Shown here: piece by piece, positions 1-53,658 of the stretch
Numbering within the stretch: position 1 is the first letter of the stretch
How the letters are laid out: every line of letters begins with the position of its first letter
Assembly (NCBI GenBank): GCA_017547845.1
Contig: JAFYNZ010000046.1
Span: 1-53,658, forward strand
DNA length: 53,658 nt
Source: Muribaculaceae bacterium
GTDB lineage: Bacteria > Bacteroidota > Bacteroidia > Bacteroidales > Muribaculaceae
Direction: 5' to 3'
Translations under genes and position numbers: made by a program
Notes under the pieces: model-generated
The model's database searches: none
Seen by the model: the letters and a program-made list of their open reading frames with translations, nothing else
Told to the model about the DNA's origin: nothing

Positions 1-141
1 CAATTCGTTTGTCCTCGGGATAGTATGTAGCATGATCGTACCACTCTTTGTAGCACTTCTCGCACATCACGGTATTGAGAACTGCAACATAATAACCGTG
101 TGAACCTACACACTCGTTGCACCAGTCGCATATTCCCCACC
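1..141. repeat. Terminal direct repeat, left copy (circular assembly overlap)
   Basis: These 141 bases are identical to 53518-53658. An exact 141-base overlap is typical of a circular or circularly permuted molecule closed by a de Bruijn assembler, and 141 is a common largest k-mer. A real short terminal repeat cannot be excluded. The gene reading through the join supports circularity. Confidence 0.9.
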
Positions 142-217
142 CTCCCCAGTGGGTACACTCTACCATGCTTACCTTAATGACCTTAAAGCCTTTCTCGTTG
201 TTGATTATCTCTGCCAT
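1..217 (-). CDS. Small zinc-ribbon protein, 5' part (continues across the circular join)
   Basis: Start ATG is at 215-217 and the frame stays open to base 1. Because bases 1-141 equal 53518-53658, the gene continues at 53517 and ends with TAA at 53474-53476, giving an 86-residue protein. Two CxxC pairs (CDWC, CEKC) about 25 residues apart suggest one zinc-binding fold rich in Trp, Tyr and Gly. It lies in the leftward early operon between other small proteins, and the next gene starts 3 bp after its stop. Function unknown; a DNA-binding or host-takeover role is only a guess. Confidence 0.75.
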   Translation of the reverse strand, partial: MAEIINNEKGFKVIKVSMVECTHWGGWGICDWCNECVGSHGYYVAVLNTVMCEKCYKEWYDHATYYPEDKRI

Positions 218-250
218 AATTCTTTCCAGTGTTTTAAGTATTAGAACGAT

Positions 251-463
251 TTACAAACTCTTTAGCAATTCTTCTTTGGTGGGGAAAATGTCGGACTCCC
301 TGAATGTGAAGTGCATTTCTTGTTCAACAAGCACCCTATACTCAATTACATTCCTACCAAATGAATGATAGGTGATTATATCCGTAATTACGCCACTCCA
401 TATCTCTTCGTGCGCTGCGCCCCACACCCATTGACCGATATCGTACTTTGTTTCGATTGTCAT
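251..463 (-). CDS. Hypothetical early protein, 70 aa
   Basis: This is a small acidic soluble protein with no membrane segment or cysteine motif that I recognise. The stretch after the Gln-Trp-Val-Trp-Gly motif near residue 11 looks like a small beta-barrel, as in YopX-like or SH3-like phage accessory proteins, but that is only an impression. It is tightly packed in the leftward early operon, starting 4 bp after the stop of the gene upstream. Function not recognised. Confidence 0.65.
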   Translation of the reverse strand: MTIETKYDIGQWVWGAAHEEIWSGVITDIITYHSFGRNVIEYRVLVEQEMHFTFRESDIFPTKEELLKSL

Positions 464-467
464 AGTT

Positions 468-698
468 CTATCCTCTTCGTTGATGTATTCTTAATCTGCT
501 TTTAGCATAGCCTCTATGCTCTTTGCCTATTGTTCTGCGCTGTGGTAGGCGTTGCGCCTTTCGTCGCCATGTTCTGATGCGAGGCACAGCTCTACCGAAG
601 TCCACAAATGCGTCTGCTGCTGATTTTATCGCAGCTACGAGCTGCGCCATTGAATCCCTTAGCTTGGCGATCTGCTTGAGTATTGTATATTGTTTCAT
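468..698 (-). CDS. Hypothetical basic protein, 76 aa
   Basis: The N-terminal half looks helical (about residues 1-40, rich in Leu and Ala). The C-terminal half is very rich in Arg and Lys and could bind nucleic acid. It fits exactly between the genes ending at 713 and starting at 463, which supports it as real. An opposite-strand frame of 68 codons covers the same DNA but breaks operon order. The odd composition of the C-terminus leaves doubt. Confidence 0.5.
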   Translation of the reverse strand: MKQYTILKQIAKLRDSMAQLVAAIKSAADAFVDFGRAVPRIRTWRRKAQRLPQRRTIGKEHRGYAKSRLRIHQRRG

Positions 699-712
699 AA
701 GCTTTGTATATT

Positions 713-1333
713 CTAATACTCTCGGTTAAATACTATTGGTCTAACGACCATGTCGATAATGTTGTCTAACTTGTGGTCCTCGATTGGAATATTTGCCAGT
801 ATCGAGGGTATCTTTGCCACGTCATAGGCTGGTACGAAGTGATACTCATCGAGCCTTTGGTTGTATATTCCCACGTTGCGACACATTGCCAGGAGGATGT
901 TGTAAGCTCGCTCGGGAGCTTCCAGTGATATGCAGTTGTCTATAGCTTCGTAGAACGCATCCATGACATCGTAGTAACCAGTGCTTGCTTTGCCGTTGTT
1001 AGCAGCCTTGAGAGCATCCTCTGCATGCCTTGATGCCTTCTTGAGTATAGGTTCTATTCTGTTCGCTTGTCGCTTGATTGAGTGTCGATACATTCCTGCT
1101 GCCTCCAGCTCTGTTGGGAGCTCATCAACGAATTTGTAGGCTGCTGCAACATAGGCGAGCATCACTACGGCTTCCTGGTTGCGTCTGAACTCTGCTGGTG
1201 TGGGAGGCTTCAATTTCTTTGGTAGTCTCTGGCACACGTTGAAATCGTGTCGTAGTCGCTGATCTGCGATGATACGCTTCACAACCTCGCTCTTTACTGG
1301 GTATTGCACCCTCTCTGTTCTCATCTTCTCCAT
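713..1333 (-). CDS. Hypothetical helical early protein, 206 aa
   Basis: Its ATG overlaps the stop of the PcfJ-like gene (TAATG at 1331-1335), which suggests translational coupling. The protein is predicted mostly helical and has no recognised catalytic motif. A run of Ala, Lys and Glu near residues 85-115 could form a helical bundle. Coupling to PcfJ suggests a shared role in the Dcm-PcfK/PcfJ block, but no function can be read from the sequence. Confidence 0.75.
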   Translation of the reverse strand: MEKMRTERVQYPVKSEVVKRIIADQRLRHDFNVCQRLPKKLKPPTPAEFRRNQEAVVMLAYVAAAYKFVDELPTELEAAGMYRHSIKRQANRIEPILKKASRHAEDALKAANNGKASTGYYDVMDAFYEAIDNCISLEAPERAYNILLAMCRNVGIYNQRLDEYHFVPAYDVAKIPSILANIPIEDHKLDNIIDMVVRPIVFNREY

Positions 1334-2652
1334 TATGCAGCTTGTTTTATCAGTTTGATGTTGTCACGCACGAGCTTCAGTATCTCCTCGTGCTTCGCTG
1401 TATTCTTGTTGCACACTCCTCGGCTCTGTACCACCTTGAAGGTCTTGAGGTCTATCTCTATGGTCTCGATACGCTTTCCGTTGCGGTCTTTAGCTGAGAG
1501 GATAAGGCTGTTCGGTTTCTTGTAATACTCCATTTTGAACACGCAGTGGTGCATTGCTTGACCCTCCTCTGCCATTTCAGCCACAGACTGAATGACCGTT
1601 ATCACTATATCCTCGTTGCCGAAGCAGATGCCGAAGAACTTGCCCTTGGTCTCCTGGTATTGAGCCTCCCACTTGCGAGCTTCTGCCATCTTACGCTCAA
1701 GCTCGAGCTTTGCCTCTATGCGGTCCTTCTTTGCCAGGAGGCTATCGTGAACAGCCTTGAGGTTGCGAGGGCAAACGTAGTGTGCATTGTGCGTGTCGAG
1801 GTTGAAGTATTCCAGTAGCTCCATGTAGTCAAGCCACATCGAAGCATCCTTGATGACATACTTGTTTCGGTTCGCTATCCTGATGGCATGAGCAAACGGA
1901 AGCTCCTTATATCCTCGCTTGTGCTTATGTCGGAGCAAATCAAATTGCCCATTCTTTGCCAATATCTCGGCTTCTCGGTCCGTGAGCAATATCTTGAATA
2001 GCTCACTGGCTGAAATGCCGTGAAAACGCCCCAGATAACCGTTACGTTTGATTTTGGGTAGCACACTACGTCGTGGGTAGATGTATTTAGCCTCAATGTC
2101 GTACTTGTCGGGTCTGTAGCTATATGTCTGATGTCGTCGGCGTATCTCCATCGGCTTGCTGAAGTCCCAGGCATCGTATATTCTGAACATAGCCTTGCAT
2201 GGTCGAGCGATTATTGTCTCCTTGCCGTTCTCATCTATCCAGTTCTGTACCGCCTCGTTGATGGTGTAATATGGCTTTCGAAGCTCTGCTCTATCCCTAC
2301 GCATCGATTTCTCGACAATGAAGTGTCGGCACACCTGGAAGCCCTTGAAGGTCGTGATGATGGTGTAATACCAGCTCTCGCTATACATCTTCTTTCGGCT
2401 GTTCTCGAGCTTGAGCTTTCTGCCACAATGTGGGCATATCGCTTCTCCTCCTACAACAGCGTTTATGAACTCTGTGGTGTTGTCGGTTCTGTAGGTCTCG
2501 CCACAATACAGACACCACACGTTATCTCCGTACTGATATCCTCCAGTCTCGAAGCAATGGTCAAATGCCCACTGCTTCTGTTTCTCAGTTATCGAGGGGA
2601 GCTTGTTGCTCAACTCGACAATGTGTCGTTGGTATGTGCTGGTCGGTTTCAT
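1333..2652 (-). CDS. PcfJ-like protein
   Basis: This 439-residue protein has an N-terminal four-Cys zinc ribbon (CLYC near residue 47 and CPHC near residue 74). Its C-terminal part has the PcfJ signature: an AMHHC motif followed by alternating strands ending near SRGVCNK. PcfJ-like proteins occur in Firmicutes conjugative elements and are common on Bacteroidetes mobile elements, usually beside PcfK. Here it follows a PcfK domain fused to a DNA methyltransferase, with 2 bp between the genes. The biochemical role is unknown; the zinc ribbon suggests nucleic-acid binding. Confidence 0.8.
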   Translation of the reverse strand: MKPTSTYQRHIVELSNKLPSITEKQKQWAFDHCFETGGYQYGDNVWCLYCGETYRTDNTTEFINAVVGGEAICPHCGRKLKLENSRKKMYSESWYYTIITTFKGFQVCRHFIVEKSMRRDRAELRKPYYTINEAVQNWIDENGKETIIARPCKAMFRIYDAWDFSKPMEIRRRHQTYSYRPDKYDIEAKYIYPRRSVLPKIKRNGYLGRFHGISASELFKILLTDREAEILAKNGQFDLLRHKHKRGYKELPFAHAIRIANRNKYVIKDASMWLDYMELLEYFNLDTHNAHYVCPRNLKAVHDSLLAKKDRIEAKLELERKMAEARKWEAQYQETKGKFFGICFGNEDIVITVIQSVAEMAEEGQAMHHCVFKMEYYKKPNSLILSAKDRNGKRIETIEIDLKTFKVVQSRGVCNKNTAKHEEILKLVRDNIKLIKQAA

Positions 2653-2654
2653 GG

Positions 2655-4289
2655 CTAAAACTGGAAAAGGTTACCTTGTGATTGCTCGAGTTGCTTGCGT
2701 CTCTCAATTTCAGCCCTTCTCTTTTCTGCAGCTTTCTCTGCCTCCCTCTTAGCTTTCGCCTCCTCCTCAGCCTGGAGCTTGTCGATACATTGCTTCTTGA
2801 ATGTCTCAATAGCCTGCTCTCGGGCTTTCTCTTTGTCCTCCTCTGTGAGTTCTACGCTTGCCCTGGCTGATACCTTGGTATTGGCTGGTAACTTGTTTAT
2901 CTTGATGTCATCTTCATCGTAGTAGTGTACAGCCCAGCCGAACACTACGTCATCGGGAAGATATACTGCATTTCCTTGTTTTCGAGCTTCGCCTAAAATG
3001 TAGTTGAAGCACTCATCGATGTTCTTATGTGGCTTTGCGTATGCCACAGCGAACAACTCGTCTGTCTTTGCTCTGTTGTCAAGATAGCTCTTGATGGCTT
3101 GCTTGACTGCGTTCATTTCCTTGCTCATAGTATTGCGTTGTTGGTTGTTATTTTGTGTCATAGATTGCGAGAATAGTGTTGGTTGCACACTCTCGCAGGT
3201 TGTATCTATGAATATCTTTCTCATTATGTGGTATAAGTTATCGACCACGATACTATTCCCAGCACACTTGTAAAGTTGGGTGTTACTTATCCCTGCTGAT
3301 AGGAGCTTGTCAATGTCAGCATCCTCGACACCCATCAAGCGGAAACATTCACGAGGGGTAAGTCTGCGGATGCGATAGTTAGGTGTTACCACTCCTTTGG
3401 TTACTAAAACTTTTGGCATTCCATCTTTCTCCCCATTGATACATGCTGGGCTGACTCCATCGTCAAGTATCACACGCCCATTTTGAGAATTGCTATACTT
3501 GCCAACCTCCTTTATGGAGTTTTCGTGCCTCCCCATTTTTGCCATCCTGGCATTCAGAGCTGATGCGACTCCAGAGTACGGAGGGGTGCAAGGTTCTTTG
3601 TGAACGAATGTCCCGCTATCTGATAAAATGTTTGAAATCATATTGTCGCTCAAATAGTATTTCTCATCCACCTTTACCTCGAGCATATCCTTGAGTCGTA
3701 GTTTCAGCTCAAAGGGCTTGGGGAAGTGATAGATAGGATTAGGGTCGAGGAGGTCTCTACGGATAGAGATAGCGAAACAGCGCTCTCTATTCTGAGGTAT
3801 GCCATAGTTCTTGGCATTTAGCACTTGCCAATTAGTGTAGTACCCATAGTCCTCAAGACTCTTGAGCCACTTAGCAAAGAGAGGCATAAACTTCTTGGAG
3901 CATATAGCCTTGACATTCTCCATAAGCAGATACTTGGGTCGCTTCTGCACGATAGCCTTGCGACACTCCCAAAGGAGCGAGGAGCGTGTGCCACTACCCT
4001 CATAGAAGCCTTGCTGCTGACCAGCATTGCTGATATCAGTGCAAGGGAATGAGTAGGTGAGAAAATCAAAGTCGGGAACTTGAGACCAGTCGATCTGTGA
4101 GATATCCCCGTAGTTTCGGTCTGCCCATTGTGGGTATAGTGCGTCGTGGGCTTGTATGGCGTACTTGTCAATTTCGCTCCAGCCGACTAACTCGTAGTCG
4201 AAGTTGGGGTAATCTCGCTTCAATCTGTCGAGGGCAAGACATTGGCTATCATAGCCAGAAAAAGCTGTAAATAATCTTAATTTTCCCAT
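2655..4289 (-). CDS. C5 cytosine DNA methyltransferase fused to a PcfK-like domain
   Basis: Residues 1 to about 365 form a C5-cytosine methyltransferase: an N-terminal SAM motif (FTAFSGYDS), the catalytic Pro-Cys of motif IV (Cys near 83), ENV near 124, QNRERCF near 166, RRLTPRECFRLMG, and AGNSIV near the end of the domain. The segment of about 190-320 between motifs VIII and IX is the target-recognition region. Residues from about 388 on match PcfK-like proteins and end in a highly charged helix and a GNLFQF tail. An internal ATG at 3126-3128 could start PcfK alone. No cognate restriction enzyme is nearby, so self-protection against host restriction is the likely role. Confidence 0.9.
   Translation of the reverse strand: MGKLRLFTAFSGYDSQCLALDRLKRDYPNFDYELVGWSEIDKYAIQAHDALYPQWADRNYGDISQIDWSQVPDFDFLTYSFPCTDISNAGQQQGFYEGSGTRSSLLWECRKAIVQKRPKYLLMENVKAICSKKFMPLFAKWLKSLEDYGYYTNWQVLNAKNYGIPQNRERCFAISIRRDLLDPNPIYHFPKPFELKLRLKDMLEVKVDEKYYLSDNMISNILSDSGTFVHKEPCTPPYSGVASALNARMAKMGRHENSIKEVGKYSNSQNGRVILDDGVSPACINGEKDGMPKVLVTKGVVTPNYRIRRLTPRECFRLMGVEDADIDKLLSAGISNTQLYKCAGNSIVVDNLYHIMRKIFIDTTCESVQPTLFSQSMTQNNNQQRNTMSKEMNAVKQAIKSYLDNRAKTDELFAVAYAKPHKNIDECFNYILGEARKQGNAVYLPDDVVFGWAVHYYDEDDIKINKLPANTKVSARASVELTEEDKEKAREQAIETFKKQCIDKLQAEEEAKAKREAEKAAEKRRAEIERRKQLEQSQGNLFQF
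3126..3147 (-). promoter_or_regulatory. Possible internal translation start for free PcfK
   Basis: On the minus strand the bases before the internal ATG (3126-3128) read CAACAACGCAATACT. Close relatives of this leader precede the starts at 10526, 7849 and 35239, where no SD motif exists. Free translation from here would give a 157-residue PcfK. This could mean the methyltransferase frame was joined to an older pcfK start without losing that start. Confidence 0.45.
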
Positions 4290-4290
4290 A

Positions 4291-4923
4291 TTATTCGTTT
4301 CGTCTCTCGTAGCCCATGTTGAACAGCCATTTTAGTTCTTGCCATTCCTCATAGGTGATTGTGTCCTCGCTGTTTCTCAAGGCTCGTTCTTCTCGTTCTC
4401 TCTCTCGAGCTATCCGCCATAGTCGCTCTGCTCGTAGCTGTGTGAACTCCTGGAGTGCTTCCGTGATGACCAATCCATCTACAGCCCCATAGAACTTGCC
4501 GAACTTGCCACTCTTGAACAACACGAAGAAGTGCATCAGCTCTGTGACCTTTAGGTATCCGAACTCCATGAGTATAACCTTCGCCACTTGCTCTATTTGG
4601 TGAATGCTCATCTTCTCCTTGCACCCTGCGAACTCGGAGAGGTCGTTAAGCTGTATCATTACCCAGCTCTCAGCAACTTGCTCTCCGTATGCCTCTGTGA
4701 GAACCTTTATCGCTGGTGCTTTGCCAGTGTAGCATCTGTCAACCTCTTGGCAATATCTGAACTGGTTACCAGGGTTAAAGGTTGTTAAGAACTTGTCGGC
4801 TGGTCCATAAGAGTTGATGCAACTAACAGCCAGTGAGCTTTTGTGCGATGTGATTTGCAAACTCCTCGGCTCGTTGAACTCTGGCCTCTGTAGTATTTCT
4901 CGGAGTGATGTCGGTTTTCCCAT
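4291..4923 (-). CDS. Hypothetical protein of the replication block, 210 aa
   Basis: This is a mostly helical protein with an Arg/Glu-rich helix near residues 165-185. Its first 101 bases overlap the 3' end of the initiator gene, so the two are coupled in translation. Position right after an initiator is where phages often encode a helicase loader or accessory replication factor, but I see no Walker A motif, so a DnaC-type ATPase is unlikely. The same arrangement is usual in Bacteroidetes mobile elements. Function unassigned. Confidence 0.75.
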   Translation of the reverse strand: MGKPTSLREILQRPEFNEPRSLQITSHKSSLAVSCINSYGPADKFLTTFNPGNQFRYCQEVDRCYTGKAPAIKVLTEAYGEQVAESWVMIQLNDLSEFAGCKEKMSIHQIEQVAKVILMEFGYLKVTELMHFFVLFKSGKFGKFYGAVDGLVITEALQEFTQLRAERLWRIAREREREERALRNSEDTITYEEWQELKWLFNMGYERRNE

Positions 4924-5563
4924 TTCTATTTGCTTTTTCGAGTTGAATTCTTAGCCAATCGTTGAAGTGACGTTTGGCATCTATCAGATCTCTATGTGTA
5001 ACCTCTCTGCACTTGGTGTCGAGGGCGAACTTGTCGAGCCATCCAAAGATAGGTTCTACAGCTCCGAGGTGGAATCTCATTGCCATCACCTCGCACCAAT
5101 AGGTGTCGTCCTTCATGTCCTGCACAAAATTTCGCTCGAACTCGCATATTGATGTTGTTGTAGTATTATTATCTTCTTTATCTTCTTTAAGTGTCGTTGA
5201 TTGCTCGTTGGTTGCTCGTTGGTTGCTCGTTGGTTGCTCGTTGCTCACGCTTCTGCTCTCCTGGTATTTCTCGTAGTTACAGATAGTTATGATGACATAT
5301 CTGTTCGTTGATTTATACGTTATTTCTCCAGTGGAGATTAGTCGCTTGATGCAGGTTCTGATTTGTTGGGCTGAAAGCCCTAAATCCTCACTCATTGCAG
5401 CGTTCGATGTTATGAGCTGTCCTCGACCAACTGGTATCCCTTGCCATTGCCTATCTTCTACATTCGCTTTGAGTAAGAGATACACGAATATCTGTACCAT
5501 TTCTGCCCTATGGAACCACTCCCATTGCAGAAGTTCTCTGAATATCTTTATCCATCCTCCCAT
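4823..5563 (-). CDS. Replication initiator-like protein (winged helix), iterons within the gene
   Basis: The 246-residue product has an N-terminal winged-helix domain (about residues 1-105; opening MGGWIKIFREL, recognition helix near the LSAQQIRTCIKRL motif), a low-complexity Ser/Asn/Thr/Glu linker (about 105-140), and a helical C-terminal domain. This matches DnaD-like and O-like phage initiators. The linker DNA at 5201-5244 consists of four 11-bp repeats, the same core repeated near 12.4 kb. This parallels lambda O, whose origin lies inside the gene. It would bind the iterons and recruit host helicase; there is no phage polymerase or helicase in the window. Confidence 0.7.
   Translation of the reverse strand: MGGWIKIFRELLQWEWFHRAEMVQIFVYLLLKANVEDRQWQGIPVGRGQLITSNAAMSEDLGLSAQQIRTCIKRLISTGEITYKSTNRYVIITICNYEKYQESRSVSNEQPTSNQRATNEQSTTLKEDKEDNNTTTTSICEFERNFVQDMKDDTYWCEVMAMRFHLGAVEPIFGWLDKFALDTKCREVTHRDLIDAKRHFNDWLRIQLEKANRNGKTDITPRNTTEARVQRAEEFANHIAQKLTGC
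5201..5244. repeat. Four 11-bp iterons inside the initiator gene
   Basis: TTGCTCGTTGG occurs at 5201, 5212 and 5223, with a last copy TTGCTCGTTGC at 5234. The 11-bp period places them on one DNA face. They encode the linker of the initiator protein. The core TTGCTCGTTG is shared with the 12.35-12.46 kb cluster. The likely role is an initiator binding site or origin. Confidence 0.75.
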
Positions 5564-5573
5564 TGTGTCGGTT

Positions 5574-5771
5574 TTAGCCCAGCTCTCGACGTGAGAGCTT
5601 GGTGCGGTGATTACTCTCTATCTTTTCTAATCGTTTAACGGTCTTCTTTGTCAATCTCACAGCGTTGCACAGCCTCAAGTTGGTTCTTAAGGCATCAGCA
5701 TCCACGTTCTCGAGGATGAGCGGTAAGTGCCTTATAAGACTTTGGACAATATCGTTGGGTATAGCTCTCAT
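5574..5771 (-). CDS. Hypothetical protein, 65 aa
   Basis: This is a small basic helical protein with no known motif. It sits 4 bp before the NinB-like gene stop on one side and 10 bp from the initiator start on the other. Its place between recombination and replication genes suggests a minor accessory factor. No function is assigned. Confidence 0.65.
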   Translation of the reverse strand: MRAIPNDIVQSLIRHLPLILENVDADALRTNLRLCNAVRLTKKTVKRLEKIESNHRTKLSRRELG

Positions 5772-5775
5772 GGTT

Positions 5776-6195
5776 TCATCTGTTTAATCGCCACGCCTTG
5801 TCGGGCTCGGGAATGGTCACATTGAGGAACTCCTCTGCGTACTCTCGGAGCTTGTCGATATAAGCGGAGAACTGCTGTGTATCCATGGTTGCTGTAGACC
5901 TTGGTATCTCGATAATCTCGCCAGTCTCATAGTTCACGAGCGTCTCCTGGGCCATGAGCTTCTTGAAGAACTCGTGCACTTGCTCCAGCGATGTGAACTC
6001 CCATCCAGCGTCAAGCAACGCATCCAGGAGTATCGGATAGGCACAGCCCCATAGATATTCGTTCTGATTGAGAGAGCGACCTCGGCGGTGCTTCGTGATT
6101 GATAGGGTATAGCTACCATCGGGTGTTGCTCGGAAGAATGTGTATAGGTGCTGTAGGTTGAAGTATCCGCCTACTTTGTCAATCATTATCTTCAT
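5776..6195 (-). CDS. NinB-like (lambda Orf family) recombination protein
   Basis: This 139-residue protein has the pattern RSLNQNEYLW near residue 39, resembling the RSLDQN..LW core of lambda NinB. A later segment around STATMDTQQFSAYIDKL resembles the STSRM..GEFAELLE part of NinB. Length is close to the lambda protein (146 aa). NinB-like proteins bind SSB-coated single-stranded DNA and load recombinase, replacing RecFOR. Its place beside the MBL protein, RecT and the Rad50-like ATPase supports a recombination role. Confidence 0.7.
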   Translation of the reverse strand: MKIMIDKVGGYFNLQHLYTFFRATPDGSYTLSITKHRRGRSLNQNEYLWGCAYPILLDALLDAGWEFTSLEQVHEFFKKLMAQETLVNYETGEIIEIPRSTATMDTQQFSAYIDKLREYAEEFLNVTIPEPDKAWRLNR

Positions 6196-6196
6196 A

Positions 6197-6934
6197 TCAG
6201 TATGGCTGTATTGATAGGTCTAACGTCATCCCTGCATCGGCTGCATACACTGGCTTCCCAGTGAGCTCTCTGACCTCTCGTACAAAGCGGTCCTCGTTCG
6301 AGTTGCCATCAGAGAGGTGTATCAGAATGATGTTGTCCACTTGTGATAAATCGTTCTCTGCGAGTATAGCCTTGGTCTGCTCAATCTCCATGTGCGAGTT
6401 GAGTAGTCTCGGTCTCATCGCCTCGGGCATTGCTCCACTGCCGATGTTCTCCTCCACGATGTCATCGGCATAGTTCGCCTCAATCATTATGTGGTTGAGA
6501 CCTGGAACACGCACATCCAGTGTGATTGTGTCTGTGATGAATAGGAGCTTGCCCATTGCAGGGTGGCTGATGATGAAGCCCAAACACGGAACATCGTGCT
6601 TAACGTTGAGCGTGAAGATTCGGAAGTTGCCTACCTTGTATCCCTTGTTCGGCACGATGCTCTTCGTGAATGGCTTACCCTCGATATTGTGAGTCTTGAA
6701 CACATCCTCAAGAGCCAGGACTAACACCCCCGAAGCAATCATTTCGGCAACGTGACCAGAGTGGTCTCGGTGTGAATGCGTCACGATAGCCCCGACAACC
6801 TTGTTCAGTTGCCATCTAACGGCTTTCTTTACATTCGCCATTCGTACCCCTGCTTCGATGATTAGAGCCTCTGTATCGCTCTCTAAAACGTAGCAGTTGC
6901 CTAATGAGTTGCTTCCGAGGATGTGTAGTTTCAT
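6197..6934 (-). CDS. MBL-fold metallohydrolase (YycJ/WalJ-like exonuclease candidate)
   Basis: This 245-residue protein carries the metallo-beta-lactamase motif HxHxDH (HSHRDH at residues 53-58), an N-terminal LGSNSLGNCY loop, an ITDT motif near residue 134 and a SHME motif near 180 for metal binding. The N-terminus resembles YycJ/WalJ, a 5'-3' exonuclease family. It lies between NinB and RecT, where other phages encode the exonuclease partner of the annealing protein. I infer it resects DNA ends for RecT; other hydrolase roles remain possible. Confidence 0.8.
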   Translation of the reverse strand: MKLHILGSNSLGNCYVLESDTEALIIEAGVRMANVKKAVRWQLNKVVGAIVTHSHRDHSGHVAEMIASGVLVLALEDVFKTHNIEGKPFTKSIVPNKGYKVGNFRIFTLNVKHDVPCLGFIISHPAMGKLLFITDTITLDVRVPGLNHIMIEANYADDIVEENIGSGAMPEAMRPRLLNSHMEIEQTKAILAENDLSQVDNIILIHLSDGNSNEDRFVREVRELTGKPVYAADAGMTLDLSIQPY

Positions 6935-6949
6935 AGTCTATGGATGTAA

Positions 6950-7849
6950 TTAATAACCTGGCTCGTCATCTGTGTTAGGTGTCTGTGCTGGAGCTGTGGG
7001 TGCTGTGGGTGCTGTGTGAACCTCTGTGACATCCTCATATTCTGCCTCCTGGGTGTCGACCACAGCCTTGCTACTGGCTACAGCGGTGTCACGCTGCTTA
7101 GTTGCCACATCGATATCCATCTCGTCAGCCTTGCCGTCATAGAGCCAAGCGTCATCTGATGAGTTGATAATCATCTTGCAAGCTCTGCCGATAACGGTCT
7201 TCTTTGCCATCTCCTCTGCGAAGTTCTTATGTGCTGGAGAGTTGCCCTTCGTTGCACCCTGGCTCCACGCTGCTCGAATCTGTTGCATCGACATAATGGT
7301 CACCTGGGTAGTGCCGTCTGCAAGCGTTACAAGGGCATAAGCAGCCTTGATTTTGGTGTTGTCGATATTCTCAATCTTCTGCTCGTGCTTGATAATCTTG
7401 ATACCAGCCGTGTTGGGGTCGATAGAGTAAACGAAGTCGTCGCCCTCATAGATAACATTCGCTACTGGCTCTTTCTTGATACCTCCAGTACGCTTCGCAA
7501 GAGCCACCGTGCCAAAGTAGGAACGCTGGAACTCCAAGCGGTTGCCGTACACGATGAAGTATCCCTGGTTCTTGCTCACTGAAAGACCCTGCAATACCAT
7601 GTCGAGCAGGGAGTTGGCGATGCTCTCCTTAGTGCATACTTGAAGTGCTGGTCTGCCGTCTCGATCCTTTGTCGACTGGAGAATGAGCCACGCACTTTTC
7701 ATGTGGTTCTCCACGGAGTAGTTTGCTGGGAGCGTCATAGTGCCGTCTGCCTGGAACTTCTCAATCTTGTTGAGTACCTGCTCCGAAATGTTCTCGAATT
7801 TTGCAACCGCTTTGTTCTCTGCGACTGCTGTCTGATTCTGTGCTGTCAT
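6950..7849 (-). CDS. recT: RecT-family single-strand annealing protein
   Basis: This 299-residue protein has the RecT pattern: an early region with a conserved SLLDMVLQGLSVSKNQGYFI segment, then RSYFGTVALAKRTGG, and later AHKNFAEEMAKKTVIGRACK. The C-terminal 50 residues are acidic and low in complexity (Thr/Ala/Pro), typical of a tail contacting SSB or nuclease. It anneals complementary single strands in phage recombination and replication. The start at 7849 is preceded by the AACCATTAAACAACCAACGCA leader seen at other genes here. Confidence 0.93.
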   Translation of the reverse strand: MTAQNQTAVAENKAVAKFENISEQVLNKIEKFQADGTMTLPANYSVENHMKSAWLILQSTKDRDGRPALQVCTKESIANSLLDMVLQGLSVSKNQGYFIVYGNRLEFQRSYFGTVALAKRTGGIKKEPVANVIYEGDDFVYSIDPNTAGIKIIKHEQKIENIDNTKIKAAYALVTLADGTTQVTIMSMQQIRAAWSQGATKGNSPAHKNFAEEMAKKTVIGRACKMIINSSDDAWLYDGKADEMDIDVATKQRDTAVASSKAVVDTQEAEYEDVTEVHTAPTAPTAPAQTPNTDDEPGY

Positions 7850-7861
7850 TGCGTTGGTTGT

Positions 7862-8092
7862 TTAATGGTTAATTATTTTGTCTGCCTCGATGGCTATCTT
7901 TGCGATGTATTGCTCGTAGTCACTCATGAGCATATCTGAGCCGTCTATTCTGTCTATCTCGATGTCATCCTTGAATAGGCGGATGAGACCGGTCTTGATA
8001 TTGGTTCTTACCTCCACTCTTGGAGATAGTCTGTGACACATAAGGTCCTGGTGGGTGATGAACCATGTCTCCCATTTGTATTCTGTTGCCAT
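7862..8092 (-). CDS. Hypothetical protein, 76 aa
   Basis: This is a small protein with a Trp-rich start and a short acidic helix at its end. It lies between RecT and the Rad50-like ATPase (2 bp from the latter's stop). No motif was recognised; it could be an accessory to the recombination complex. Confidence 0.7.
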   Translation of the reverse strand: MATEYKWETWFITHQDLMCHRLSPRVEVRTNIKTGLIRLFKDDIEIDRIDGSDMLMSDYEQYIAKIAIEADKIINH

Positions 8093-8094
8093 AA

Positions 8095-10044
8095 TTAGTC
8101 AATCTTTAAGGTTTTGCAATTAGCGTCAACAATAAGGTTCACGACTTGTGCCTCCATTAGTAGAATGTCGCACACGCTCTCTCTGTTGTCGATAAAGATG
8201 GGGGCATAGATACCATTGGCTTTTGTGATAGCCTGGATGATATCGAGACCAGCGATAATCTTCATTGCATCGTTAAGGTCACTGAATGGCACTCCGTTCA
8301 CTGTTGCCTCGCATGTCTCAATCTCGCCTCCGTTAACTTGTTGCTCGAACATCTTGAACTTGACAAGTCCGAATAAGCTATTGATGCGTTTCTCGACCTG
8401 CTCCACTCGAGCCTTGCTGAACTGCTGGATGTTGAACTCCACGCCCTCAAGCTCCGTGAGCTGTGCCTGGCTCTCCTGGTACTCGTGCTCAAGTTCTGCG
8501 ATACGCTTGTTGTTAGCTGCGATACGTTCTCTGTCTGCAAGCCACATCTTATTAGCGGATATGCTGTCGATAATCATCATACGCTTGTCTGATAGGTCGC
8601 TTGCATCAGGCACAACAGCCTCGAAGGTCAACTGGTTCTGTAGGTCTGTTACCTTGTTGCGTAGCTCGATGACGGTCTTGTCCGCATCGATGACTGGTCT
8701 GATATTGGGCTGTACTGGCTCTGTGCTGTAGATGCTGCTTGAGGTAATCTGCGATATCTCAATCTCGATATCGAACATCCAGGTCTTGATAGCTTCAATT
8801 TCTCTCTCCTTTGCCTCTGTCGCAGCCTTATTCTCCAGGCCTCGAGCCTTATTGTTGTCAAGCTTACGAGCTATGTTTGCGTTGAACTCGGCTGTCATCT
8901 GAGCCTTCTTTTCCTCAATGTCTGTCTCATCCAGCGAGCGATGGCAAGTAGGACAAATAAAGTTATCATCATCGAATACAAGTATAGCGTTCTTAAATTC
9001 ACGCCACTCTGCGAGGAGCGTCTCTCGTTCTGCTCTTAAGTCTGCAAGCTCCTTTTCTGCACGCTGTAGCGATATGGTCTTATACTTTCGGTCGTTGTTT
9101 AGTGTAGCCACCCTGGAAATAGCGTTCTGGTGCTCTCTCTCTGCGTTTCGGTAATCGGATAATAGTTGTGACTGTAGCTCATATTCACGAGCTGCAAGGC
9201 TACTCTTAACACCAGATAATTGGCGTGCTATCTCTTGCTTCTTGCTTGTTATCTCGTTGAATACCTTTGAGCGGTCTGCGAGCTGTGCGTCAATCTCGGA
9301 GAGCTGTGCCTCCAGGCTCTTGATATCGGCCTCTATCTGTGCCCAGTTCTGAGTCTCGGGCATATCTCTCTTTCGCTCATCAATTCGAGCAGGGATATTA
9401 TCGATGCCATCCTTGATTTTACGCTTCTTGCTCTGTACCTCACGCTTAAGCTCCTCGAGTGTCTTGCCCGAGAGCATAGCGACAAGGTCGGTGAACTGTG
9501 GGTACTGAGCAATGATGTCATCGTTGGTAACATCGCCAGCGAGCTGGAACAGCATTGTTCGCTGATAGTCTTTTTTCTGTGTTGGGAAATAGAGCGGATT
9601 GGTGATGAGCTTGAAGACCTGCTCATCGCAGATGTCGGCTACCTTCTTAGCGTACTCGGTTGCGGTACATGGCACATCGTTGTAGAAGCACTCCACGCTG
9701 TGACCGTTGAAAGTCTCTGTGGCTGAGCCACGCTTCTTCGACCATATCTCAGTATAGCACTTCTTGAGGGTTATCTCCTCGCCGTTAACATCGAGAACGG
9801 CTGTTACCTCGTGAGGAATACGCTCGATAGGCTGATTGTTCTTGTCGAGGGTCTTGATGTTAAACTCCTTGCGGTCCTTTGAGTCTTTGCCGAATAGAAC
9901 CCAGGTGAAAGCATCGAATACAGACGTCTTGCCAGTGCCATTGTAGCCTCTGATGTTTGTCTCGTATTTGTGGAAGTCCACGGTTAGGTTGCGGATACCC
10001 TTGAAGTTGAGTAGGGTAAGCTGCTTGATTACTATTGTTTTCAT
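8095..10044 (-). CDS. Rad50/SbcC-like AAA ATPase
   Basis: This 649-residue SMC-type protein has a Walker A motif GYNGTGKT at residues 33-40, a long coiled coil (about 200-360), and a CPTC zinc-hook at 364-367. A second coiled coil (about 375-560) follows, then a C-terminal ATPase half ending in IFIDNRESV, a Walker B-like strand. It is shorter than bacterial SbcC (about 1,000 aa) and there is no SbcD/Mre11 gene. The neighbouring MBL protein may serve as the nuclease partner. It is probably used for end processing with RecT. Confidence 0.85.
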   Translation of the reverse strand: MKTIVIKQLTLLNFKGIRNLTVDFHKYETNIRGYNGTGKTSVFDAFTWVLFGKDSKDRKEFNIKTLDKNNQPIERIPHEVTAVLDVNGEEITLKKCYTEIWSKKRGSATETFNGHSVECFYNDVPCTATEYAKKVADICDEQVFKLITNPLYFPTQKKDYQRTMLFQLAGDVTNDDIIAQYPQFTDLVAMLSGKTLEELKREVQSKKRKIKDGIDNIPARIDERKRDMPETQNWAQIEADIKSLEAQLSEIDAQLADRSKVFNEITSKKQEIARQLSGVKSSLAAREYELQSQLLSDYRNAEREHQNAISRVATLNNDRKYKTISLQRAEKELADLRAERETLLAEWREFKNAILVFDDDNFICPTCHRSLDETDIEEKKAQMTAEFNANIARKLDNNKARGLENKAATEAKEREIEAIKTWMFDIEIEISQITSSSIYSTEPVQPNIRPVIDADKTVIELRNKVTDLQNQLTFEAVVPDASDLSDKRMMIIDSISANKMWLADRERIAANNKRIAELEHEYQESQAQLTELEGVEFNIQQFSKARVEQVEKRINSLFGLVKFKMFEQQVNGGEIETCEATVNGVPFSDLNDAMKIIAGLDIIQAITKANGIYAPIFIDNRESVCDILLMEAQVVNLIVDANCKTLKID

Positions 10045-10050
10045 GCGTCA

Positions 10051-10344
10051 TTAATTATGTGTTACACAATAAGTCGTTGCCTTGCTTCTTATCTCACTGT
10101 CTGTTGCTTGTCTACCCTGGAGTAGCCAGTTCTCAATCTCCGATTTCTTGAAATAAATCTTACCGCCCAGTGGCTTGTAATATGGTATTGAACGCTGTGA
10201 GGTAAGTCTGTAAATGTGAGCTACTGAAAGATTCGTGAATGTCGAACACTCCTCAATCGAGAGAACCTCTTTTGAGCCAGCAACAATCAACTTTCTTAGC
10301 TCGTCAATCTGTGCTGTTAATTCTTGGAATTCTTTTTCTGCCAT
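10051..10344 (-). CDS. Excisionase-like / MerR-type HTH DNA-binding protein
   Basis: Start at 10344 is chosen because the product then begins MAEKEFQEL and follows the preceding gene with only a 28-bp overlap; a longer frame adds an unlikely Cys-rich N-terminus. The 97 residues contain the helix-turn-helix common in Bacteroidetes Xis-like proteins (LSIEECSTFTNLSVAHIYRL) and then the wing with KIYFKKSEIENWL. It is likely an excision directionality factor or early regulator. Confidence 0.75.
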   Translation of the reverse strand: MAEKEFQELTAQIDELRKLIVAGSKEVLSIEECSTFTNLSVAHIYRLTSQRSIPYYKPLGGKIYFKKSEIENWLLQGRQATDSEIRSKATTYCVTHN

Positions 10345-10526
10345 AATGATTTGCCTTTCTTCTGATAGTCCTCTACATACCATACATAGGGGATGAATAT
10401 TATCATTGCTCCTAAGCAAACACAGTGCCATGCTCCTTGAAATAATCCACCAATGATGCTAACTATTGACAAAAGAGCTATTAGCAACATAACACCCATT
10501 TCTACGTTTCTGATTAACTTGTTCAT
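10317..10526 (-). CDS. Small membrane protein, 69 aa
   Basis: There are two hydrophobic segments (about residues 10-30 and 34-52) followed by a Lys-rich cytoplasmic tail. It is the second gene of the leftward early operon, after the Cro-like gene. Early small membrane proteins often act in superinfection exclusion, but nothing in the sequence proves it. The start lies after the recurring leader AACCTTAAAACAACGCAATA. Confidence 0.65.
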   Translation of the reverse strand: MNKLIRNVEMGVMLLIALLSIVSIIGGLFQGAWHCVCLGAMIIFIPYVWYVEDYQKKGKSLWQKKNSKN

Positions 10527-10551
10527 TATTGCGTTGTTTTAAGGTTAATGT

Positions 10552-10764
10552 TTATTCCTGGGGGAAGAGTCCCTCCACTGATACTCCGAGCTCCCTGGCA
10601 ATCATGTTCTGCGTGAGGAGGTCGGGGGTTTGGCGACCATTGAGCCACATTCGGACAGTCATCTCGCTCTTCATCGTCACCGTTGCAATTCGCTTGATCC
10701 ACCTCGCTTTGGGGGGCGTTGGGTCAAGCTCTTCATAAATCTGCTTGAATGTTTTTTTTGCCAT
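10552..10764 (-). CDS. Cro-like HTH regulator, 70 aa
   Basis: This is a compact basic protein with a helix-turn-helix shape (KSEMTVRMWLNGRQTPDLLT) followed by an ARELGVSVEGLF helix, similar to small lambdoid and Bacteroidetes phage regulators. It is the first gene leftward from the strong TTTG-N20-TATATTTG promoter at 10845-10876. By position it would be the lytic-side partner of the repressor encoded rightward. Confidence 0.7.
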   Translation of the reverse strand: MAKKTFKQIYEELDPTPPKARWIKRIATVTMKSEMTVRMWLNGRQTPDLLTQNMIARELGVSVEGLFPQE

Positions 10765-10787
10765 AGTTTATATTTTCTTTGGTTTTA

Positions 10788-10819
10788 GTTGCTTGTTAAG
10801 CACAAAATCGCTATATTTG
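10788..10819 (+). promoter_or_regulatory. Rightward repressor promoter
   Basis: The -7 box TATATTTG is at 10812-10819 and the -33 box GTTG (consensus TTTG) at 10788-10791, 20 bp apart, as for the Bacteroidales primary sigma factor. A 15-bp palindrome (10789-10803) covers the -33 box. Transcription would run through the opposing leftward promoter to the repressor gene at 10933. Confidence 0.65.
10789..10803. promoter_or_regulatory. Operator-like palindrome, site 1 (lysogeny switch)
   Basis: TTGCTTGTTAAGCAC; its reverse complement is GTGCTTAACAAGCAA. Related 15-mers lie at 34636, 34815 and 49874. It overlaps the -33 box of the repressor promoter, so a bound protein would control the lysogeny switch. 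Confidence 0.6.
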
Positions 10820-10844
10820 TTCGCAAATATTTTGTTTCTTGGTG

Positions 10845-10876
10845 CAAATATAAACACTTTTATTGGTCTGTCCAAA
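10845..10876 (-). promoter_or_regulatory. Leftward early promoter
   Basis: On the minus strand the -33 box TTTG (10873-10876) and -7 box TATATTTG (10845-10852) are separated by exactly 20 bp, a full Bacteroidales consensus. It should drive the Cro-like gene and the early operon. It faces the rightward promoter, so their first transcripts are antisense to each other. Confidence 0.75.
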
Positions 10877-10897
10877 TAAAAGACTGTATTTTTTTAC

Positions 10898-10911
10898 ACA
10901 AATCCATTTGT
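10898..10911. promoter_or_regulatory. Palindrome in the repressor leader
   Basis: ACAAATCCATTTGT has perfect 6-bp arms around CC. It lies 21 bp before the repressor ATG and about 20 bp behind the leftward promoter. It is a possible second operator, of a different sequence class from the 15-bp sites. Confidence 0.4.
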
Positions 10912-10932
10912 ATAATACATAACTACTTGATT

Positions 10933-11271
10933 ATGAGCGGAAAAGAGTTAAAAGAGATTTTGAAGGCAGACGGAGTGAATTTGAGCGATTTAGCTGAAAA
11001 GTTGGGTTTTAACAGCGACCAACGCCTACACTCTGCCTTGACGGCAAAAGATGTCAAGAGCGGCTTATTAGAGGCAATAGCCCGTGCGACCAACAAAAGT
11101 ATTTGCCATTTCTACGGAGATTGCACCAACACTATATCGACGGAGAATAGTGTTGCTGTCACTGGTTCGGGTAACTCAGTGAACACTTTATCAGAGAGGT
11201 TCATCGACCTCCTGGAGAAAAAAGACCAGCAGATAGATAGACTGCTCGGACTACTGGAGAAGAACAATTAA
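10933..11271 (+). CDS. Phage repressor-like HTH protein
   Basis: The open frame extends upstream to 10789, but ATG 10933 is chosen because the -7 box and both operators lie in the longer version and the HTH begins directly after. The 112 residues show an N-terminal helix-turn-helix (GVNLSDLAEKLGF... about 10-50), a Ser/Gly/Asn/Thr linker (about 60-85) and a C-terminal coiled coil (LLEKKDQQIDRLLGLLEK), suitable for dimerisation. No LexA-type peptidase domain is present. It probably maintains lysogeny; release would need an anti-repressor rather than self-cleavage. Confidence 0.75.
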   Translation: MSGKELKEILKADGVNLSDLAEKLGFNSDQRLHSALTAKDVKSGLLEAIARATNKSICHFYGDCTNTISTENSVAVTGSGNSVNTLSERFIDLLEKKDQQIDRLLGLLEKNN

Positions 11272-11290
11272 CCTTAAACCATTAAATGCT

Positions 11291-11716
11291 ATGAGAAAGA
11301 TTATCACTTTAGCAATGATGCTTGGTCTGATTGGCATTGCATCATGCTCAACTAACGAGGAGGGCGGAGTAGTAAATGAGAACGACCTTACAAAAATAGA
11401 CTTATCATCGCCCGATGCTCTCATCGGAGAATGGGAGGTTATGGAGGAGTATGATACATTCAAAGATGACTTTGTATATGCAGACGATAAGGAGATATGG
11501 GAAATAAGCGATGATGGCACAATGATACGTTACTACGATTTTGCAAGGAAGAATATCGGCACATGGACGTATGACAATGGTATCTTGACTTTTACCTACG
11601 ACTTTTACGGAGAGTGTGTAGATACATATCAGTTTAGCCATCACAGCCAGTGGAGACTCAAGGTTGTTAGAACAAGTCATAATTTCACTGAAACACTTTT
11701 AATTCATAGACTATGA
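11291..11716 (+). CDS. Lipoprotein with lipocalin-like domain, lysogenic conversion candidate
   Basis: The N-terminus is an SPase II signal with a lipobox ending at IASC (Cys about residue 19), followed by an acidic Asn/Glu spacer as in Bacteroidetes surface-exported lipoproteins. The remainder (LIGEWEVME..., GTWTYDNGILTF) resembles lipocalin-like lipoproteins of this phylum. It is encoded between two regulators in the rightward lysogeny operon, so the prophage likely expresses it. Superinfection exclusion or surface change is the best guess. Confidence 0.75.
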   Translation: MRKIITLAMMLGLIGIASCSTNEEGGVVNENDLTKIDLSSPDALIGEWEVMEEYDTFKDDFVYADDKEIWEISDDGTMIRYYDFARKNIGTWTYDNGILTFTYDFYGECVDTYQFSHHSQWRLKVVRTSHNFTETLLIHRL

Positions 11717-11913
11717 AGTATCACTGGATAGTTATCGAGACGCTTCTCGATTGTATAGAGAACGGAGTTGATGAAAAAAAGCTCCGTAATGCCACTTTAC
11801 AGCTCGATATAGAGCTTGATAGATGCTTGGTGGGTAATTTACCCACTGAAGAGTTAGAACGCCTAAAAAGCACGTTAGAACGCTTAAATTACGATATCGC
11901 ACATAATGAGTAG
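11713..11913 (+). CDS. Small helical protein, 66 aa
   Basis: The ATG overlaps the lipoprotein stop (ATGA), and its 3' end overlaps the next gene by 8 bp, so it is translated as part of the operon. The sequence is helical with regular Leu and Glu spacing (residues 15-60), suggesting a small coiled-coil protein. No known family was recognised. Confidence 0.65.
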   Translation: MKYHWIVIETLLDCIENGVDEKKLRNATLQLDIELDRCLVGNLPTEELERLKSTLERLNYDIAHNE

Positions 11914-12178
11914 AACGAGAGCTTATAAACAAGAGACACTCGATATCCAAAAGCGATACTTCGAGGTGATGCAGGAGCTGCTTGATGAGAAGCGGATTCC
12001 TGGTGGTCTTGCTGGCTTCTGTGAAACCTACGGCTTTGACCGTCGTCATTGGTACGCACAGAAGATTGATAACGGCAGAGGATACTTCGAGGTGGCGTGG
12101 CTTGTTCCGCTGATTAAGTATTTCAAGGTCTCTGCTAACTGGCTACTGCTCGGAACTGGCAAGGTCTACAAAGGATAA
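11906..12178 (+). CDS. Second phage repressor-like HTH protein, 90 aa
   Basis: The C-terminal end (LVPLIKYFKVSANWLLLGTGK) is the typical end of the repressor HTH domain in Bacteroidetes phages, where helix 5 is followed by the S-A-N-W-L-L-x-G motif. The helix-turn-helix precedes it at about residues 30-55. It is the last gene of the lysogeny operon and could act beside the first repressor, for instance on a separate operator type. Confidence 0.7.
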   Translation: MSRTRAYKQETLDIQKRYFEVMQELLDEKRIPGGLAGFCETYGFDRRHWYAQKIDNGRGYFEVAWLVPLIKYFKVSANWLLLGTGKVYKG

Positions 12179-12199
12179 CCCCGATGGGGGAGGATTAAA

Positions 12200-12240
12200 G
12201 GAGGGGGTAAAATGAAATGCGATTTTACCTCCTCTTGCTT
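12200..12240 (+). terminator. Rho-independent terminator of the lysogeny operon
   Basis: The stem GGAGG(GG)GTAAAAT pairs with ATTTTAC(CTCCT) around loop GAAATGCG, followed by a T-rich tail (TTGCTTTTG). It lies 22 bp after the last rightward gene. Confidence 0.75.
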
Positions 12241-12348
12241 TTGTGTGTGACACATACATACGCACACATGCACACACGCACGCTTTTGTTGTCGTAGATA
12301 ATAATATATATTCTTATATTCTTATAGTGTCGTTGTTTGATTGTTAAC

Positions 12349-12372
12349 TTGCTCGTTGATTTGCTCGTTGAT
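12349..12372. repeat. Iteron pair A
   Basis: Two tandem copies of TTGCTCGTTGAT at 12349-12360 and 12361-12372. They share the 10-bp core with the four repeats in the initiator gene. Confidence 0.8.
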
Positions 12373-12427
12373 TGAAATTTTTACGTCTCTGTAACTCATT
12401 GATATTCGCTTATTTATACTACCTTTT

Positions 12428-12463
12428 CTGCTCGTTGATTTGCTCGTTGATTTGCTCGTTGAT
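12428..12463. repeat. Iteron triplet B
   Basis: Three 12-bp copies: CTGCTCGTTGAT at 12428, TTGCTCGTTGAT at 12440 and again at 12452. Together with pair A this makes five sites around an AT-rich spacer. Confidence 0.8.
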
Positions 12464-12504
12464 TTTTTCAATGTTCAAAATAAATTCAAAATTTGAATAC
12501 AAAT

Positions 12505-12540
12505 AAAGCAAGCAATGGTGTTTTGCTTGCTTTATGTTTC
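12505..12540 (-). terminator. Bidirectional terminator between the iterons and the integrase
   Basis: Perfect 10-bp stem AAAGCAAGCA / TGCTTGCTTT (12505-12514 and 12524-12533) with a T-rich flank on both strands. It would end integrase transcripts and protect the iteron region. Confidence 0.7.
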
Positions 12541-12551
12541 TTTTGCAGTTT

Positions 12552-13688
12552 CTATAGAATGTCGGGGATAGAAGCTACGGCTGCTTGCTTGTTTTTATCC
12601 AGGACCTTTGCGTATATCTGTGTCGTTCCGATCTCTCGATGACCAAGCAATTTGCTGACCGTGTATATATCTGTTCCCAGGTCGAGCATCATAACAGCAA
12701 AGGTGTGTCGAGCACAGTGAAACGTGATGTCCTTCTTGATGCCAGCTCTCTGTATCCACACCTTGATAATCTCATTCGTAACAGATGTAGTGTATATATT
12801 GTCGAACACCTTTTCATCATCGCTCTTTCTATTGCCCATAAGTTCTGCTGCTTGCTTATTGATGTCGAGATACTCTTGCCCACCAGTCTTCTTCTGCTTG
12901 AAGATTATTCGTGTGTATTCGCCCTGCTGGTGCACCTCTCCCCAGGTGAGCTTTATGATATCGCTTCTGCGTAGTCCAGTGAGGCACGAAAAGAGAAACG
13001 CCTTTCTTACGCTTTCAACCTCACATTCTACTTTAGTCAGCATCTGTAACTCATCGAGTGTGAGATACATTCGTGTACTTTCTTCGCCCTTGAAGCTCTC
13101 TATGCCTCTAAGTGGATTGTTCGCTATAATTCTATCCTCGAACGCCTTGTTCAAGCAAGCTCGAAGTTTGTTGAAGTAACTCTGCTTAGAGTTCTCAGAC
13201 AGAAGCTTATTGCCAGCTCGCTTCTTGGGGCAACAGCTCCATATATACGCTTTCTTATCCAGGAACTCCTTGAAGCCCTCTACCCATTTGGGGGTTATCT
13301 CTGCGAACGTGATATTTTGGTTCTTCTCGTATTGCTCCAGGTATCGCAATGCTGATATCCAGTTTCCCCAGTTACTCTTGCTAACCTCGCCCAGTCGTTT
13401 ATCACACATATCCTTGTAGTAGTCGAAGAACCTGGTGTTTTCTGCAAAGTCGTTCTTGAAGCCGTATTCGTGGTTCTGAACCTCGACTACTCGCTTAGCC
13501 TTGATGGCTTCAGCCAGTCTCATAGTCTCTCGGTTCTTCTCTTTGTCGGCTCGTGATGTCTCGGGGATGAGATAGAGCTTGAGGTATTCATACTCTCGCT
13601 TACCATTTAGATAGATGTCAAGATAGAGCGAAGTGTTGCCCGTGGTAAGCTTTCTCTTTCGTAGTTTTACTGATTCCTTGTTGTTCAT
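12552..13688 (-). CDS. int: Tyrosine recombinase (phage integrase)
   Basis: Start at 13688 (MNNKESVKL) is chosen over 13739, which adds a Cys/Gln-rich leader. The 378-residue protein has an Arm/SAM-like N-terminal part with a phage integrase core-binding domain (about 95-190). The catalytic domain has TGLRRSD (Arg near 240), H-x-x-R (HCAR, 324-327), LLGHRE (His near 350) and the nucleophile Tyr near 359 (QIYAKV). It integrates and excises the prophage. The attachment site should lie in the non-coding DNA upstream (13.7-14.15 kb). Confidence 0.92.
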   Translation of the reverse strand: MNNKESVKLRKRKLTTGNTSLYLDIYLNGKREYEYLKLYLIPETSRADKEKNRETMRLAEAIKAKRVVEVQNHEYGFKNDFAENTRFFDYYKDMCDKRLGEVSKSNWGNWISALRYLEQYEKNQNITFAEITPKWVEGFKEFLDKKAYIWSCCPKKRAGNKLLSENSKQSYFNKLRACLNKAFEDRIIANNPLRGIESFKGEESTRMYLTLDELQMLTKVECEVESVRKAFLFSCLTGLRRSDIIKLTWGEVHQQGEYTRIIFKQKKTGGQEYLDINKQAAELMGNRKSDDEKVFDNIYTTSVTNEIIKVWIQRAGIKKDITFHCARHTFAVMMLDLGTDIYTVSKLLGHREIGTTQIYAKVLDKNKQAAVASIPDIL

Positions 13689-13712
13689 AGTTTGTTGCGT
13701 TTGTTGCTCATT

Positions 13713-13726
13713 GTTGTTCGAGCAAC
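13713..13726. promoter_or_regulatory. Palindrome in the integrase leader
   Basis: GTTGTTCGAGCAAC is a near-perfect inverted repeat (one mismatch) 25 bp before the integrase start. Just beside it, TTGCTCATTG (13704-13713) differs by one base from the iteron core. It may be an integrase arm site or an initiator site. Confidence 0.4.
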
Positions 13727-13739
13727 AAAGTAACAACAA

Positions 13740-14157
13740 AAAAACGACAAACGGTGCAAACTGGAAACAAAAATGAAGATTTATGATATTTTCTTATAAC
13801 GCTGGGAATCATGATAATTTTTAGCACTGGTAGCACTTATTTTAGCACTATTCTCGAAATGTTAAAAAGTGTTACTTTCCGATGCAGAATGTCAACTTAT
13901 CATCTGAGAATGTGCGTAAGCTTCGACAAATCACTGCATTACAGCGGGGTTAGCTATCGTTTACTATATCACGAGCAACAAATCAGCAACAAAAGTGTAA
14001 AAAACGGTGTTTTTAGCCGTTTTTCAAGTGACAATATAATGCTTTTTTCTGATATGGCAAAATTGATAAAATAAGGTCTGTCGATTTGCGATTTCTGCTT
14101 ATTGTGTAGAGGTGTGATAAAATAAGTATTGGTCGAGTACCTTAATATATAAAAGAA
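13740..14157. other. Non-coding region likely to contain attP
   Basis: There is no gene in about 420 bp between the integrase and the late terminator. The DNA is AT-rich, with two copies of GATAAAATAAG 51 bp apart (14065 and 14116) and further GAGCAACAAA motifs (around 13973 and 13720) that could be arm sites. The core of attP cannot be named without host flanks. Confidence 0.5.
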
Positions 14158-14189
14158 GCAGACCGTCACCACTTGGGTAGACGGTCCGC
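14145..14189 (-). terminator. Leftward terminator hairpin after the late operon
   Basis: GACCGTC (14161-14167) pairs with GACGGTC (14180-14186), extended by two outer pairs past a mismatch. On the minus strand it is followed by TTCTTTTATATATT. It can end the late operon and also a short RNA from the promoter at 14225-14255. Confidence 0.65.
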
Positions 14190-14224
14190 ACAACGCAATA
14201 CTGATACAATAGTAATCAGTGCTG

Positions 14225-14255
14225 CAAAGGTAGTCATTTTTTTTGAATATCCAAA
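14225..14255 (-). promoter_or_regulatory. Leftward consensus promoter, possible short RNA
   Basis: On the minus strand -33 TTTG (14252-14255) and -7 TACCTTTG (14225-14232) are 19 bp apart. The terminator hairpin lies about 30 bp after the expected start, so the main product would be an RNA of about 70 nt. If read-through occurs it would reach the integrase. Confidence 0.65.
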
Positions 14256-14303
14256 CCGTTACGATTTGTCACGCTTTGTAGTATATATAAGAATAGGGGA
14301 ACG

Positions 14304-14320
14304 TGTCGGAAATTCCGACA
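14304..14320. promoter_or_regulatory. Perfect 17-bp palindrome
   Basis: TGTCGGAAATTCCGACA has 8-bp arms around a single A. It lies 33 bp past the last late gene and about 50 bp upstream of the short-RNA promoter. It could be a protein binding site. Confidence 0.5.
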
Positions 14321-14352
14321 TCTTCAGTTGCCGAATAATACTCTGTAACTGG

Positions 14353-14856
14353 CTAAAAGTTGTAACCGAACGTCACGCCCAGACCGACATACGGCTGTGG
14401 TCCTTTGGGAGTGTAGCCATATCCGCCTTGCACTCCGAGCGACACGCCCCAACGTTTACGCTGCTTGATAGTCTCGGTGGTGGTGATGTAGGCTGTTCGT
14501 GGGTAGACCTCCATACTTTTGAGCCGTGGATTGAAGCCCTCGATTACTGCTCGGTACTCATCACTTGCGTATATACGTTCCTCGATGGGCAGATTAACCC
14601 ACATCGTATCTCGTACCGTGTCACGCACAATCACTGGCACCTTCACTTGCTCTGTCCTCACAATGGTTCGCACTACCTCCTGGGGGTAGTACTCTCGAAT
14701 GGTATCACGGACGACGACGGTATCACGCTCTATGCGGGTCTCCACGTTGTCGACCTGCTTGACGGTGGCACGCCCAAAGAAGAACGTGCCAACCATACCA
14801 AGCAGAATGATGATGCCTCCGAGGATGGCTATAGTCTTATTTACCTCTGCGTTCAT
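14353..14856 (-). CDS. Membrane-anchored periplasmic protein, single-molecule spanin candidate
   Basis: The 167 residues show an N-terminal transmembrane helix (about 8-28), a Val/Arg/Thr-rich periplasmic segment with repeating DTVxVRDTI-type units (about 40-85), and a C-terminal region of Gly/aromatic strands ending in Phe (VGLGVTFGYNF), like an outer-membrane beta signal. A protein linking both membranes fits a spanin role in lysis. It is the last gene of the late operon. Similar proteins are common in Bacteroidales phages with no assigned function. Confidence 0.65.
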   Translation of the reverse strand: MNAEVNKTIAILGGIIILLGMVGTFFFGRATVKQVDNVETRIERDTVVVRDTIREYYPQEVVRTIVRTEQVKVPVIVRDTVRDTMWVNLPIEERIYASDEYRAVIEGFNPRLKSMEVYPRTAYITTTETIKQRKRWGVSLGVQGGYGYTPKGPQPYVGLGVTFGYNF

Positions 14857-15346
14857 CTCGTTTCAAGATATAGCCTACCCAGGCGAACGCCTTGCGTGTT
14901 GCCAGGTAGTCGGGGTTGTGGTCATTTAGGTACGCCTCACGCTCGAAGCAGTTGTCTCGATACGCATCAATCCATGCCTGGGAGATAATACCCCACAGCT
15001 TCATGAACTTCACTACAATACCCTCGCCCTTCACGAATCCGAATGATAGTGATAGGTTGTGATAGGGTGGTAGTATGAGTTCCATGAAAAAGCCGAATAA
15101 ATAGATTACAAAGGGGATAACCAGGCAGCCCAACAAATACCACCAGCTTGCAAAGATATTGCACAGAATAAGGCTTAGAAGGGCTGCGATGCCCAGTATC
15201 TCATATTGCTGATAGGTATGAGTCTGCTCGTGACGCTTGGTCGTGATAGACATACTATTCTCGGGAACTCGGCTGAACACGAGTCCCAGGATGTTCATTG
15301 CCCCGAACCCTTTGAAGGGGATGACCTTGTTGTAGATGATACGCAT
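14837..15346 (-). CDS. Integral membrane protein with HExxH zinc-protease motif
   Basis: The 169-residue product has HEQTH (about residues 39-43) followed by two or three hydrophobic segments (about 50-95) and a later Glu (FEREAY about 136-142) that could be the third zinc ligand of a gluzincin. It overlaps the next gene by 20 bp. Late position in the lysis area suggests a role in envelope disruption or maturation. No substrate is known. Confidence 0.7.
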   Translation of the reverse strand: MRIIYNKVIPFKGFGAMNILGLVFSRVPENSMSITTKRHEQTHTYQQYEILGIAALLSLILCNIFASWWYLLGCLVIPFVIYLFGFFMELILPPYHNLSLSFGFVKGEGIVVKFMKLWGIISQAWIDAYRDNCFEREAYLNDHNPDYLATRKAFAWVGYILKRDERRGK

Positions 15347-15350
15347 AGCC

Positions 15351-15689
15351 TTAATACTTTATGTTGTGGTTTCGGTAATCATCGATGAATGCCTCCCAGC
15401 CTTTGTCGATGTCCTTGTCAAGAGGCTCAATGCCCGTCTCGATCGTGACAATCTCTTTGACTACTGGCTTCATGATATCTCGGTTCGTAGTGGTGATGTA
15501 GCCAGTGGGGCAGACACCAGTACGTTCTGCTACAAGGTTGATATAGTTAGCCATGTAGTCGGCTTTGCCACGAATGTATCGAGTGAGCAACAATATAAGG
15601 TTGTCACACCCCTTAAGTCGCTGTAGCTTATGTAGCTTGATGAACACATCTTTGTATTCATCAGCTTTGGTCTTAATCTTCTTTGCCAT
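15351..15689 (-). CDS. Hypothetical protein of the lysis region, 112 aa
   Basis: This is a basic, mostly helical soluble protein with no signal peptide and no motif I recognise. It sits 4 bp from the DUF5675-like gene and 4 bp from the HExxH gene, so it is part of the same cassette. Confidence 0.7.
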   Translation of the reverse strand: MAKKIKTKADEYKDVFIKLHKLQRLKGCDNLILLLTRYIRGKADYMANYINLVAERTGVCPTGYITTTNRDIMKPVVKEIVTIETGIEPLDKDIDKGWEAFIDDYRNHNIKY

Positions 15690-15693
15690 GTAA

Positions 15694-16143
15694 TTACTCT
15701 ATTGTAATCGTTATCTTCTCGTTTCTTGGAAGAAGCGTCATCAGTCTCTTAAGCGTAGCCATAGAGTTAATGACTTGCCCCTTCACTTTATTCTCTCCAA
15801 CGAGGATGCACCCAGCACTATCCTTTGCTGTGTTGCCAGCGTGAATGAGAATGCCCTCGAAGTGTGGCACATTAAGCAGTCGTGGTAGGTAGCCTTGGCA
15901 CCAAGCGTAGCTTGCACGCTGGCTGTACTTTGGTGACTGCACATTCATTGTAACCTCGTATGTGCCATAAGGTATAGCCGTTTCGCCATAGACCTTGTCC
16001 TCGCCTATGTCGTTAAGGTCGCCATCTTTGTTTAGGTCTCTTACCTTATCCTCGCACGTGTCGCAGAAATACGTTCCATCGACAAAGAGTTTGCCGATGG
16101 TGTACGTATCTCTCAACGCTATTCTCTTAAGCGTTAGTTTCAT
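15694..16143 (-). CDS. DUF5675-like protein, cell-wall enzyme candidate
   Basis: The 149 residues carry the DUF5675 pattern: an N-terminal TxGxLFVDGTYFCDTCED strand pair, IPYGTYEV, and the motif LIHAGNTAKDSAGCILVG near residues 98-116, with His and Cys arranged as in L,D-transpeptidase-like (YkuD) folds. No signal peptide is seen. In phages of this group it stands where the endolysin would be, so peptidoglycan processing is my inference. No classical amidase or lysozyme occurs in the window. Confidence 0.75.
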   Translation of the reverse strand: MKLTLKRIALRDTYTIGKLFVDGTYFCDTCEDKVRDLNKDGDLNDIGEDKVYGETAIPYGTYEVTMNVQSPKYSQRASYAWCQGYLPRLLNVPHFEGILIHAGNTAKDSAGCILVGENKVKGQVINSMATLKRLMTLLPRNEKITITIE

Positions 16144-16154
16144 AATCTGCTGTT

Positions 16155-16763
16155 TTAGTGTTCGTCAATCTCGGGTAGAATATAACGAATGATGTTCGAT
16201 GCGTCTGCTGTACACTCCTTGAGATACACAATCTCAAGCTCGTGCGATGCCTCGAAGTCGAGGACTATGCTACCCAGCCATACCTCGCCATCCATCATAC
16301 GTCTTGCAACCATTTTGTCTGTACCAAAGTTGTGCATCATTGCCCGTGCTCTGCCATCCTTGACATCTCGTTCGGTGTTCCATATAAGGAAGTCTCTTGA
16401 CATAAGCTCCGATACGAAGTCACCAACGCTGCCGATGGGCATACGCTGAACTTGCTCCGCAACGCTTATCATGCCGTGCGACAGTAGCTCATATTGCACG
16501 CTGATATACTTTGCCCTATCGAGAGGGTGGGGCTGTATCACATAAGCCCTTAGAGCGTTTGTTGCTCGGAACAACTGACCGAGTTCTCGGTAGACTGCTT
16601 GCCCTGCAATCTTTATCCTCGCTCGTTCCTCCTTGTCATCCTCCTCACGCTTCTTGAGGAGATACTCCTGCTGCTTGTTGTACGACTGCTGACGGAAGTT
16701 GAGCACGGCACTCAGTGCCGATACTCCAACCGCCAGCAGTGCTGCTATGCCTTGCCAGTCCAT
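16155..16763 (-). CDS. Membrane-anchored hypothetical protein, 202 aa
   Basis: ATG 16763 overlaps the stop of the lipoprotein gene (TAATG), so the longer frame start (16781) is not used. One N-terminal membrane segment (residues 5-22) is followed by a charged coiled coil (about 28-55, KKREEDDKEERARIK) and a soluble domain. The layout recalls holin-associated or signal-anchor lysis proteins, but the family is not known to me. Confidence 0.7.
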   Translation of the reverse strand: MDWQGIAALLAVGVSALSAVLNFRQQSYNKQQEYLLKKREEDDKEERARIKIAGQAVYRELGQLFRATNALRAYVIQPHPLDRAKYISVQYELLSHGMISVAEQVQRMPIGSVGDFVSELMSRDFLIWNTERDVKDGRARAMMHNFGTDKMVARRMMDGEVWLGSIVLDFEASHELEIVYLKECTADASNIIRYILPEIDEH

Positions 16764-17209
16764 TATTCTTCCTCCTCCCAATCTTCCACGTTAGGCTCTC
16801 CGAATTGTATGCTCTGCAACACTTTGTTTCCATCCGCTGAGTACCAAGGACACCCATCATATAACATCAATTCAATGTGGTTGATAGGGTCTCGGAGGCT
16901 TATGCCTATCGGTATCAAAATATTGCCACTATATATAGGGTAGTGTTGCGTGCGCAACTCGCCATTCAATACGATGCTATCGATGTATGAAGCATCGGTA
17001 ACAAATGTCTTACATATACCCACCTCTTGATAGTGTAACACGACCGAGTCTGTCTCAAACACCACGCCCTCCGCTTGATTGTCTACTATAACATCCACTC
17101 TGTGAGAGACATCTGGTGTAGCCTGCTTTATGGGCATAGGCTCGTTTACAACGGCCTCAAGGTTGCAAGCCGTCAGCGTGCATAACAAAACTAATAGACC
17201 TATTCTCAT
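16763..17209 (-). CDS. Lipoprotein of the late operon, 148 aa
   Basis: It begins with MRIGLLVLLCTLTAC, an SPase II signal with a lipobox ending at Cys15. The mature part is beta-rich and ends in an acidic tail (EDWEEEE). Lying among small membrane proteins, it could be the outer-membrane half of a two-part spanin or an adsorption-blocking lipoprotein. The family is unrecognised. Confidence 0.75.
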   Translation of the reverse strand: MRIGLLVLLCTLTACNLEAVVNEPMPIKQATPDVSHRVDVIVDNQAEGVVFETDSVVLHYQEVGICKTFVTDASYIDSIVLNGELRTQHYPIYSGNILIPIGISLRDPINHIELMLYDGCPWYSADGNKVLQSIQFGEPNVEDWEEEE

Positions 17210-17211
17210 TA

Positions 17212-17406
17212 TTACTCCTCCTTTGTCATCGCCTTAATCGCTGTGTGTCTTATATACCACCCACAAGGTATGCAGATGGCGATAGCACCGATAAGGTTGT
17301 AAGGGTAAGGCAGTAGCGAGGCAGAGGCAAATGCCCCTACCATTGCTACTACTGCGCTACCGATTATCTTCCACGCTACTGCGCTCTTGTACCACTTTAC
17401 AAACAT
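17212..17406 (-). CDS. Small two-helix membrane protein, holin candidate
   Basis: The 64 residues comprise a charged N-terminus, two hydrophobic segments (about 11-32 and 36-52) with a short Pro/Tyr turn, and a charged tail. Size, topology and position in the lysis cassette fit a class II holin. Evidence is structural only. Confidence 0.6.
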   Translation of the reverse strand: MFVKWYKSAVAWKIIGSAVVAMVGAFASASLLPYPYNLIGAIAICIPCGWYIRHTAIKAMTKEE

Positions 17407-17409
17407 ACA

Positions 17410-17946
17410 CTATGCGTTAAATTCTTCTCTTGCTGCCATATATTCCTCCTCAGTAGCAGGGATTAATCCCATACTTTCCATTGTTGAGAGGAAGCTGTCT
17501 TCTGGCATTCCTTGTGCTATAAAAAAATCTTTAACTGATGTTAATACTAACCCAGAAGGTGCAGAAGGTGGTATCTTTGGAAATGCCTCTTGTATATGAG
17601 TGATGGGGGCGAGGTACTGATTACCACCATCAACACTTGTTAATTGCCCTATGCGCATATACGCAAGAGCAAAATCAGCCACTTCTTTTTCTGTAATTAT
17701 TTCACAGATTCCACTCATCACTATAAAGACTTCCAAATTCATTGCATTAAACGCATCTGTAGTCTTCCAATACCACCCATTAGGTCTTACAATGTGACCA
17801 CTCTCTCCGCCACCAGAGCCTCCACTAATACTCTCAATCTCCTTTCTAAAGTCCTGTGGGTTGATAGGCTCTGTTGTGCCTTTCTTGGCTCTGATGCCTT
17901 CTGCCAAGTCAATTAAATAATCTGTTAAGTTATCGTTCTTTGCCAT
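17410..17946 (-). CDS. Tail accessory / tail-tip protein, 178 aa
   Basis: The N-terminus NLTDYLIDLAEGIRAKKGTTEPINPQ... matches the short helical element found in phage tail-fibre associated proteins, followed by a Gly/Ser linker (about 42-50) and a C-terminal domain that may contact ligand. It lies downstream of the tail fibre genes. Probably virion-associated. Confidence 0.6.
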   Translation of the reverse strand: MAKNDNLTDYLIDLAEGIRAKKGTTEPINPQDFRKEIESISGGSGGGESGHIVRPNGWYWKTTDAFNAMNLEVFIVMSGICEIITEKEVADFALAYMRIGQLTSVDGGNQYLAPITHIQEAFPKIPPSAPSGLVLTSVKDFFIAQGMPEDSFLSTMESMGLIPATEEEYMAAREEFNA

Positions 17947-17957
17947 AGTCGTAATTT

Positions 17958-18122
17958 TTAGTCAAGGTTGTAAAATTGTTCTTTGGTGATGCGGACAATC
18001 CTACTTGACCATCCCTGCATTTCACATATCTGTGATACACTAATTTTCTGCCCACCTGACATAATCTCAAACGATGGGATGGTCGCAATTTTAGTTACAT
18101 AGTCCCTAATTTCTGCCGTCAT
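17958..18122 (-). CDS. Small protein, 54 aa, overlapping a truncated gene start
   Basis: ATG 18122 to TAA 17958 gives 54 residues without a known motif. Its first bases lie inside the 47-bp repeat (18111-18157) and it runs +1 to the 16-codon remnant that starts at 18156. It may be a real small tail gene, or the out-of-frame 3' end of a gene whose 5' end was replaced by recombination. Confidence 0.4.
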   Translation of the reverse strand: MTAEIRDYVTKIATIPSFEIMSGGQKISVSQICEMQGWSSRIVRITKEQFYNLD

Positions 18123-18156
18123 CCAAAGACACGACATTCAATGTTGTTATGCTCAT
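18106..18156 (-). pseudogene. 16-codon remnant with the N-terminus of the gene at 18366-18959
   Basis: ATG 18156 overlaps the TGA of the upstream gene. The reading gives the same first 15 residues as the 197-residue tail protein (MSITTLNVVSLDDGR) and then stops. It is either a leader peptide or the broken end of a second copy. Confidence 0.55.
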
Positions 18157-18157
18157 A
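18111..18157. repeat. 47-bp direct repeat, copy B
   Basis: 46 of 47 bases equal 18914-18960; the only change is at 18151. It covers the start region of the truncated copy. Confidence 0.9.
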
Positions 18158-18362
18158 ATTTTATCCAATCAAATGTTACACCACACGCTACAAGTGCCAA
18201 CATGATAGTTACTACGATGATGACACCTATAGCCGTTCTCTTTGTCATTCGCTTCTCTTTAGGCGAGCAATCTCCCTTGTCACCCTTGATGGCAAACCAC
18301 GTTGCCACACCACAAGGCACAAGCCACGCCACGAGAAGCACTATAATTCCGCTTGTTTCCAT
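18153..18362 (-). CDS. Small membrane protein, 69 aa
   Basis: Two hydrophobic segments (about residues 5-24 and 44-64) flank a Lys/Asp-rich cytosolic loop with Cys. It could be a second holin or antiholin, since it lies near the other late membrane proteins. Its stop codon overlaps the ATG of the remnant gene. Confidence 0.6.
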   Translation of the reverse strand: METSGIIVLLVAWLVPCGVATWFAIKGDKGDCSPKEKRMTKRTAIGVIIVVTIMLALVACGVTFDWIKL

Positions 18363-18365
18363 GGG

Positions 18366-18959
18366 TTACTCCGTATTTACAACCTCAAGACCATCTGCAC
18401 TAATCTTCACTACGCAGTTTGGGTGCATAACATCATCATAAGACAAATCCGCATAGTTGCTAAATGTCGTTGCGTAGAAACTACCCGAAGTAGCATACCA
18501 ATCAATCTGCGTTCTAAAATCCGTTACATTCTCGATTATGAGGAGTCTCTCGGTATATACATCATTCTCACCATATACCACCTCCTTCAATCGAAAAGCA
18601 AGCAACGGCACTCGCTTCTGCAAGCTATCAAAGACATTAGGCTTACCCAACTTCTTTTTCTTCTCTTCGATAGCCAACTTTGCCAACTGCGTGTACATGG
18701 TCTGCATGCTATACTGTGGGTAGTTCGTATTATATTTCTTATCCCCTAAAGCAAAGGCATCGGAAAAGAACTCAAGCACCTCGGGCGAGTCTACCTTTAA
18801 TGTAGTATCCTCCTCATCTACCGAGCAATCTACATCCAATATCTTGAGGTAGACACCATACTCCTCACCGCCTCCACTTGGAGGGTTAGGCGTTGCGCCA
18901 CCTTTCTTCAATATTCTGCCGTCATCCAAAGACACGACATTCAATGTTGTTATACTCAT
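18366..18959 (-). CDS. Tail accessory protein, 197 aa
   Basis: A short N-terminal strand (MSITTLNVVSLDDGRILKK) is followed by a Gly/Pro linker (about 20-33), then an acidic alpha/beta domain. The N-terminal segment is duplicated at 18106-18156. The position just after the tail fibre and a 106-residue protein suggests a virion-associated or fibre-tip protein. The family is not recognised. Confidence 0.65.
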   Translation of the reverse strand: MSITTLNVVSLDDGRILKKGGATPNPPSGGGEEYGVYLKILDVDCSVDEEDTTLKVDSPEVLEFFSDAFALGDKKYNTNYPQYSMQTMYTQLAKLAIEEKKKKLGKPNVFDSLQKRVPLLAFRLKEVVYGENDVYTERLLIIENVTDFRTQIDWYATSGSFYATTFSNYADLSYDDVMHPNCVVKISADGLEVVNTE

Positions 18960-18960
18960 A
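18914..18960. repeat. 47-bp direct repeat, copy A
   Basis: It covers the first 16 codons of the 197-residue tail protein and matches 18111-18157 at 46 of 47 positions. The 803-bp spacing could allow recombination that removes or swaps the gene between. Confidence 0.9.
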
Positions 18961-19281
18961 CTATACAGGCGTGTTAAGGGTTGTTACTACACCTCCCTCG
19001 GTAATCTCGCCAGCACTTGTCACTACCGCAAGCGTAGGTAGTGTTGTGCTTGTAATCTTTAGCCACATAGGAGGAAGAGGCACGATGATTGTCTTGTCGA
19101 CTACTCTGTCATGATAGTTGCTATTGAGCATCTCCACCTTGTCGTAGTTAGCACCCTCGACACTTGTCTGGTGTAACTCGATAACACCCTTGTTATCTGT
19201 TTCGATGTGAAGGTTGAAGTCACTCTCAACCTTGAACTCAGAAACATAGCCATTCTCCGTCTTAATAAATGATAACTCCAT
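18961..19281 (-). CDS. Tail accessory protein, 106 aa
   Basis: This is a small beta-rich protein with many Val and Thr residues and no cysteines. It lies between the fibre gene and the 197-residue protein (1 bp gap), so it is likely translated with the tail genes. It may form a beta-sandwich on the tail tip. Confidence 0.65.
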   Translation of the reverse strand: MELSFIKTENGYVSEFKVESDFNLHIETDNKGVIELHQTSVEGANYDKVEMLNSNYHDRVVDKTIIVPLPPMWLKITSTTLPTLAVVTSAGEITEGGVVTTLNTPV

Positions 19282-19317
19282 AATCGTTCTTTTTTAATCG
19301 TTTACCTTTGTTCTCTG

Positions 19318-22300
19318 TTACCAATCTCGAGGCATCTTGTACTGTAGCCATGCACCGTAATATGTAGTACCACCAACATATATCTTCTTTAGCCACATTA
19401 GCTCCATAGCATAGCCAGGTGCTGAAAGATTGAAATTACCCGTAGTAGCAACACTGAACTTGCCGTCAGCATAGTATAATATAGCAGACCTCTTTGAGCC
19501 AGCTTCTGTATTGCAGTTCTGCGTATATAGGAGCATTGAACCGCTATCCTTAAGGGATTGAACTCTTATGATGTAGCCATCATCGCACTCATCGAGCTGC
19601 GGTAAGTAGATAGACACATTGCCCGTTCCAGTAGCTATGACACTATTAATGCCTCGTTCTAAATAGGTTGTAGTAGTGCTCGTAATAATCTTATTACGCA
19701 ACGCCATGCCACTTACGCAACCACCCTTAAGGAACAATGCGATATTGTTTGCTGCGTTTCTTGCATCAAAGATCGCAGCCATGTTGTAACCATCGATGAA
19801 CTCATTAGTAGCTCCGTTCTCAAATCTCGCCGATGCTTTCTGATATGGCGTAGACATGGGCAATACATTACATCCGACACCTACGAATACATTGTCTGTG
19901 TCGTCTCTGAGAATCATATATGCTCCATCCATGAAGCCCTTGTTAACTAAAGCACCGCCCGACAACTCAAAGCCTCCTATCTCTCCAGTCTCTACCTTGA
20001 CATTATTGAATACTCCCGACTGAACATCTATATCCTTGAATGTACCAGTGTTGCATGTTACGTTGCCATCCTTTGCCTCGAACAACACGTTGCCGTCGGC
20101 ATCCTTCATTTCGATAGCTTCGACACCGAGGTTCTTGACCAGGGCATACTGAGCAAGCAATATCTTCGTTGCTACAAGGTCGAGCTTATCGCCCAACTGC
20201 CAGAAGCTGTCACTATACTTACCTCCAGGTTCTGATAATGGATTTCTCGTGTGTGATGTCTTGCAATAGTAATAGTAACCGTTGTGCATTACGACATCAA
20301 CAAAGGGTTCTCCCTCAGCTCCCGAATAGAACTGATACTCCTCTGTAGCTGTGCTCCACTCTTGAGGACCTCGCAATGATGGTCCTCGTGAGCCAGTAGC
20401 TCCGTCTACGCCATCGTAAGGGGTAATTCTTATAGGGGTGCTCCATGATGTCAACAGAGCATTAGTCTCTCCGCTTATCTTCGCTGTAGTCATCCATAGG
20501 TATTGCCCAGTGCTCACAGTTGGCTGCTCTGTGTACCAATTTTCTGGTTCTCGTACAGAGGTAGGGGTTCCAGGGATACGAGTGCTATTGGTAATAGCAT
20601 AGCGGTTCTCGATGTAGTCGCCGTCTGCTCCATCTGCTCCTGGATTGCCTTGCGGACCTTGAATACCTTGGTCGCCCTTATCGCCTTTCGCTCCGTCAGC
20701 TCCAGTGTCACCTTTAGGACCTTGCGGACCTTCTGCACCAGTATCGCCCTTCTCGCCCTTGAGAGCAAATATCACATCAATGCTCGCATTAGCCATTCCT
20801 GGCTCTACGGTTGCTGTGAAACGCATAGCTGATGGTATACCATCAATATCTGCTAACGTGAGCTGTAGCGTCTTGCCTATGCCCTTGTGTGCGTTGTTCC
20901 AAGCGTTATCAAGCTCCACACGCTGATTGCCCTCTGCATCCTCGGAGTATCGTGACCATGATATGTTGCTGTCGCTAATCTTAGCAGATATATCCTGGTT
21001 ATACGCCTTGATGTTCAGCGTGAGCTCTGCCCTGAACGCTATGAAGTTGCAGACAATAGAAGATTCTGCAAACTCTGCCACGATGTCGGGGTTGCCCTCT
21101 ACCATTGCCCAGTCGGTATTTTCCCAGCATGGCTCTGTTGTTGTGCCCGTCTTTGCACAGCGATAACGGCAGCCATAGTGCCATACATCGCTGGTCTCGT
21201 ATATCTTGCTTCCCTCGTTGTAAGCGTTGCAATAGTAGCTCTCGGATGCTGCCCATGCTCCACGATCCACGATTGTCGCTTGTGGGTTGCCTTGATAATC
21301 CATGCGGATAATGTCTTGCACGACTAAGCCTCGAGCATATAGGTAGTCTTGCCCCTCCCTTGTAGGTAGGTTCATAGCCTCCAGGAACTCGGGAAGTGTG
21401 CCGAGTGTAGCTCCATAGTTTGCTGCCGTTAGCTTAGGTGCTGTAACGCCCGTAAGTCGCATTATTCTGCCCTCGGTGCTCGATAGGTATATACAGCTTT
21501 GGCGTGATGTGTCAGACTGGTTGCCCCAGCGTGTAATGTTCATCAGCTCAACTGGAGGGAAGTTCACGCCTGATGGGGTGTCTGTGTCGGGGTACATAAC
21601 TACCTCGATATAGTTCTCTGCGGTGTTCACGCTCTCGACACGAAGCCAGCTTGTCTGATATGTTCCGCTACCCTCAGCGAGTGTGTTCACCACGCCTTTG
21701 AGAACGTTGTTCACAACTTGTGCTGTGAAGTAGCCCTCCCACTTACGCTTAAGATGTAGTCTGTAGCGATTGTTACCCAAGTCCTCGACATGCTCCACGG
21801 TGTCACCCTCGGTTAGTACCATGTCACCCTCCACAGCCGATAGACGGTTGATGATGAGCTCCAGGCACTCAAGGAAGCTACGCACTCGCACGCTCTCGAA
21901 CTCAGCGTTACCCTGCCCATCGATGCCAGCACCAATACCACCATATAGCGACTGCAAGAAGTCACCGAACATAGCACCCTCCTTGAATGTCATAACACCC
22001 TGGAACGTGTCGGGAATGTCCTTGCGTGCGAACTGCTTGTTTGCTCGCTTTGCAGAATATACGTTGTGGTCTGATGGCGTAGTGTTGTCGTAGCTCTTGA
22101 TAGCATACAGAGGTGCTCCGTAAGCGTTCGTGAACTCCTTGGTCTGATATGTGAGCGTCTCGACCTTCTCGTTTAGCTCCTCACGCTTCGAGTAGGTCGA
22201 TGACTTGCCAACTGTGTATCTGCATTCAAACTTGTTCGCAAGGTTCTTCTCAAAGGCTCTCACCCTCGATATTCTCGAACCAATAGTTAATAGGTCATCT

Positions 22301-23682
22301 CTGCGTAGTGTCACACACTGGCCGACATCGAGGTCTATGACATCTGCTGGGTTGTACTCGAGAACGCCATTGCTTTCAGTATATCCAGCACAGCGTATGG
22401 GGTTAGTGTCGCAATCGTGCACAGTGTTGTCCTTGGAGGTCTCTGCGACCTTCTCGATAGCCCTTGCAAGCAATTCGGCTTCTGCGATGCTTTCCAGCTT
22501 GTCTGCGACAAACTTAGTATCGTAGCCATACAGAACATAGGTGTCGCCCACAGCGGGCTTGAAATCATCTGAGGGCAACGCTATGCCGTAGTCCTCGTTA
22601 CGCACAATCTCGTAGACCTGGGCTTTAGCGTCTACCTCCTTCCAGCCGTCGGGGTTGAAGGTCACGGCGAAGTCCATGCCAGCGAGCTTGCCCGACTGAA
22701 ACGTGATGCGTAGCTCCTCGCCTGGGATAACATAATCCTTGCTGAACGTGATGCCAGCATCCGTGAAGCGGTACGCATTCCACTTCTCCTTTGTTTCTGT
22801 GCCATCTTTATTCTCGATGGTGTCTGTGTATTCCTTGGTGCTCACGCTGCTAATAGAACCCACCCTATGGGGGTAGATGTCATCGAATATAGCTATGCCC
22901 TCCACGATATCCTCGTCAGCCATGTTCTCCCAGGCATCAACGTAGGGTGTGCCCTCGGGGAGCTTGAGGCGTGTCTCGACAATGCCCTCAATAACAGCAT
23001 CGCTGTTCTCATCCTTGCGGTAGTTCTTTCTGAGGTTGCGTGTTGAGCCGAACGCATAGAGGCGTGTTACATAGGTACTATCTTGACCTTTGCTCGGATC
23101 CATGGTCGTCACCTCCTCGTTGAGTGTTAGAGATACGGCATCGCCATACTCGCACTTGCTCAAGTGGATGACATTATCTGTTATCCACCACTCTGTTTCC
23201 CATGCCTCTGCTATCTTTGTAAGAGCATCCAAGATTGATGTGCCGTCAAAGTCGAGAAGCTTCATCTCGGTAAGGCTCGCATCCACCTCAAAGGTGTAGC
23301 TTCCGAAGCCAGCGTTGCGGATGTTGCTCACCAGGATATCGAGGAAATACTCTGGTCGCTGTGTCATCTTCCATGACTTCTCGAAGCCCTGCTGTCGGTC
23401 ATAGAACATGATGCGTGTCTTGAACAGCTCCCACTGGGGGTGGAACTTCTGCTCATACTTATATGAGCCATCGCTTTCTAATGATGGTTTGGTGACTTCT
23501 GCGATGATAAAAGTGCCAAACTCGGTCTGGATATAGTCTCCCTTAGCGAAATTGATTAGAACGTCGCTAACAAACGATAAAGACACATACTCCTCTGCCA
23601 TAAGCTCCTTATGGTAGACACACTGGTCGGTAATCTCTACCGAATAGCGTAGCGTGCCGTCTTTTCTCTTAATGTCTATCAT
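19318..23682 (-). CDS. Tail-tip / tail fibre protein with collagen-like region
   Basis: This 1,454-residue protein has an N-terminal tail-hub domain (about 1-400, Tal/gp27-like: MIDIKRKDGTLRYSVEI). A central region ends in a Gly-x-Y collagen-like stretch (about 975-1022: KGDTGAEGPQGPKGD type). A C-terminal part (about 1220-1454) resembles fibre tips. It anchors below the baseplate and likely binds the capsule or receptor. Its 5' end overlaps the distal tail gene by 4 bp. Confidence 0.85.
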   Translation of the reverse strand: MIDIKRKDGTLRYSVEITDQCVYHKELMAEEYVSLSFVSDVLINFAKGDYIQTEFGTFIIAEVTKPSLESDGSYKYEQKFHPQWELFKTRIMFYDRQQGFEKSWKMTQRPEYFLDILVSNIRNAGFGSYTFEVDASLTEMKLLDFDGTSILDALTKIAEAWETEWWITDNVIHLSKCEYGDAVSLTLNEEVTTMDPSKGQDSTYVTRLYAFGSTRNLRKNYRKDENSDAVIEGIVETRLKLPEGTPYVDAWENMADEDIVEGIAIFDDIYPHRVGSISSVSTKEYTDTIENKDGTETKEKWNAYRFTDAGITFSKDYVIPGEELRITFQSGKLAGMDFAVTFNPDGWKEVDAKAQVYEIVRNEDYGIALPSDDFKPAVGDTYVLYGYDTKFVADKLESIAEAELLARAIEKVAETSKDNTVHDCDTNPIRCAGYTESNGVLEYNPADVIDLDVGQCVTLRRDDLLTIGSRISRVRAFEKNLANKFECRYTVGKSSTYSKREELNEKVETLTYQTKEFTNAYGAPLYAIKSYDNTTPSDHNVYSAKRANKQFARKDIPDTFQGVMTFKEGAMFGDFLQSLYGGIGAGIDGQGNAEFESVRVRSFLECLELIINRLSAVEGDMVLTEGDTVEHVEDLGNNRYRLHLKRKWEGYFTAQVVNNVLKGVVNTLAEGSGTYQTSWLRVESVNTAENYIEVVMYPDTDTPSGVNFPPVELMNITRWGNQSDTSRQSCIYLSSTEGRIMRLTGVTAPKLTAANYGATLGTLPEFLEAMNLPTREGQDYLYARGLVVQDIIRMDYQGNPQATIVDRGAWAASESYYCNAYNEGSKIYETSDVWHYGCRYRCAKTGTTTEPCWENTDWAMVEGNPDIVAEFAESSIVCNFIAFRAELTLNIKAYNQDISAKISDSNISWSRYSEDAEGNQRVELDNAWNNAHKGIGKTLQLTLADIDGIPSAMRFTATVEPGMANASIDVIFALKGEKGDTGAEGPQGPKGDTGADGAKGDKGDQGIQGPQGNPGADGADGDYIENRYAITNSTRIPGTPTSVREPENWYTEQPTVSTGQYLWMTTAKISGETNALLTSWSTPIRITPYDGVDGATGSRGPSLRGPQEWSTATEEYQFYSGAEGEPFVDVVMHNGYYYYCKTSHTRNPLSEPGGKYSDSFWQLGDKLDLVATKILLAQYALVKNLGVEAIEMKDADGNVLFEAKDGNVTCNTGTFKDIDVQSGVFNNVKVETGEIGGFELSGGALVNKGFMDGAYMILRDDTDNVFVGVGCNVLPMSTPYQKASARFENGATNEFIDGYNMAAIFDARNAANNIALFLKGGCVSGMALRNKIITSTTTTYLERGINSVIATGTGNVSIYLPQLDECDDGYIIRVQSLKDSGSMLLYTQNCNTEAGSKRSAILYYADGKFSVATTGNFNLSAPGYAMELMWLKKIYVGGTTYYGAWLQYKMPRDW

Positions 23683-24155
23683 AACGCCTTGATGTCTGTT
23701 GAATGTTCGACAACTCTATTCTCTGGGTTCGGCTCGTTGAACTTGATGACGAACTTAGCGAGTCTGCCGTTATACTCTGCATACTGGTTGCATGATACAT
23801 AGTTCAGATGGTATGTCTCCTTGAACCAGGTAGTGTCCTCCCATATATGCGTTGTAAGGTCTATGCTGCCCTTCTTGAGCTCGTTCACGAACTCTCGATA
23901 CTGCATTAAGAACCTGGCAAGTGAGGTTGCACGAAGACTGAATGTGAGCTGTACATCTCGCTCATCAGTTCTTGGGGTGTTCGCACCACCCGACAATACC
24001 TGCTTGCCATGAGACAGAGCACTCTTATTCGTGATGTACTTCTTCTTCGGTGCTGGGGTCATGAGGGCTGTCACCGATGTCTCGGTGAACTTCACGCCCC
24101 AGCGTTGCTCTGTGGTCTGCGTAGTCGAATTGATATATACTTTTACGTTCTTCAT
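23679..24155 (-). CDS. Distal tail protein-like (Dit), 158 aa
   Basis: This lies between the tape measure and the hub/fibre gene, the conserved place of Dit. The protein is beta-rich with Trp- and Tyr-containing strands and is short, as in Bacteroidales siphophages. It should form a ring joining the tail tube and tip. The assignment is mainly by position and size. Confidence 0.7.
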   Translation of the reverse strand: MKNVKVYINSTTQTTEQRWGVKFTETSVTALMTPAPKKKYITNKSALSHGKQVLSGGANTPRTDERDVQLTFSLRATSLARFLMQYREFVNELKKGSIDLTTHIWEDTTWFKETYHLNYVSCNQYAEYNGRLAKFVIKFNEPNPENRVVEHSTDIKAL

Positions 24156-24158
24156 AGG

Positions 24159-27100
24159 CTATAGGTTACGAGTGTTCTTCTCAATCTTGCCCAGTCTCTC
24201 GTTTATCTCGAACAGCTCGTGAGTGTTTCTCGAGATTGTATCGAGGTGGTCGATGGCTGTGAGTGATAGGTTGCGCATCTCCTCTGTGTGCTGTCTTATC
24301 TCTGCGGTTGACATCTTCACGTGAGACATCTCGATACCATACTGCATCATCATCTCACGTATAGAGCTTGTATCCATCTGTATTGCTGTGAAGCGACCGT
24401 TAAGCTCATCTGCCGTGTCCTGGCTCATGCCCTCGAAGCCTTGTTTGGTGCTGTCCTGGGAACTGCTACTGCCACCTTCTGCAATGTCATTTAAGAACTG
24501 GCGGTCTTGCTCCATAGACGCATATATAGCTTCCTTGTCCTTCTGAAGCTCTGCAAGCTCCTCGTCTGTGAGTTTGCCATCGCTCTCCATGAACCCTGCC
24601 CACTTGGCATATAGTGCCTTGATGTCCTTATCGTATTTCTCGGTCATGAGAGACTCTGCTATCGAATCTACGAGCAACTTGTTAAAGTTGTTCGCAAAGT
24701 CTGCTGCACTCATCTCCATATCCATAAGAGCATTCTTGAACTCGTCTCGCAAGCTGTCGAAAGACACGTTGGTCATCTTCTCTCTGTAGGCTTCATCAAG
24801 TTCCTCACGCTGCTTTGCATACTCGATGTAGTCATCCATGTATTGACCAGCGTCTTTGTAGCCGTCATCTGCGAGACCCTTAATCTTTGCGTACAGGTCT
24901 GGTGCATCCATGGCAATCTGTCGCATCTGCTCACTTGTAAGATTGAAGAAGTCTGCAGCAGAAGATATGGTAGTTTCAGTGATGTCGCTCATTCGCTTCC
25001 AGTCATCCTCGCTCATGCCATCGTTAATCTTTCTATTGGTAGATTTTGTACCTCCGACACCCAGGAAGCCATTGCTCCATGCTGCACCCGAACGAGCCAT
25101 CATCTCCTGGGTATTAGCCTCGCTCTCATCGAGAAGCTCCTTCTGCCTCTCGTATAGCTTTGCAGCATCTTCCATTGTTGCCCCCTCCATTACGTCTGTA
25201 AGGTTGTCGATAGAACGCTGAAGAGCCTCGTTGCTTGCTGTCAGTAGCTCGATGTCTTTTTCGAGCTCGGGATCGCTCTCTCCATTGCCCCACCAGTCGA
25301 ACCATCCTCCAAGGGTGAAGATGGACTTGAAGATGCTCATAATGCCAGTGAATAGACTTTCTCCCAACGTGCGGAAGAAGCCATCTTTGAAGTTAAGAAT
25401 GTCGCCAATGATACCCGATATAGCACTAAACACAGCATCCAAGATACCACCCACAACTACACTCAAACCATCTTTGAAGATGTCAATGATTGCGATAATC
25501 CAGCCGATGATAGGCACCTTTTCTAAACCATCTGACACTCTCTGGAATGCTTCAGCAAATTTGCCCTTCATTTCGCCCAATGACGTAGCCAAACCTTTGA
25601 AGCCCTCGTATATGCCCGACAGGCTACCTACAGAAGCCATTTTCTGCAAGCCTTCTACCACGCCATCCATCGATGTTTTGAGAGTGTTAGCAGTATTCGA
25701 CATCGTTGATTGGGCAGCATTAGTCTCGAGCTGTATGGCTTCAACGTTCTGCGAGGCTGCTGCCTCGTTATCACGAGCAGTGTTCAAGGCACTTTCTGCA
25801 GCCTCTTGCTCTGCCTCTGTGCCATTCTCCAACGCCTCAGTGTATGCGTTCTGTGCATCTATCAGAGCCTTGTAAGAACGCTCATACTCATTCTGCGCTG
25901 TGCGTAGCTTGAGCATAGACTTTTGATACGTCTCTATATCCTTGCCCAACTTTGCGAAGCTTACCTTGTCTGTGCCACCCAGCGACTGCTCCATTTGCTG
26001 TACCGCTTCTACAAGGGCTTGCTGGCTTGCATGGTCTGAGTTCTTGAACTCATCGGTCTGCATATACGCCTTTGCATCCTCAAGAATGGGGCGTGTTACC
26101 TCGGTGAACATATTGCCGAACTCTCCGAACATGACGGTCCAGTCGATGTTCGCTTTAAGCTCTTTCGCCTCGATGCCAGCGAGCTTGCTGTCACGCTCTC
26201 GTGTTAGCGACAATCGCTCGCCCTCATTTTGAGCCTTGCGTATCTTCTCAGCATACTCTGTTGCTATGGCAAGCTTCTGTTGCTGGAATGAGCCGTAGTC
26301 CTGCAAGTAGTCTTGCATCGCCTCAAACTCAGAACGCCACATGTCTGATGTCTCGTTGCGTTGTAGCTGAAGCTGTTGCTCTCGTAGTGCGTTATACTGC
26401 TGTTCGATAGCCGTGATTTGCGACTGGTCTATGAGGTCATCAGTGAAGTTCTGCTTGACATAGTTTTTGTTGCGAGCCTTCTTCTCGTTCTCCTGGGCAT
26501 CGAAAATCGCCTTCTGTCGTTGCTTCTCCGCCTTGATAGCTGCCTCTTCCTGCTGTTCGAGGTCGTACAACTCCTTCTCGTGGTCAAGTCTCATCTGCTC
26601 ACGCTTGCGAACAGAAGCGTCACGCTCAAGGTTGATACGGTTCTGCTCCTCCTGGAAGTGTAGCTTTCGCTCCATCTCTTGTCTTTGCTTTGAGCTCTGC
26701 TCTATAGCTTTGAGTGTATCTTGCTCCGCTTTCTCGATGGATGCAATCTGCTCTGCGGTATTCACGTTACTCTTGAACTTATTCAGCTGCTCTTGCAAGC
26801 GTCGCTGCATTGCCAAGAGGATGCGCTCGTTCTCTGTTCCAGCTTCCACCGTCTCGAGAGCCTTGTTTACATTCTGGAGTAGGTCTGATGTGCCCTTGCG
26901 AGTCTTGATGGCTGTGATCATACGTTTGTCGAGCTCTCCTAATGCCTCCTGCTGCTCCGTATCGCTCGATGTTATTTGTCCTGGAACGTATGTCGTGATG
27001 TTGCCAATGTTGGAGATAGCTCCGCTTGCGTTGTACGCTGCCTCAAAGAGTTTGTCGAACGAGAGAGTTGCAAGGTCTATTGCTTCCGTCTCCTTGGTTA

Positions 27101-29372
27101 TTGTCTCTCCGCTATTCTTGTAGCTGTTAATAAGGTTATTGCGTGCGGTCACAATGCCTCCGATACTATTTGCATGTTCCTCGAGCATTCCCTTTGTATC
27201 GACATCCCAAAACTGTGTGATGGTATATTCTCCTGCTTCACTCATTACATTCATCTCACGCTTGGTCGCATAGCCCATAGCTGTCATCGCCTCTTCAATC
27301 TTTGCTTGAGACTTTTTAAGCTGAGCGTTGTATGCGTCGCCCGTTAATCCAGCAAGTTTCTCTGCCTCGCTCTCAATAATAGCTCCGAGTACCTCGGTTA
27401 GCTGGGCAGCACCTCTCTGCACTGATGTGTGGTCCCAATCATCAAAGAAACCCGAATCCTCCCACTCGGCATTTTGTAGCGACTCTTGGAGTTTTGCACG
27501 CATATTCTCACCAGCTTTATCCAACGCTTTATCGTATGATGCAATAGTATCTGCCTTCTGACGCTCCTCACCCTCCAAGCGCAGCAGTCTGATAACCTCT
27601 TCACGCATCTCGTTGAGCTGGTCGAGCTTTGAACGCTCATCATCAATCTTGATGCCGTAGTCCTCATATATTCTCGATAGTTCCTCTACAGCATCCTTGT
27701 GTACCTTGCTTGTGCGTGATGTGTTATTGATTACTGCAAGAAGTGTCTCTACGTTGCGGGTCTGATTCACGGCACTCTCTCCAAACCTCTTAACCTCCTC
27801 GGATGTCTCGCTCATGGTGTTGTTAAGCGTCATAAGCACACCGATAACAGATGTGATAGCCACGAGAGCTATACCGAATGGGTTTGTAGCCATCGCAGCC
27901 TTGAGGGAGTTGAAAGCGTTCTTTAGACCATGCGTTACAAGCGTTAGAAGCGATGTGGTAGTTGCATTAATCTTCTTTGCTGCTGTGTCTGCTTTTGTGG
28001 CGAGCGTTTGCCTTGCCTGGGCAGCAGCATTCGCATTTGTCGCAGCCGTCTCCATGTTACGCTTGAGGATGCTCGATTGGCGTGCTACGCTATTTCTCTC
28101 TGCAATAGCCGTGTTGAGATTTACCTTTGCGTTCTCGATGGCTACAGCATTGCCAGATGCTTGTGCAGCAGCGAGTTCCTGCTGAGCTTGTGTTACACGC
28201 ATCTTTGATAAGGCAACAGTCACCTGGAAGCTCTCAAATTTAGCTCTTGCCTGAGCGAGCTCCGCCTGAGCTATGCGGTCTGTTACAACGGCAGCCTCCA
28301 TTTTCGCTGCAACCTCATTACGCAATGCCTGGACCTCTGCTGCACGCTGTGCTGTCATTCTGCCCTTTAAAACAGCAGAAGCAAGGTCTGCATCCATCTC
28401 GGCAGCTTTAGAGCCTACAACGGCTTGTAACTGGGCAATCTCGAAGGTATAGCACGCATTCGTGTAGGCTGTCATAGCCATCAGTGTCGCCTTGTAGACA
28501 CCGTAGTCGGCAACAAGCGTCATAAGGGCTGTGCCTACAGCCTCGTAGTTCTCAACGAGCCAGAGAGCAGAGTCGATGGTTCCATTGATGAGACCCTCGT
28601 TGTTCTCGCCTATCTCGTTGAACATTGAATCGAAAGCATCCTCAAGGTTTGAAATCTTACCATTGATGAGCTGACTCTGCTCTCCCATGAGGTTGTAGAA
28701 CTTTCCGCCCTCGTTTGTCAAGCTTTCAATAACCTTCTGCACCTCGGGGAAGCCCACCTTGCCAGCTTCAACAAGACCCTTGACCTCGCTTTCTGCAACG
28801 TCAAATTGTTTCGCAAGCTCTGCCAACATAGGGATACCTCGACCAGTGAACTGATTGAGGTCCTGGGTATATAGGCGACCTTGTGCCATGGTCGTTCCGT
28901 AAAGGTAGATAAGGTCACCCAGGGGTATTGACAATCCCGAAGCAATGTTACCCAATCTGATAAGCGTCTCGTTGATTTTCTCTGCCTCGAGACCGTATGC
29001 AAGGAGCTGTTTCGCTCCACCAGCGACCTCCTGCAAGCCGAAAGGTGTTGTGGCTGCCGTCTCGACCATCTGGTTCATGAGAGCTTCTGCCTTCGATTTA
29101 GACTGAAGCATAACCTCCATTGTCTTCTCGAGTGCCTGGAACTCGCCTCGTATCGTAGCAATCTTTTTCGCTAACTCCTGGAGCGACCATGCTGCACCTA
29201 TTGATGCGATTGTGCGACCAATGCCCCCGAATGCGTTATCTATCTTCGAGCATTCTGCTTCGACATTGTTTCCCAACTCACTGAAAGCTTGCTGTGACCG
29301 CTTTATATCCTTGTTGAGCTGTGTGTTGTCAAGTTCTATAGAGAACCCTATTTTTCCGTTCTCGCTGTTCAT
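24159..29372 (-). CDS. Tape measure protein
   Basis: This 1,737-residue protein, the longest gene of the window, has an N-terminal TMP domain (NTQLNKDIKRSQQAF), long Ala/Gln/Glu coiled coils (about 340-450 and 840-1060), hydrophobic segments (about 495-515 and 1290-1350), and a C-terminal region with many Met and Glu. It sets tail length (about 260 nm at 1.5 A per residue, a general rule) and helps DNA cross the membrane. ATG overlaps the stop of the frameshifted chaperone (ATGA). Confidence 0.95.
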   Translation of the reverse strand: MNSENGKIGFSIELDNTQLNKDIKRSQQAFSELGNNVEAECSKIDNAFGGIGRTIASIGAAWSLQELAKKIATIRGEFQALEKTMEVMLQSKSKAEALMNQMVETAATTPFGLQEVAGGAKQLLAYGLEAEKINETLIRLGNIASGLSIPLGDLIYLYGTTMAQGRLYTQDLNQFTGRGIPMLAELAKQFDVAESEVKGLVEAGKVGFPEVQKVIESLTNEGGKFYNLMGEQSQLINGKISNLEDAFDSMFNEIGENNEGLINGTIDSALWLVENYEAVGTALMTLVADYGVYKATLMAMTAYTNACYTFEIAQLQAVVGSKAAEMDADLASAVLKGRMTAQRAAEVQALRNEVAAKMEAAVVTDRIAQAELAQARAKFESFQVTVALSKMRVTQAQQELAAAQASGNAVAIENAKVNLNTAIAERNSVARQSSILKRNMETAATNANAAAQARQTLATKADTAAKKINATTTSLLTLVTHGLKNAFNSLKAAMATNPFGIALVAITSVIGVLMTLNNTMSETSEEVKRFGESAVNQTRNVETLLAVINNTSRTSKVHKDAVEELSRIYEDYGIKIDDERSKLDQLNEMREEVIRLLRLEGEERQKADTIASYDKALDKAGENMRAKLQESLQNAEWEDSGFFDDWDHTSVQRGAAQLTEVLGAIIESEAEKLAGLTGDAYNAQLKKSQAKIEEAMTAMGYATKREMNVMSEAGEYTITQFWDVDTKGMLEEHANSIGGIVTARNNLINSYKNSGETITKETEAIDLATLSFDKLFEAAYNASGAISNIGNITTYVPGQITSSDTEQQEALGELDKRMITAIKTRKGTSDLLQNVNKALETVEAGTENERILLAMQRRLQEQLNKFKSNVNTAEQIASIEKAEQDTLKAIEQSSKQRQEMERKLHFQEEQNRINLERDASVRKREQMRLDHEKELYDLEQQEEAAIKAEKQRQKAIFDAQENEKKARNKNYVKQNFTDDLIDQSQITAIEQQYNALREQQLQLQRNETSDMWRSEFEAMQDYLQDYGSFQQQKLAIATEYAEKIRKAQNEGERLSLTRERDSKLAGIEAKELKANIDWTVMFGEFGNMFTEVTRPILEDAKAYMQTDEFKNSDHASQQALVEAVQQMEQSLGGTDKVSFAKLGKDIETYQKSMLKLRTAQNEYERSYKALIDAQNAYTEALENGTEAEQEAAESALNTARDNEAAASQNVEAIQLETNAAQSTMSNTANTLKTSMDGVVEGLQKMASVGSLSGIYEGFKGLATSLGEMKGKFAEAFQRVSDGLEKVPIIGWIIAIIDIFKDGLSVVVGGILDAVFSAISGIIGDILNFKDGFFRTLGESLFTGIMSIFKSIFTLGGWFDWWGNGESDPELEKDIELLTASNEALQRSIDNLTDVMEGATMEDAAKLYERQKELLDESEANTQEMMARSGAAWSNGFLGVGGTKSTNRKINDGMSEDDWKRMSDITETTISSAADFFNLTSEQMRQIAMDAPDLYAKIKGLADDGYKDAGQYMDDYIEYAKQREELDEAYREKMTNVSFDSLRDEFKNALMDMEMSAADFANNFNKLLVDSIAESLMTEKYDKDIKALYAKWAGFMESDGKLTDEELAELQKDKEAIYASMEQDRQFLNDIAEGGSSSSQDSTKQGFEGMSQDTADELNGRFTAIQMDTSSIREMMMQYGIEMSHVKMSTAEIRQHTEEMRNLSLTAIDHLDTISRNTHELFEINERLGKIEKNTRNL

Positions 29373-29602
29373 CGTATGAACTCCTCTTCTTCGTTAAGGT
29401 TAAAATTGTCGGGGTTGTTGGCATCGATAGAGTCATCCCAGTCATCCTTCTCATCATCGTATTGAGGTGTCGCTGCAGAGTACATTAATAGGTTCTCGTA
29501 GCTCATCTCATACAGAACGTAGTCGGGTGTCGTGTTCAGATTCTTCGCCCAGCCTATAACTACTCCCCAGATTGAGTCGCTACCACTTCCTTTGTCCTTT
29601 TT
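29369..29602 (-). CDS. -1 frameshift extension of the tail assembly chaperone
   Basis: In the -1 frame after the slip site CTAAAAAGG (29596-29604) an open frame of about 77 residues continues past the chaperone stop, rich in Asp/Glu (DDEKDDWDDSIDANN), and ends with TGA overlapping the tape-measure ATG. This matches the conserved G/GT arrangement of long-tailed phages. A Lys-tRNA on AAA at 29599-29601 can move back onto AAA. Confidence 0.8.
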   Translation of the reverse strand, partial: KKDKGSGSDSIWGVVIGWAKNLNTTPDYVLYEMSYENLLMYSAATPQYDDEKDDWDDSIDANNPDNFNLNEEEEFIR

Positions 29603-30102
29603 AGCTGATTTGCTTCGCTTAGGGAAGTGGTAAGCTCGAAAAAATCGCCAATCTGCATCATTCCAAGGCGTTTTGAGACGATATTGACCAGTGCCTCGTT
29701 GGTCACCTCGTTCAAGAGGCGTTCTGCTAAATAATCGATCTCTAACACCTTTGTTTCGATTGTTGTTCTACTGGTGACAAATCGTAACCGCTTCCATGAC
29801 CAGCGTTTCGTTTCTGTCTCATCCTGGATGGTTACATATCTACGCTCCTTGATACGCTTAGCTCCGAGTATCAATGTCGCAACAATCTTACCTATAACAG
29901 ATAAGTCCTTTGCTGTTGCAAGGACTTCATATAGGATATTCGAGGCTTTTCTATCTACCACTGGCATTGTAGATACAAGCTCCGAAATAAGTATCAATGT
30001 CGCTGGAGTAGGAGGCGTGATTGTATATTCTACGCCATCGAGAACGAATGATTCCGCTCTCTGTAGAATGGCATCTGTTACTTTCTTTTCGATGTTCTCC
30101 AT
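29560..30102 (-). CDS. Tail assembly chaperone (G-like)
   Basis: Start at 30102 gives 180 residues; a longer frame would translate the tRNA-like element and is rejected. The protein is helical and begins with a GVEYTITPPTPATL segment. It lies between tail tube and tape measure and has a slippery A5 run 14 codons before its stop. The frameshifted form would bind tape measure and tube during assembly. Confidence 0.85.
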   Translation of the reverse strand: MENIEKKVTDAILQRAESFVLDGVEYTITPPTPATLILISELVSTMPVVDRKASNILYEVLATAKDLSVIGKIVATLILGAKRIKERRYVTIQDETETKRWSWKRLRFVTSRTTIETKVLEIDYLAERLLNEVTNEALVNIVSKRLGMMQIGDFFELTTSLSEANQLKRTKEVVATQSGE

Positions 30103-30121
30103 GTTGTGTAATGTTTGATTA

Positions 30122-30195
30122 GTAGGGCAGCGAGACTCGAACTCGCACCTTTTTCGTGACCTCACGAAAATGCTCTACCCTTGAGCTATACCCTT
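30122..30195 (-). tRNA. tRNA-like element with an abnormal anticodon arm
   Basis: Minus-strand reading gives a canonical D arm (GCTC-AAGGGTA-GAGC), a canonical T arm (GCGAG-TTCGAGT-CTCGC) and a 7-bp acceptor with one A.A mismatch. The anticodon arm cannot form a 7-nt loop: it is TTTTCGTG-AGGT-CACGAAAA, 8 bp with a 4-nt loop, equal to a normal stem plus a 10-nt loop. No anticodon can be named. It could be a decayed tRNA, a decoy, or a structural signal before the chaperone gene. Confidence 0.65.
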
Positions 30196-30218
30196 GAACA
30201 ATGAGCTGTCAAGCAACG

Positions 30219-30728
30219 CTATGCTGAAGCCGTCTTTGTGAAGCGTGAGTACCAGTAGCCACAATCGCCCTTGAGAATCTCAAAGTCGATATCTGCATAG
30301 TTACCCTCCTCCTCAGACCAGCCTGGCTTGTAGGTAATAGCACACTTAGGTGCTTTGATACCCTTCGCACCTACGTTCTTTGGAGTGACCTTCAAGCTGT
30401 AGTCACCCTCGATAACGTGGGTCTTGATGTTGACATCACCGTCTGTGCCAGCCTCTGAAATGCCGAGCAATGTCTCAAGCTCTGCTGTAGGCTCGATAAC
30501 TCGTGTGCTGAACTTGAACGTACCCTCGAGTACCTCCTTAGCCACAGTCTCGCCACCAGACGCTTTTGCCTCGAGAGCATCACCCTCTGATGCCTCAAGA
30601 GAGCTCGCCTTCTCCTTGATTGTACCAAGGCTTGTCAAGGTTGCAGCCATAGTGTCGCCATCGCCAGTATTACCGATCTCGACAACGCACTTAGACCACG
30701 CCATGATTCTCTTCTCTGCTTTTGCCAT
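30219..30728 (-). CDS. Major tail tube protein
   Basis: This 169-residue protein has a Gly/Ala/Thr-rich sequence and an N-terminal VVEIGNTGDGDTMAATL segment, as in tail tube proteins with many beta strands. It lies between tail terminator and chaperone, as expected. It is separated from the chaperone gene by the tRNA-like element. Confidence 0.8.
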   Translation of the reverse strand: MAKAEKRIMAWSKCVVEIGNTGDGDTMAATLTSLGTIKEKASSLEASEGDALEAKASGGETVAKEVLEGTFKFSTRVIEPTAELETLLGISEAGTDGDVNIKTHVIEGDYSLKVTPKNVGAKGIKAPKCAITYKPGWSEEEGNYADIDFEILKGDCGYWYSRFTKTASA

Positions 30729-30740
30729 AGTCTTGATGTT

Positions 30741-31151
30741 TTAGAATGTTTTACGTCTGAAATGCAATCGCATATTGATAAAGTGTTGTTCTATACCCTC
30801 CACTGGGTAGCTGTGAGGTGTGCCATCCTTGCTGAATAGATATTCGCTATCTTCAAGTTGTGCAACTAACGTGTTAAGGTGTTTCTCCAACAGCTCAACA
30901 CGAGCAATGTCCTCGACCAGCTCTCCATCGATAGAACCTGGGATGTTGGGAACGTACAAGTGAACGAGAACAACGCCCGACTGCTCTTGCTCGTCAATTC
31001 CCGTCAGGAACTTTACGACCACATCTTCAGTCATCGCTGTCTTCGGTCTCATTCCAGCACGATAGAACGTGCCTTTGATGATTCCCTTTAATTCGCTATT
31101 CCGCATGATGCGGAACACATCCTTCTCGATTTCCTTTGCTGTCTTCTCCAT
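30741..31151 (-). CDS. Tail terminator / tail completion protein-like
   Basis: The 136 residues contain a mixed alpha/beta fold typical of tail terminator proteins, with Arg/Phe at the end. It lies between the HK97 gp10-like protein and the tube protein and its ATG touches the stop of the gene upstream (31151). It joins tail tube and neck. The call is by position. Confidence 0.65.
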   Translation of the reverse strand: MEKTAKEIEKDVFRIMRNSELKGIIKGTFYRAGMRPKTAMTEDVVVKFLTGIDEQEQSGVVLVHLYVPNIPGSIDGELVEDIARVELLEKHLNTLVAQLEDSEYLFSKDGTPHSYPVEGIEQHFINMRLHFRRKTF

Positions 31152-31600
31152 TACCTCATGTGAAATCCTAAACGTACTAATATGTTTCTTACGAGCGGTC
31201 CTGCCTTTAGCTCTGCTGATGAGAGGACATTGTAGCCTTTCGCTTCTACATATTCGGCATAGTTCATGCCTGCAGTAACGATAAGTACAATGCCCTTCTT
31301 CTTACGTTGCTTGATGCACTTTGTTAGGAATGCGTTACCCTCCGAAGTGCCAAGGTCGCCTTGTAGAACCTTGTCTATGCAATCTCTCTGAACAACCCTA
31401 CCATCCCAGATAACTGCATAACCTATGGAGCTACGGAGGTTACCAGTTTGGTCTTGATAGGTGCCAGCATCTCGGGCTTCGATGATACATCGCTCTCCCA
31501 CATAGCAGAGCGTGTTCACGATAACCCTCATTTTGGCTTCGACACTCGCCTTAATCTCATCTCCTACAACCTGGAGCGGTGTTGTCATTCTGCCGGGCAT
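31151..31600 (-). CDS. HK97 gp10-like neck protein
   Basis: Start 31600 overlaps the preceding stop (TAATG); the longer 31672 start lies within the upstream gene. The 149 residues show the gp10 signature AGMNYAEYVEAKGYNVL near 112-126 and an N-terminal helical region. It serves in head-tail joining. Confidence 0.75.
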   Translation of the reverse strand: MPGRMTTPLQVVGDEIKASVEAKMRVIVNTLCYVGERCIIEARDAGTYQDQTGNLRSSIGYAVIWDGRVVQRDCIDKVLQGDLGTSEGNAFLTKCIKQRKKKGIVLIVTAGMNYAEYVEAKGYNVLSSAELKAGPLVRNILVRLGFHMR

Positions 31601-31920
31601 TACAGAACAATTATCACACGGTCCATAGACGTAGGAGTGGGAACGCCTTGCACTGCGAACTCTCCCAAACATATACCACTGCGATACAGCCTTACTCGGT
31701 TGATATCGAGGGGGCAGTTTGCAGTCTCAACGAGCACCTCGTAAGATGCCTGGTTGAACTTGCCGTCCTCGTATCTACCTTTCGAGTTGTTCGTTACGGT
31801 TCTGATTGAGCAGGGGATGTCCTCGCTGTAAGAGGGCGTACCCGCTGCAATAGGTTCGCCATCCTCATTGAATCCACCCACTGATGGTAAGCAATACTGT
31901 AAAGTGCCGTTTGTTCTCAT
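31600..31920 (-). CDS. Head closure-like protein, 106 aa
   Basis: A small beta-barrel-like protein with conserved NCPLDINRVRLYRSG in the second half, resembling head-closure (gp16-like) proteins. It lies between the gp6-like connector and gp10-like gene, and its start is 1 bp from the gp6-like stop. Confidence 0.65.
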   Translation of the reverse strand: MRTNGTLQYCLPSVGGFNEDGEPIAAGTPSYSEDIPCSIRTVTNNSKGRYEDGKFNQASYEVLVETANCPLDINRVRLYRSGICLGEFAVQGVPTPTSMDRVIIVL

Positions 31921-31921
31921 T

Positions 31922-32251
31922 CTACCACATATTAGAGCCGTTCTCTATAACAACTAAATCATCAACATACTCAGAGGCATCAAGTCCAGCCATACCACAC
32001 CAGAATGCGATATTCTTCCTTACACTCGCCAGCTCGACAGATGCTGAAATGCCATTCTCGGAACGGCTCGTTTCAATCCATCCCTTAACGATAAGGATGG
32101 CTGCACGTACTATATCGGGGTCATTTGCCGACGGCTCGCTCTCAGCGTCCAGTCCTGCATTCTGCAGAACCAAGCGTGCAACGTCATCGTCTACATAGCA
32201 AGTGTTACAGATTAACTTGCACTGGGCCTTTAATGCTTCTAAGTTCTTCAT
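31922..32251 (-). CDS. Head-tail connector (gp6-like), 109 aa
   Basis: The helical protein opens with MKNLEALKAQCKLICNTCYVDDD and continues with a helical region and GPP-free loop, as in gp6-like adaptors. It follows major capsid. It is expected to attach to the portal and form the second ring of the neck. Confidence 0.7.
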   Translation of the reverse strand: MKNLEALKAQCKLICNTCYVDDDVARLVLQNAGLDAESEPSANDPDIVRAAILIVKGWIETSRSENGISASVELASVRKNIAFWCGMAGLDASEYVDDLVVIENGSNMW

Positions 32252-32256
32252 TGCCG

Positions 32257-33366
32257 TTAGTAATTAGTCTTGAGAGTGTAGATACCCTCCATCTCTGTGA
32301 TTACTGGCAATGCGAGTGCCTCCGCCTTGGTGAACTCACCCTGGTTAGCACCCTTGGTCTCGCCAACGTGCCACTGTGACACACGGATACGACCGTAGTT
32401 GCTGTAAGCCACATCTGCCTCGGGCTTGAGCTCGTTGTTTGCGTAGGCGTTCTTCACTGTACCCAACTTGCCGTCTGGTACGAACACGATGTTGTCGCCG
32501 TTCCATGGAGAGTAAGGTGTGAGGCTCGTGCCATTCTGAATCTTGACCTGACGCTTGATCTTCTCGAACGTAGGATAGCCGTTGCTCTCCATGTAGTCGT
32601 TGATGTCCTTGAGACCGACAATCTTTGAAGACTTGTCTGTGCCCCAAATCATCTGCTTCATCTTCTTGCTTCGGCACATGTACGAGATACGAGAAGGCGA
32701 ACAGAGAATCTTACCAAGCACAGCCTTATCCTCTGCGAGGTCAAGGATAGCCTGGATGTCCTCCATACAGTCTACCGTGTCAAGGTTCGACTCGGTCCAC
32801 TTTGTTGTAGACTGAGCGATGTTGGTCGATGGCATATTGAAGTTAATCTCGCCACGGACACCACCCTCGGGGTTGTTTGTGTTGTCGAACGTGAAGATAC
32901 CGCAGTTCGAGAGAGCACCAAGGAAGATGGTGTCAATCTTTGCCTCTACACCGTTCACTACACGCTCGACACCGCCCCACATGAGGTCGATGAGCTGCTT
33001 CTTCTTCTGCTCGTCAGAGATTGACTTGCTGTCGAGAAGCTGCAATACCTTGCGGTAGTCCTGGATAGACATAGGCAAAGTAAGAGCGTGGTTCAACACT
33101 CGCTCCTTCACGGTCTCGAGACCATAAGAACCAAGGATAGGCTCCTTTGAGTTCTCGCCGATTGTGGCAGCAGCAACTGTGAGGTTGTACTTGCCTACAA
33201 TCTCCTCGAAGTCAAGACCGATGGTAGGAGTGTCCCAGTCGAGATACTTGCGGTAAACCACATTGTCGAAGATTCGCTTGTTGAGTTCGGAAGCGACATC
33301 GATACGAGCCTGGACATGCTTTGTGAGCTCACCGAACATAGAGCTCAAATGTACTGGATTAGCCAT
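32257..33366 (-). CDS. Major capsid protein
   Basis: This 369-residue protein resembles major capsid E-type (HK97-fold) proteins of Bacteroidales phages. It has an N-arm (about 1-40), a conserved middle (VYRKYLDWDTPTIGLDFEEIV), the P-domain with LDLAEDKAVLGKILCSPSRI near 205-235, and a C-terminal SQWHVGETKG region near 335. It is located after the decoration gene. No separate protease is visible in the cluster. Confidence 0.9.
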   Translation of the reverse strand: MANPVHLSSMFGELTKHVQARIDVASELNKRIFDNVVYRKYLDWDTPTIGLDFEEIVGKYNLTVAAATIGENSKEPILGSYGLETVKERVLNHALTLPMSIQDYRKVLQLLDSKSISDEQKKKQLIDLMWGGVERVVNGVEAKIDTIFLGALSNCGIFTFDNTNNPEGGVRGEINFNMPSTNIAQSTTKWTESNLDTVDCMEDIQAILDLAEDKAVLGKILCSPSRISYMCRSKKMKQMIWGTDKSSKIVGLKDINDYMESNGYPTFEKIKRQVKIQNGTSLTPYSPWNGDNIVFVPDGKLGTVKNAYANNELKPEADVAYSNYGRIRVSQWHVGETKGANQGEFTKAEALALPVITEMEGIYTLKTNY

Positions 33367-33380
33367 AGTCTTGCCGTGAT

Positions 33381-33971
33381 TTACTGGTTAATGATAATGA
33401 TGTTGGGGTTTGTCTTGAGACAGAAGCCACCCTCTACGAGCCAGTCGGCTGGGAAAGGTGTGCATACAGCCTTCAACAAGATAGCGTCGTGCGATGCGTC
33501 GATTGTGGGAAGACCACCCTTGCGAATCTCGAGGTCTGCTGCGAGTACAGCGTTCGCTACATACTTTGGAGCCTTGCTGTTTGCGTCAGCCTCCTGCAAG
33601 AAGTCGCCCTCTGCAAGACCTGTGATTGCGGTTGCTACCTCGATAACATCGTAGTCGGGGTTGCTACGATCTACGCTCTTCACAGTAGTTGTGCTGTCGC
33701 CACCTACCTTCATCACTGTATCACCAGGACAAAGGTTGTTTCGCTTGCTCACACGAGCAGCAGAGGTTGTACCGCCAGCGAGAACCTTGCCCACCTTAAC
33801 GATAGCAGCCTCCATGGCATCGACATCCAACGCTACGAATGCACCACGCAAGATAACCTCGCCCACTGGAAAGGTCTGCTTCATTGCGTAGCCACCAGGC
33901 ATCACCTTTGGCTCACGCCAAAAAGCGTTCATATTGCCTGGATAGGTTGTTCTTTCAAACTTAATCGCCAT
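33381..33971 (-). CDS. Capsid decoration / head fibre-like protein
   Basis: This 196-residue Gly/Ala/Val-rich protein, with repeated short strands (e.g. PVGEVILRGAFVALDVDAM), resembles DUF2190-like decoration proteins found just before capsid genes. It lies 14 bp from the capsid gene. Its start follows the leader motif CCATTAAACCGATTGCATT. Confidence 0.65.
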   Translation of the reverse strand: MAIKFERTTYPGNMNAFWREPKVMPGGYAMKQTFPVGEVILRGAFVALDVDAMEAAIVKVGKVLAGGTTSAARVSKRNNLCPGDTVMKVGGDSTTTVKSVDRSNPDYDVIEVATAITGLAEGDFLQEADANSKAPKYVANAVLAADLEIRKGGLPTIDASHDAILLKAVCTPFPADWLVEGGFCLKTNPNIIIINQ

Positions 33972-33990
33972 AATGCAATCGGTTTAATGG

Positions 33991-34578
33991 TTAGAAATTT
34001 GGCAGCGAGTTCGCCCATGATTTAGCGTCATCTTTGGCTGCCTGCTCCGATGAAGAAATGATGTCCGCTTTGTCTGCTGGCATCAAGTTGTTGGTGATAA
34101 GCTCTTGTTTGTACTCCGTAAGCTCCTTGGCGATGTCGGCATCATCAGCGAGTGAGATGCGTTTCATCAAGAAGTCGGGTATACCAAGCTCTTTCGCCTT
34201 TGCAGCAATGGATGCACCACGTTCAGCCTTACTCTTTTCGAGCTTCATAGCAGCGTTCTCGTCTTTCAACTCCTGGAGCTGCTTCTCCTGCTGTACTTTG
34301 TAAGCCTTGAACCACTCGGGTTCATCATCGCCGTTTCCGCCTTTAGGAGGGTCTGCAGGTCTCTCCGCTGGCTTCTTGTTCTGCGACTTGCGTGTTACCT
34401 CCGCCTGCATGAATTTTGCGAATGGTACCAACGAATCCGCTTTCTTTTCGATGTCCTCCTCTGAGGTCTCATCTGTTAAGCCCTCGCTACCTGATGTCGC
34501 CAAGTCCTCGATGGCTTTCTCTGACAATCCAAAGTCTTTACATTTGGCTTGTAGTGCTGATAATAGCTTTTTGTTCAT
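33991..34578 (-). CDS. Capsid scaffolding protein candidate
   Basis: ATG 34578 (MNKKLLSALQ) is chosen since the upstream frame crosses the promoter. The 195 residues are acidic and Lys-rich with a Pro/Gly linker (about 70-85) and a coiled coil (about 95-130), as in scaffolds. It is the first gene of the late leftward operon, with a -7 box 33 bp upstream. Confidence 0.7.
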   Translation of the reverse strand: MNKKLLSALQAKCKDFGLSEKAIEDLATSGSEGLTDETSEEDIEKKADSLVPFAKFMQAEVTRKSQNKKPAERPADPPKGGNGDDEPEWFKAYKVQQEKQLQELKDENAAMKLEKSKAERGASIAAKAKELGIPDFLMKRISLADDADIAKELTEYKQELITNNLMPADKADIISSSEQAAKDDAKSWANSLPNF

Positions 34579-34610
34579 GTTTCTATGATTGAAATAAATT
34601 CCTTGCACCG

Positions 34611-34618
34611 CAAATATA
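34611..34618 (-). promoter_or_regulatory. Late leftward promoter -7 box
   Basis: TATATTTG on the minus strand, with no good -33 box at the right distance. The operator-like palindrome at 34636-34650 lies 17 bp upstream, so activation by the bound protein is possible. The start would be about 25 bp before the scaffold ATG. Confidence 0.6.
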
Positions 34619-34635
34619 GTGATATTTTGCAAAGA

Positions 34636-34650
34636 GCGCTCAATAAGCAC
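34636..34650. promoter_or_regulatory. Operator-like palindrome, site 2 (late promoter)
   Basis: GCGCTCAATAAGCAC; reverse complement GTGCTTATTGAGCGC. The right half AATAAGCAC is identical to sites 3 and 4. Confidence 0.6.
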
Positions 34651-34758
34651 AGAAAAAAGTGAAAAAATCTACACTTTTGTTACTATTTGAGTCACAATTA
34701 GTTACGAGTGGTTAAAGCAAAACAAAGATGACAAATGTAAAAAATATGTCACAAAATA

Positions 34759-34790
34759 TTTGCATATATCGGATATTTGTCATAATTTTG
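34759..34790 (+). promoter_or_regulatory. Rightward promoter of the accessory island
   Basis: TTTG (34759-34762), 20 bp, then TAATTTTG (34783-34790): full Bacteroidales consensus. The spacer and start region resemble the promoter at 37.08 kb (GCATATATCG ... TGTC ... TTTGTAC). Confidence 0.75.
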
Positions 34791-34814
34791 TACCAGAAAC
34801 AACAACAAATAACA

Positions 34815-34829
34815 ACGCTCAATAAGCAC
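34815..34829. promoter_or_regulatory. Operator-like palindrome, site 3 (leader of the island)
   Basis: ACGCTCAATAAGCAC, about 18 bp after the expected start site of the rightward promoter, in the 5' leader. Bound protein would block elongation. Confidence 0.6.
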
Positions 34830-34873
34830 GACGCAATTAAAATTACAATAGTTATGACAATGAAGGTGGGACT

Positions 34874-35029
34874 ATGAGAACACTACGCAAGACACCAAAG
34901 GTTAGCCGAGCAAGAGCGATACAGATAGTAGCTAACCACAACAGAGTGGCTATCCAGGTGGCGGAACGCTACACAGATAGCGAGTTGAGAGAGGTTCTAA
35001 AACAGTTAAAACTTAAAGCAGATTTCTAA
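34874..35029 (+). CDS. Small basic protein, 51 aa
   Basis: ATG 34874 overlaps the stop of an upstream 7-codon leader (34854-34876, ATGA). The product is Arg/Lys-rich and helical with a SRARAIQIVANH segment that could bind nucleic acid. First gene of the rightward island. Unknown function. Confidence 0.6.
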   Translation: MRTLRKTPKVSRARAIQIVANHNRVAIQVAERYTDSELREVLKQLKLKADF

Positions 35030-35032
35030 GCG

Positions 35033-35212
35033 ATGATTAAGGTAATCTACAACTTGAGGTTCTGGTGCAACGTGGAGAAGACACAATGCAATGACTTTCC
35101 GCAAGTGATGATATGCGACAAGGTCTTAATAGAGGGCAACCTCGCTTACCTATATCGAGGGGGCTACTGCCAGCAGTGCATCGCAAAGAGCGATATCATC
35201 AAGATAGAATAA
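35033..35212 (+). CDS. Small cysteine-containing protein, 59 aa
   Basis: It starts 3 bp after the stop of the upstream gene and contains five or six Cys residues, including a CxxC (CQQC) near the end, so a zinc site is likely. Beta-rich. No family recognised. Confidence 0.6.
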   Translation: MIKVIYNLRFWCNVEKTQCNDFPQVMICDKVLIEGNLAYLYRGGYCQQCIAKSDIIKIE

Positions 35213-35238
35213 TCAATAACCATTAACGCAATACTGAT

Positions 35239-35559
35239 ATGACATTTAGAGAGTTTCAAAAGCAGCAGTTCGGTTACGACTGCATCACTACATTCTGGGA
35301 GGATTTCGCAATCGCAGACCGCTTCGGTCTCAACGCTGTAAAGGACACCTTCAAGCGTGCCTTCAGTGAGTGGAAAACTAACTATAAGTACCTCACAGAG
35401 CTTGTAATCGTTCTTAACCACAGATGCTGGATGCATCACGGCAAGGGTAACATGGCACTATCCAAGCTATATGCGGACCTTGACTACGAGGCTGACGGCT
35501 ACGCAAAGGAGACGCTCCAGGGAGAAGAGGCAGAGTATTACTTTAAGATCACAGACTGA
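35239..35559 (+). CDS. Hypothetical protein, 106 aa
   Basis: It opens with MTFREFQKQQFGYDCI and contains many Trp, Tyr and Phe residues. The start is preceded by AACCATTAACGCAATACTGAT, the recurring leader. It resembles small proteins common on Bacteroides mobile elements, of unknown function. Confidence 0.7.
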   Translation: MTFREFQKQQFGYDCITTFWEDFAIADRFGLNAVKDTFKRAFSEWKTNYKYLTELVIVLNHRCWMHHGKGNMALSKLYADLDYEADGYAKETLQGEEAEYYFKITD

Positions 35560-35639
35560 TGGCGTGATGTTGCAGGGAATTTTGTAGTGCGGTTGTATGA
35601 GTTCCGCGAGTGGTGTTTAATCTTAAAAAAATAACGATA

Positions 35640-36059
35640 ATGAAAACGCAAATTGAAATTATTTCTTTGATGGAGAAATACGGGCTTACATTGCGAAACT
35701 TGCCAAAAAAAGTAGTTGAGCATCGTACATTTAGACCTGACTCACTGGAGGAAGTGATAGAGATCATCGTAGGTAATACCTCGCAGCAAAATTTTGACAA
35801 AATGAAGGAAAAGGGGCGCTATTCCGATTGTCGTTTTTCTAATGGCTTTATAGTTAGAAAATTTAATCGTATCGAAAGAATTTGCGAGGGGGGATGGTTG
35901 GTAAAGATTGACCGAGGCACGGGTAGTATGCAACGATGGGATAGAAAGCACGGAGATTTTTACGGCAAAACAGCGGAGGAGGCTATAATTTTAGCGGTTA
36001 AATATATAGAGAAAAGAGAAAAAGAGACAGAACAAATCAAAAATATTGTAGGCTTATAA
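35640..36059 (+). CDS. Hypothetical protein, 139 aa
   Basis: ATG 35640 is chosen; a 10-residue upstream extension has no leader. The protein is basic with a helical N-terminus and KRE-rich end. Its AT content is visibly higher than the phage genes around, which suggests separate acquisition. No motif recognised. Confidence 0.65.
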   Translation: MKTQIEIISLMEKYGLTLRNLPKKVVEHRTFRPDSLEEVIEIIVGNTSQQNFDKMKEKGRYSDCRFSNGFIVRKFNRIERICEGGWLVKIDRGTGSMQRWDRKHGDFYGKTAEEAIILAVKYIEKREKETEQIKNIVGL

Positions 36060-36091
36060 TAAGATAATTTTTTATATAAAAGTAGGTTATT

Positions 36092-36460
36092 ATGAAAGAA
36101 TTTTATCAGGTTCGTTTATGGTGTTCAGATGACTCGTGCGAGGAGTTCTGGTCTTATAAGGATTTAAGCCCCGTATATAGTGATATAAAGGATGCGGAGA
36201 CATTTTTAAGCCAATACGAAGGTAAAACATCTTCGGAGATAGAGAAAATGTGCGATGTTGTTTCTGTGAGAAATAACCGCCCACAGATTCATATAATCGA
36301 AGTATCTACAAAAGAAGAGAGCACACCCGAAAACATTATATTAAAGGCTTATAAATGGATAGAAAACAATGCGTCGGATTATGTGGTTACTTGTTACGAT
36401 AGGGGGCAAATTGATTTAGACAGCCTACTGTCCGACTTCTTAAAAGCAATGAATTTGTAG
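36092..36460 (+). CDS. Hypothetical protein, 122 aa
   Basis: Acidic alpha/beta protein (FYQVRLWCSDDSCEEFW at the start). It lies in the same AT-rich segment. No catalytic motif seen. Possibly a host-takeover or anti-defence protein, by location only. Confidence 0.65.
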   Translation: MKEFYQVRLWCSDDSCEEFWSYKDLSPVYSDIKDAETFLSQYEGKTSSEIEKMCDVVSVRNNRPQIHIIEVSTKEESTPENIILKAYKWIENNASDYVVTCYDRGQIDLDSLLSDFLKAMNL

Positions 36461-36543
36461 GGTCAAAGCAAAACCGATACAGTGCAAAAAAGCCCATAGG
36501 GGTAAAATCAAAATAATGGCGTCTTCTTAAATTTTAATGAGAC

Positions 36544-36942
36544 ATGAAAAGTTTTATCGAGTTTTGTAAGGAGTATTTATTTGAGCGTTTAGACGAGTAC
36601 GAAGGCAGAAATATATATGCGTGTGATATGGCATATATTTTATGCGAGGGTGCAAATTGCGATGGCACAATAACATATAGCAGAGCCGAAGCAATTAAGC
36701 ACTTATGCGAGTGGTGGTATGATGCAGCCGACTATTCAGAATATGAACAAATGAATTTTGGGGAGCGTTCTAATCCGTTTGAAAATCCAGAGGCATATAT
36801 GGTGCGAATGGTTATTTGTGGTATTGGCTATTTGTTGAGCCGTTGCGAAGTGGTTGATGAGTCGTGGAATGATGAGTTGGAATTGTCCCCCGAAGTAATT
36901 GAGGCGATTAAGGAGCAATGCCCCGATGAGGTGGAGTGGTAA
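36544..36942 (+). CDS. Hypothetical acidic protein, 132 aa
   Basis: Very acidic, Trp- and Tyr-rich and mostly helical, with about six Cys. Such negatively charged small phage proteins can mimic DNA and inhibit host enzymes, but this is speculation. AT-rich DNA, as for the two genes before it. Confidence 0.65.
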   Translation: MKSFIEFCKEYLFERLDEYEGRNIYACDMAYILCEGANCDGTITYSRAEAIKHLCEWWYDAADYSEYEQMNFGERSNPFENPEAYMVRMVICGIGYLLSRCEVVDESWNDELELSPEVIEAIKEQCPDEVEW

Positions 36943-36960
36943 CGTATCTTGGTGGGTGGC

Positions 36961-37047
36961 GTGGCGAGGGATATAATTACCGACATGGAGGAGGTAGAGG
37001 CAATGCTTCAAGAGTTATATATTGAGCTTATTTCTTTTAATTCTTAG
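36961..37047 (+). CDS. Possible very small GTG-start ORF, 28 aa
   Basis: GTG 36961 to TAG 37045 gives 28 acidic residues; an internal ATG at 36985 is an alternative. It lies in the 189-bp gap after the acidic protein. Weak support; the gap also holds the 37.07-37.11 kb inverted repeat. Confidence 0.2.
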   Translation: MARDIITDMEEVEAMLQELYIELISFNS

Positions 37048-37068
37048 ACTGAAAACAAACAAAAGTAC

Positions 37069-37109
37069 ACAAAGGTATGGCATATATCGAAAATATGTCG
37101 TACCTTTGT
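37069..37109. repeat. Inverted repeat with promoter boxes on both strands
   Basis: ACAAAGGTA (37069-37077) and TACCTTTGT (37101-37109) are perfect 9-bp arms. Each contains a TACCTTTG -7 box, one per strand. Inside, GGCATAT and ATATGTC nearly pair. It could be a regulated bidirectional promoter. Confidence 0.6.
37077..37108 (+). promoter_or_regulatory. Second rightward island promoter
   Basis: The -7 box TACCTTTG is at 37101-37108, 24 bp before the next ATG; the -33 position has ATGG, weaker than TTTG. The sequence between is very similar to that of the 34.76 kb promoter, so a shared regulator is possible. It should express the ADP-ribosylglycohydrolase. Confidence 0.65.
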
Positions 37110-37131
37110 ACTGAATATCAAACACAAGACT

Positions 37132-37371
37132 ATGGCGACAAGGAAAATATTTCACGTTGAATTCCGTGAGCCTATCGACGGAAAGAGACACTACTATTTT
37201 GGCTCGAAAGCTGCCATTTTCCAGCGTTTCACCCTGGAGCAAGTGGGCATAACCTATCGCTCGCTTCGTAACGTGGGAAGCATAAAAGATGAGCCGTACA
37301 TCAACAAGCAATGTACGATATGGCAGGGCGAGCTTATATCATCACCACAATCAAACAAAGAAGACGAGTAA
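37132..37371 (+). CDS. Hypothetical protein, 79 aa
   Basis: A small protein (MATRKIFHVEFREPI) that appears beta-rich at its N-terminus and ends in a charged tail. It starts about 17 bp after the predicted transcript start, and its TAA overlaps the ATG of the glycohydrolase gene (TAATG), so the two are coupled. No family known to me. Confidence 0.7.
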   Translation: MATRKIFHVEFREPIDGKRHYYFGSKAAIFQRFTLEQVGITYRSLRNVGSIKDEPYINKQCTIWQGELISSPQSNKEDE

Positions 37372-38144
37372 TGTTAGGAGCAATTATCGGAGATATTGTT
37401 GGCTCACGCTTCGAGTTCAACAACACAGATAGATTAGATTTTGAACTATTCACGCCAGAGTGTAGCTTCACTGATGACACCATCTGCACCGTTGCTATTG
37501 CGAACGCTCTCACATCGGGCACAGATAGGAACTACAAGGGATGGCTTCAAGCCTGGTGCAATGCGTACCCTAATCCTATGGGTGGTTATGGAGGCTCTTT
37601 TGCACGCTGGATAGCTTCGGATGATCCACAGCCTTACAACAGCTTCGGCAATGGTTCTGCAATGCGAGTGTCGGCTATAGGCTGGTATTTCGACACGCTT
37701 GAGGAGGTTCAGATTGAAGCTGGCAATAGTGCCTTGCCAACGCACAATCATTTAGAGGGTGTCAAGGGTGCTATAGCAACGGCAACGGCAATATTCCTGG
37801 CTCGCACCCAGGGAAAGGAGGCAATGCTCAAGGCTATCAAGGAGCACTACTATCCAACATGGGTAGAACCACAGCTCGGCAAGAACCGCTTTGATGAGAC
37901 CTGCCAGGGGACAATGCCCGTTGTGTTCGGCATCATTGACAAGGCAAACGGCTTCGAGGAAGCTATACGCTACGCCATTGCTGTAGGCGGAGATAGTGAC
38001 ACCATAGGAGCGATTGTTGGTAGTATAGCAGAGGCAATATGGGGCATACCTCCAGTAATAGTCAATACCGCATATAAGTACATACCAGCACCAATGATGA
38101 GTATTGTTTCAAAATTCATGCACAACTATGGATACATTCGATAA
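37371..38144 (+). CDS. ADP-ribosylglycohydrolase (DraG-like)
   Basis: Start at 37371 overlaps the preceding stop and gives 257 residues. The motifs GDIVGSRFE (residues 7-15), SFTDDT near 32-37, FGNGSAMR near 87, and AVGGDSDTIGAI near 203-214 supply the two-metal site of the family. It removes ADP-ribose from proteins or DNA. On the facing strand, 320 bp away, a MuF head protein carries an ADP-ribosyltransferase domain, so this gene could protect the lysogen or reset a modified target. Confidence 0.9.
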   Translation: MLGAIIGDIVGSRFEFNNTDRLDFELFTPECSFTDDTICTVAIANALTSGTDRNYKGWLQAWCNAYPNPMGGYGGSFARWIASDDPQPYNSFGNGSAMRVSAIGWYFDTLEEVQIEAGNSALPTHNHLEGVKGAIATATAIFLARTQGKEAMLKAIKEHYYPTWVEPQLGKNRFDETCQGTMPVVFGIIDKANGFEEAIRYAIAVGGDSDTIGAIVGSIAEAIWGIPPVIVNTAYKYIPAPMMSIVSKFMHNYGYIR

Positions 38145-38466
38145 ATGGAAGAACTACACATACTATAAGGGTGAGATACAGAATCCTTTCAGTGGATGGA
38201 ATTTCGGCAAGGCGTTCTGGTGGAACGTAGAGAAGTATGCTGTGGAAGCTGGCGATGATAAGAAGCCAGGTAAGCTATCAGACACCATGGTGGCCTATAT
38301 TCGGGAGCTTCACTGGGAGGGTCCAGGACATTACGACACTACGAAAGCAGAAATGCTGGAGCGTGCCACAGAGCTATACACTCACGGTGTGTGGTCCAGT
38401 GAATATATAAGCATCAAGCGTAGCACGTTCCAGCAAGCCGTCAAGAGCAGTAAGCTGAACGATTAG
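38128..38466 (+). CDS. Hypothetical protein, 112 aa
   Basis: Two starts are possible (38104 and 38128); I chose ATG 38128 since MDTFDKWKNYTYY looks like a natural N-terminus. It overlaps the glycohydrolase end by 17 bp and converges with the MuF gene by 4 bp. Trp/Tyr-rich, unknown family. It may work with the hydrolase. Confidence 0.65.
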   Translation: MDTFDKWKNYTYYKGEIQNPFSGWNFGKAFWWNVEKYAVEAGDDKKPGKLSDTMVAYIRELHWEGPGHYDTTKAEMLERATELYTHGVWSSEYISIKRSTFQQAVKSSKLND

Positions 38467-41156
38467 ATTATCTCTTCGAGCTCGACATAGTAGCGAGAAC
38501 CGATGTATTTAGGAGGGGCAAGGACTTTGTACTTTGCCCCTCTTAGTGTCATAATCTCGAACTCTGATGAGTAGTCAGAGATAGCATGTATGTATGCACC
38601 CGTCTTGTTGTGAATTATCAAGATAGTATCGCCATCGAAAGACTTTGCCACAGAGTGCTTCATTGACGTTGAGCATGAGGCATTATTTACCCAGGGCTTA
38701 TTGCTGTTGTAAGCCTTGGTCAGAGCGTCACGCAATTCTGGGCCACCATCTCCTTTAAGACCTCGGAATGTAACACCATTATAGCGGACCATTCTATCTA
38801 TAGTGTAGTTCGCACCTTGCGACCACTCCTCGATAATCTCACATTGCTCTGCAATCTGAGCCTTTGTTAGACGGCTCATCTTGCGGTCGAATATATCCCT
38901 CCAGTATTGAGACTCGTGTCTTAGGTTGTAGCAGTTGCTGAATGTAGAACCGTTCGTGAATCGCTTAACAACCGACACCTCTTCCTCTGTGAGACCGTTG
39001 AGCTTTGGCATATATGCACGAACCTTTGAGCTACCTGGACTATAGACACCGCCCAGTTCAGCACCCCAAATATAGCTCGGGTTCGTTGATGGTCTCGCTA
39101 TATACCTATCAAGCATATCCTTCATAGCCTTACGCTCGCTGTCGCTATATATCGACATCTGCTTAGAGTAGTATTTCTCTGAAAGCTGAAGAGTGTAGTC
39201 GTGATATCTCTCGATTAGGTAGTCATCAGCTCCATTGCCATTCATGATGCCGTCAATAATCTGCTTCTCATAATCAGCAAGCTTCGCACGCTCGGCAGAG
39301 GTGAATGGGTCGCCTCCGTCATACAAACCCTTTGCTCCCTTGCCGAACTTTCGCCTTTCTCGGGCATCTGCAGCACGTTTAAGGGCTGCACGCTTGTCTT
39401 GCATATCTACGACTACAGACTGAGCCTTAAGTTTGTCTCCAGCAGCTATAGAGGCTTGCAAGTCATCGATGAGTGCGAGGTATGGCTTACTCTTTGTCTC
39501 GAATGTCAGTGCCTCCTGGAGTACATCATCGATGTTCTGCCAGTCGATAGCATCAATAACCTTGGCGTGCTGTCTGATATATGCAGCTTGCGATACCTCC
39601 CAGGTGGGGTATAGCTTGTGAGGCTTGAGATAGGTCGGGTCTGAGACGTACTTGATTTCCTTTTCGAGCAACGCCTTCTTTTGCTCCAGAACTGACTTGT
39701 ACTTGAAACTGTCGAAAGCTGTGTTGTCGAGCTCTGCCAGTTTCTTCTCGACGGCATCGTAGACCTCGTGAAGCTCGGCAGATGAGAACTGCTTCTTCCA
39801 CTCGTGTACATCTGGGATGAGCTGGGATAGCATCTGCTCATCTTTGCGTACCTCCATAATCTGTTTAGCGACGCTCCTTGCCTCTTTATCCATTGAAGCA
39901 ATGTTCCTACCGTCAACGAACGATTGAAGCTGTGAGATGTCAATTTCGGGGTATTCCTGGGCAACTTTAAGGACATTGCCAGCCATGGTCGTGATGTTGC
40001 GATACTTTTTAGAGCGTTCCGCCCATTTCTGCCTGATAGCCTCACGCTCCTCGGCTGTGCGAACTCGCTGTTTACGCTTGCCGTTGATGTAGTCCTGGTT
40101 GTCCTGCACCCAGTATGGCATAGCTGTAGCACTTTCCACTCTGCCCTTGTTGTCATCCCACCACTTGTAGAAGCTGTCGCTTGGTCTGAGGATGGTGTTC
40201 TCGCTACGAATATATGTGGGGTCATCGCCAGCGAGTATCATCTCCTGCATAGCTACGAACTCATCCTCTGTTGCGAGGATAGGCGTAACGTAGCATCGGC
40301 ACTGTGGATGCCAGCCCTTGAACACAAAGTCTTTTGGATACTTGCCTTTCAGTGCATCACACACGGAGCAGCTATAGCCTCGCTTAGAGCGTTTAACCTC
40401 AAAGCCTACCACAAAGTCCATACGTTGCCATCGGTCTTGCTCTGCTGTGCGGTACGCCATGTTGGTCTCTGTGCGAGCCAATCTCATAGCGTTCTTGTAG
40501 CTACTGCGATACACGCCTTGTCCTGGATGATAAGCCTTGGCAGCTTTCGAGAGCTTATATAGGGGGTTGCCGTCAGCATCCACGCCCGTCTTGATGCGTC
40601 TAAATAGCTTCTCGGGCTCCTGGAGATACTGGCGAACGGCTCTCGATACTGTAGAAGCAGAATCGCCCTGCCCCAATGATAGGGACAGAGCAAGCTCCAT
40701 TTCGGTCTTTAGGTCGCCAGTGTATCGCCACACCTTCTGTGAGAGGTTCATGCCACCATAGGCAGACTTGCGAGCGAAGAACGCATCCATAGCCTCCTGG
40801 TTGCGTGAGAACCAGCGTGCGAAATGGTTGTCCTGGAGCACACCTTTGCCGAAGATTGACTCTATCAACGCATCACACGAGAGGTTCGCATATTCCCACT
40901 CAGCCATAACGCCACCCTTGATTTCATTGTACACAGCCGAATACAGCCCCCGTAAGACATTGTTAGCTCCGTCTGATATCTTTTTATTATCAGCGAAAGA
41001 AAACGTCTCATTCGGGCTAATTTTGGCGTTAGATGACAATTTTAGCAGCTCATCCACTGCCGAAGCGTAATGTCTGCGTACTTTGTCGGCATATTCCTCC
41101 GTTCTGGGGAACAATCCCGAAGCGTATTTGTCTATGTCAATCTTCTTCTTTGCCAT
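38463..41156 (-). CDS. MuF head protein fused to an ADP-ribosyltransferase domain
   Basis: Residues about 140-310 form the phage Mu F domain (ARTETNMAYRTAEQDRW, VCDALKGKY, HPQCRCYVTPIL with zinc-type Cys). Residues 310-780 are a long charged helical linker. The last 110 residues hold the R-S-E hallmarks of ADP-ribosyltransferases: FRG (Arg near 798), STS (829-831) and ExE (EFE, 865-867). MuF proteins are virion components, and C-terminal toxins on them are known. A packaged effector is the inference. Length 897 aa is far above that of a plain MuF. Confidence 0.85.
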   Translation of the reverse strand: MAKKKIDIDKYASGLFPRTEEYADKVRRHYASAVDELLKLSSNAKISPNETFSFADNKKISDGANNVLRGLYSAVYNEIKGGVMAEWEYANLSCDALIESIFGKGVLQDNHFARWFSRNQEAMDAFFARKSAYGGMNLSQKVWRYTGDLKTEMELALSLSLGQGDSASTVSRAVRQYLQEPEKLFRRIKTGVDADGNPLYKLSKAAKAYHPGQGVYRSSYKNAMRLARTETNMAYRTAEQDRWQRMDFVVGFEVKRSKRGYSCSVCDALKGKYPKDFVFKGWHPQCRCYVTPILATEDEFVAMQEMILAGDDPTYIRSENTILRPSDSFYKWWDDNKGRVESATAMPYWVQDNQDYINGKRKQRVRTAEEREAIRQKWAERSKKYRNITTMAGNVLKVAQEYPEIDISQLQSFVDGRNIASMDKEARSVAKQIMEVRKDEQMLSQLIPDVHEWKKQFSSAELHEVYDAVEKKLAELDNTAFDSFKYKSVLEQKKALLEKEIKYVSDPTYLKPHKLYPTWEVSQAAYIRQHAKVIDAIDWQNIDDVLQEALTFETKSKPYLALIDDLQASIAAGDKLKAQSVVVDMQDKRAALKRAADARERRKFGKGAKGLYDGGDPFTSAERAKLADYEKQIIDGIMNGNGADDYLIERYHDYTLQLSEKYYSKQMSIYSDSERKAMKDMLDRYIARPSTNPSYIWGAELGGVYSPGSSKVRAYMPKLNGLTEEEVSVVKRFTNGSTFSNCYNLRHESQYWRDIFDRKMSRLTKAQIAEQCEIIEEWSQGANYTIDRMVRYNGVTFRGLKGDGGPELRDALTKAYNSNKPWVNNASCSTSMKHSVAKSFDGDTILIIHNKTGAYIHAISDYSSEFEIMTLRGAKYKVLAPPKYIGSRYYVELEEII

Positions 41157-41158
41157 GT

Positions 41159-41341
41159 TTACATGATTTTGTCGAACTGCTCACAGCCGTCTCGAGTGAG
41201 GAAGCGTGAACGTTTGGTGTGGAGTCTACAACGGCAAAGAAAGGGGAGACCATCTGCCCCTTTCTCGTGCCAGTCGTAAGCGTGCTTGCAGTCCTTGCAG
41301 TCTACTGTGTTGTTCTGCTTCTTTGCTTGTGTCTTAGCCAT
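41159..41341 (-). CDS. Small zinc-ribbon protein, 60 aa
   Basis: Five or six Cys with the patterns CKDCKH and CRC and a DGCEQF end, typical of small Zn-binding proteins found between portal and MuF genes in this phage group. ATG overlaps the portal stop. Function unknown. Confidence 0.7.
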   Translation of the reverse strand: MAKTQAKKQNNTVDCKDCKHAYDWHEKGADGLPFLCRCRLHTKRSRFLTRDGCEQFDKIM

Positions 41342-42792
41342 TACTCAGCCCCTCCGAAAACATCATCCCTGGTTTGTGTTGCACCGAAGATGTCACGCTG
41401 TCGCTGTGCTGCCTCTGTTGCCTCCTTGGTTATACGGTTCATCTCCTGGGTCTTATCCTTAACGAGAGGGTTAAGCTCGATAGCACCCTCTGTTGAGAGC
41501 ATACCAGCGTCTGTAGCCTTGGCGATGTTCTCGATAGCCTCCTTGATGTCCTCACCGAATGGTTCCTGGTACTCATGACCGATAACGAGCTTGTCGCACT
41601 CGCCCTTGAGAGCGATGTTCATCACGTTGCCGATAATCGATATCATGAGGTTACCAGTACGATCCAGGAGCTCATCGTGTGTCTCCTTGTGGCGTGATGC
41701 CTTGATATCCGCCAGGAGCATCATCTGCTTGAGAGCCTTACCCGATACGTTCGACAAGCCCTTCATACTCTCGAAGTCGATATTGGGCGTAAAGGTCTTA
41801 GTGAGAATATGCTTCTGTAGCCACTCAATCTCCTTCTGTTTGCTCTCTGGTGCACTATCCCAGGTTAGGTAATGTGCTGCCTTGGTCGCATCATCCTGGC
41901 CCTTTACGATGAGTGTCTTGTTCTCATCGCCCTTCTCGGGAAGGTTCTTGATTATATCTGCGTTCACGACAAACTGGGGGTCTGCGAAGTAGTCGTTGAT
42001 GTCTGCCGTCTTTGAACCGATATACTCCTCACGCTCGATGAGAGGCTCAACGCCCTTCCACTCCTTGTCCTGCTGGAATAGTATCACTGGAATCTTGCCG
42101 ATAGGGTTGTCCTCTGTCTCAACCTCCCAGCCAGTGATAGTACGCTTACAGCGATAGATGACATCGGGGGTGAAGATGTCGAAATGGTACGATGTCTCGG
42201 TGCTGCTATCCTTGACGTGGTAGCCCCAGGCGAACGATACGAGGTTCTCGTACATATCCCAGCGTGCGTATATCTCATCGCCCTTGCTTGCTGCGAGAAC
42301 TCGTATCTGGCAGTCGGGCTGGTTCTCGTTGTTGCGGAACACACGGAACAGCATGGCTGACTGTGTCTCCGCACCAGCGAGGCGTTTGCACTGGCGTATC
42401 TTGCTGTCGAAACGTGTACGCTTCACGAGGTCCTGGAACGCACGATAGGCATTGTCTGTGCCCTCGCTCTGATTAGTCCACTTGATAGGTCGACCATAGA
42501 TGAACACCACGGCAATTTCGTTGATGTACTGAGGGTAGTTGATGGGTAGTCTCCATCGCTTGACCACGCCTCTGCGTTCTCCTTTGGCGTTCTTGATGAT
42601 TTTGTCGGGGCGACGCATGACCTCGTGCTGCATAGGGTCATACTCCCTCATGGCTTCTGCGACAAGGGCTTCACGTGTGGAGAACAGCTCCTTAACTCGT
42701 GTGATGTCCTTTGCTGCTATAAGCTCCTCGAACTCTTGATTTCTGCCTACTACCGCATTGAGGTAGTTCGTAATCATGTTGATTAATCCCAT
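41341..42792 (-). CDS. Portal protein (SPP1 gp6-like)
   Basis: This 483-residue protein matches the SPP1-type portal family: an N-terminal helical region, conserved VVKRWRLPINYPQYINEIAV, the clip and stem region, GSKTADINDYF near 275, LSNVSGKALKQM near 350, and an acidic C-terminal end. It forms the dodecameric DNA gate and lies directly after terminase. Confidence 0.92.
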   Translation of the reverse strand: MGLINMITNYLNAVVGRNQEFEELIAAKDITRVKELFSTREALVAEAMREYDPMQHEVMRRPDKIIKNAKGERRGVVKRWRLPINYPQYINEIAVVFIYGRPIKWTNQSEGTDNAYRAFQDLVKRTRFDSKIRQCKRLAGAETQSAMLFRVFRNNENQPDCQIRVLAASKGDEIYARWDMYENLVSFAWGYHVKDSSTETSYHFDIFTPDVIYRCKRTITGWEVETEDNPIGKIPVILFQQDKEWKGVEPLIEREEYIGSKTADINDYFADPQFVVNADIIKNLPEKGDENKTLIVKGQDDATKAAHYLTWDSAPESKQKEIEWLQKHILTKTFTPNIDFESMKGLSNVSGKALKQMMLLADIKASRHKETHDELLDRTGNLMISIIGNVMNIALKGECDKLVIGHEYQEPFGEDIKEAIENIAKATDAGMLSTEGAIELNPLVKDKTQEMNRITKEATEAAQRQRDIFGATQTRDDVFGGAE

Positions 42793-42808
42793 TGTCTAAA
42801 AGTGTTAG

Positions 42809-44275
42809 TTAAAATAAAGCATCCACATCCTCGGGGATGTCTATATCATCATCCATAAAGTAGTTTATTGCATAGCCCAAAAGGTCCACATACTCATCGT
42901 GAACCTTTGTGGGGAAACCACATACCTCGTCGATGAACTCCTCATTCCATTCACCATCTACGAGAAACACACGTCCACATTCGACCTTTGGAGCTACAGC
43001 ATGTAGTCGCACATCCTTGGCATCGGTAGGTGTCGGCGTGTATGTCACATTTAGCTTGGTGCTCACCTCGAGCTGCTGTACCACGCTCTTACCATTCGCC
43101 TTTGGCTCAACACGGAGCGTACTTTGGCGGTCGTCATAGTCGTTGGCGTATAGGTACTCGGGGAGGAACTTTAGCAGTTCGGGGAATGTCTTGTAAACCT
43201 TCTTTGCATGGGTGATATAGATGTTGTTCTTGATTTTGCACGCTGCGATGATACCCGAAGGGTCGTTGTCTGTTTTCTTCTTCTTCTCATCGTATGCCGT
43301 GTCGAGGAAGAAGTGCATAGGCTCTCGGTAGCGTAGTGCTCGAAAGTCTGCGAACGATATGTGTCTGAACCAGTCCTCCTTGATGATGTTACCACCAGCA
43401 GCACTGGGCATCTGCATATACTGACCAGCATATCCTCGTGAGCCCAGGTCTACCTTTGCCTCATTCAGTACTGCTCTATTCAGTCGCTTGGGGTCAAGGA
43501 GACCATCGACATAGTGCTTGCGTAGCTCTATGGGCTTGACATCCTCGCAGTCCTCCGCTGGGAGACATATATGGCGGATGTTCTCGCCCTTCTTCTTGAG
43601 CGTATAGCCCGTGACATCCTCCTCGTGGAGACGCTGCATAATCGTAACCACTGGAGTATTCGCCTTGTCTACCTTACGAGAAGATAGCGTCTTGGTATGC
43701 TCATTTGCCGATGTTCGGAGCTGTTCAGACTCTGCCTGCTTGGGGTTCACTGGGTCATCATTGATGATTACGTGAGCGTGAAAACCAGTGATCGTGGCAC
43801 CAGTAGATGTGGCGTAGCGGTAGCCCGTATCAGTGTTCTCATAGTTTTGTTTGCCCGACTTATCCTTACGGATTTGGATATTGGGGAACAAGGCTCTGAA
43901 CTTATCAGAATGGATGATGTCCTTGCTCTTTGTGGCGTGCTCGATAGACAGACCACCAGAGTACGAGTTCGTGATTATTCGCAACGAGGGGTCTTGCGTC
44001 CATAGCCACACTGGCCACATGATAGTCACGATTGTCGACTTGGTTGTACCAGGGGGAATGTTCACGATAAGGTCATACGGCTTTGGCTCTCGTGCCACAA
44101 TGGACACAGAGAGCTTCTGCAATTCATCGCATAGAAACGGAATATGCCAGTTATAGGTAGGCTCCTCCTTGATTATCACATCCCAAAAGGTCTGGACAAA
44201 ATAGAAGAAGCTCTTCCTACACTGGTCAGCAACCACCCTCAATGCGAGTGTCGTATAATCTACCCTTGATATCAT
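42809..44275 (-). CDS. terL: Terminase large subunit
   Basis: This 488-residue protein has an ATPase domain with the Walker A-like PPGTTKS (74-80) and a TNSYSGGLS segment near 103. Its RNase H-like nuclease domain has FFLDTAYDEKKK near 320-331 and DIPEDVDALF at the end. It packages DNA into proheads. It overlaps the small subunit by 4 bp and is followed by the portal gene. Confidence 0.93.
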   Translation of the reverse strand: MISRVDYTTLALRVVADQCRKSFFYFVQTFWDVIIKEEPTYNWHIPFLCDELQKLSVSIVAREPKPYDLIVNIPPGTTKSTIVTIMWPVWLWTQDPSLRIITNSYSGGLSIEHATKSKDIIHSDKFRALFPNIQIRKDKSGKQNYENTDTGYRYATSTGATITGFHAHVIINDDPVNPKQAESEQLRTSANEHTKTLSSRKVDKANTPVVTIMQRLHEEDVTGYTLKKKGENIRHICLPAEDCEDVKPIELRKHYVDGLLDPKRLNRAVLNEAKVDLGSRGYAGQYMQMPSAAGGNIIKEDWFRHISFADFRALRYREPMHFFLDTAYDEKKKKTDNDPSGIIAACKIKNNIYITHAKKVYKTFPELLKFLPEYLYANDYDDRQSTLRVEPKANGKSVVQQLEVSTKLNVTYTPTPTDAKDVRLHAVAPKVECGRVFLVDGEWNEEFIDEVCGFPTKVHDEYVDLLGYAINYFMDDDIDIPEDVDALF

Positions 44276-44703
44276 TCCTTGGTGTTAAGTGCCTCTTGAC
44301 CGAGGCGGAGCAATAGCTCACGTTCCTCATCTGAAAGCTTCTCAATGTCAATCTCGTTGCTCTTGATTAGAGCCTCGCCATCCTTGCCAGTAATCTCCTG
44401 GCGTTCTGTGTAGCCTCTATCCTTCATCTGTGTCTTAGCATAGAAGATGAGCATTGTGGTGTCGCCCTCTTTCATCTTCTTGAGTATAAGGCTCTCGGCA
44501 AAGTCTTTCTGTAGCTCCTTGATGTCGTCTGCCTTCTCCTTGAATTCGGGGTCCTCGTTGTACCAGCGATAGAACGTCATGCGTGATATGTTTGCAGCCT
44601 TGCACGCTGACGCAATAATGCCACTGGTGTTAGCCAGTGCCTGGAGTAGCTCCTCCTTGCTCTGTGCCGTTCTCTCCTCAATCTTCTCCTCTCGTGTTGC
44701 CAT
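44272..44703 (-). CDS. Terminase small subunit-like HTH protein
   Basis: This 143-residue protein has an N-terminal helix-turn-helix (GIIASACKAANISRMTFYRWYNEDPEFKE) of the phBC6A51 type and a helical C-terminal part for oligomerisation. It overlaps terL and should recognise the packaging site. Confidence 0.8.
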   Translation of the reverse strand: MATREEKIEERTAQSKEELLQALANTSGIIASACKAANISRMTFYRWYNEDPEFKEKADDIKELQKDFAESLILKKMKEGDTTMLIFYAKTQMKDRGYTERQEITGKDGEALIKSNEIDIEKLSDEERELLLRLGQEALNTKE

Positions 44704-44704
44704 A

Positions 44705-45805
44705 CTACTTCTTACGTTTGATTACTCCATCTCGTTTCTCTGTGTCTCTGTAGAGGTCGCCTAATAGCACTCTATAGATGCGTTTCTTGGGGTCTCCAGC
44801 AATGAGCATCTGATACATGTGCTGATAGGTCTTGTTGCTCGTAGCCTCGTTTACACGCACATATAGCTTCTTGACATCCTTATATCCAGGGTAGTCATCG
44901 GGGCTAAGTGCAGCCTTTCGCATCTCCTCAATGAACATCTTTTTGTAGTCCTTGCCCTTCTCCGTCTCGAACTTCTGGTCCTGCTTTGATGAGCGGAACA
45001 TATCAGTATCCCAGTAGAGCATCACCAGGTCTGCATTTGGCTCACGCTTCAAGACACGCTCGTATAGGTCGGGGTAGAACTCCATGACCTTGGGCAAGCT
45101 CTTGATGGTGTCGATGCTGAAGAACTGCGATAGACGGAGCTTGTTCAATGGCACACCCACCTTGTAAAGGTAGATGTAGGTCATAGGTATCTGTAGGTTC
45201 GCACGCTGGATGTATAGCCACACATCGTTGTCTGTCCAGTCGTAGATAGGATAGATGTACTGGCCCTTGTTCTTTGAACTTGATATCGCTGCCTGACGCT
45301 GTATCGACTCTGACATACGCAAGCCCACCATCTGTGGGATGCTCTTGAATAGCCTTGGTGCGAACTTCTGATAGCTCATGCCCATCTCGAAGTCCTTGTG
45401 GTTGCGGATGGCGAACTTGGGCATGGGGCGTACCCATACGCTCTCCTTGCCTGGCTCCCAGCAGAAGAAGCTCTCATCGTTGGCGAGCTTGTTGCAACAG
45501 TTGTAGTGCTTGATAGGGAGACAGAACCAGTAGAACTTAGCTCCCAGAGACATGAACTTGCTTCGCCACTCAAGAGCGGTTTTCTCGACATCTGGATAGA
45601 TTGCTTCCTCATCGAAGAATATCACGATCAATCGGGAGAAGGATATGCCGTACTTCTGCATCGTTTTGATTACGATATCAGACATACAGATGCTATCCTT
45701 ACCTCCCGAAAAGCTCATCGATACGGTCTTGTTGTTAAGGAACGCCTCATATACTCTGCGTTCCGCTGCTTGAACGACATTTACGCCTAACTCTCGTGTT
45801 ATCAT
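44705..45805 (-). CDS. PAPS reductase-like (IbrA-like) ATP-pyrophosphatase
   Basis: The P-loop SGGKDS (33-38) marks the adenine-nucleotide alpha-hydrolase fold of PAPS reductases, ThiI and DndC. The middle contains a CC pair and more Cys (NCCNKLANDESFFC), and the length (366) and C-terminal extension resemble IbrA/DUF3440. The neighbour upstream is a ParB-like IbrB homologue, 11 bp away, as in known ibrAB pairs. Possible roles: thio-chemistry on DNA or RNA, or regulation. Confidence 0.8.
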   Translation of the reverse strand: MITRELGVNVVQAAERRVYEAFLNNKTVSMSFSGGKDSICMSDIVIKTMQKYGISFSRLIVIFFDEEAIYPDVEKTALEWRSKFMSLGAKFYWFCLPIKHYNCCNKLANDESFFCWEPGKESVWVRPMPKFAIRNHKDFEMGMSYQKFAPRLFKSIPQMVGLRMSESIQRQAAISSSKNKGQYIYPIYDWTDNDVWLYIQRANLQIPMTYIYLYKVGVPLNKLRLSQFFSIDTIKSLPKVMEFYPDLYERVLKREPNADLVMLYWDTDMFRSSKQDQKFETEKGKDYKKMFIEEMRKAALSPDDYPGYKDVKKLYVRVNEATSNKTYQHMYQMLIAGDPKKRIYRVLLGDLYRDTEKRDGVIKRKK

Positions 45806-45816
45806 GGGCAGCCCTC

Positions 45817-46353
45817 CTATCCACGAATAACACGGCGAGCCTCGCTAAATGTCTGCTCACCACGTGATGTTAGCATCTTCAAGAATGTCTCTCGGTCAAT
45901 CTTTGAGAGGCGGAAAATCTCCTCTCGGCTCATGCCTATCTTCTTGCTTATCTCATCCACGGTCAAGCCCTCTGCAAGGAGCTTCTTCACGATGTTCTCC
46001 ATAGGCTCGAGCAAGTGAGTGCCTCGAGCACGGTTGAATGTCACCGTACCAGCCATGTCATCTGTGGCGTTCTCGTGGGCTACGATAACGACTGGTATCT
46101 TGTTACCCAGCATTGTCTTCAGAGGTTCACGACCACTCACGCACCAGCGGTGAAAGCCGTCGATGATAGTGTAGTCGGGTCTGATTACTATCGGGAAACA
46201 GAAGCCGTTATTCAGAATACTCTCCATGAGGAGCTTGAGGTTCTTCTCCAGGACCTTGTTAGGGTTGTAGTCGTTAGGCTTCACCAGGTCTCTGTCGATG
46301 AACTGCAAGTTCTTCAGTGGGGCGAATAGGTCTTTGTTCTTAGTATTGCTCAT
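45817..46353 (-). CDS. ParB-like (IbrB-like) protein
   Basis: This 178-residue protein has the ParB/Srx N-terminal fold with LIRP-type strand (PIVIRPDYTIIDGFHRW), followed by an HTH (LTVDEISKKIGMSREEIFRL) and a basic end. The IbrB family always accompanies IbrA-like genes. It is not a partition protein here: no ParA and no centromere array. Confidence 0.8.
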   Translation of the reverse strand: MSNTKNKDLFAPLKNLQFIDRDLVKPNDYNPNKVLEKNLKLLMESILNNGFCFPIVIRPDYTIIDGFHRWCVSGREPLKTMLGNKIPVVIVAHENATDDMAGTVTFNRARGTHLLEPMENIVKKLLAEGLTVDEISKKIGMSREEIFRLSKIDRETFLKMLTSRGEQTFSEARRVIRG

Positions 46354-46364
46354 AGTTGTTCTGT

Positions 46365-46949
46365 TTAGATGTAGATTTCCTTACCGCAGTGTGGGCATAG
46401 CATAGTGCGTGCCGTCTGCATACCACTCTCGATGTCTTCACGCTCCTCATCCTGCTCCTCACGGACCTCCTGGGGGATGTCAGCCACCTGCTTCTCGTTC
46501 GACTTACGCTCTACGGGCTGTGTGAAGTCAACGCCCATGTTGTCCTTGACGTTCTCGTTGATGATAGCATCGAGGTAGTCAACACCGAAGCCGATGATAT
46601 CGACCTCGCCCACCTCACGGATGATGTCCTCAATCTTCGTGAAGTCCACATAGCTCATAGACTGAATCTTGTTGTCCTCGATGACAATCTTGAGCTTCTG
46701 CTTATCTGTGAGGCCTCGCAAGATTTTAACCTCGCCCTCCTTGCGACCAAGGTGCTCGAGTGCGAGCTTCTTGCCGTGACCACAGAGGATACGCATATCC
46801 TCATCTACGATGATAGGGTAATACTGACCATAACGCTCAATGCTGTCAGCAATCGCCTTAATCTGCTCGATAGGGTGAACGTTAGGGTTCTTCTCATAGG
46901 GAACGAGCTTTGCAAGCTCTACTGTCTTTGTCTCGTGCTTTACTGCCAT
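46365..46949 (-). CDS. ParB-domain protein with C-terminal zinc ribbon
   Basis: The 194 residues have a ParB-type N-terminal domain (LAKLVPYEKNPNVHPIEQI, RILCGHGKKLALEHLG) and a C-terminal half zinc site (CPHCGKE). It lies between two PAPS reductase-like genes. Such phage ParB/Srx proteins may be nucleotide-using enzymes or DNA-binding adapters. Confidence 0.8.
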   Translation of the reverse strand: MAVKHETKTVELAKLVPYEKNPNVHPIEQIKAIADSIERYGQYYPIIVDEDMRILCGHGKKLALEHLGRKEGEVKILRGLTDKQKLKIVIEDNKIQSMSYVDFTKIEDIIREVGEVDIIGFGVDYLDAIINENVKDNMGVDFTQPVERKSNEKQVADIPQEVREEQDEEREDIESGMQTARTMLCPHCGKEIYI

Positions 46950-46953
46950 AGTG

Positions 46954-47739
46954 TTATTTGTTTATTGATGTTAGAAATTCTCGTGCTGATGATATGTGTC
47001 GAGCTGCCGTCTGCACCACGCTTGGGTCTATTTCGTAGACCTCTGCCCATGAGTATTCTCTCTCGGGCCACAAGCCAGTGCCTTTGGTCCAGCCGTCTGT
47101 TGAGCCGTATAGAGACCAGGGTAGATTGTCGTGCAAGAAGTAGTGTATAACAGCCATCACCTCCTCGTGCTTCCAGTGAGCGATAGGATTATAGCGTATC
47201 TGCCCGACTCCAGTAGCATATATGTTCGAGCCACCTCTGCCCACATGGTTGCCATCCTGGGAGCGTCTGCCGAGAATCAGAAAGTTGATGCCCGTTCTCT
47301 TGCAATACTCACGCTGTCCTGCCCATTGAAGCTTCTCCATCCACTTGGAACTCATCTTTGCCTCAGAGGGGAAGAGCATATCTTGATGCTCAGAAAGCCA
47401 CTTGAGGTTAAGGTTGTCAAGCGTGATGGTCATCATGCCCTGGGGTTGGTTTCTGTATGCCCAGCGTAGAAAGTCGGGATATTCGAGTTCGGGGGCTGTG
47501 CAGAATACGCAACGGCGGATGCCAGCTCTCTCGCATACAACCTGGAGAGCGAGGCTATCCTTGCCACCGCTCCAGGCATAGGCTACGTTATGTCCTGCTG
47601 TCTTCTGCCTGATATCAGAAACGGTAGAAGCAACCAGTCTCTCTGCTTCTTCGAGAGAGACCAGTTGCTCGATGTTCTGCCAGGCTTTGACAAAGTCCTC
47701 GTTACTGGATGTCTGCTTCTTGCCTAACACTTGCTTCAT
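46954..47739 (-). CDS. Second PAPS reductase-like protein
   Basis: The P-loop SGGKDS (57-62) and the continuing ALQVVCERAG and FCTAPELEYPDF parts match the PAPS reductase family. The C-terminal portion has a KHEEVMAVIHYFLHDN segment. With 261 residues it is shorter than the first. It pairs with the ParB protein at 46365-46949. Confidence 0.85.
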   Translation of the reverse strand: MKQVLGKKQTSSNEDFVKAWQNIEQLVSLEEAERLVASTVSDIRQKTAGHNVAYAWSGGKDSLALQVVCERAGIRRCVFCTAPELEYPDFLRWAYRNQPQGMMTITLDNLNLKWLSEHQDMLFPSEAKMSSKWMEKLQWAGQREYCKRTGINFLILGRRSQDGNHVGRGGSNIYATGVGQIRYNPIAHWKHEEVMAVIHYFLHDNLPWSLYGSTDGWTKGTGLWPEREYSWAEVYEIDPSVVQTAARHISSAREFLTSINK

Positions 47740-47741
47740 AG

Positions 47742-48359
47742 TTAGTTGAAATGGAATGCGAGACCTGCCTGGATACTATTCGTGCCTTGGTCGTATTTGA
47801 GCTGCAACCAGTTGTTGTCTGAGAACTTAAATCGTGCGTTGGCAACGACACCTGGCTTATTTCGGACAGAGTAGCCGATATTCGCCACGAACCACTTGTA
47901 GCCGTAACCAGCTACGAACTGCAATCTGTCGCTATTACAGAACTTCTTGCCGTCAAACATATTCTCCCATGTAGTATCAACCATAAAGCCGAGAGGGAGC
48001 TTGTAAGTAGCAGAGAGGGTGTGTCTATACTCGTTCGCCTTGATATCGTAGATTGAGCGAGACAAAACATAGAACTTGTTCTTCACGTTGAAGTTGAGCC
48101 ACACCTGGGGAATGAATGCTCCCTTATTGATGTTGTACTGCATAACCTCTGTAACCGAGAACCAGTCGCACACGTTCTGCTTGTAGCCTACAAATGGGGC
48201 GATAGTCGTATTGCCGTCTTCGAGTGAGGTAGTGATTGGAGTCCACACACGGAAGCGTGTGGGCTGTGTGATACCATCATAAATCTGTGCTTTGGCGTTC
48301 GTAGCGAACAGAAGCGTAAGTGCTGTTAGTACCAGCGATAGTTTAATGCGATTTTTCAT
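47742..48359 (-). CDS. Outer-membrane beta-barrel protein, 205 aa
   Basis: Start 48359 is chosen as it opens with a clean SPase I signal (KNRIKLSLVLTALTLLFATNAKA, cleavage before Gln); the longer frame start lies in the symporter gene. The mature part has about 8-10 alternating strands rich in Tyr, Trp and Phe and ends with Phe-His-Phe-Asn, a beta signal. It is 34 bp from the symporter gene and probably forms a small barrel in the outer membrane. Confidence 0.75.
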   Translation of the reverse strand: MKNRIKLSLVLTALTLLFATNAKAQIYDGITQPTRFRVWTPITTSLEDGNTTIAPFVGYKQNVCDWFSVTEVMQYNINKGAFIPQVWLNFNVKNKFYVLSRSIYDIKANEYRHTLSATYKLPLGFMVDTTWENMFDGKKFCNSDRLQFVAGYGYKWFVANIGYSVRNKPGVVANARFKFSDNNWLQLKYDQGTNSIQAGLAFHFN

Positions 48360-48393
48360 GTTTCTTTTGCGTTTTAAGCGTGTTTCGTAATGT

Positions 48394-49815
48394 TTAGATA
48401 GTCTCGATTGTCTTATCCTTTTTAAGCAGAGAGATAGCACCCGACAAGCCGATAGTGAGTAGTGAGCCAGTCACAATCATAGGCACCCAGCCGTTAAGGT
48501 TGCCGATAGCGAAGATTGGCAGACCGATAACGAGTGATGCGAGGATGCCATAGAACAGACCGCTCTCGCTCATCTTATAGCCCTTGATAGCGAAGATTGT
48601 TGGGAGCATAACAGAGCTTCGGAGTGTACCATAGAACAAGAAAAGGTAAGTAATGGTGATGCCTGGGATGTTGGCAATACCGATAGCGAGAATAGCTACG
48701 AGAACCATTGCTGCACGAGCTACCTTCACAGAGTTAAGCTCGAGACCGCTTCTCTCCTCAAGACGCTTCACAACGTCGTGACCAGCCACTGATGATACCG
48801 CACAGAGGATGCTATCAACGGTTGAGATAAGACCAGAGAGAATGAGCAAGAAGAAGAGGTACAAGAACCACTTAGGAGTGAATGCGATAACAGCACTTAC
48901 GTTCACGAGCTGTGTGTCAGCGATAGGGAGCTCAGCACCAGCAGCGAAGAAGCCGAAGCATGACAACGCAATAGGCACGATGCCGAAGATGCAAGCTGCG
49001 GTAATCATTGTACGCTTCACGTGGTTAGGCTTCACAGCGAAGACACGCTGCCAGAACATCTGGTCACCGAATGTGCCAGAGAGCAAGCCGATAGTGGTAG
49101 GAATACCGAATGAGAGCATCACAGCGATACCAGTCTTGTCGAAGAAGTTGCCGAAGTCACCAGTGAGACCGCCCAAGCCGTTGAAGAATGTGTCAACACC
49201 AGCGTTCGATGTCATGATAGGCAAGCCGAGCAACAATACCGCTACGATAAAGCCCATCTTCACGAAGTCAGAAGCGATATTGCCACGGATGCCTCGTGTG
49301 AGTGAGTAGAGCAACGGAATAGCTGCAAGGATAATCGTGGTCCAAAAGAAGGGCAAACCAGTAACCTTGTGGAAGATTGTTGCACCAGCGAGGAGCTGAA
49401 CAGCGAGTGAGCATGTCTGCAAGCCGAAGCTCTCGATAAGGAACATGTTGTGTGCTCTGTTGCTGTACTTCTCACGGATGTAATCAGAGAATGTCCAGCC
49501 CTCGGGGCGAATCTTTCGCATCTTATTAGCGAAAAATGCAAAGAGGATGAGCGTTAGAATGTTCGGTATAACGAACCAAAATACGCCTACCCATCCCTGG
49601 GTGTAGGCTTTCTCTGCTGCCGTAAACATAGCTGGAGCCCATACCCACGTTGCAGCCATAGAGAACGCTGCGAGAAGCCAGGGGGCTCGTCTGTTAGCGA
49701 CCAAGAACTCCTCCTTGGTCTGCTCTCTCTTTCGTAGCATAAAGATAAGTGCTACCATTGCAAGGAAGAAGCCACCGATGAGCATCATTCCCTCAAACTG
49801 AGATAAAATTTCCAT
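48394..49815 (-). CDS. Sodium:solute symporter family protein
   Basis: This 473-residue protein has about 12-13 membrane helices and SSS-family motifs: EEFLVANRR near 35-43, FSDYIREKYSNRA near 110, a GTFGDQMFWQRVFA segment near 247 (as in DUR3-like members), and STVDSILCAVSS near 335. It should couple Na+ entry to uptake of an unknown solute. It has its own -7 box and operator. Such a transporter is very unusual for a phage. Confidence 0.85.
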   Translation of the reverse strand: MEILSQFEGMMLIGGFFLAMVALIFMLRKREQTKEEFLVANRRAPWLLAAFSMAATWVWAPAMFTAAEKAYTQGWVGVFWFVIPNILTLILFAFFANKMRKIRPEGWTFSDYIREKYSNRAHNMFLIESFGLQTCSLAVQLLAGATIFHKVTGLPFFWTTIILAAIPLLYSLTRGIRGNIASDFVKMGFIVAVLLLGLPIMTSNAGVDTFFNGLGGLTGDFGNFFDKTGIAVMLSFGIPTTIGLLSGTFGDQMFWQRVFAVKPNHVKRTMITAACIFGIVPIALSCFGFFAAGAELPIADTQLVNVSAVIAFTPKWFLYLFFLLILSGLISTVDSILCAVSSVAGHDVVKRLEERSGLELNSVKVARAAMVLVAILAIGIANIPGITITYLFLFYGTLRSSVMLPTIFAIKGYKMSESGLFYGILASLVIGLPIFAIGNLNGWVPMIVTGSLLTIGLSGAISLLKKDKTIETI

Positions 49816-49858
49816 TTGATGATTGAATTTTTAGTTAGTAACATTTGTCATGTCGTTG

Positions 49859-49866
49859 CAAATATA
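49859..49866 (-). promoter_or_regulatory. Symporter operon promoter -7 box
   Basis: TATATTTG on the minus strand, 43 bp before the symporter ATG. No TTTG lies at the -33 position; instead the palindrome at 49874-49888 begins 7 bp upstream, so it could be activated or blocked by the bound protein. Confidence 0.6.
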
Positions 49867-49873
49867 GTAAATA

Positions 49874-49888
49874 GTGCCTAATAAGCAC
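49874..49888. promoter_or_regulatory. Operator-like palindrome, site 4 (symporter operon)
   Basis: GTGCCTAATAAGCAC has nearly perfect dyad symmetry (GTGC / GCAC). Spacing to the -7 box is 7 bp, exactly 10 bp less than at the late promoter (17 bp). Confidence 0.65.
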
Positions 49889-49913
49889 ATATTTGCGTCA
49901 AAAAAAAGAGCGT

Positions 49914-50261
49914 TTAGCCCAGATAAGCGGTCACAGCCTTCACGAAGTCGTCGAAGCTTCGAACGATAACGTACTTGTTTCCGTGTATCTCAGCGTTTCT
50001 CTGCCACTCTTTCTGTGTGTCTGTCTGTCTACCCTTTGCGGTCTTGAACTCGATGCAGAGAGAGCCATATCCCTTTCGAGATACCAGGAGTATCATATCA
50101 GCTACACCAGCTGTCATGCCCTCGGCTTTCATTATGGCTGCTTCACGCTTGCCTCGTAGTCCTCCATTAGGCACAGCGAATAGGAGAGGCGAGAACTGCC
50201 CATACTGGTAATCGAACCAACGCTTACAAGTACGTTGTATCTGACTTTCGATATGTCTCAT
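49914..50261 (-). CDS. VRR-NUC domain nuclease
   Basis: This 115-residue protein carries the VRR-NUC motifs: an N-terminal Glu (ESQIQ), FAVPNGG, GVADMILL (catalytic Asp), and CIEFKTAKGRQTDTQKEWQ (E-x-K). It is probably a structure-specific (Holliday-type) endonuclease used before packaging. It is followed by the symporter promoter. Confidence 0.88.
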   Translation of the reverse strand: MRHIESQIQRTCKRWFDYQYGQFSPLLFAVPNGGLRGKREAAIMKAEGMTAGVADMILLVSRKGYGSLCIEFKTAKGRQTDTQKEWQRNAEIHGNKYVIVRSFDDFVKAVTAYLG

Positions 50262-50267
50262 ACCTCG

Positions 50268-50687
50268 TTAGAATGGTAGGTCTTCCTCGTTAGGCTCTGG
50301 AGTAGGCTCTACCACTGGCACTGGTGCTTGCTCCTGCTGTGGCTGTGCTGACTGCTTAGGCTCGAGCATCTCGATTGTCTCTGCGTTAATCTCCATGACG
50401 TAACGCTTGATGCCTTGTTTGTCGTCATAGCTGCGTGTTCTCATCTTGCCCTCGATGAACACTTTTGAACCTTTCTTGAGGAACTTCTCTGCGATGTCTG
50501 CAAGTTTGTAGAAGCATACGATGTTGTGCCACTCTGTCTTCTCTGGCACTTGTACGCCAGCTTGCGTTGTGTAGCCTCTATCTGTCGTTGCCACGGTGAA
50601 CGTAGCGACCTTTGTCTGCGTGTTTCCTACGACGCTTACTCGTGGGTCTACACCCAGGTTTCCGATAACTTGTGCTTTGTTCAACAT
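50268..50687 (-). CDS. ssb: Single-stranded DNA-binding protein
   Basis: This 139-residue protein has an OB fold (QVIGNLGVDPRV, TEWHNIVCFYKLADIAEKFLKKGSKVFIEGKMRTRSY), a Gln/Pro-rich linker and the acidic tip EEDLPF that binds partners. It supports phage replication and RecT. Confidence 0.93.
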   Translation of the reverse strand: MLNKAQVIGNLGVDPRVSVVGNTQTKVATFTVATTDRGYTTQAGVQVPEKTEWHNIVCFYKLADIAEKFLKKGSKVFIEGKMRTRSYDDKQGIKRYVMEINAETIEMLEPKQSAQPQQEQAPVPVVEPTPEPNEEDLPF

Positions 50688-50759
50688 AATTGTCTTTCTT
50701 TGTGTTTCGTTTACTTTGCCCGTATGTTTAGTAATAACATTCTAATTACTACTTCTTAC

Positions 50760-51251
50760 TCACTTTAGTAATAATAAATTACTATTATAGCGGAAGTCTG
50801 TGAAATGTACGATAATGCCCTTGAATCGTGTTCTGTATATACCTTGCCCGAAGAACCAGTCTACGAAGTCATCATACGTCAAGCCCTCGTTGTGTGCCAA
50901 TAGCTCGATGTCGTGATAGGGAGTGCCGTTTATCGTTGCTGTGAGTACCCTTGTCTCAGGGTCGCACTCCAGGATTATACGCTCGTAGCCTACCGTTGTC
51001 TTTAGCTCCTTGACCTCGATATGTTTGCTACGAAAGGGCTCTCCTTGCCACTGGCGGAGCGAGAGGAAGAAGTTGCTGTTGCGAACCTTGTCGATGTTGT
51101 GACTCCATCCGTCATAGTCACTCCGTATGGTGTGTAGCTTTGTTCCCTGGGTGACGCTCTCTGCGAAGCGTGTCTCTTGCCCCGCTTTGCGATGCCTCCT
51201 GGAGAATGTCCTTGCGAGTATCAGTACGACAGTCTTAGCCCTAATTCGCAT
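50760..51251 (-). CDS. ASCH/PUA-like protein, 163 aa
   Basis: The segment LARTFSRRHRKAGQETRF...KLHTIR... and the later strand pattern resemble ASCH-type proteins found in phages, often with an HTIR motif. It may bind RNA or a nucleotide. The first ten bases overlap the YopX gene stop. Moderate confidence. Confidence 0.55.
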   Translation of the reverse strand: MRIRAKTVVLILARTFSRRHRKAGQETRFAESVTQGTKLHTIRSDYDGWSHNIDKVRNSNFFLSLRQWQGEPFRSKHIEVKELKTTVGYERIILECDPETRVLTATINGTPYHDIELLAHNEGLTYDDFVDWFFGQGIYRTRFKGIIVHFTDFRYNSNLLLLK

Positions 51252-51696
51252 ACTTATCGCATCTGAACAGCTCCTGGTTGTCGTGAATGTTGCCTATCAC
51301 CTCGAATGCCTCCATCTCCTCGACATCCATAAGCTCGCAGTTGCCAGCACTCGCTCCACGCACAGAGGACCTCGGATTCTTGATTGTGGTCATGTAGAAC
51401 GAAGCGGAGTCATACGACCAATCTACGACTGCATAGTAGTTGTCCTTGACCTCATTGTCAGAGAATGGGTAGTCTTCACTGCGGAGGATGTCGCCCTCGT
51501 ATATCTCCGTGCCGTTCTTATCTTTGAGACCAGTGTACTGCCCAATGGTACCAGGTTCTACGATGTGAGCTTGCGAGGCTGTGGGTGTGAAGCTCTCGCC
51601 GATAAAGGTCTCACGTCTACCCTTTACCTTGATGAGATTGCCCACTACCCACTGACCACGCCTCGTTCTACCTCGAAACTTAATATCTCTTTCCAT
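51241..51696 (-). CDS. YopX-like protein
   Basis: This 151-residue protein opens with the YopX signature (IKFRGRTRRGQWVVGNLI) and contains GQYTGLKDKNGTEIYEGDIL near 52-71. The YopX family is frequent in phages and has an unknown function. Overlaps MazG-like gene by 17 bp. Confidence 0.9.
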   Translation of the reverse strand: MERDIKFRGRTRRGQWVVGNLIKVKGRRETFIGESFTPTASQAHIVEPGTIGQYTGLKDKNGTEIYEGDILRSEDYPFSDNEVKDNYYAVVDWSYDSASFYMTTIKNPRSSVRGASAGNCELMDVEEMEAFEVIGNIHDNQELFRCDKYAN

Positions 51697-52204
51697 TGCG
51701 ATATGGTCTTAAGGCGTTATACTTCATCTTGAGCTTGATGTGTTGCTCAATGTCGATGTCCATTTTCTCTGCAATGGCGAAGATGGCCTCAAGAGCGTGA
51801 ATAACATTCTCGGGGCCTGGCTCATATGCCAGAATTATTGTTACCCCGAAGGCTGCCACGGTAAAGCGGTCGTAAACCATGGTAATAGGCGATTTCTCGA
51901 CATCTTGCTCAAGGTCTATATTCTGATATCCTGCGTAGTCAAAGATGCGAATACAAGCATCTGCAAGCTCATCGCCCACGCTGTCCTTGACGTGTCGCTT
52001 GAAGTTCTCCTCGAAGCTGACACGCTCCTCATACTTCATGAACGCCTCCCAGTCGGCATTGTGGCCCTTGCGGTCGGCTTCTACAGCCTCCATGAGTTCT
52101 GATACAATGAGGCATAGGTAGTGCTCATCTGCGTGTGTCTCCTCGTAAAAACCATGCTCAAGAGCAATGGCGTGTGCCTTGTCTCGTAGTTTGTTTAATT
52201 CCAT
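51680..52204 (-). CDS. MazG-like nucleotide pyrophosphohydrolase
   Basis: The motifs LIVSELMEAVEADRKG (32-47) and DELADACIRIFDYAG (about 78-92) give the EExxE/ExxD metal site of the all-alpha NTP pyrophosphatases. It could remove non-canonical NTPs or lower alarmone levels. Confidence 0.85.
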   Translation of the reverse strand: MELNKLRDKAHAIALEHGFYEETHADEHYLCLIVSELMEAVEADRKGHNADWEAFMKYEERVSFEENFKRHVKDSVGDELADACIRIFDYAGYQNIDLEQDVEKSPITMVYDRFTVAAFGVTIILAYEPGPENVIHALEAIFAIAEKMDIDIEQHIKLKMKYNALRPYRNGKRY

Positions 52205-52217
52205 AGTTTGATTGTTT

Positions 52218-52583
52218 TTATTTGGTTTGATTGCGTTTTCTTGGCTGTTTCTGCTTCGGTCTCATCGCCTCTGGGATGAGTAGTAATGCCTCTCCCAGCG
52301 ATACATTCTGTTGCACCAGTTCGATTGTCTTGGCTCTGCCCAGGTGTCGATATATCGGAATCCACTCGTTGAGAACAAGGTCGGCTGGCTCTCCTGGAGG
52401 TATCGCCATGTTGTCATCGCCCACATAGTGCTTGCTCGTAGGGTGGCTAAGCTCAAAGATCGTGAGACCATCCTTGTTCACGAGCGTGTATTGCTTCTCG
52501 CCCACCTTGATAGTGCCATAGTATCGGGCAATAGAGAACGGAGAATGTGCCCAGTACTCCTCCGTCATGATGATTGCGTTCAT
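52218..52583 (-). CDS. Hypothetical protein, 121 aa
   Basis: The alpha/beta protein begins with MTEEYWAHSPFSIARYYG after two candidate ATGs and ends with a strongly basic tail (KQKQPRKRNQTK). No known motif. In the leftward early operon. Confidence 0.7.
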   Translation of the reverse strand: MNAIIMTEEYWAHSPFSIARYYGTIKVGEKQYTLVNKDGLTIFELSHPTSKHYVGDDNMAIPPGEPADLVLNEWIPIYRHLGRAKTIELVQQNVSLGEALLLIPEAMRPKQKQPRKRNQTK

Positions 52584-52584
52584 G

Positions 52585-52683
52585 CTATTTCTTGATTTTG
52601 TTAAACATTTCCATTATCTGCTCGATGGTGCAGTTGATGTAGATATACTCTGCTGGCATACCGCCGTTTGTGTACCCTGCCAT
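52585..52683 (-). CDS. Very small protein, 32 aa
   Basis: ATG 52681-52683 to TAG 52585-52587, tightly set between the next two genes (7 bp and overlapping neighbours). The product is MAGYTNGGMPAEYIYINC plus a short amphipathic helix. The fit between neighbours supports it as real. Confidence 0.5.
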   Translation of the reverse strand: MAGYTNGGMPAEYIYINCTIEQIMEMFNKIKK

Positions 52684-52690
52684 AATTCAC

Positions 52691-53107
52691 TTATAAGTTA
52701 ACTTCCCTATACTCTCCATACAGACGAAGCAGATGTTGTAGCTGATGCACTCCGTTTATTTTGTGCAATGAGTATTCATCTAAACTGACAGTATGCCACC
52801 AACCATCGCCATACAATGTGACCTCGATATCAGACTCGTGTCGATATATGTCGCCTATCGCAGTCTTCTCAAAACCATTCTTCTCCAGTATCTCTGCGGT
52901 GATGGGGACAGGCTCGATGTTATCGAGGGTTTCTCGGTAAGCCACGCTTGAGTTGCATAGGTCAAGCTCGGCAAACATCGTTATGCCCATTACCTTGTAT
53001 GTATCATCCTTTACTTTCACCCAATCCCCCACGGATAGGTCGCTAATCTTTAGTGTTACTGTTTTGCAATACTCGTGATAAGCATCGAATAAATCTTTGT
53101 GCGTCAT
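52691..53107 (-). CDS. Hypothetical protein, 138 aa
   Basis: A soluble alpha/beta protein with a KOW/SH3-like start (VGDWVKVKDDTYKVMGI near 26-42), followed by a domain similar to small phage proteins of unknown role. 25 bp from the zinc protein gene. Confidence 0.7.
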   Translation of the reverse strand: MTHKDLFDAYHEYCKTVTLKISDLSVGDWVKVKDDTYKVMGITMFAELDLCNSSVAYRETLDNIEPVPITAEILEKNGFEKTAIGDIYRHESDIEVTLYGDGWWHTVSLDEYSLHKINGVHQLQHLLRLYGEYREVNL

Positions 53108-53132
53108 TGGTTACCTCCTTTCTTGATAAACA

Positions 53133-53471
53133 TTACATCTTTCCCATCTTTTCTTGCTCGGGTTCTCCTTTCAGTGCCTTTATCAATACATCAGCAAATA
53201 ATACAGTTGTATTTCCAACCCTCTCTGCATCTCGTGGATGTGTCGCTTTTATGATTTCAGGATAAATAGCTTTGGCTATTTCGTATCGCCTTTGTTCCCA
53301 GTCGATGTGTGGTTCTGCTGGAGCCAGTGTCTCTTCCTGCTGATTCTTTACTCTTTGGCGAACCAATCGTGTATATTCAGCTACACACTCCTTGCAGCGT
53401 GTAGGATATGATTTGCTCATTTCTGAAAGCTGTTTTTCCTTACCGCATACAGCACACTTTTTTGTTGCCAT
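53133..53471 (-). CDS. Zinc-finger protein, 112 aa
   Basis: The N-terminus has two CxxC pairs (CAVC at 6-9 and CKEC at 27-30), like the zinc ribbon of phage HNH-type and DNA-binding proteins, and a charged helical C-terminal part. It starts 3 bp after the stop of the gene crossing the join. Confidence 0.7.
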   Translation of the reverse strand: MATKKCAVCGKEKQLSEMSKSYPTRCKECVAEYTRLVRQRVKNQQEETLAPAEPHIDWEQRRYEIAKAIYPEIIKATHPRDAERVGNTTVLFADVLIKALKGEPEQEKMGKM

Positions 53472-53473
53472 AG

Positions 53474-53658
53474 TTATAGATTTAGAATATTCTTCATATA
53501 GGCGAAATGCCCATCTTCAATTCGTTTGTCCTCGGGATAGTATGTAGCATGATCGTACCACTCTTTGTAGCACTTCTCGCACATCACGGTATTGAGAACT
53601 GCAACATAATAACCGTGTGAACCTACACACTCGTTGCACCAGTCGCATATTCCCCACC
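53474..53658 (-). CDS. Small zinc-ribbon protein, 3' part (joins 1-217)
   Basis: Same gene as at 1-217: the reading frame enters at the window edge and stops with TAA at 53474-53476. The last 141 bases duplicate 1-141. The C-terminal residues after the join read EDGHFAYMKNILNL. Confidence 0.75.
   Translation of the reverse strand, partial: WGICDWCNECVGSHGYYVAVLNTVMCEKCYKEWYDHATYYPEDKRIEDGHFAYMKNILNL
53518..53658. repeat. Terminal direct repeat, right copy
   Basis: Exact copy of 1-141; see the left copy. Confidence 0.9.

What the first reader, a model, noticed from the sequence alone, without database searches (positions are those of the whole stretch)
37371..41156. MuF head protein with an ADP-ribosyltransferase domain facing an ADP-ribosylglycohydrolase gene
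Seen: the last 110 residues of the 897-aa MuF protein carry FRG, STS and ExE, the R-S-E set of ADP-ribosyltransferases. On the other strand, 320 bp past its stop, a DraG-like hydrolase has complete metal-site motifs. Known: MuF proteins are packaged in the capsid and can carry C-terminal toxins. Inference: the phage injects or carries a transferase acting on the host, and the hydrolase, expressed from its own consensus promoter, protects the lysogen or reverses the mark. A paired writer and eraser in one phage is rarely noted.
Basis: partly seen in the sequence, partly recalled or inferred. Interest (0 to 1): 0.9.

Follow-up and report, generated by a model that had tools for sequence, protein, structure and literature searches.

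The report
Phage head toxin with two antidotes
A temperate phage carries a head protein that ends in a protein-modifying toxin domain, with two small genes beside it that look like its antidotes; sets of this kind are already published (Bxa-BAH-Bsi), and the new point is that toxin and blocking antidote seem to be exchanged together between phages while the enzyme that undoes the damage stays in place.

Summary
In detail: the 897-aa MuF head protein ends in an R-S-E ADP-ribosyltransferase (ART; Pfam PF03496 above cut-off), and a complete ADP-ribosylglycohydrolase faces it.

The set is homologous to a published one: in Bacteroides stercoris the MuF toxin Bxa is neutralised by BAH (hydrolase that reverses it) and Bsi (small, binds it) (PMC11699363). 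The immunity reading is thus supported; 'rarely noted' is not.

Among 101 distinct MuF loci (480 aa or more, at least 1 kb downstream) the hydrolase is in 42 of 47 ART types and 0 of 54 others; on the MuF tree it follows ART in 12 of 14 independent pairs on average, never the reverse.

New here: ART and Bsi-like gene are swapped together, BAH is not. Among close phages Bsi identity is 0.69 (same ART type) against 0.24 (different); BAH 0.60 against 0.61. DNA similarity to L003 stops at the BAH/Bsi junction. Against exclusivity: 0 of 29 hydrolase loci from other genomes had an ART nearby.

The parts
37069..37109 (.). inverted repeat (17-nt arms 37069-37085 and 37093-37109, 88% complementary) overlapping the promoter-like TACCTTTG at 37101-37108; possible operator/promoter of the + strand genes
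   Evidence: similar palindromes before the same gene in L003, L004 and L010 only; no general excess over shuffles in 77 upstream regions. The Bacteroidota -7 consensus TAnnTTTG is recalled
37132..37371 (+). 79-aa gene, phrog_10608, function unknown; first gene of the + strand stretch, stop overlaps the hydrolase start; not toxin-specific
   Evidence: phrog_10608 E 2.2e-25; family found in 43 of 47 ART-type and 25 of 54 other MuF loci
37371..38144 (+). ADP-ribosylglycohydrolase, BAH-like; predicted enzymatic immunity protein
   Evidence: PF03747 E 4.3e-30; phrog_6572 E 6.8e-65; metal-site residues and E15 invariant 42/42
38128..38466 (+). 112-aa Bsi-like small protein, predicted toxin-binding immunity protein; overlaps the hydrolase end by 17 nt and the MuF stop by 4 nt
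   Evidence: reached from the Versailles small protein at E 5.2e-14 by iterative search, and at E 7.9e-9 by a model made without it
38463..41156 (-). MuF head protein, 897 aa, with C-terminal ART toxin domain
   Evidence: phrog_16625 'Bxa ADP-ribosyl transferase' over residues 1-607, E 7.1e-141, and head-morphogenesis PHROGs
38466..38819 (-). core of the ART domain (about MuF residues 780-897; R798, S829, E865, E867)
   Evidence: PF03496 over residues 822-878, above cut-off
38048..39530 (.). stretch without DNA similarity to the near relatives L003/L006 although both flanks align: exchanged unit of small gene plus MuF C-terminus (from about residue 543)
   Evidence: blastn: window 37140-38047 and 39531-41156 align with L003, nothing between; about the same limits with L004 and L107 (38051, 39579)
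41341..42792 (-). portal protein (context)
   Evidence: PF05133 E 1.4e-33
42809..44275 (-). terminase large subunit (context)
   Evidence: phrog_38 E 1.5e-87
12552..13739 (-). integrase: the phage is temperate (context)
   Evidence: PF00589 E 1e-23

Best explanation
A Bxa-type MuF polymorphic-toxin module of a temperate phage. The MuF protein is a head protein (by homology; packaging and delivery are inferred) whose C-terminal domain transfers ADP-ribose from NAD to proteins, most likely to arginine (inferred from R-S-ExE and from Bxa). Two convergent genes protect the producing cell by different routes: the small protein is thought to plug the toxin's active site, and the hydrolase strips ADP-ribose off what was modified. 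Because a plug must fit the toxin while the hydrolase acts on the product, toxin domain and plug are exchanged together between phages and the hydrolase stays as a general antidote for the ART class; beside non-ART C-termini it is absent. Shown here by sequence: domains, gene order, association, joint exchange. Shown by others for the B. stercoris homologue: toxicity, reversal by BAH, binding by Bsi. Inferred for this phage: the activity of all three proteins.
For: ART and hydrolase families with complete motifs. Same gene order, hydrolase - small gene - convergent MuF-ART, in Bacteroides phage Versailles, whose MuF has 869 aa and the second ExE Glu at 820 as reported for Bxa, and in a Porphyromonas phage. 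Hydrolase in 42 of 47 ART-type and 0 of 54 other MuF loci, p 3e-23, with L069 counted as ART (uncorrected 41 of 46 and 1 of 55); independent pairs on the MuF tree 12 of 14 on average with, none against. Small gene in 41 of 47 and 1 of 54. Joint exchange: ART-Bsi partial rank correlation 0.46 (p 0.0005) against ART-BAH 0.03 (p 0.29), both given MuF-N. Our ART and hydrolase profiles match the two partner chains of the solved complexes 8za7 and 6dre/6drh. Function of the homologues: PMC11699363.
Against: Five of 47 ART-type loci lack the hydrolase, six lack a recognised small gene. Hydrolase relatives are common elsewhere: 49 places in 42 of 295 genomes of the order, the window's genome included; of 30 places fetched, 0 of the 29 other than the window have an ART within about 1.5 kb, some flanks being shorter; L025 has no MuF either. 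A weak ART-BAH correlation remains when Bsi is held fixed (0.12, p 0.02), and over all pairs BAH is a little more alike with the same ART type (0.59 against 0.52). 13 of 47 ARTs lack the Arg of R-S-E. The two Bsi residues that PMC11699363 found essential have no evident match in the window's small protein: a K[YF]xE pattern occurs in 4 of the small genes scanned and not in the window's. No structure could be predicted.
Confidence: 0.85

Rival explanations
1. The hydrolase is a counter-defence or housekeeping enzyme that removes ADP-ribose set by host enzymes; it stands beside MuF-ART by shared ancestry of these phages.
For: Relatives without a nearby ART are common in bacterial genomes and the MuF-linked hydrolases are not shown to be one clade (AU p 0.097).
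Against: Presence follows the ART type of the MuF C-terminus through repeated independent changes; BAH of B. stercoris neutralises Bxa (PMC11699363).
Confidence: 0.07
2. Reversible control rather than immunity: the phage marks and unmarks host proteins at set times, in the way of DraT and DraG.
For: Writer and eraser lie on opposite strands, so they may be expressed at different times.
Against: The third, small gene fits a toxin-immunity module and is matched to the ART type; the Bacteroides homologue is a toxin neutralised by two immunity proteins (PMC11699363). Timing was not tested.
Confidence: 0.05
3. The ART domain of this phage is inactive and the module a relic.
For: The single MuF sequence has no PDB match at E up to 1.
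Against: R798, S829, E865 and E867 are all present; all three genes are open; the hydrolase keeps 78% identity to L003 and its whole metal site.
Confidence: 0.03

Closest known systems
Bxa-BAH-Bsi of the Bacteroides stercoris prophage (PMC11699363; abstract, Results, Discussion and two method sections read)
   Same: MuF N-terminus with C-terminal ART, ADP-ribosyl hydrolase with Glu15, small gene beside it; PHROG 16625, named Bxa ADP-ribosyl transferase, covers residues 1-607 of this MuF
   Different: The ART type and the small protein differ: against phage Versailles, whose MuF has Bxa's length and catalytic position, the window has ART 16%, small protein 21%, hydrolase 58%, MuF-N 48% identity
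ART/hydrolase complexes in PDB: 6dre and 6drh (Tre1-Tri1, names recalled) and 8za7 (Lmo0066-Lmo0067)
   Same: Both of our profiles match the two partner chains
   Different: Other carriers than MuF (recalled); the hydrolase profile starts at residue 76 of 6dre_A, so that protein has an extra N-terminal part which ours lacks; that this part is the plug is recalled
MuF polymorphic toxins (PMC5576092, passages) and the enzymatic immunity protein Imm-ARG (PMC3482391, passages)
   Same: MuF-fused toxins of temperate phages followed by a small ORF; hydrolase said to associate with R-S-E ARTs and to reverse them
   Different: The joint exchange of ART and small gene apart from the hydrolase was not in the passages seen
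Apk2 MuF toxins with an alarmone hydrolase and a binding immunity protein (as described in PMC11699363)
   Same: MuF toxin with one enzymatic and one binding immunity protein
   Different: The toxin makes (p)ppApp instead of ADP-ribosylating

Membership tests
Bxa-type MuF toxin module (Bxa-BAH-Bsi) | MuF head domain homologous to that of Bxa | tested here: met
   phrog_16625 E 7.1e-141 over residues 1-607; 40.0% identity over residues 1-585 to the Versailles MuF
Bxa-type MuF toxin module (Bxa-BAH-Bsi) | C-terminal ART domain of the R-S-E type | tested here: met
   PF03496 above cut-off; R798, S829, E865, E867
Bxa-type MuF toxin module (Bxa-BAH-Bsi) | Adjacent ADP-ribosyl hydrolase with catalytic Glu15 | tested here: met
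   PF03747; E15 in 42/42; 57.9% identity to the Versailles hydrolase
Bxa-type MuF toxin module (Bxa-BAH-Bsi) | Adjacent small Bsi-family protein | tested here: met
   Iterative search from the Versailles small protein reaches the window's at E 5.2e-14; pairwise identity is only 21%
Bxa-type MuF toxin module (Bxa-BAH-Bsi) | Small protein binds and blocks the toxin; interface residues | tested here: inconclusive
   No K[YF]xE pattern in the window's small protein; a different ART may use other contacts; binding not testable here
Bxa-type MuF toxin module (Bxa-BAH-Bsi) | Toxicity, and neutralisation by both partners | not testable with these tools
   Needs expression; shown for Bxa by others (PMC11699363)
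ADP-ribosylglycohydrolase (PF03747) | Metal-site residues TDD and DxDT | tested here: met
   T34, D35, D36, D208, D210, T211 each 42/42
ARH1/DraG-like arginine specificity | Acts on Arg-linked rather than Ser-linked ADP-ribose | tested here: inconclusive
   The profile scores ARH3 (E 1.2e-25) above DraG (4.7e-18) and ARH1 (1.3e-9) in PDB, yet BAH of B. stercoris removes Arg-linked ADP-ribose (PMC11699363)
MuF polymorphic toxin | Packaged in the phage head and delivered | not testable with these tools
   Needs virion proteomics

The most novel reading that the evidence does not exclude
The hydrolase is a toxin-agnostic antidote that licenses toxin turnover: as it acts on the product, a phage that keeps it can take up a new R-S-E ART together with its matching plug by exchange at one spot (from the hydrolase end into MuF) and survive, so ART and Bsi types diversify while the hydrolase is retained. 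Host cells may hold the two antidotes as an orphan pair (L193).
Probability: 0.5. Interest if true: 0.6.

Novelty: new member of a known kind. Interest (0 to 1): 0.42.

Why it matters
It places this phage in a functionally tested toxin family and adds a testable rule: one antidote is matched to the toxin's shape and travels with it, the other is matched to the chemistry and stays. That would explain why MuF-ART phages keep two immunity genes, predicts which of them cross-protects, and suggests that the third small gene (phrog_10608) is not toxin-specific.

Tried and rejected
Promoter of its own for the hydrolase: rejected; the promoter-like site and palindrome lie before the 79-aa gene. The palindrome as a general operator of these modules: rejected; it stands out in the window, L003, L004 and L010, other palindromes in L185 and L094, with no general excess in 77 upstream regions. 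A second, variant copy in the same genome: rejected; the first 20,000 of the 21,972 bases of contig C69 equal window 31562-51561 exactly (the remaining 1,972 bases were fetched but not compared), so assembly redundancy is likely. A scan of viral contigs with the ART region alone confirmed no relative, so MuF was used as bait. Defence systems: no PADLOC match for four proteins at E up to 0.01. Hydrolase dedicated to MuF-ART alone: rejected.

183 MuF loci were reduced to 141 at 95% identity; 112 of these have 480 aa or more, 109 of them with complete C-terminus, 101 of those with at least 1 kb downstream. The trees used the quick method without mixture model. The small-gene model was made from 32 ORFs chosen by a motif in the convergent slot of any locus, ART or not; one hit lay outside the slot (L178). 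Small genes of divergent look in L053, L067 and L120 were recognised by eye, not counted in the 41 of 47, but used. The alignment of 47 ARTs leaves out four of the 51 (L019, L020, L026, L047). The 79-aa gene was counted at any distance and orientation within the locus. The eight pairs were picked for unlike ART.
Full report
What is there. The window is one whole contig (53,658 bases) of a draft genome of 2.32 Mb and holds a temperate phage: integrase, terminase, portal, capsid and tape-measure genes. Upstream a 79-aa gene (37132-37371, phrog_10608) ends on the hydrolase start, so the three + strand genes look like one transcription unit (inference); the promoter-like site with an inverted repeat lies before the first of them.

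The domains. MuF residues 822-878 match PF03496 (E 3.4e-6, above cut-off); residues 1-607 match PHROG 16625, named Bxa ADP-ribosyl transferase. An iterative search seeded only with the last 150 residues of this MuF, run over the C-termini of the 112 distinct MuF proteins of at least 480 aa and the same sequences shuffled, converged on 51 natural and no shuffled sequences. In an alignment of 47 of the 51, S829 and E867 are invariant, E865 is 46 of 47, R798 34 of 47; the other 13 have Ser there. 45 of 47 match PF03496 alone at E up to 0.01. As a profile they match 47 distinct PDB sequences at E up to 0.1, chiefly named as ADP-ribosyltransferases, although the single MuF sequence matched none. 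The hydrolase has E15, T34, D35, D36, D208, D210 and T211, each 42 of 42 in the alignment.

Co-occurrence. Relatives of the MuF N-terminus from viral contigs and bacterial genomes, with loci fetched earlier, gave 183 loci, 141 distinct at 95% identity. 42 have a hydrolase within 5 kb; in all 42 it is convergent and 85-2732 bp beyond the MuF stop. Among 101 with MuF of at least 480 aa, a complete C-terminus and at least 1 kb downstream, the hydrolase is in 42 of 47 ART types and 0 of 54 others (Fisher p 3e-23). This counts L069, whose MuF is split by an in-frame stop just before its ART region, as ART; uncorrected it is 41 of 46 and 1 of 55 (p 2e-21). Relatedness was handled with a tree of the MuF N-terminus (126 loci): ART changes at least 24 times, the hydrolase 22; in 14 independent pairs on supported branches the hydrolase goes with ART in 12 on average and never against it (median p 0.0005). 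The small gene is in 41 of 47 and 1 of 54, the 79-aa gene in 43 of 47 and 25 of 54: the first is tied to ART, the second much less. Seen from the other side, of the 16 viral contigs found with the hydrolase as bait, 14 have the MuF or its ART region nearby, L007 too, and L013 ends at the hydrolase.

The other MuF types. Where the MuF C-terminus is of another kind, a different short convergent gene often stands at the MuF stop, and similar C-termini have similar genes: L040, L043, L061, L082; L158, L171, L172; L147, L161, L174; L179, L181 (by eye). This agrees with toxin-specific immunity genes and with what PMC11699363 reports for two other toxin types.

Joint exchange of toxin and small gene. 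In 40 loci with all three proteins, ART identity predicts Bsi-like identity beyond MuF-N identity (partial rank correlation 0.46, permutation p 0.0005) but not hydrolase identity (0.03, p 0.29). With Bsi held fixed a weak ART-hydrolase correlation remains (0.12, p 0.02). Among phages with MuF-N identity of at least 0.65, pairs with the same ART type (75) have median Bsi 0.69 and BAH 0.60; pairs with different ART type (84) have Bsi 0.24 and BAH 0.61. Over all pairs, without regard to relatedness, the figures are Bsi 0.69 against 0.25 and BAH 0.59 against 0.52. Pairs are not independent, hence the permutation test. Window against L003: MuF-N 83%, hydrolase 78%, ART 23%, small gene 26%. Their DNA aligns at 37140-38047 and 39531-41156 with nothing between. 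Of eight further pairs picked for unlike ART, seven show the same gap between the hydrolase gene and the inside of MuF; in the eighth (L120/L062) only part of the hydrolase gene aligned. So the exchanged unit is small gene plus toxin domain, and the hydrolase lies outside it.

What is already known. PMC11699363 showed for Bxa of B. stercoris that the C-terminal ART kills E. coli and modifies arginine, that BAH reverses it and needs Glu15, and that Bsi binds it; a third ORF did not protect; relatives carry other toxins. Phage Versailles has the same gene order, a MuF of 869 aa and its second ExE Glu at residue 820, as reported for Bxa. Whether that third ORF is the phrog_10608 gene could not be tested; in Versailles another ORF lies between that gene and the hydrolase. 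PMC3482391 predicted the hydrolase as an enzymatic immunity protein for R-S-E ARTs (passages); PMC5576092 described MuF toxins, ARTs among them, with small downstream ORFs (passages); PMC9503650 notes MuF-fused ARTs and one phage ART-hydrolase pair (passages). Searches of the open library listed no title that I recognised as reporting the joint exchange; beyond the papers named only listings were seen, so this does not prove absence. The first Bxa paper is not in the library (one search listed only papers citing it).

Other ART/hydrolase pairs. Our ART and hydrolase profiles match the two partner chains of PDB 8za7 and of 6dre/6drh. The hydrolase profile starts at residue 76 of 6dre_A, so that immunity protein has an extra N-terminal part which ours lacks. 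If that part is the plug (recalled), one protein there does what two genes do here.

Results against a tight bond. Five ART-type loci lack the hydrolase (L026, L089, L095, L125, L168); three of these keep the small gene, L125 in two copies. Hydrolase relatives lie at 49 places in 42 of 295 genomes of the order, the window's genome included. Thirty places were fetched with up to 1.5 kb on each side; the window aside, 0 of 29 has an ART there. MuF-linked hydrolases cluster (7 changes against 22.7 on shuffling), but one clade is neither shown nor rejected (AU p 0.097). One of the 29 (L193) has a Bsi-like gene overlapping the hydrolase end, beside ORFs that read as ribosomal proteins L21 and L27 (by eye), with no ART in the flanks: possibly an orphan immunity pair.

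Verdict. The separation of a matched plug that moves with the toxin from a general eraser that stays is the part worth a follow-up.

Noticed in passing
   Followed up: partly
MuF C-termini of L011, L018, L049, L054, L059, L062, L063, L064, L071, L076, L119, L130, L173: A group of ARTs with Ser in place of the Arg of R-S-E (FSG for FRG), while Ser and ExE are kept.
   Followed up: no
L008:11076-15047 (-): MuF of 1323 aa with an insert at the C-x-C region that reads like a Hint/intein domain (by eye).
   Followed up: no
L066:7609-8250 (-) and L077:12381-12995 (-): The small gene is about twice as long and reads as two YYKGE units in tandem.
   Followed up: no
L089, convergent ORF 532 bp beyond the stop of MuF 9001-10617: An ART-type MuF without hydrolase or small gene; a 281-aa convergent ORF that reads like a TIR protein stands downstream (by eye).
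   Followed up: no
L040, L043, L061, L082; L158, L171, L172; L147, L161, L174; L179, L181: MuF C-termini of other kinds each with their own short convergent gene at the MuF stop: candidate immunity genes for further toxin types.
   Followed up: partly
L069:8989-11166 (+) and the ORF directly after it: MuF split by a single in-frame stop just before its ART region, while hydrolase and small gene are intact.
   Followed up: partly
window 31562-51561: Exact copy in contig C69 (its first 20,000 of 21,972 bases) of the same draft genome; probably assembly redundancy.
   Followed up: partly
window 44705-45805 (-), 46954-47739 (-), 48394-49815 (-): Two PAPS-reductase-like genes and a 473-aa sodium:solute symporter family (PF00474) protein beside the packaging genes.
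   Followed up: no
G000:C51:26297-27052 (-): Another ADP-ribosylglycohydrolase (42% identity) on a different contig of the window's own genome.
   Followed up: no
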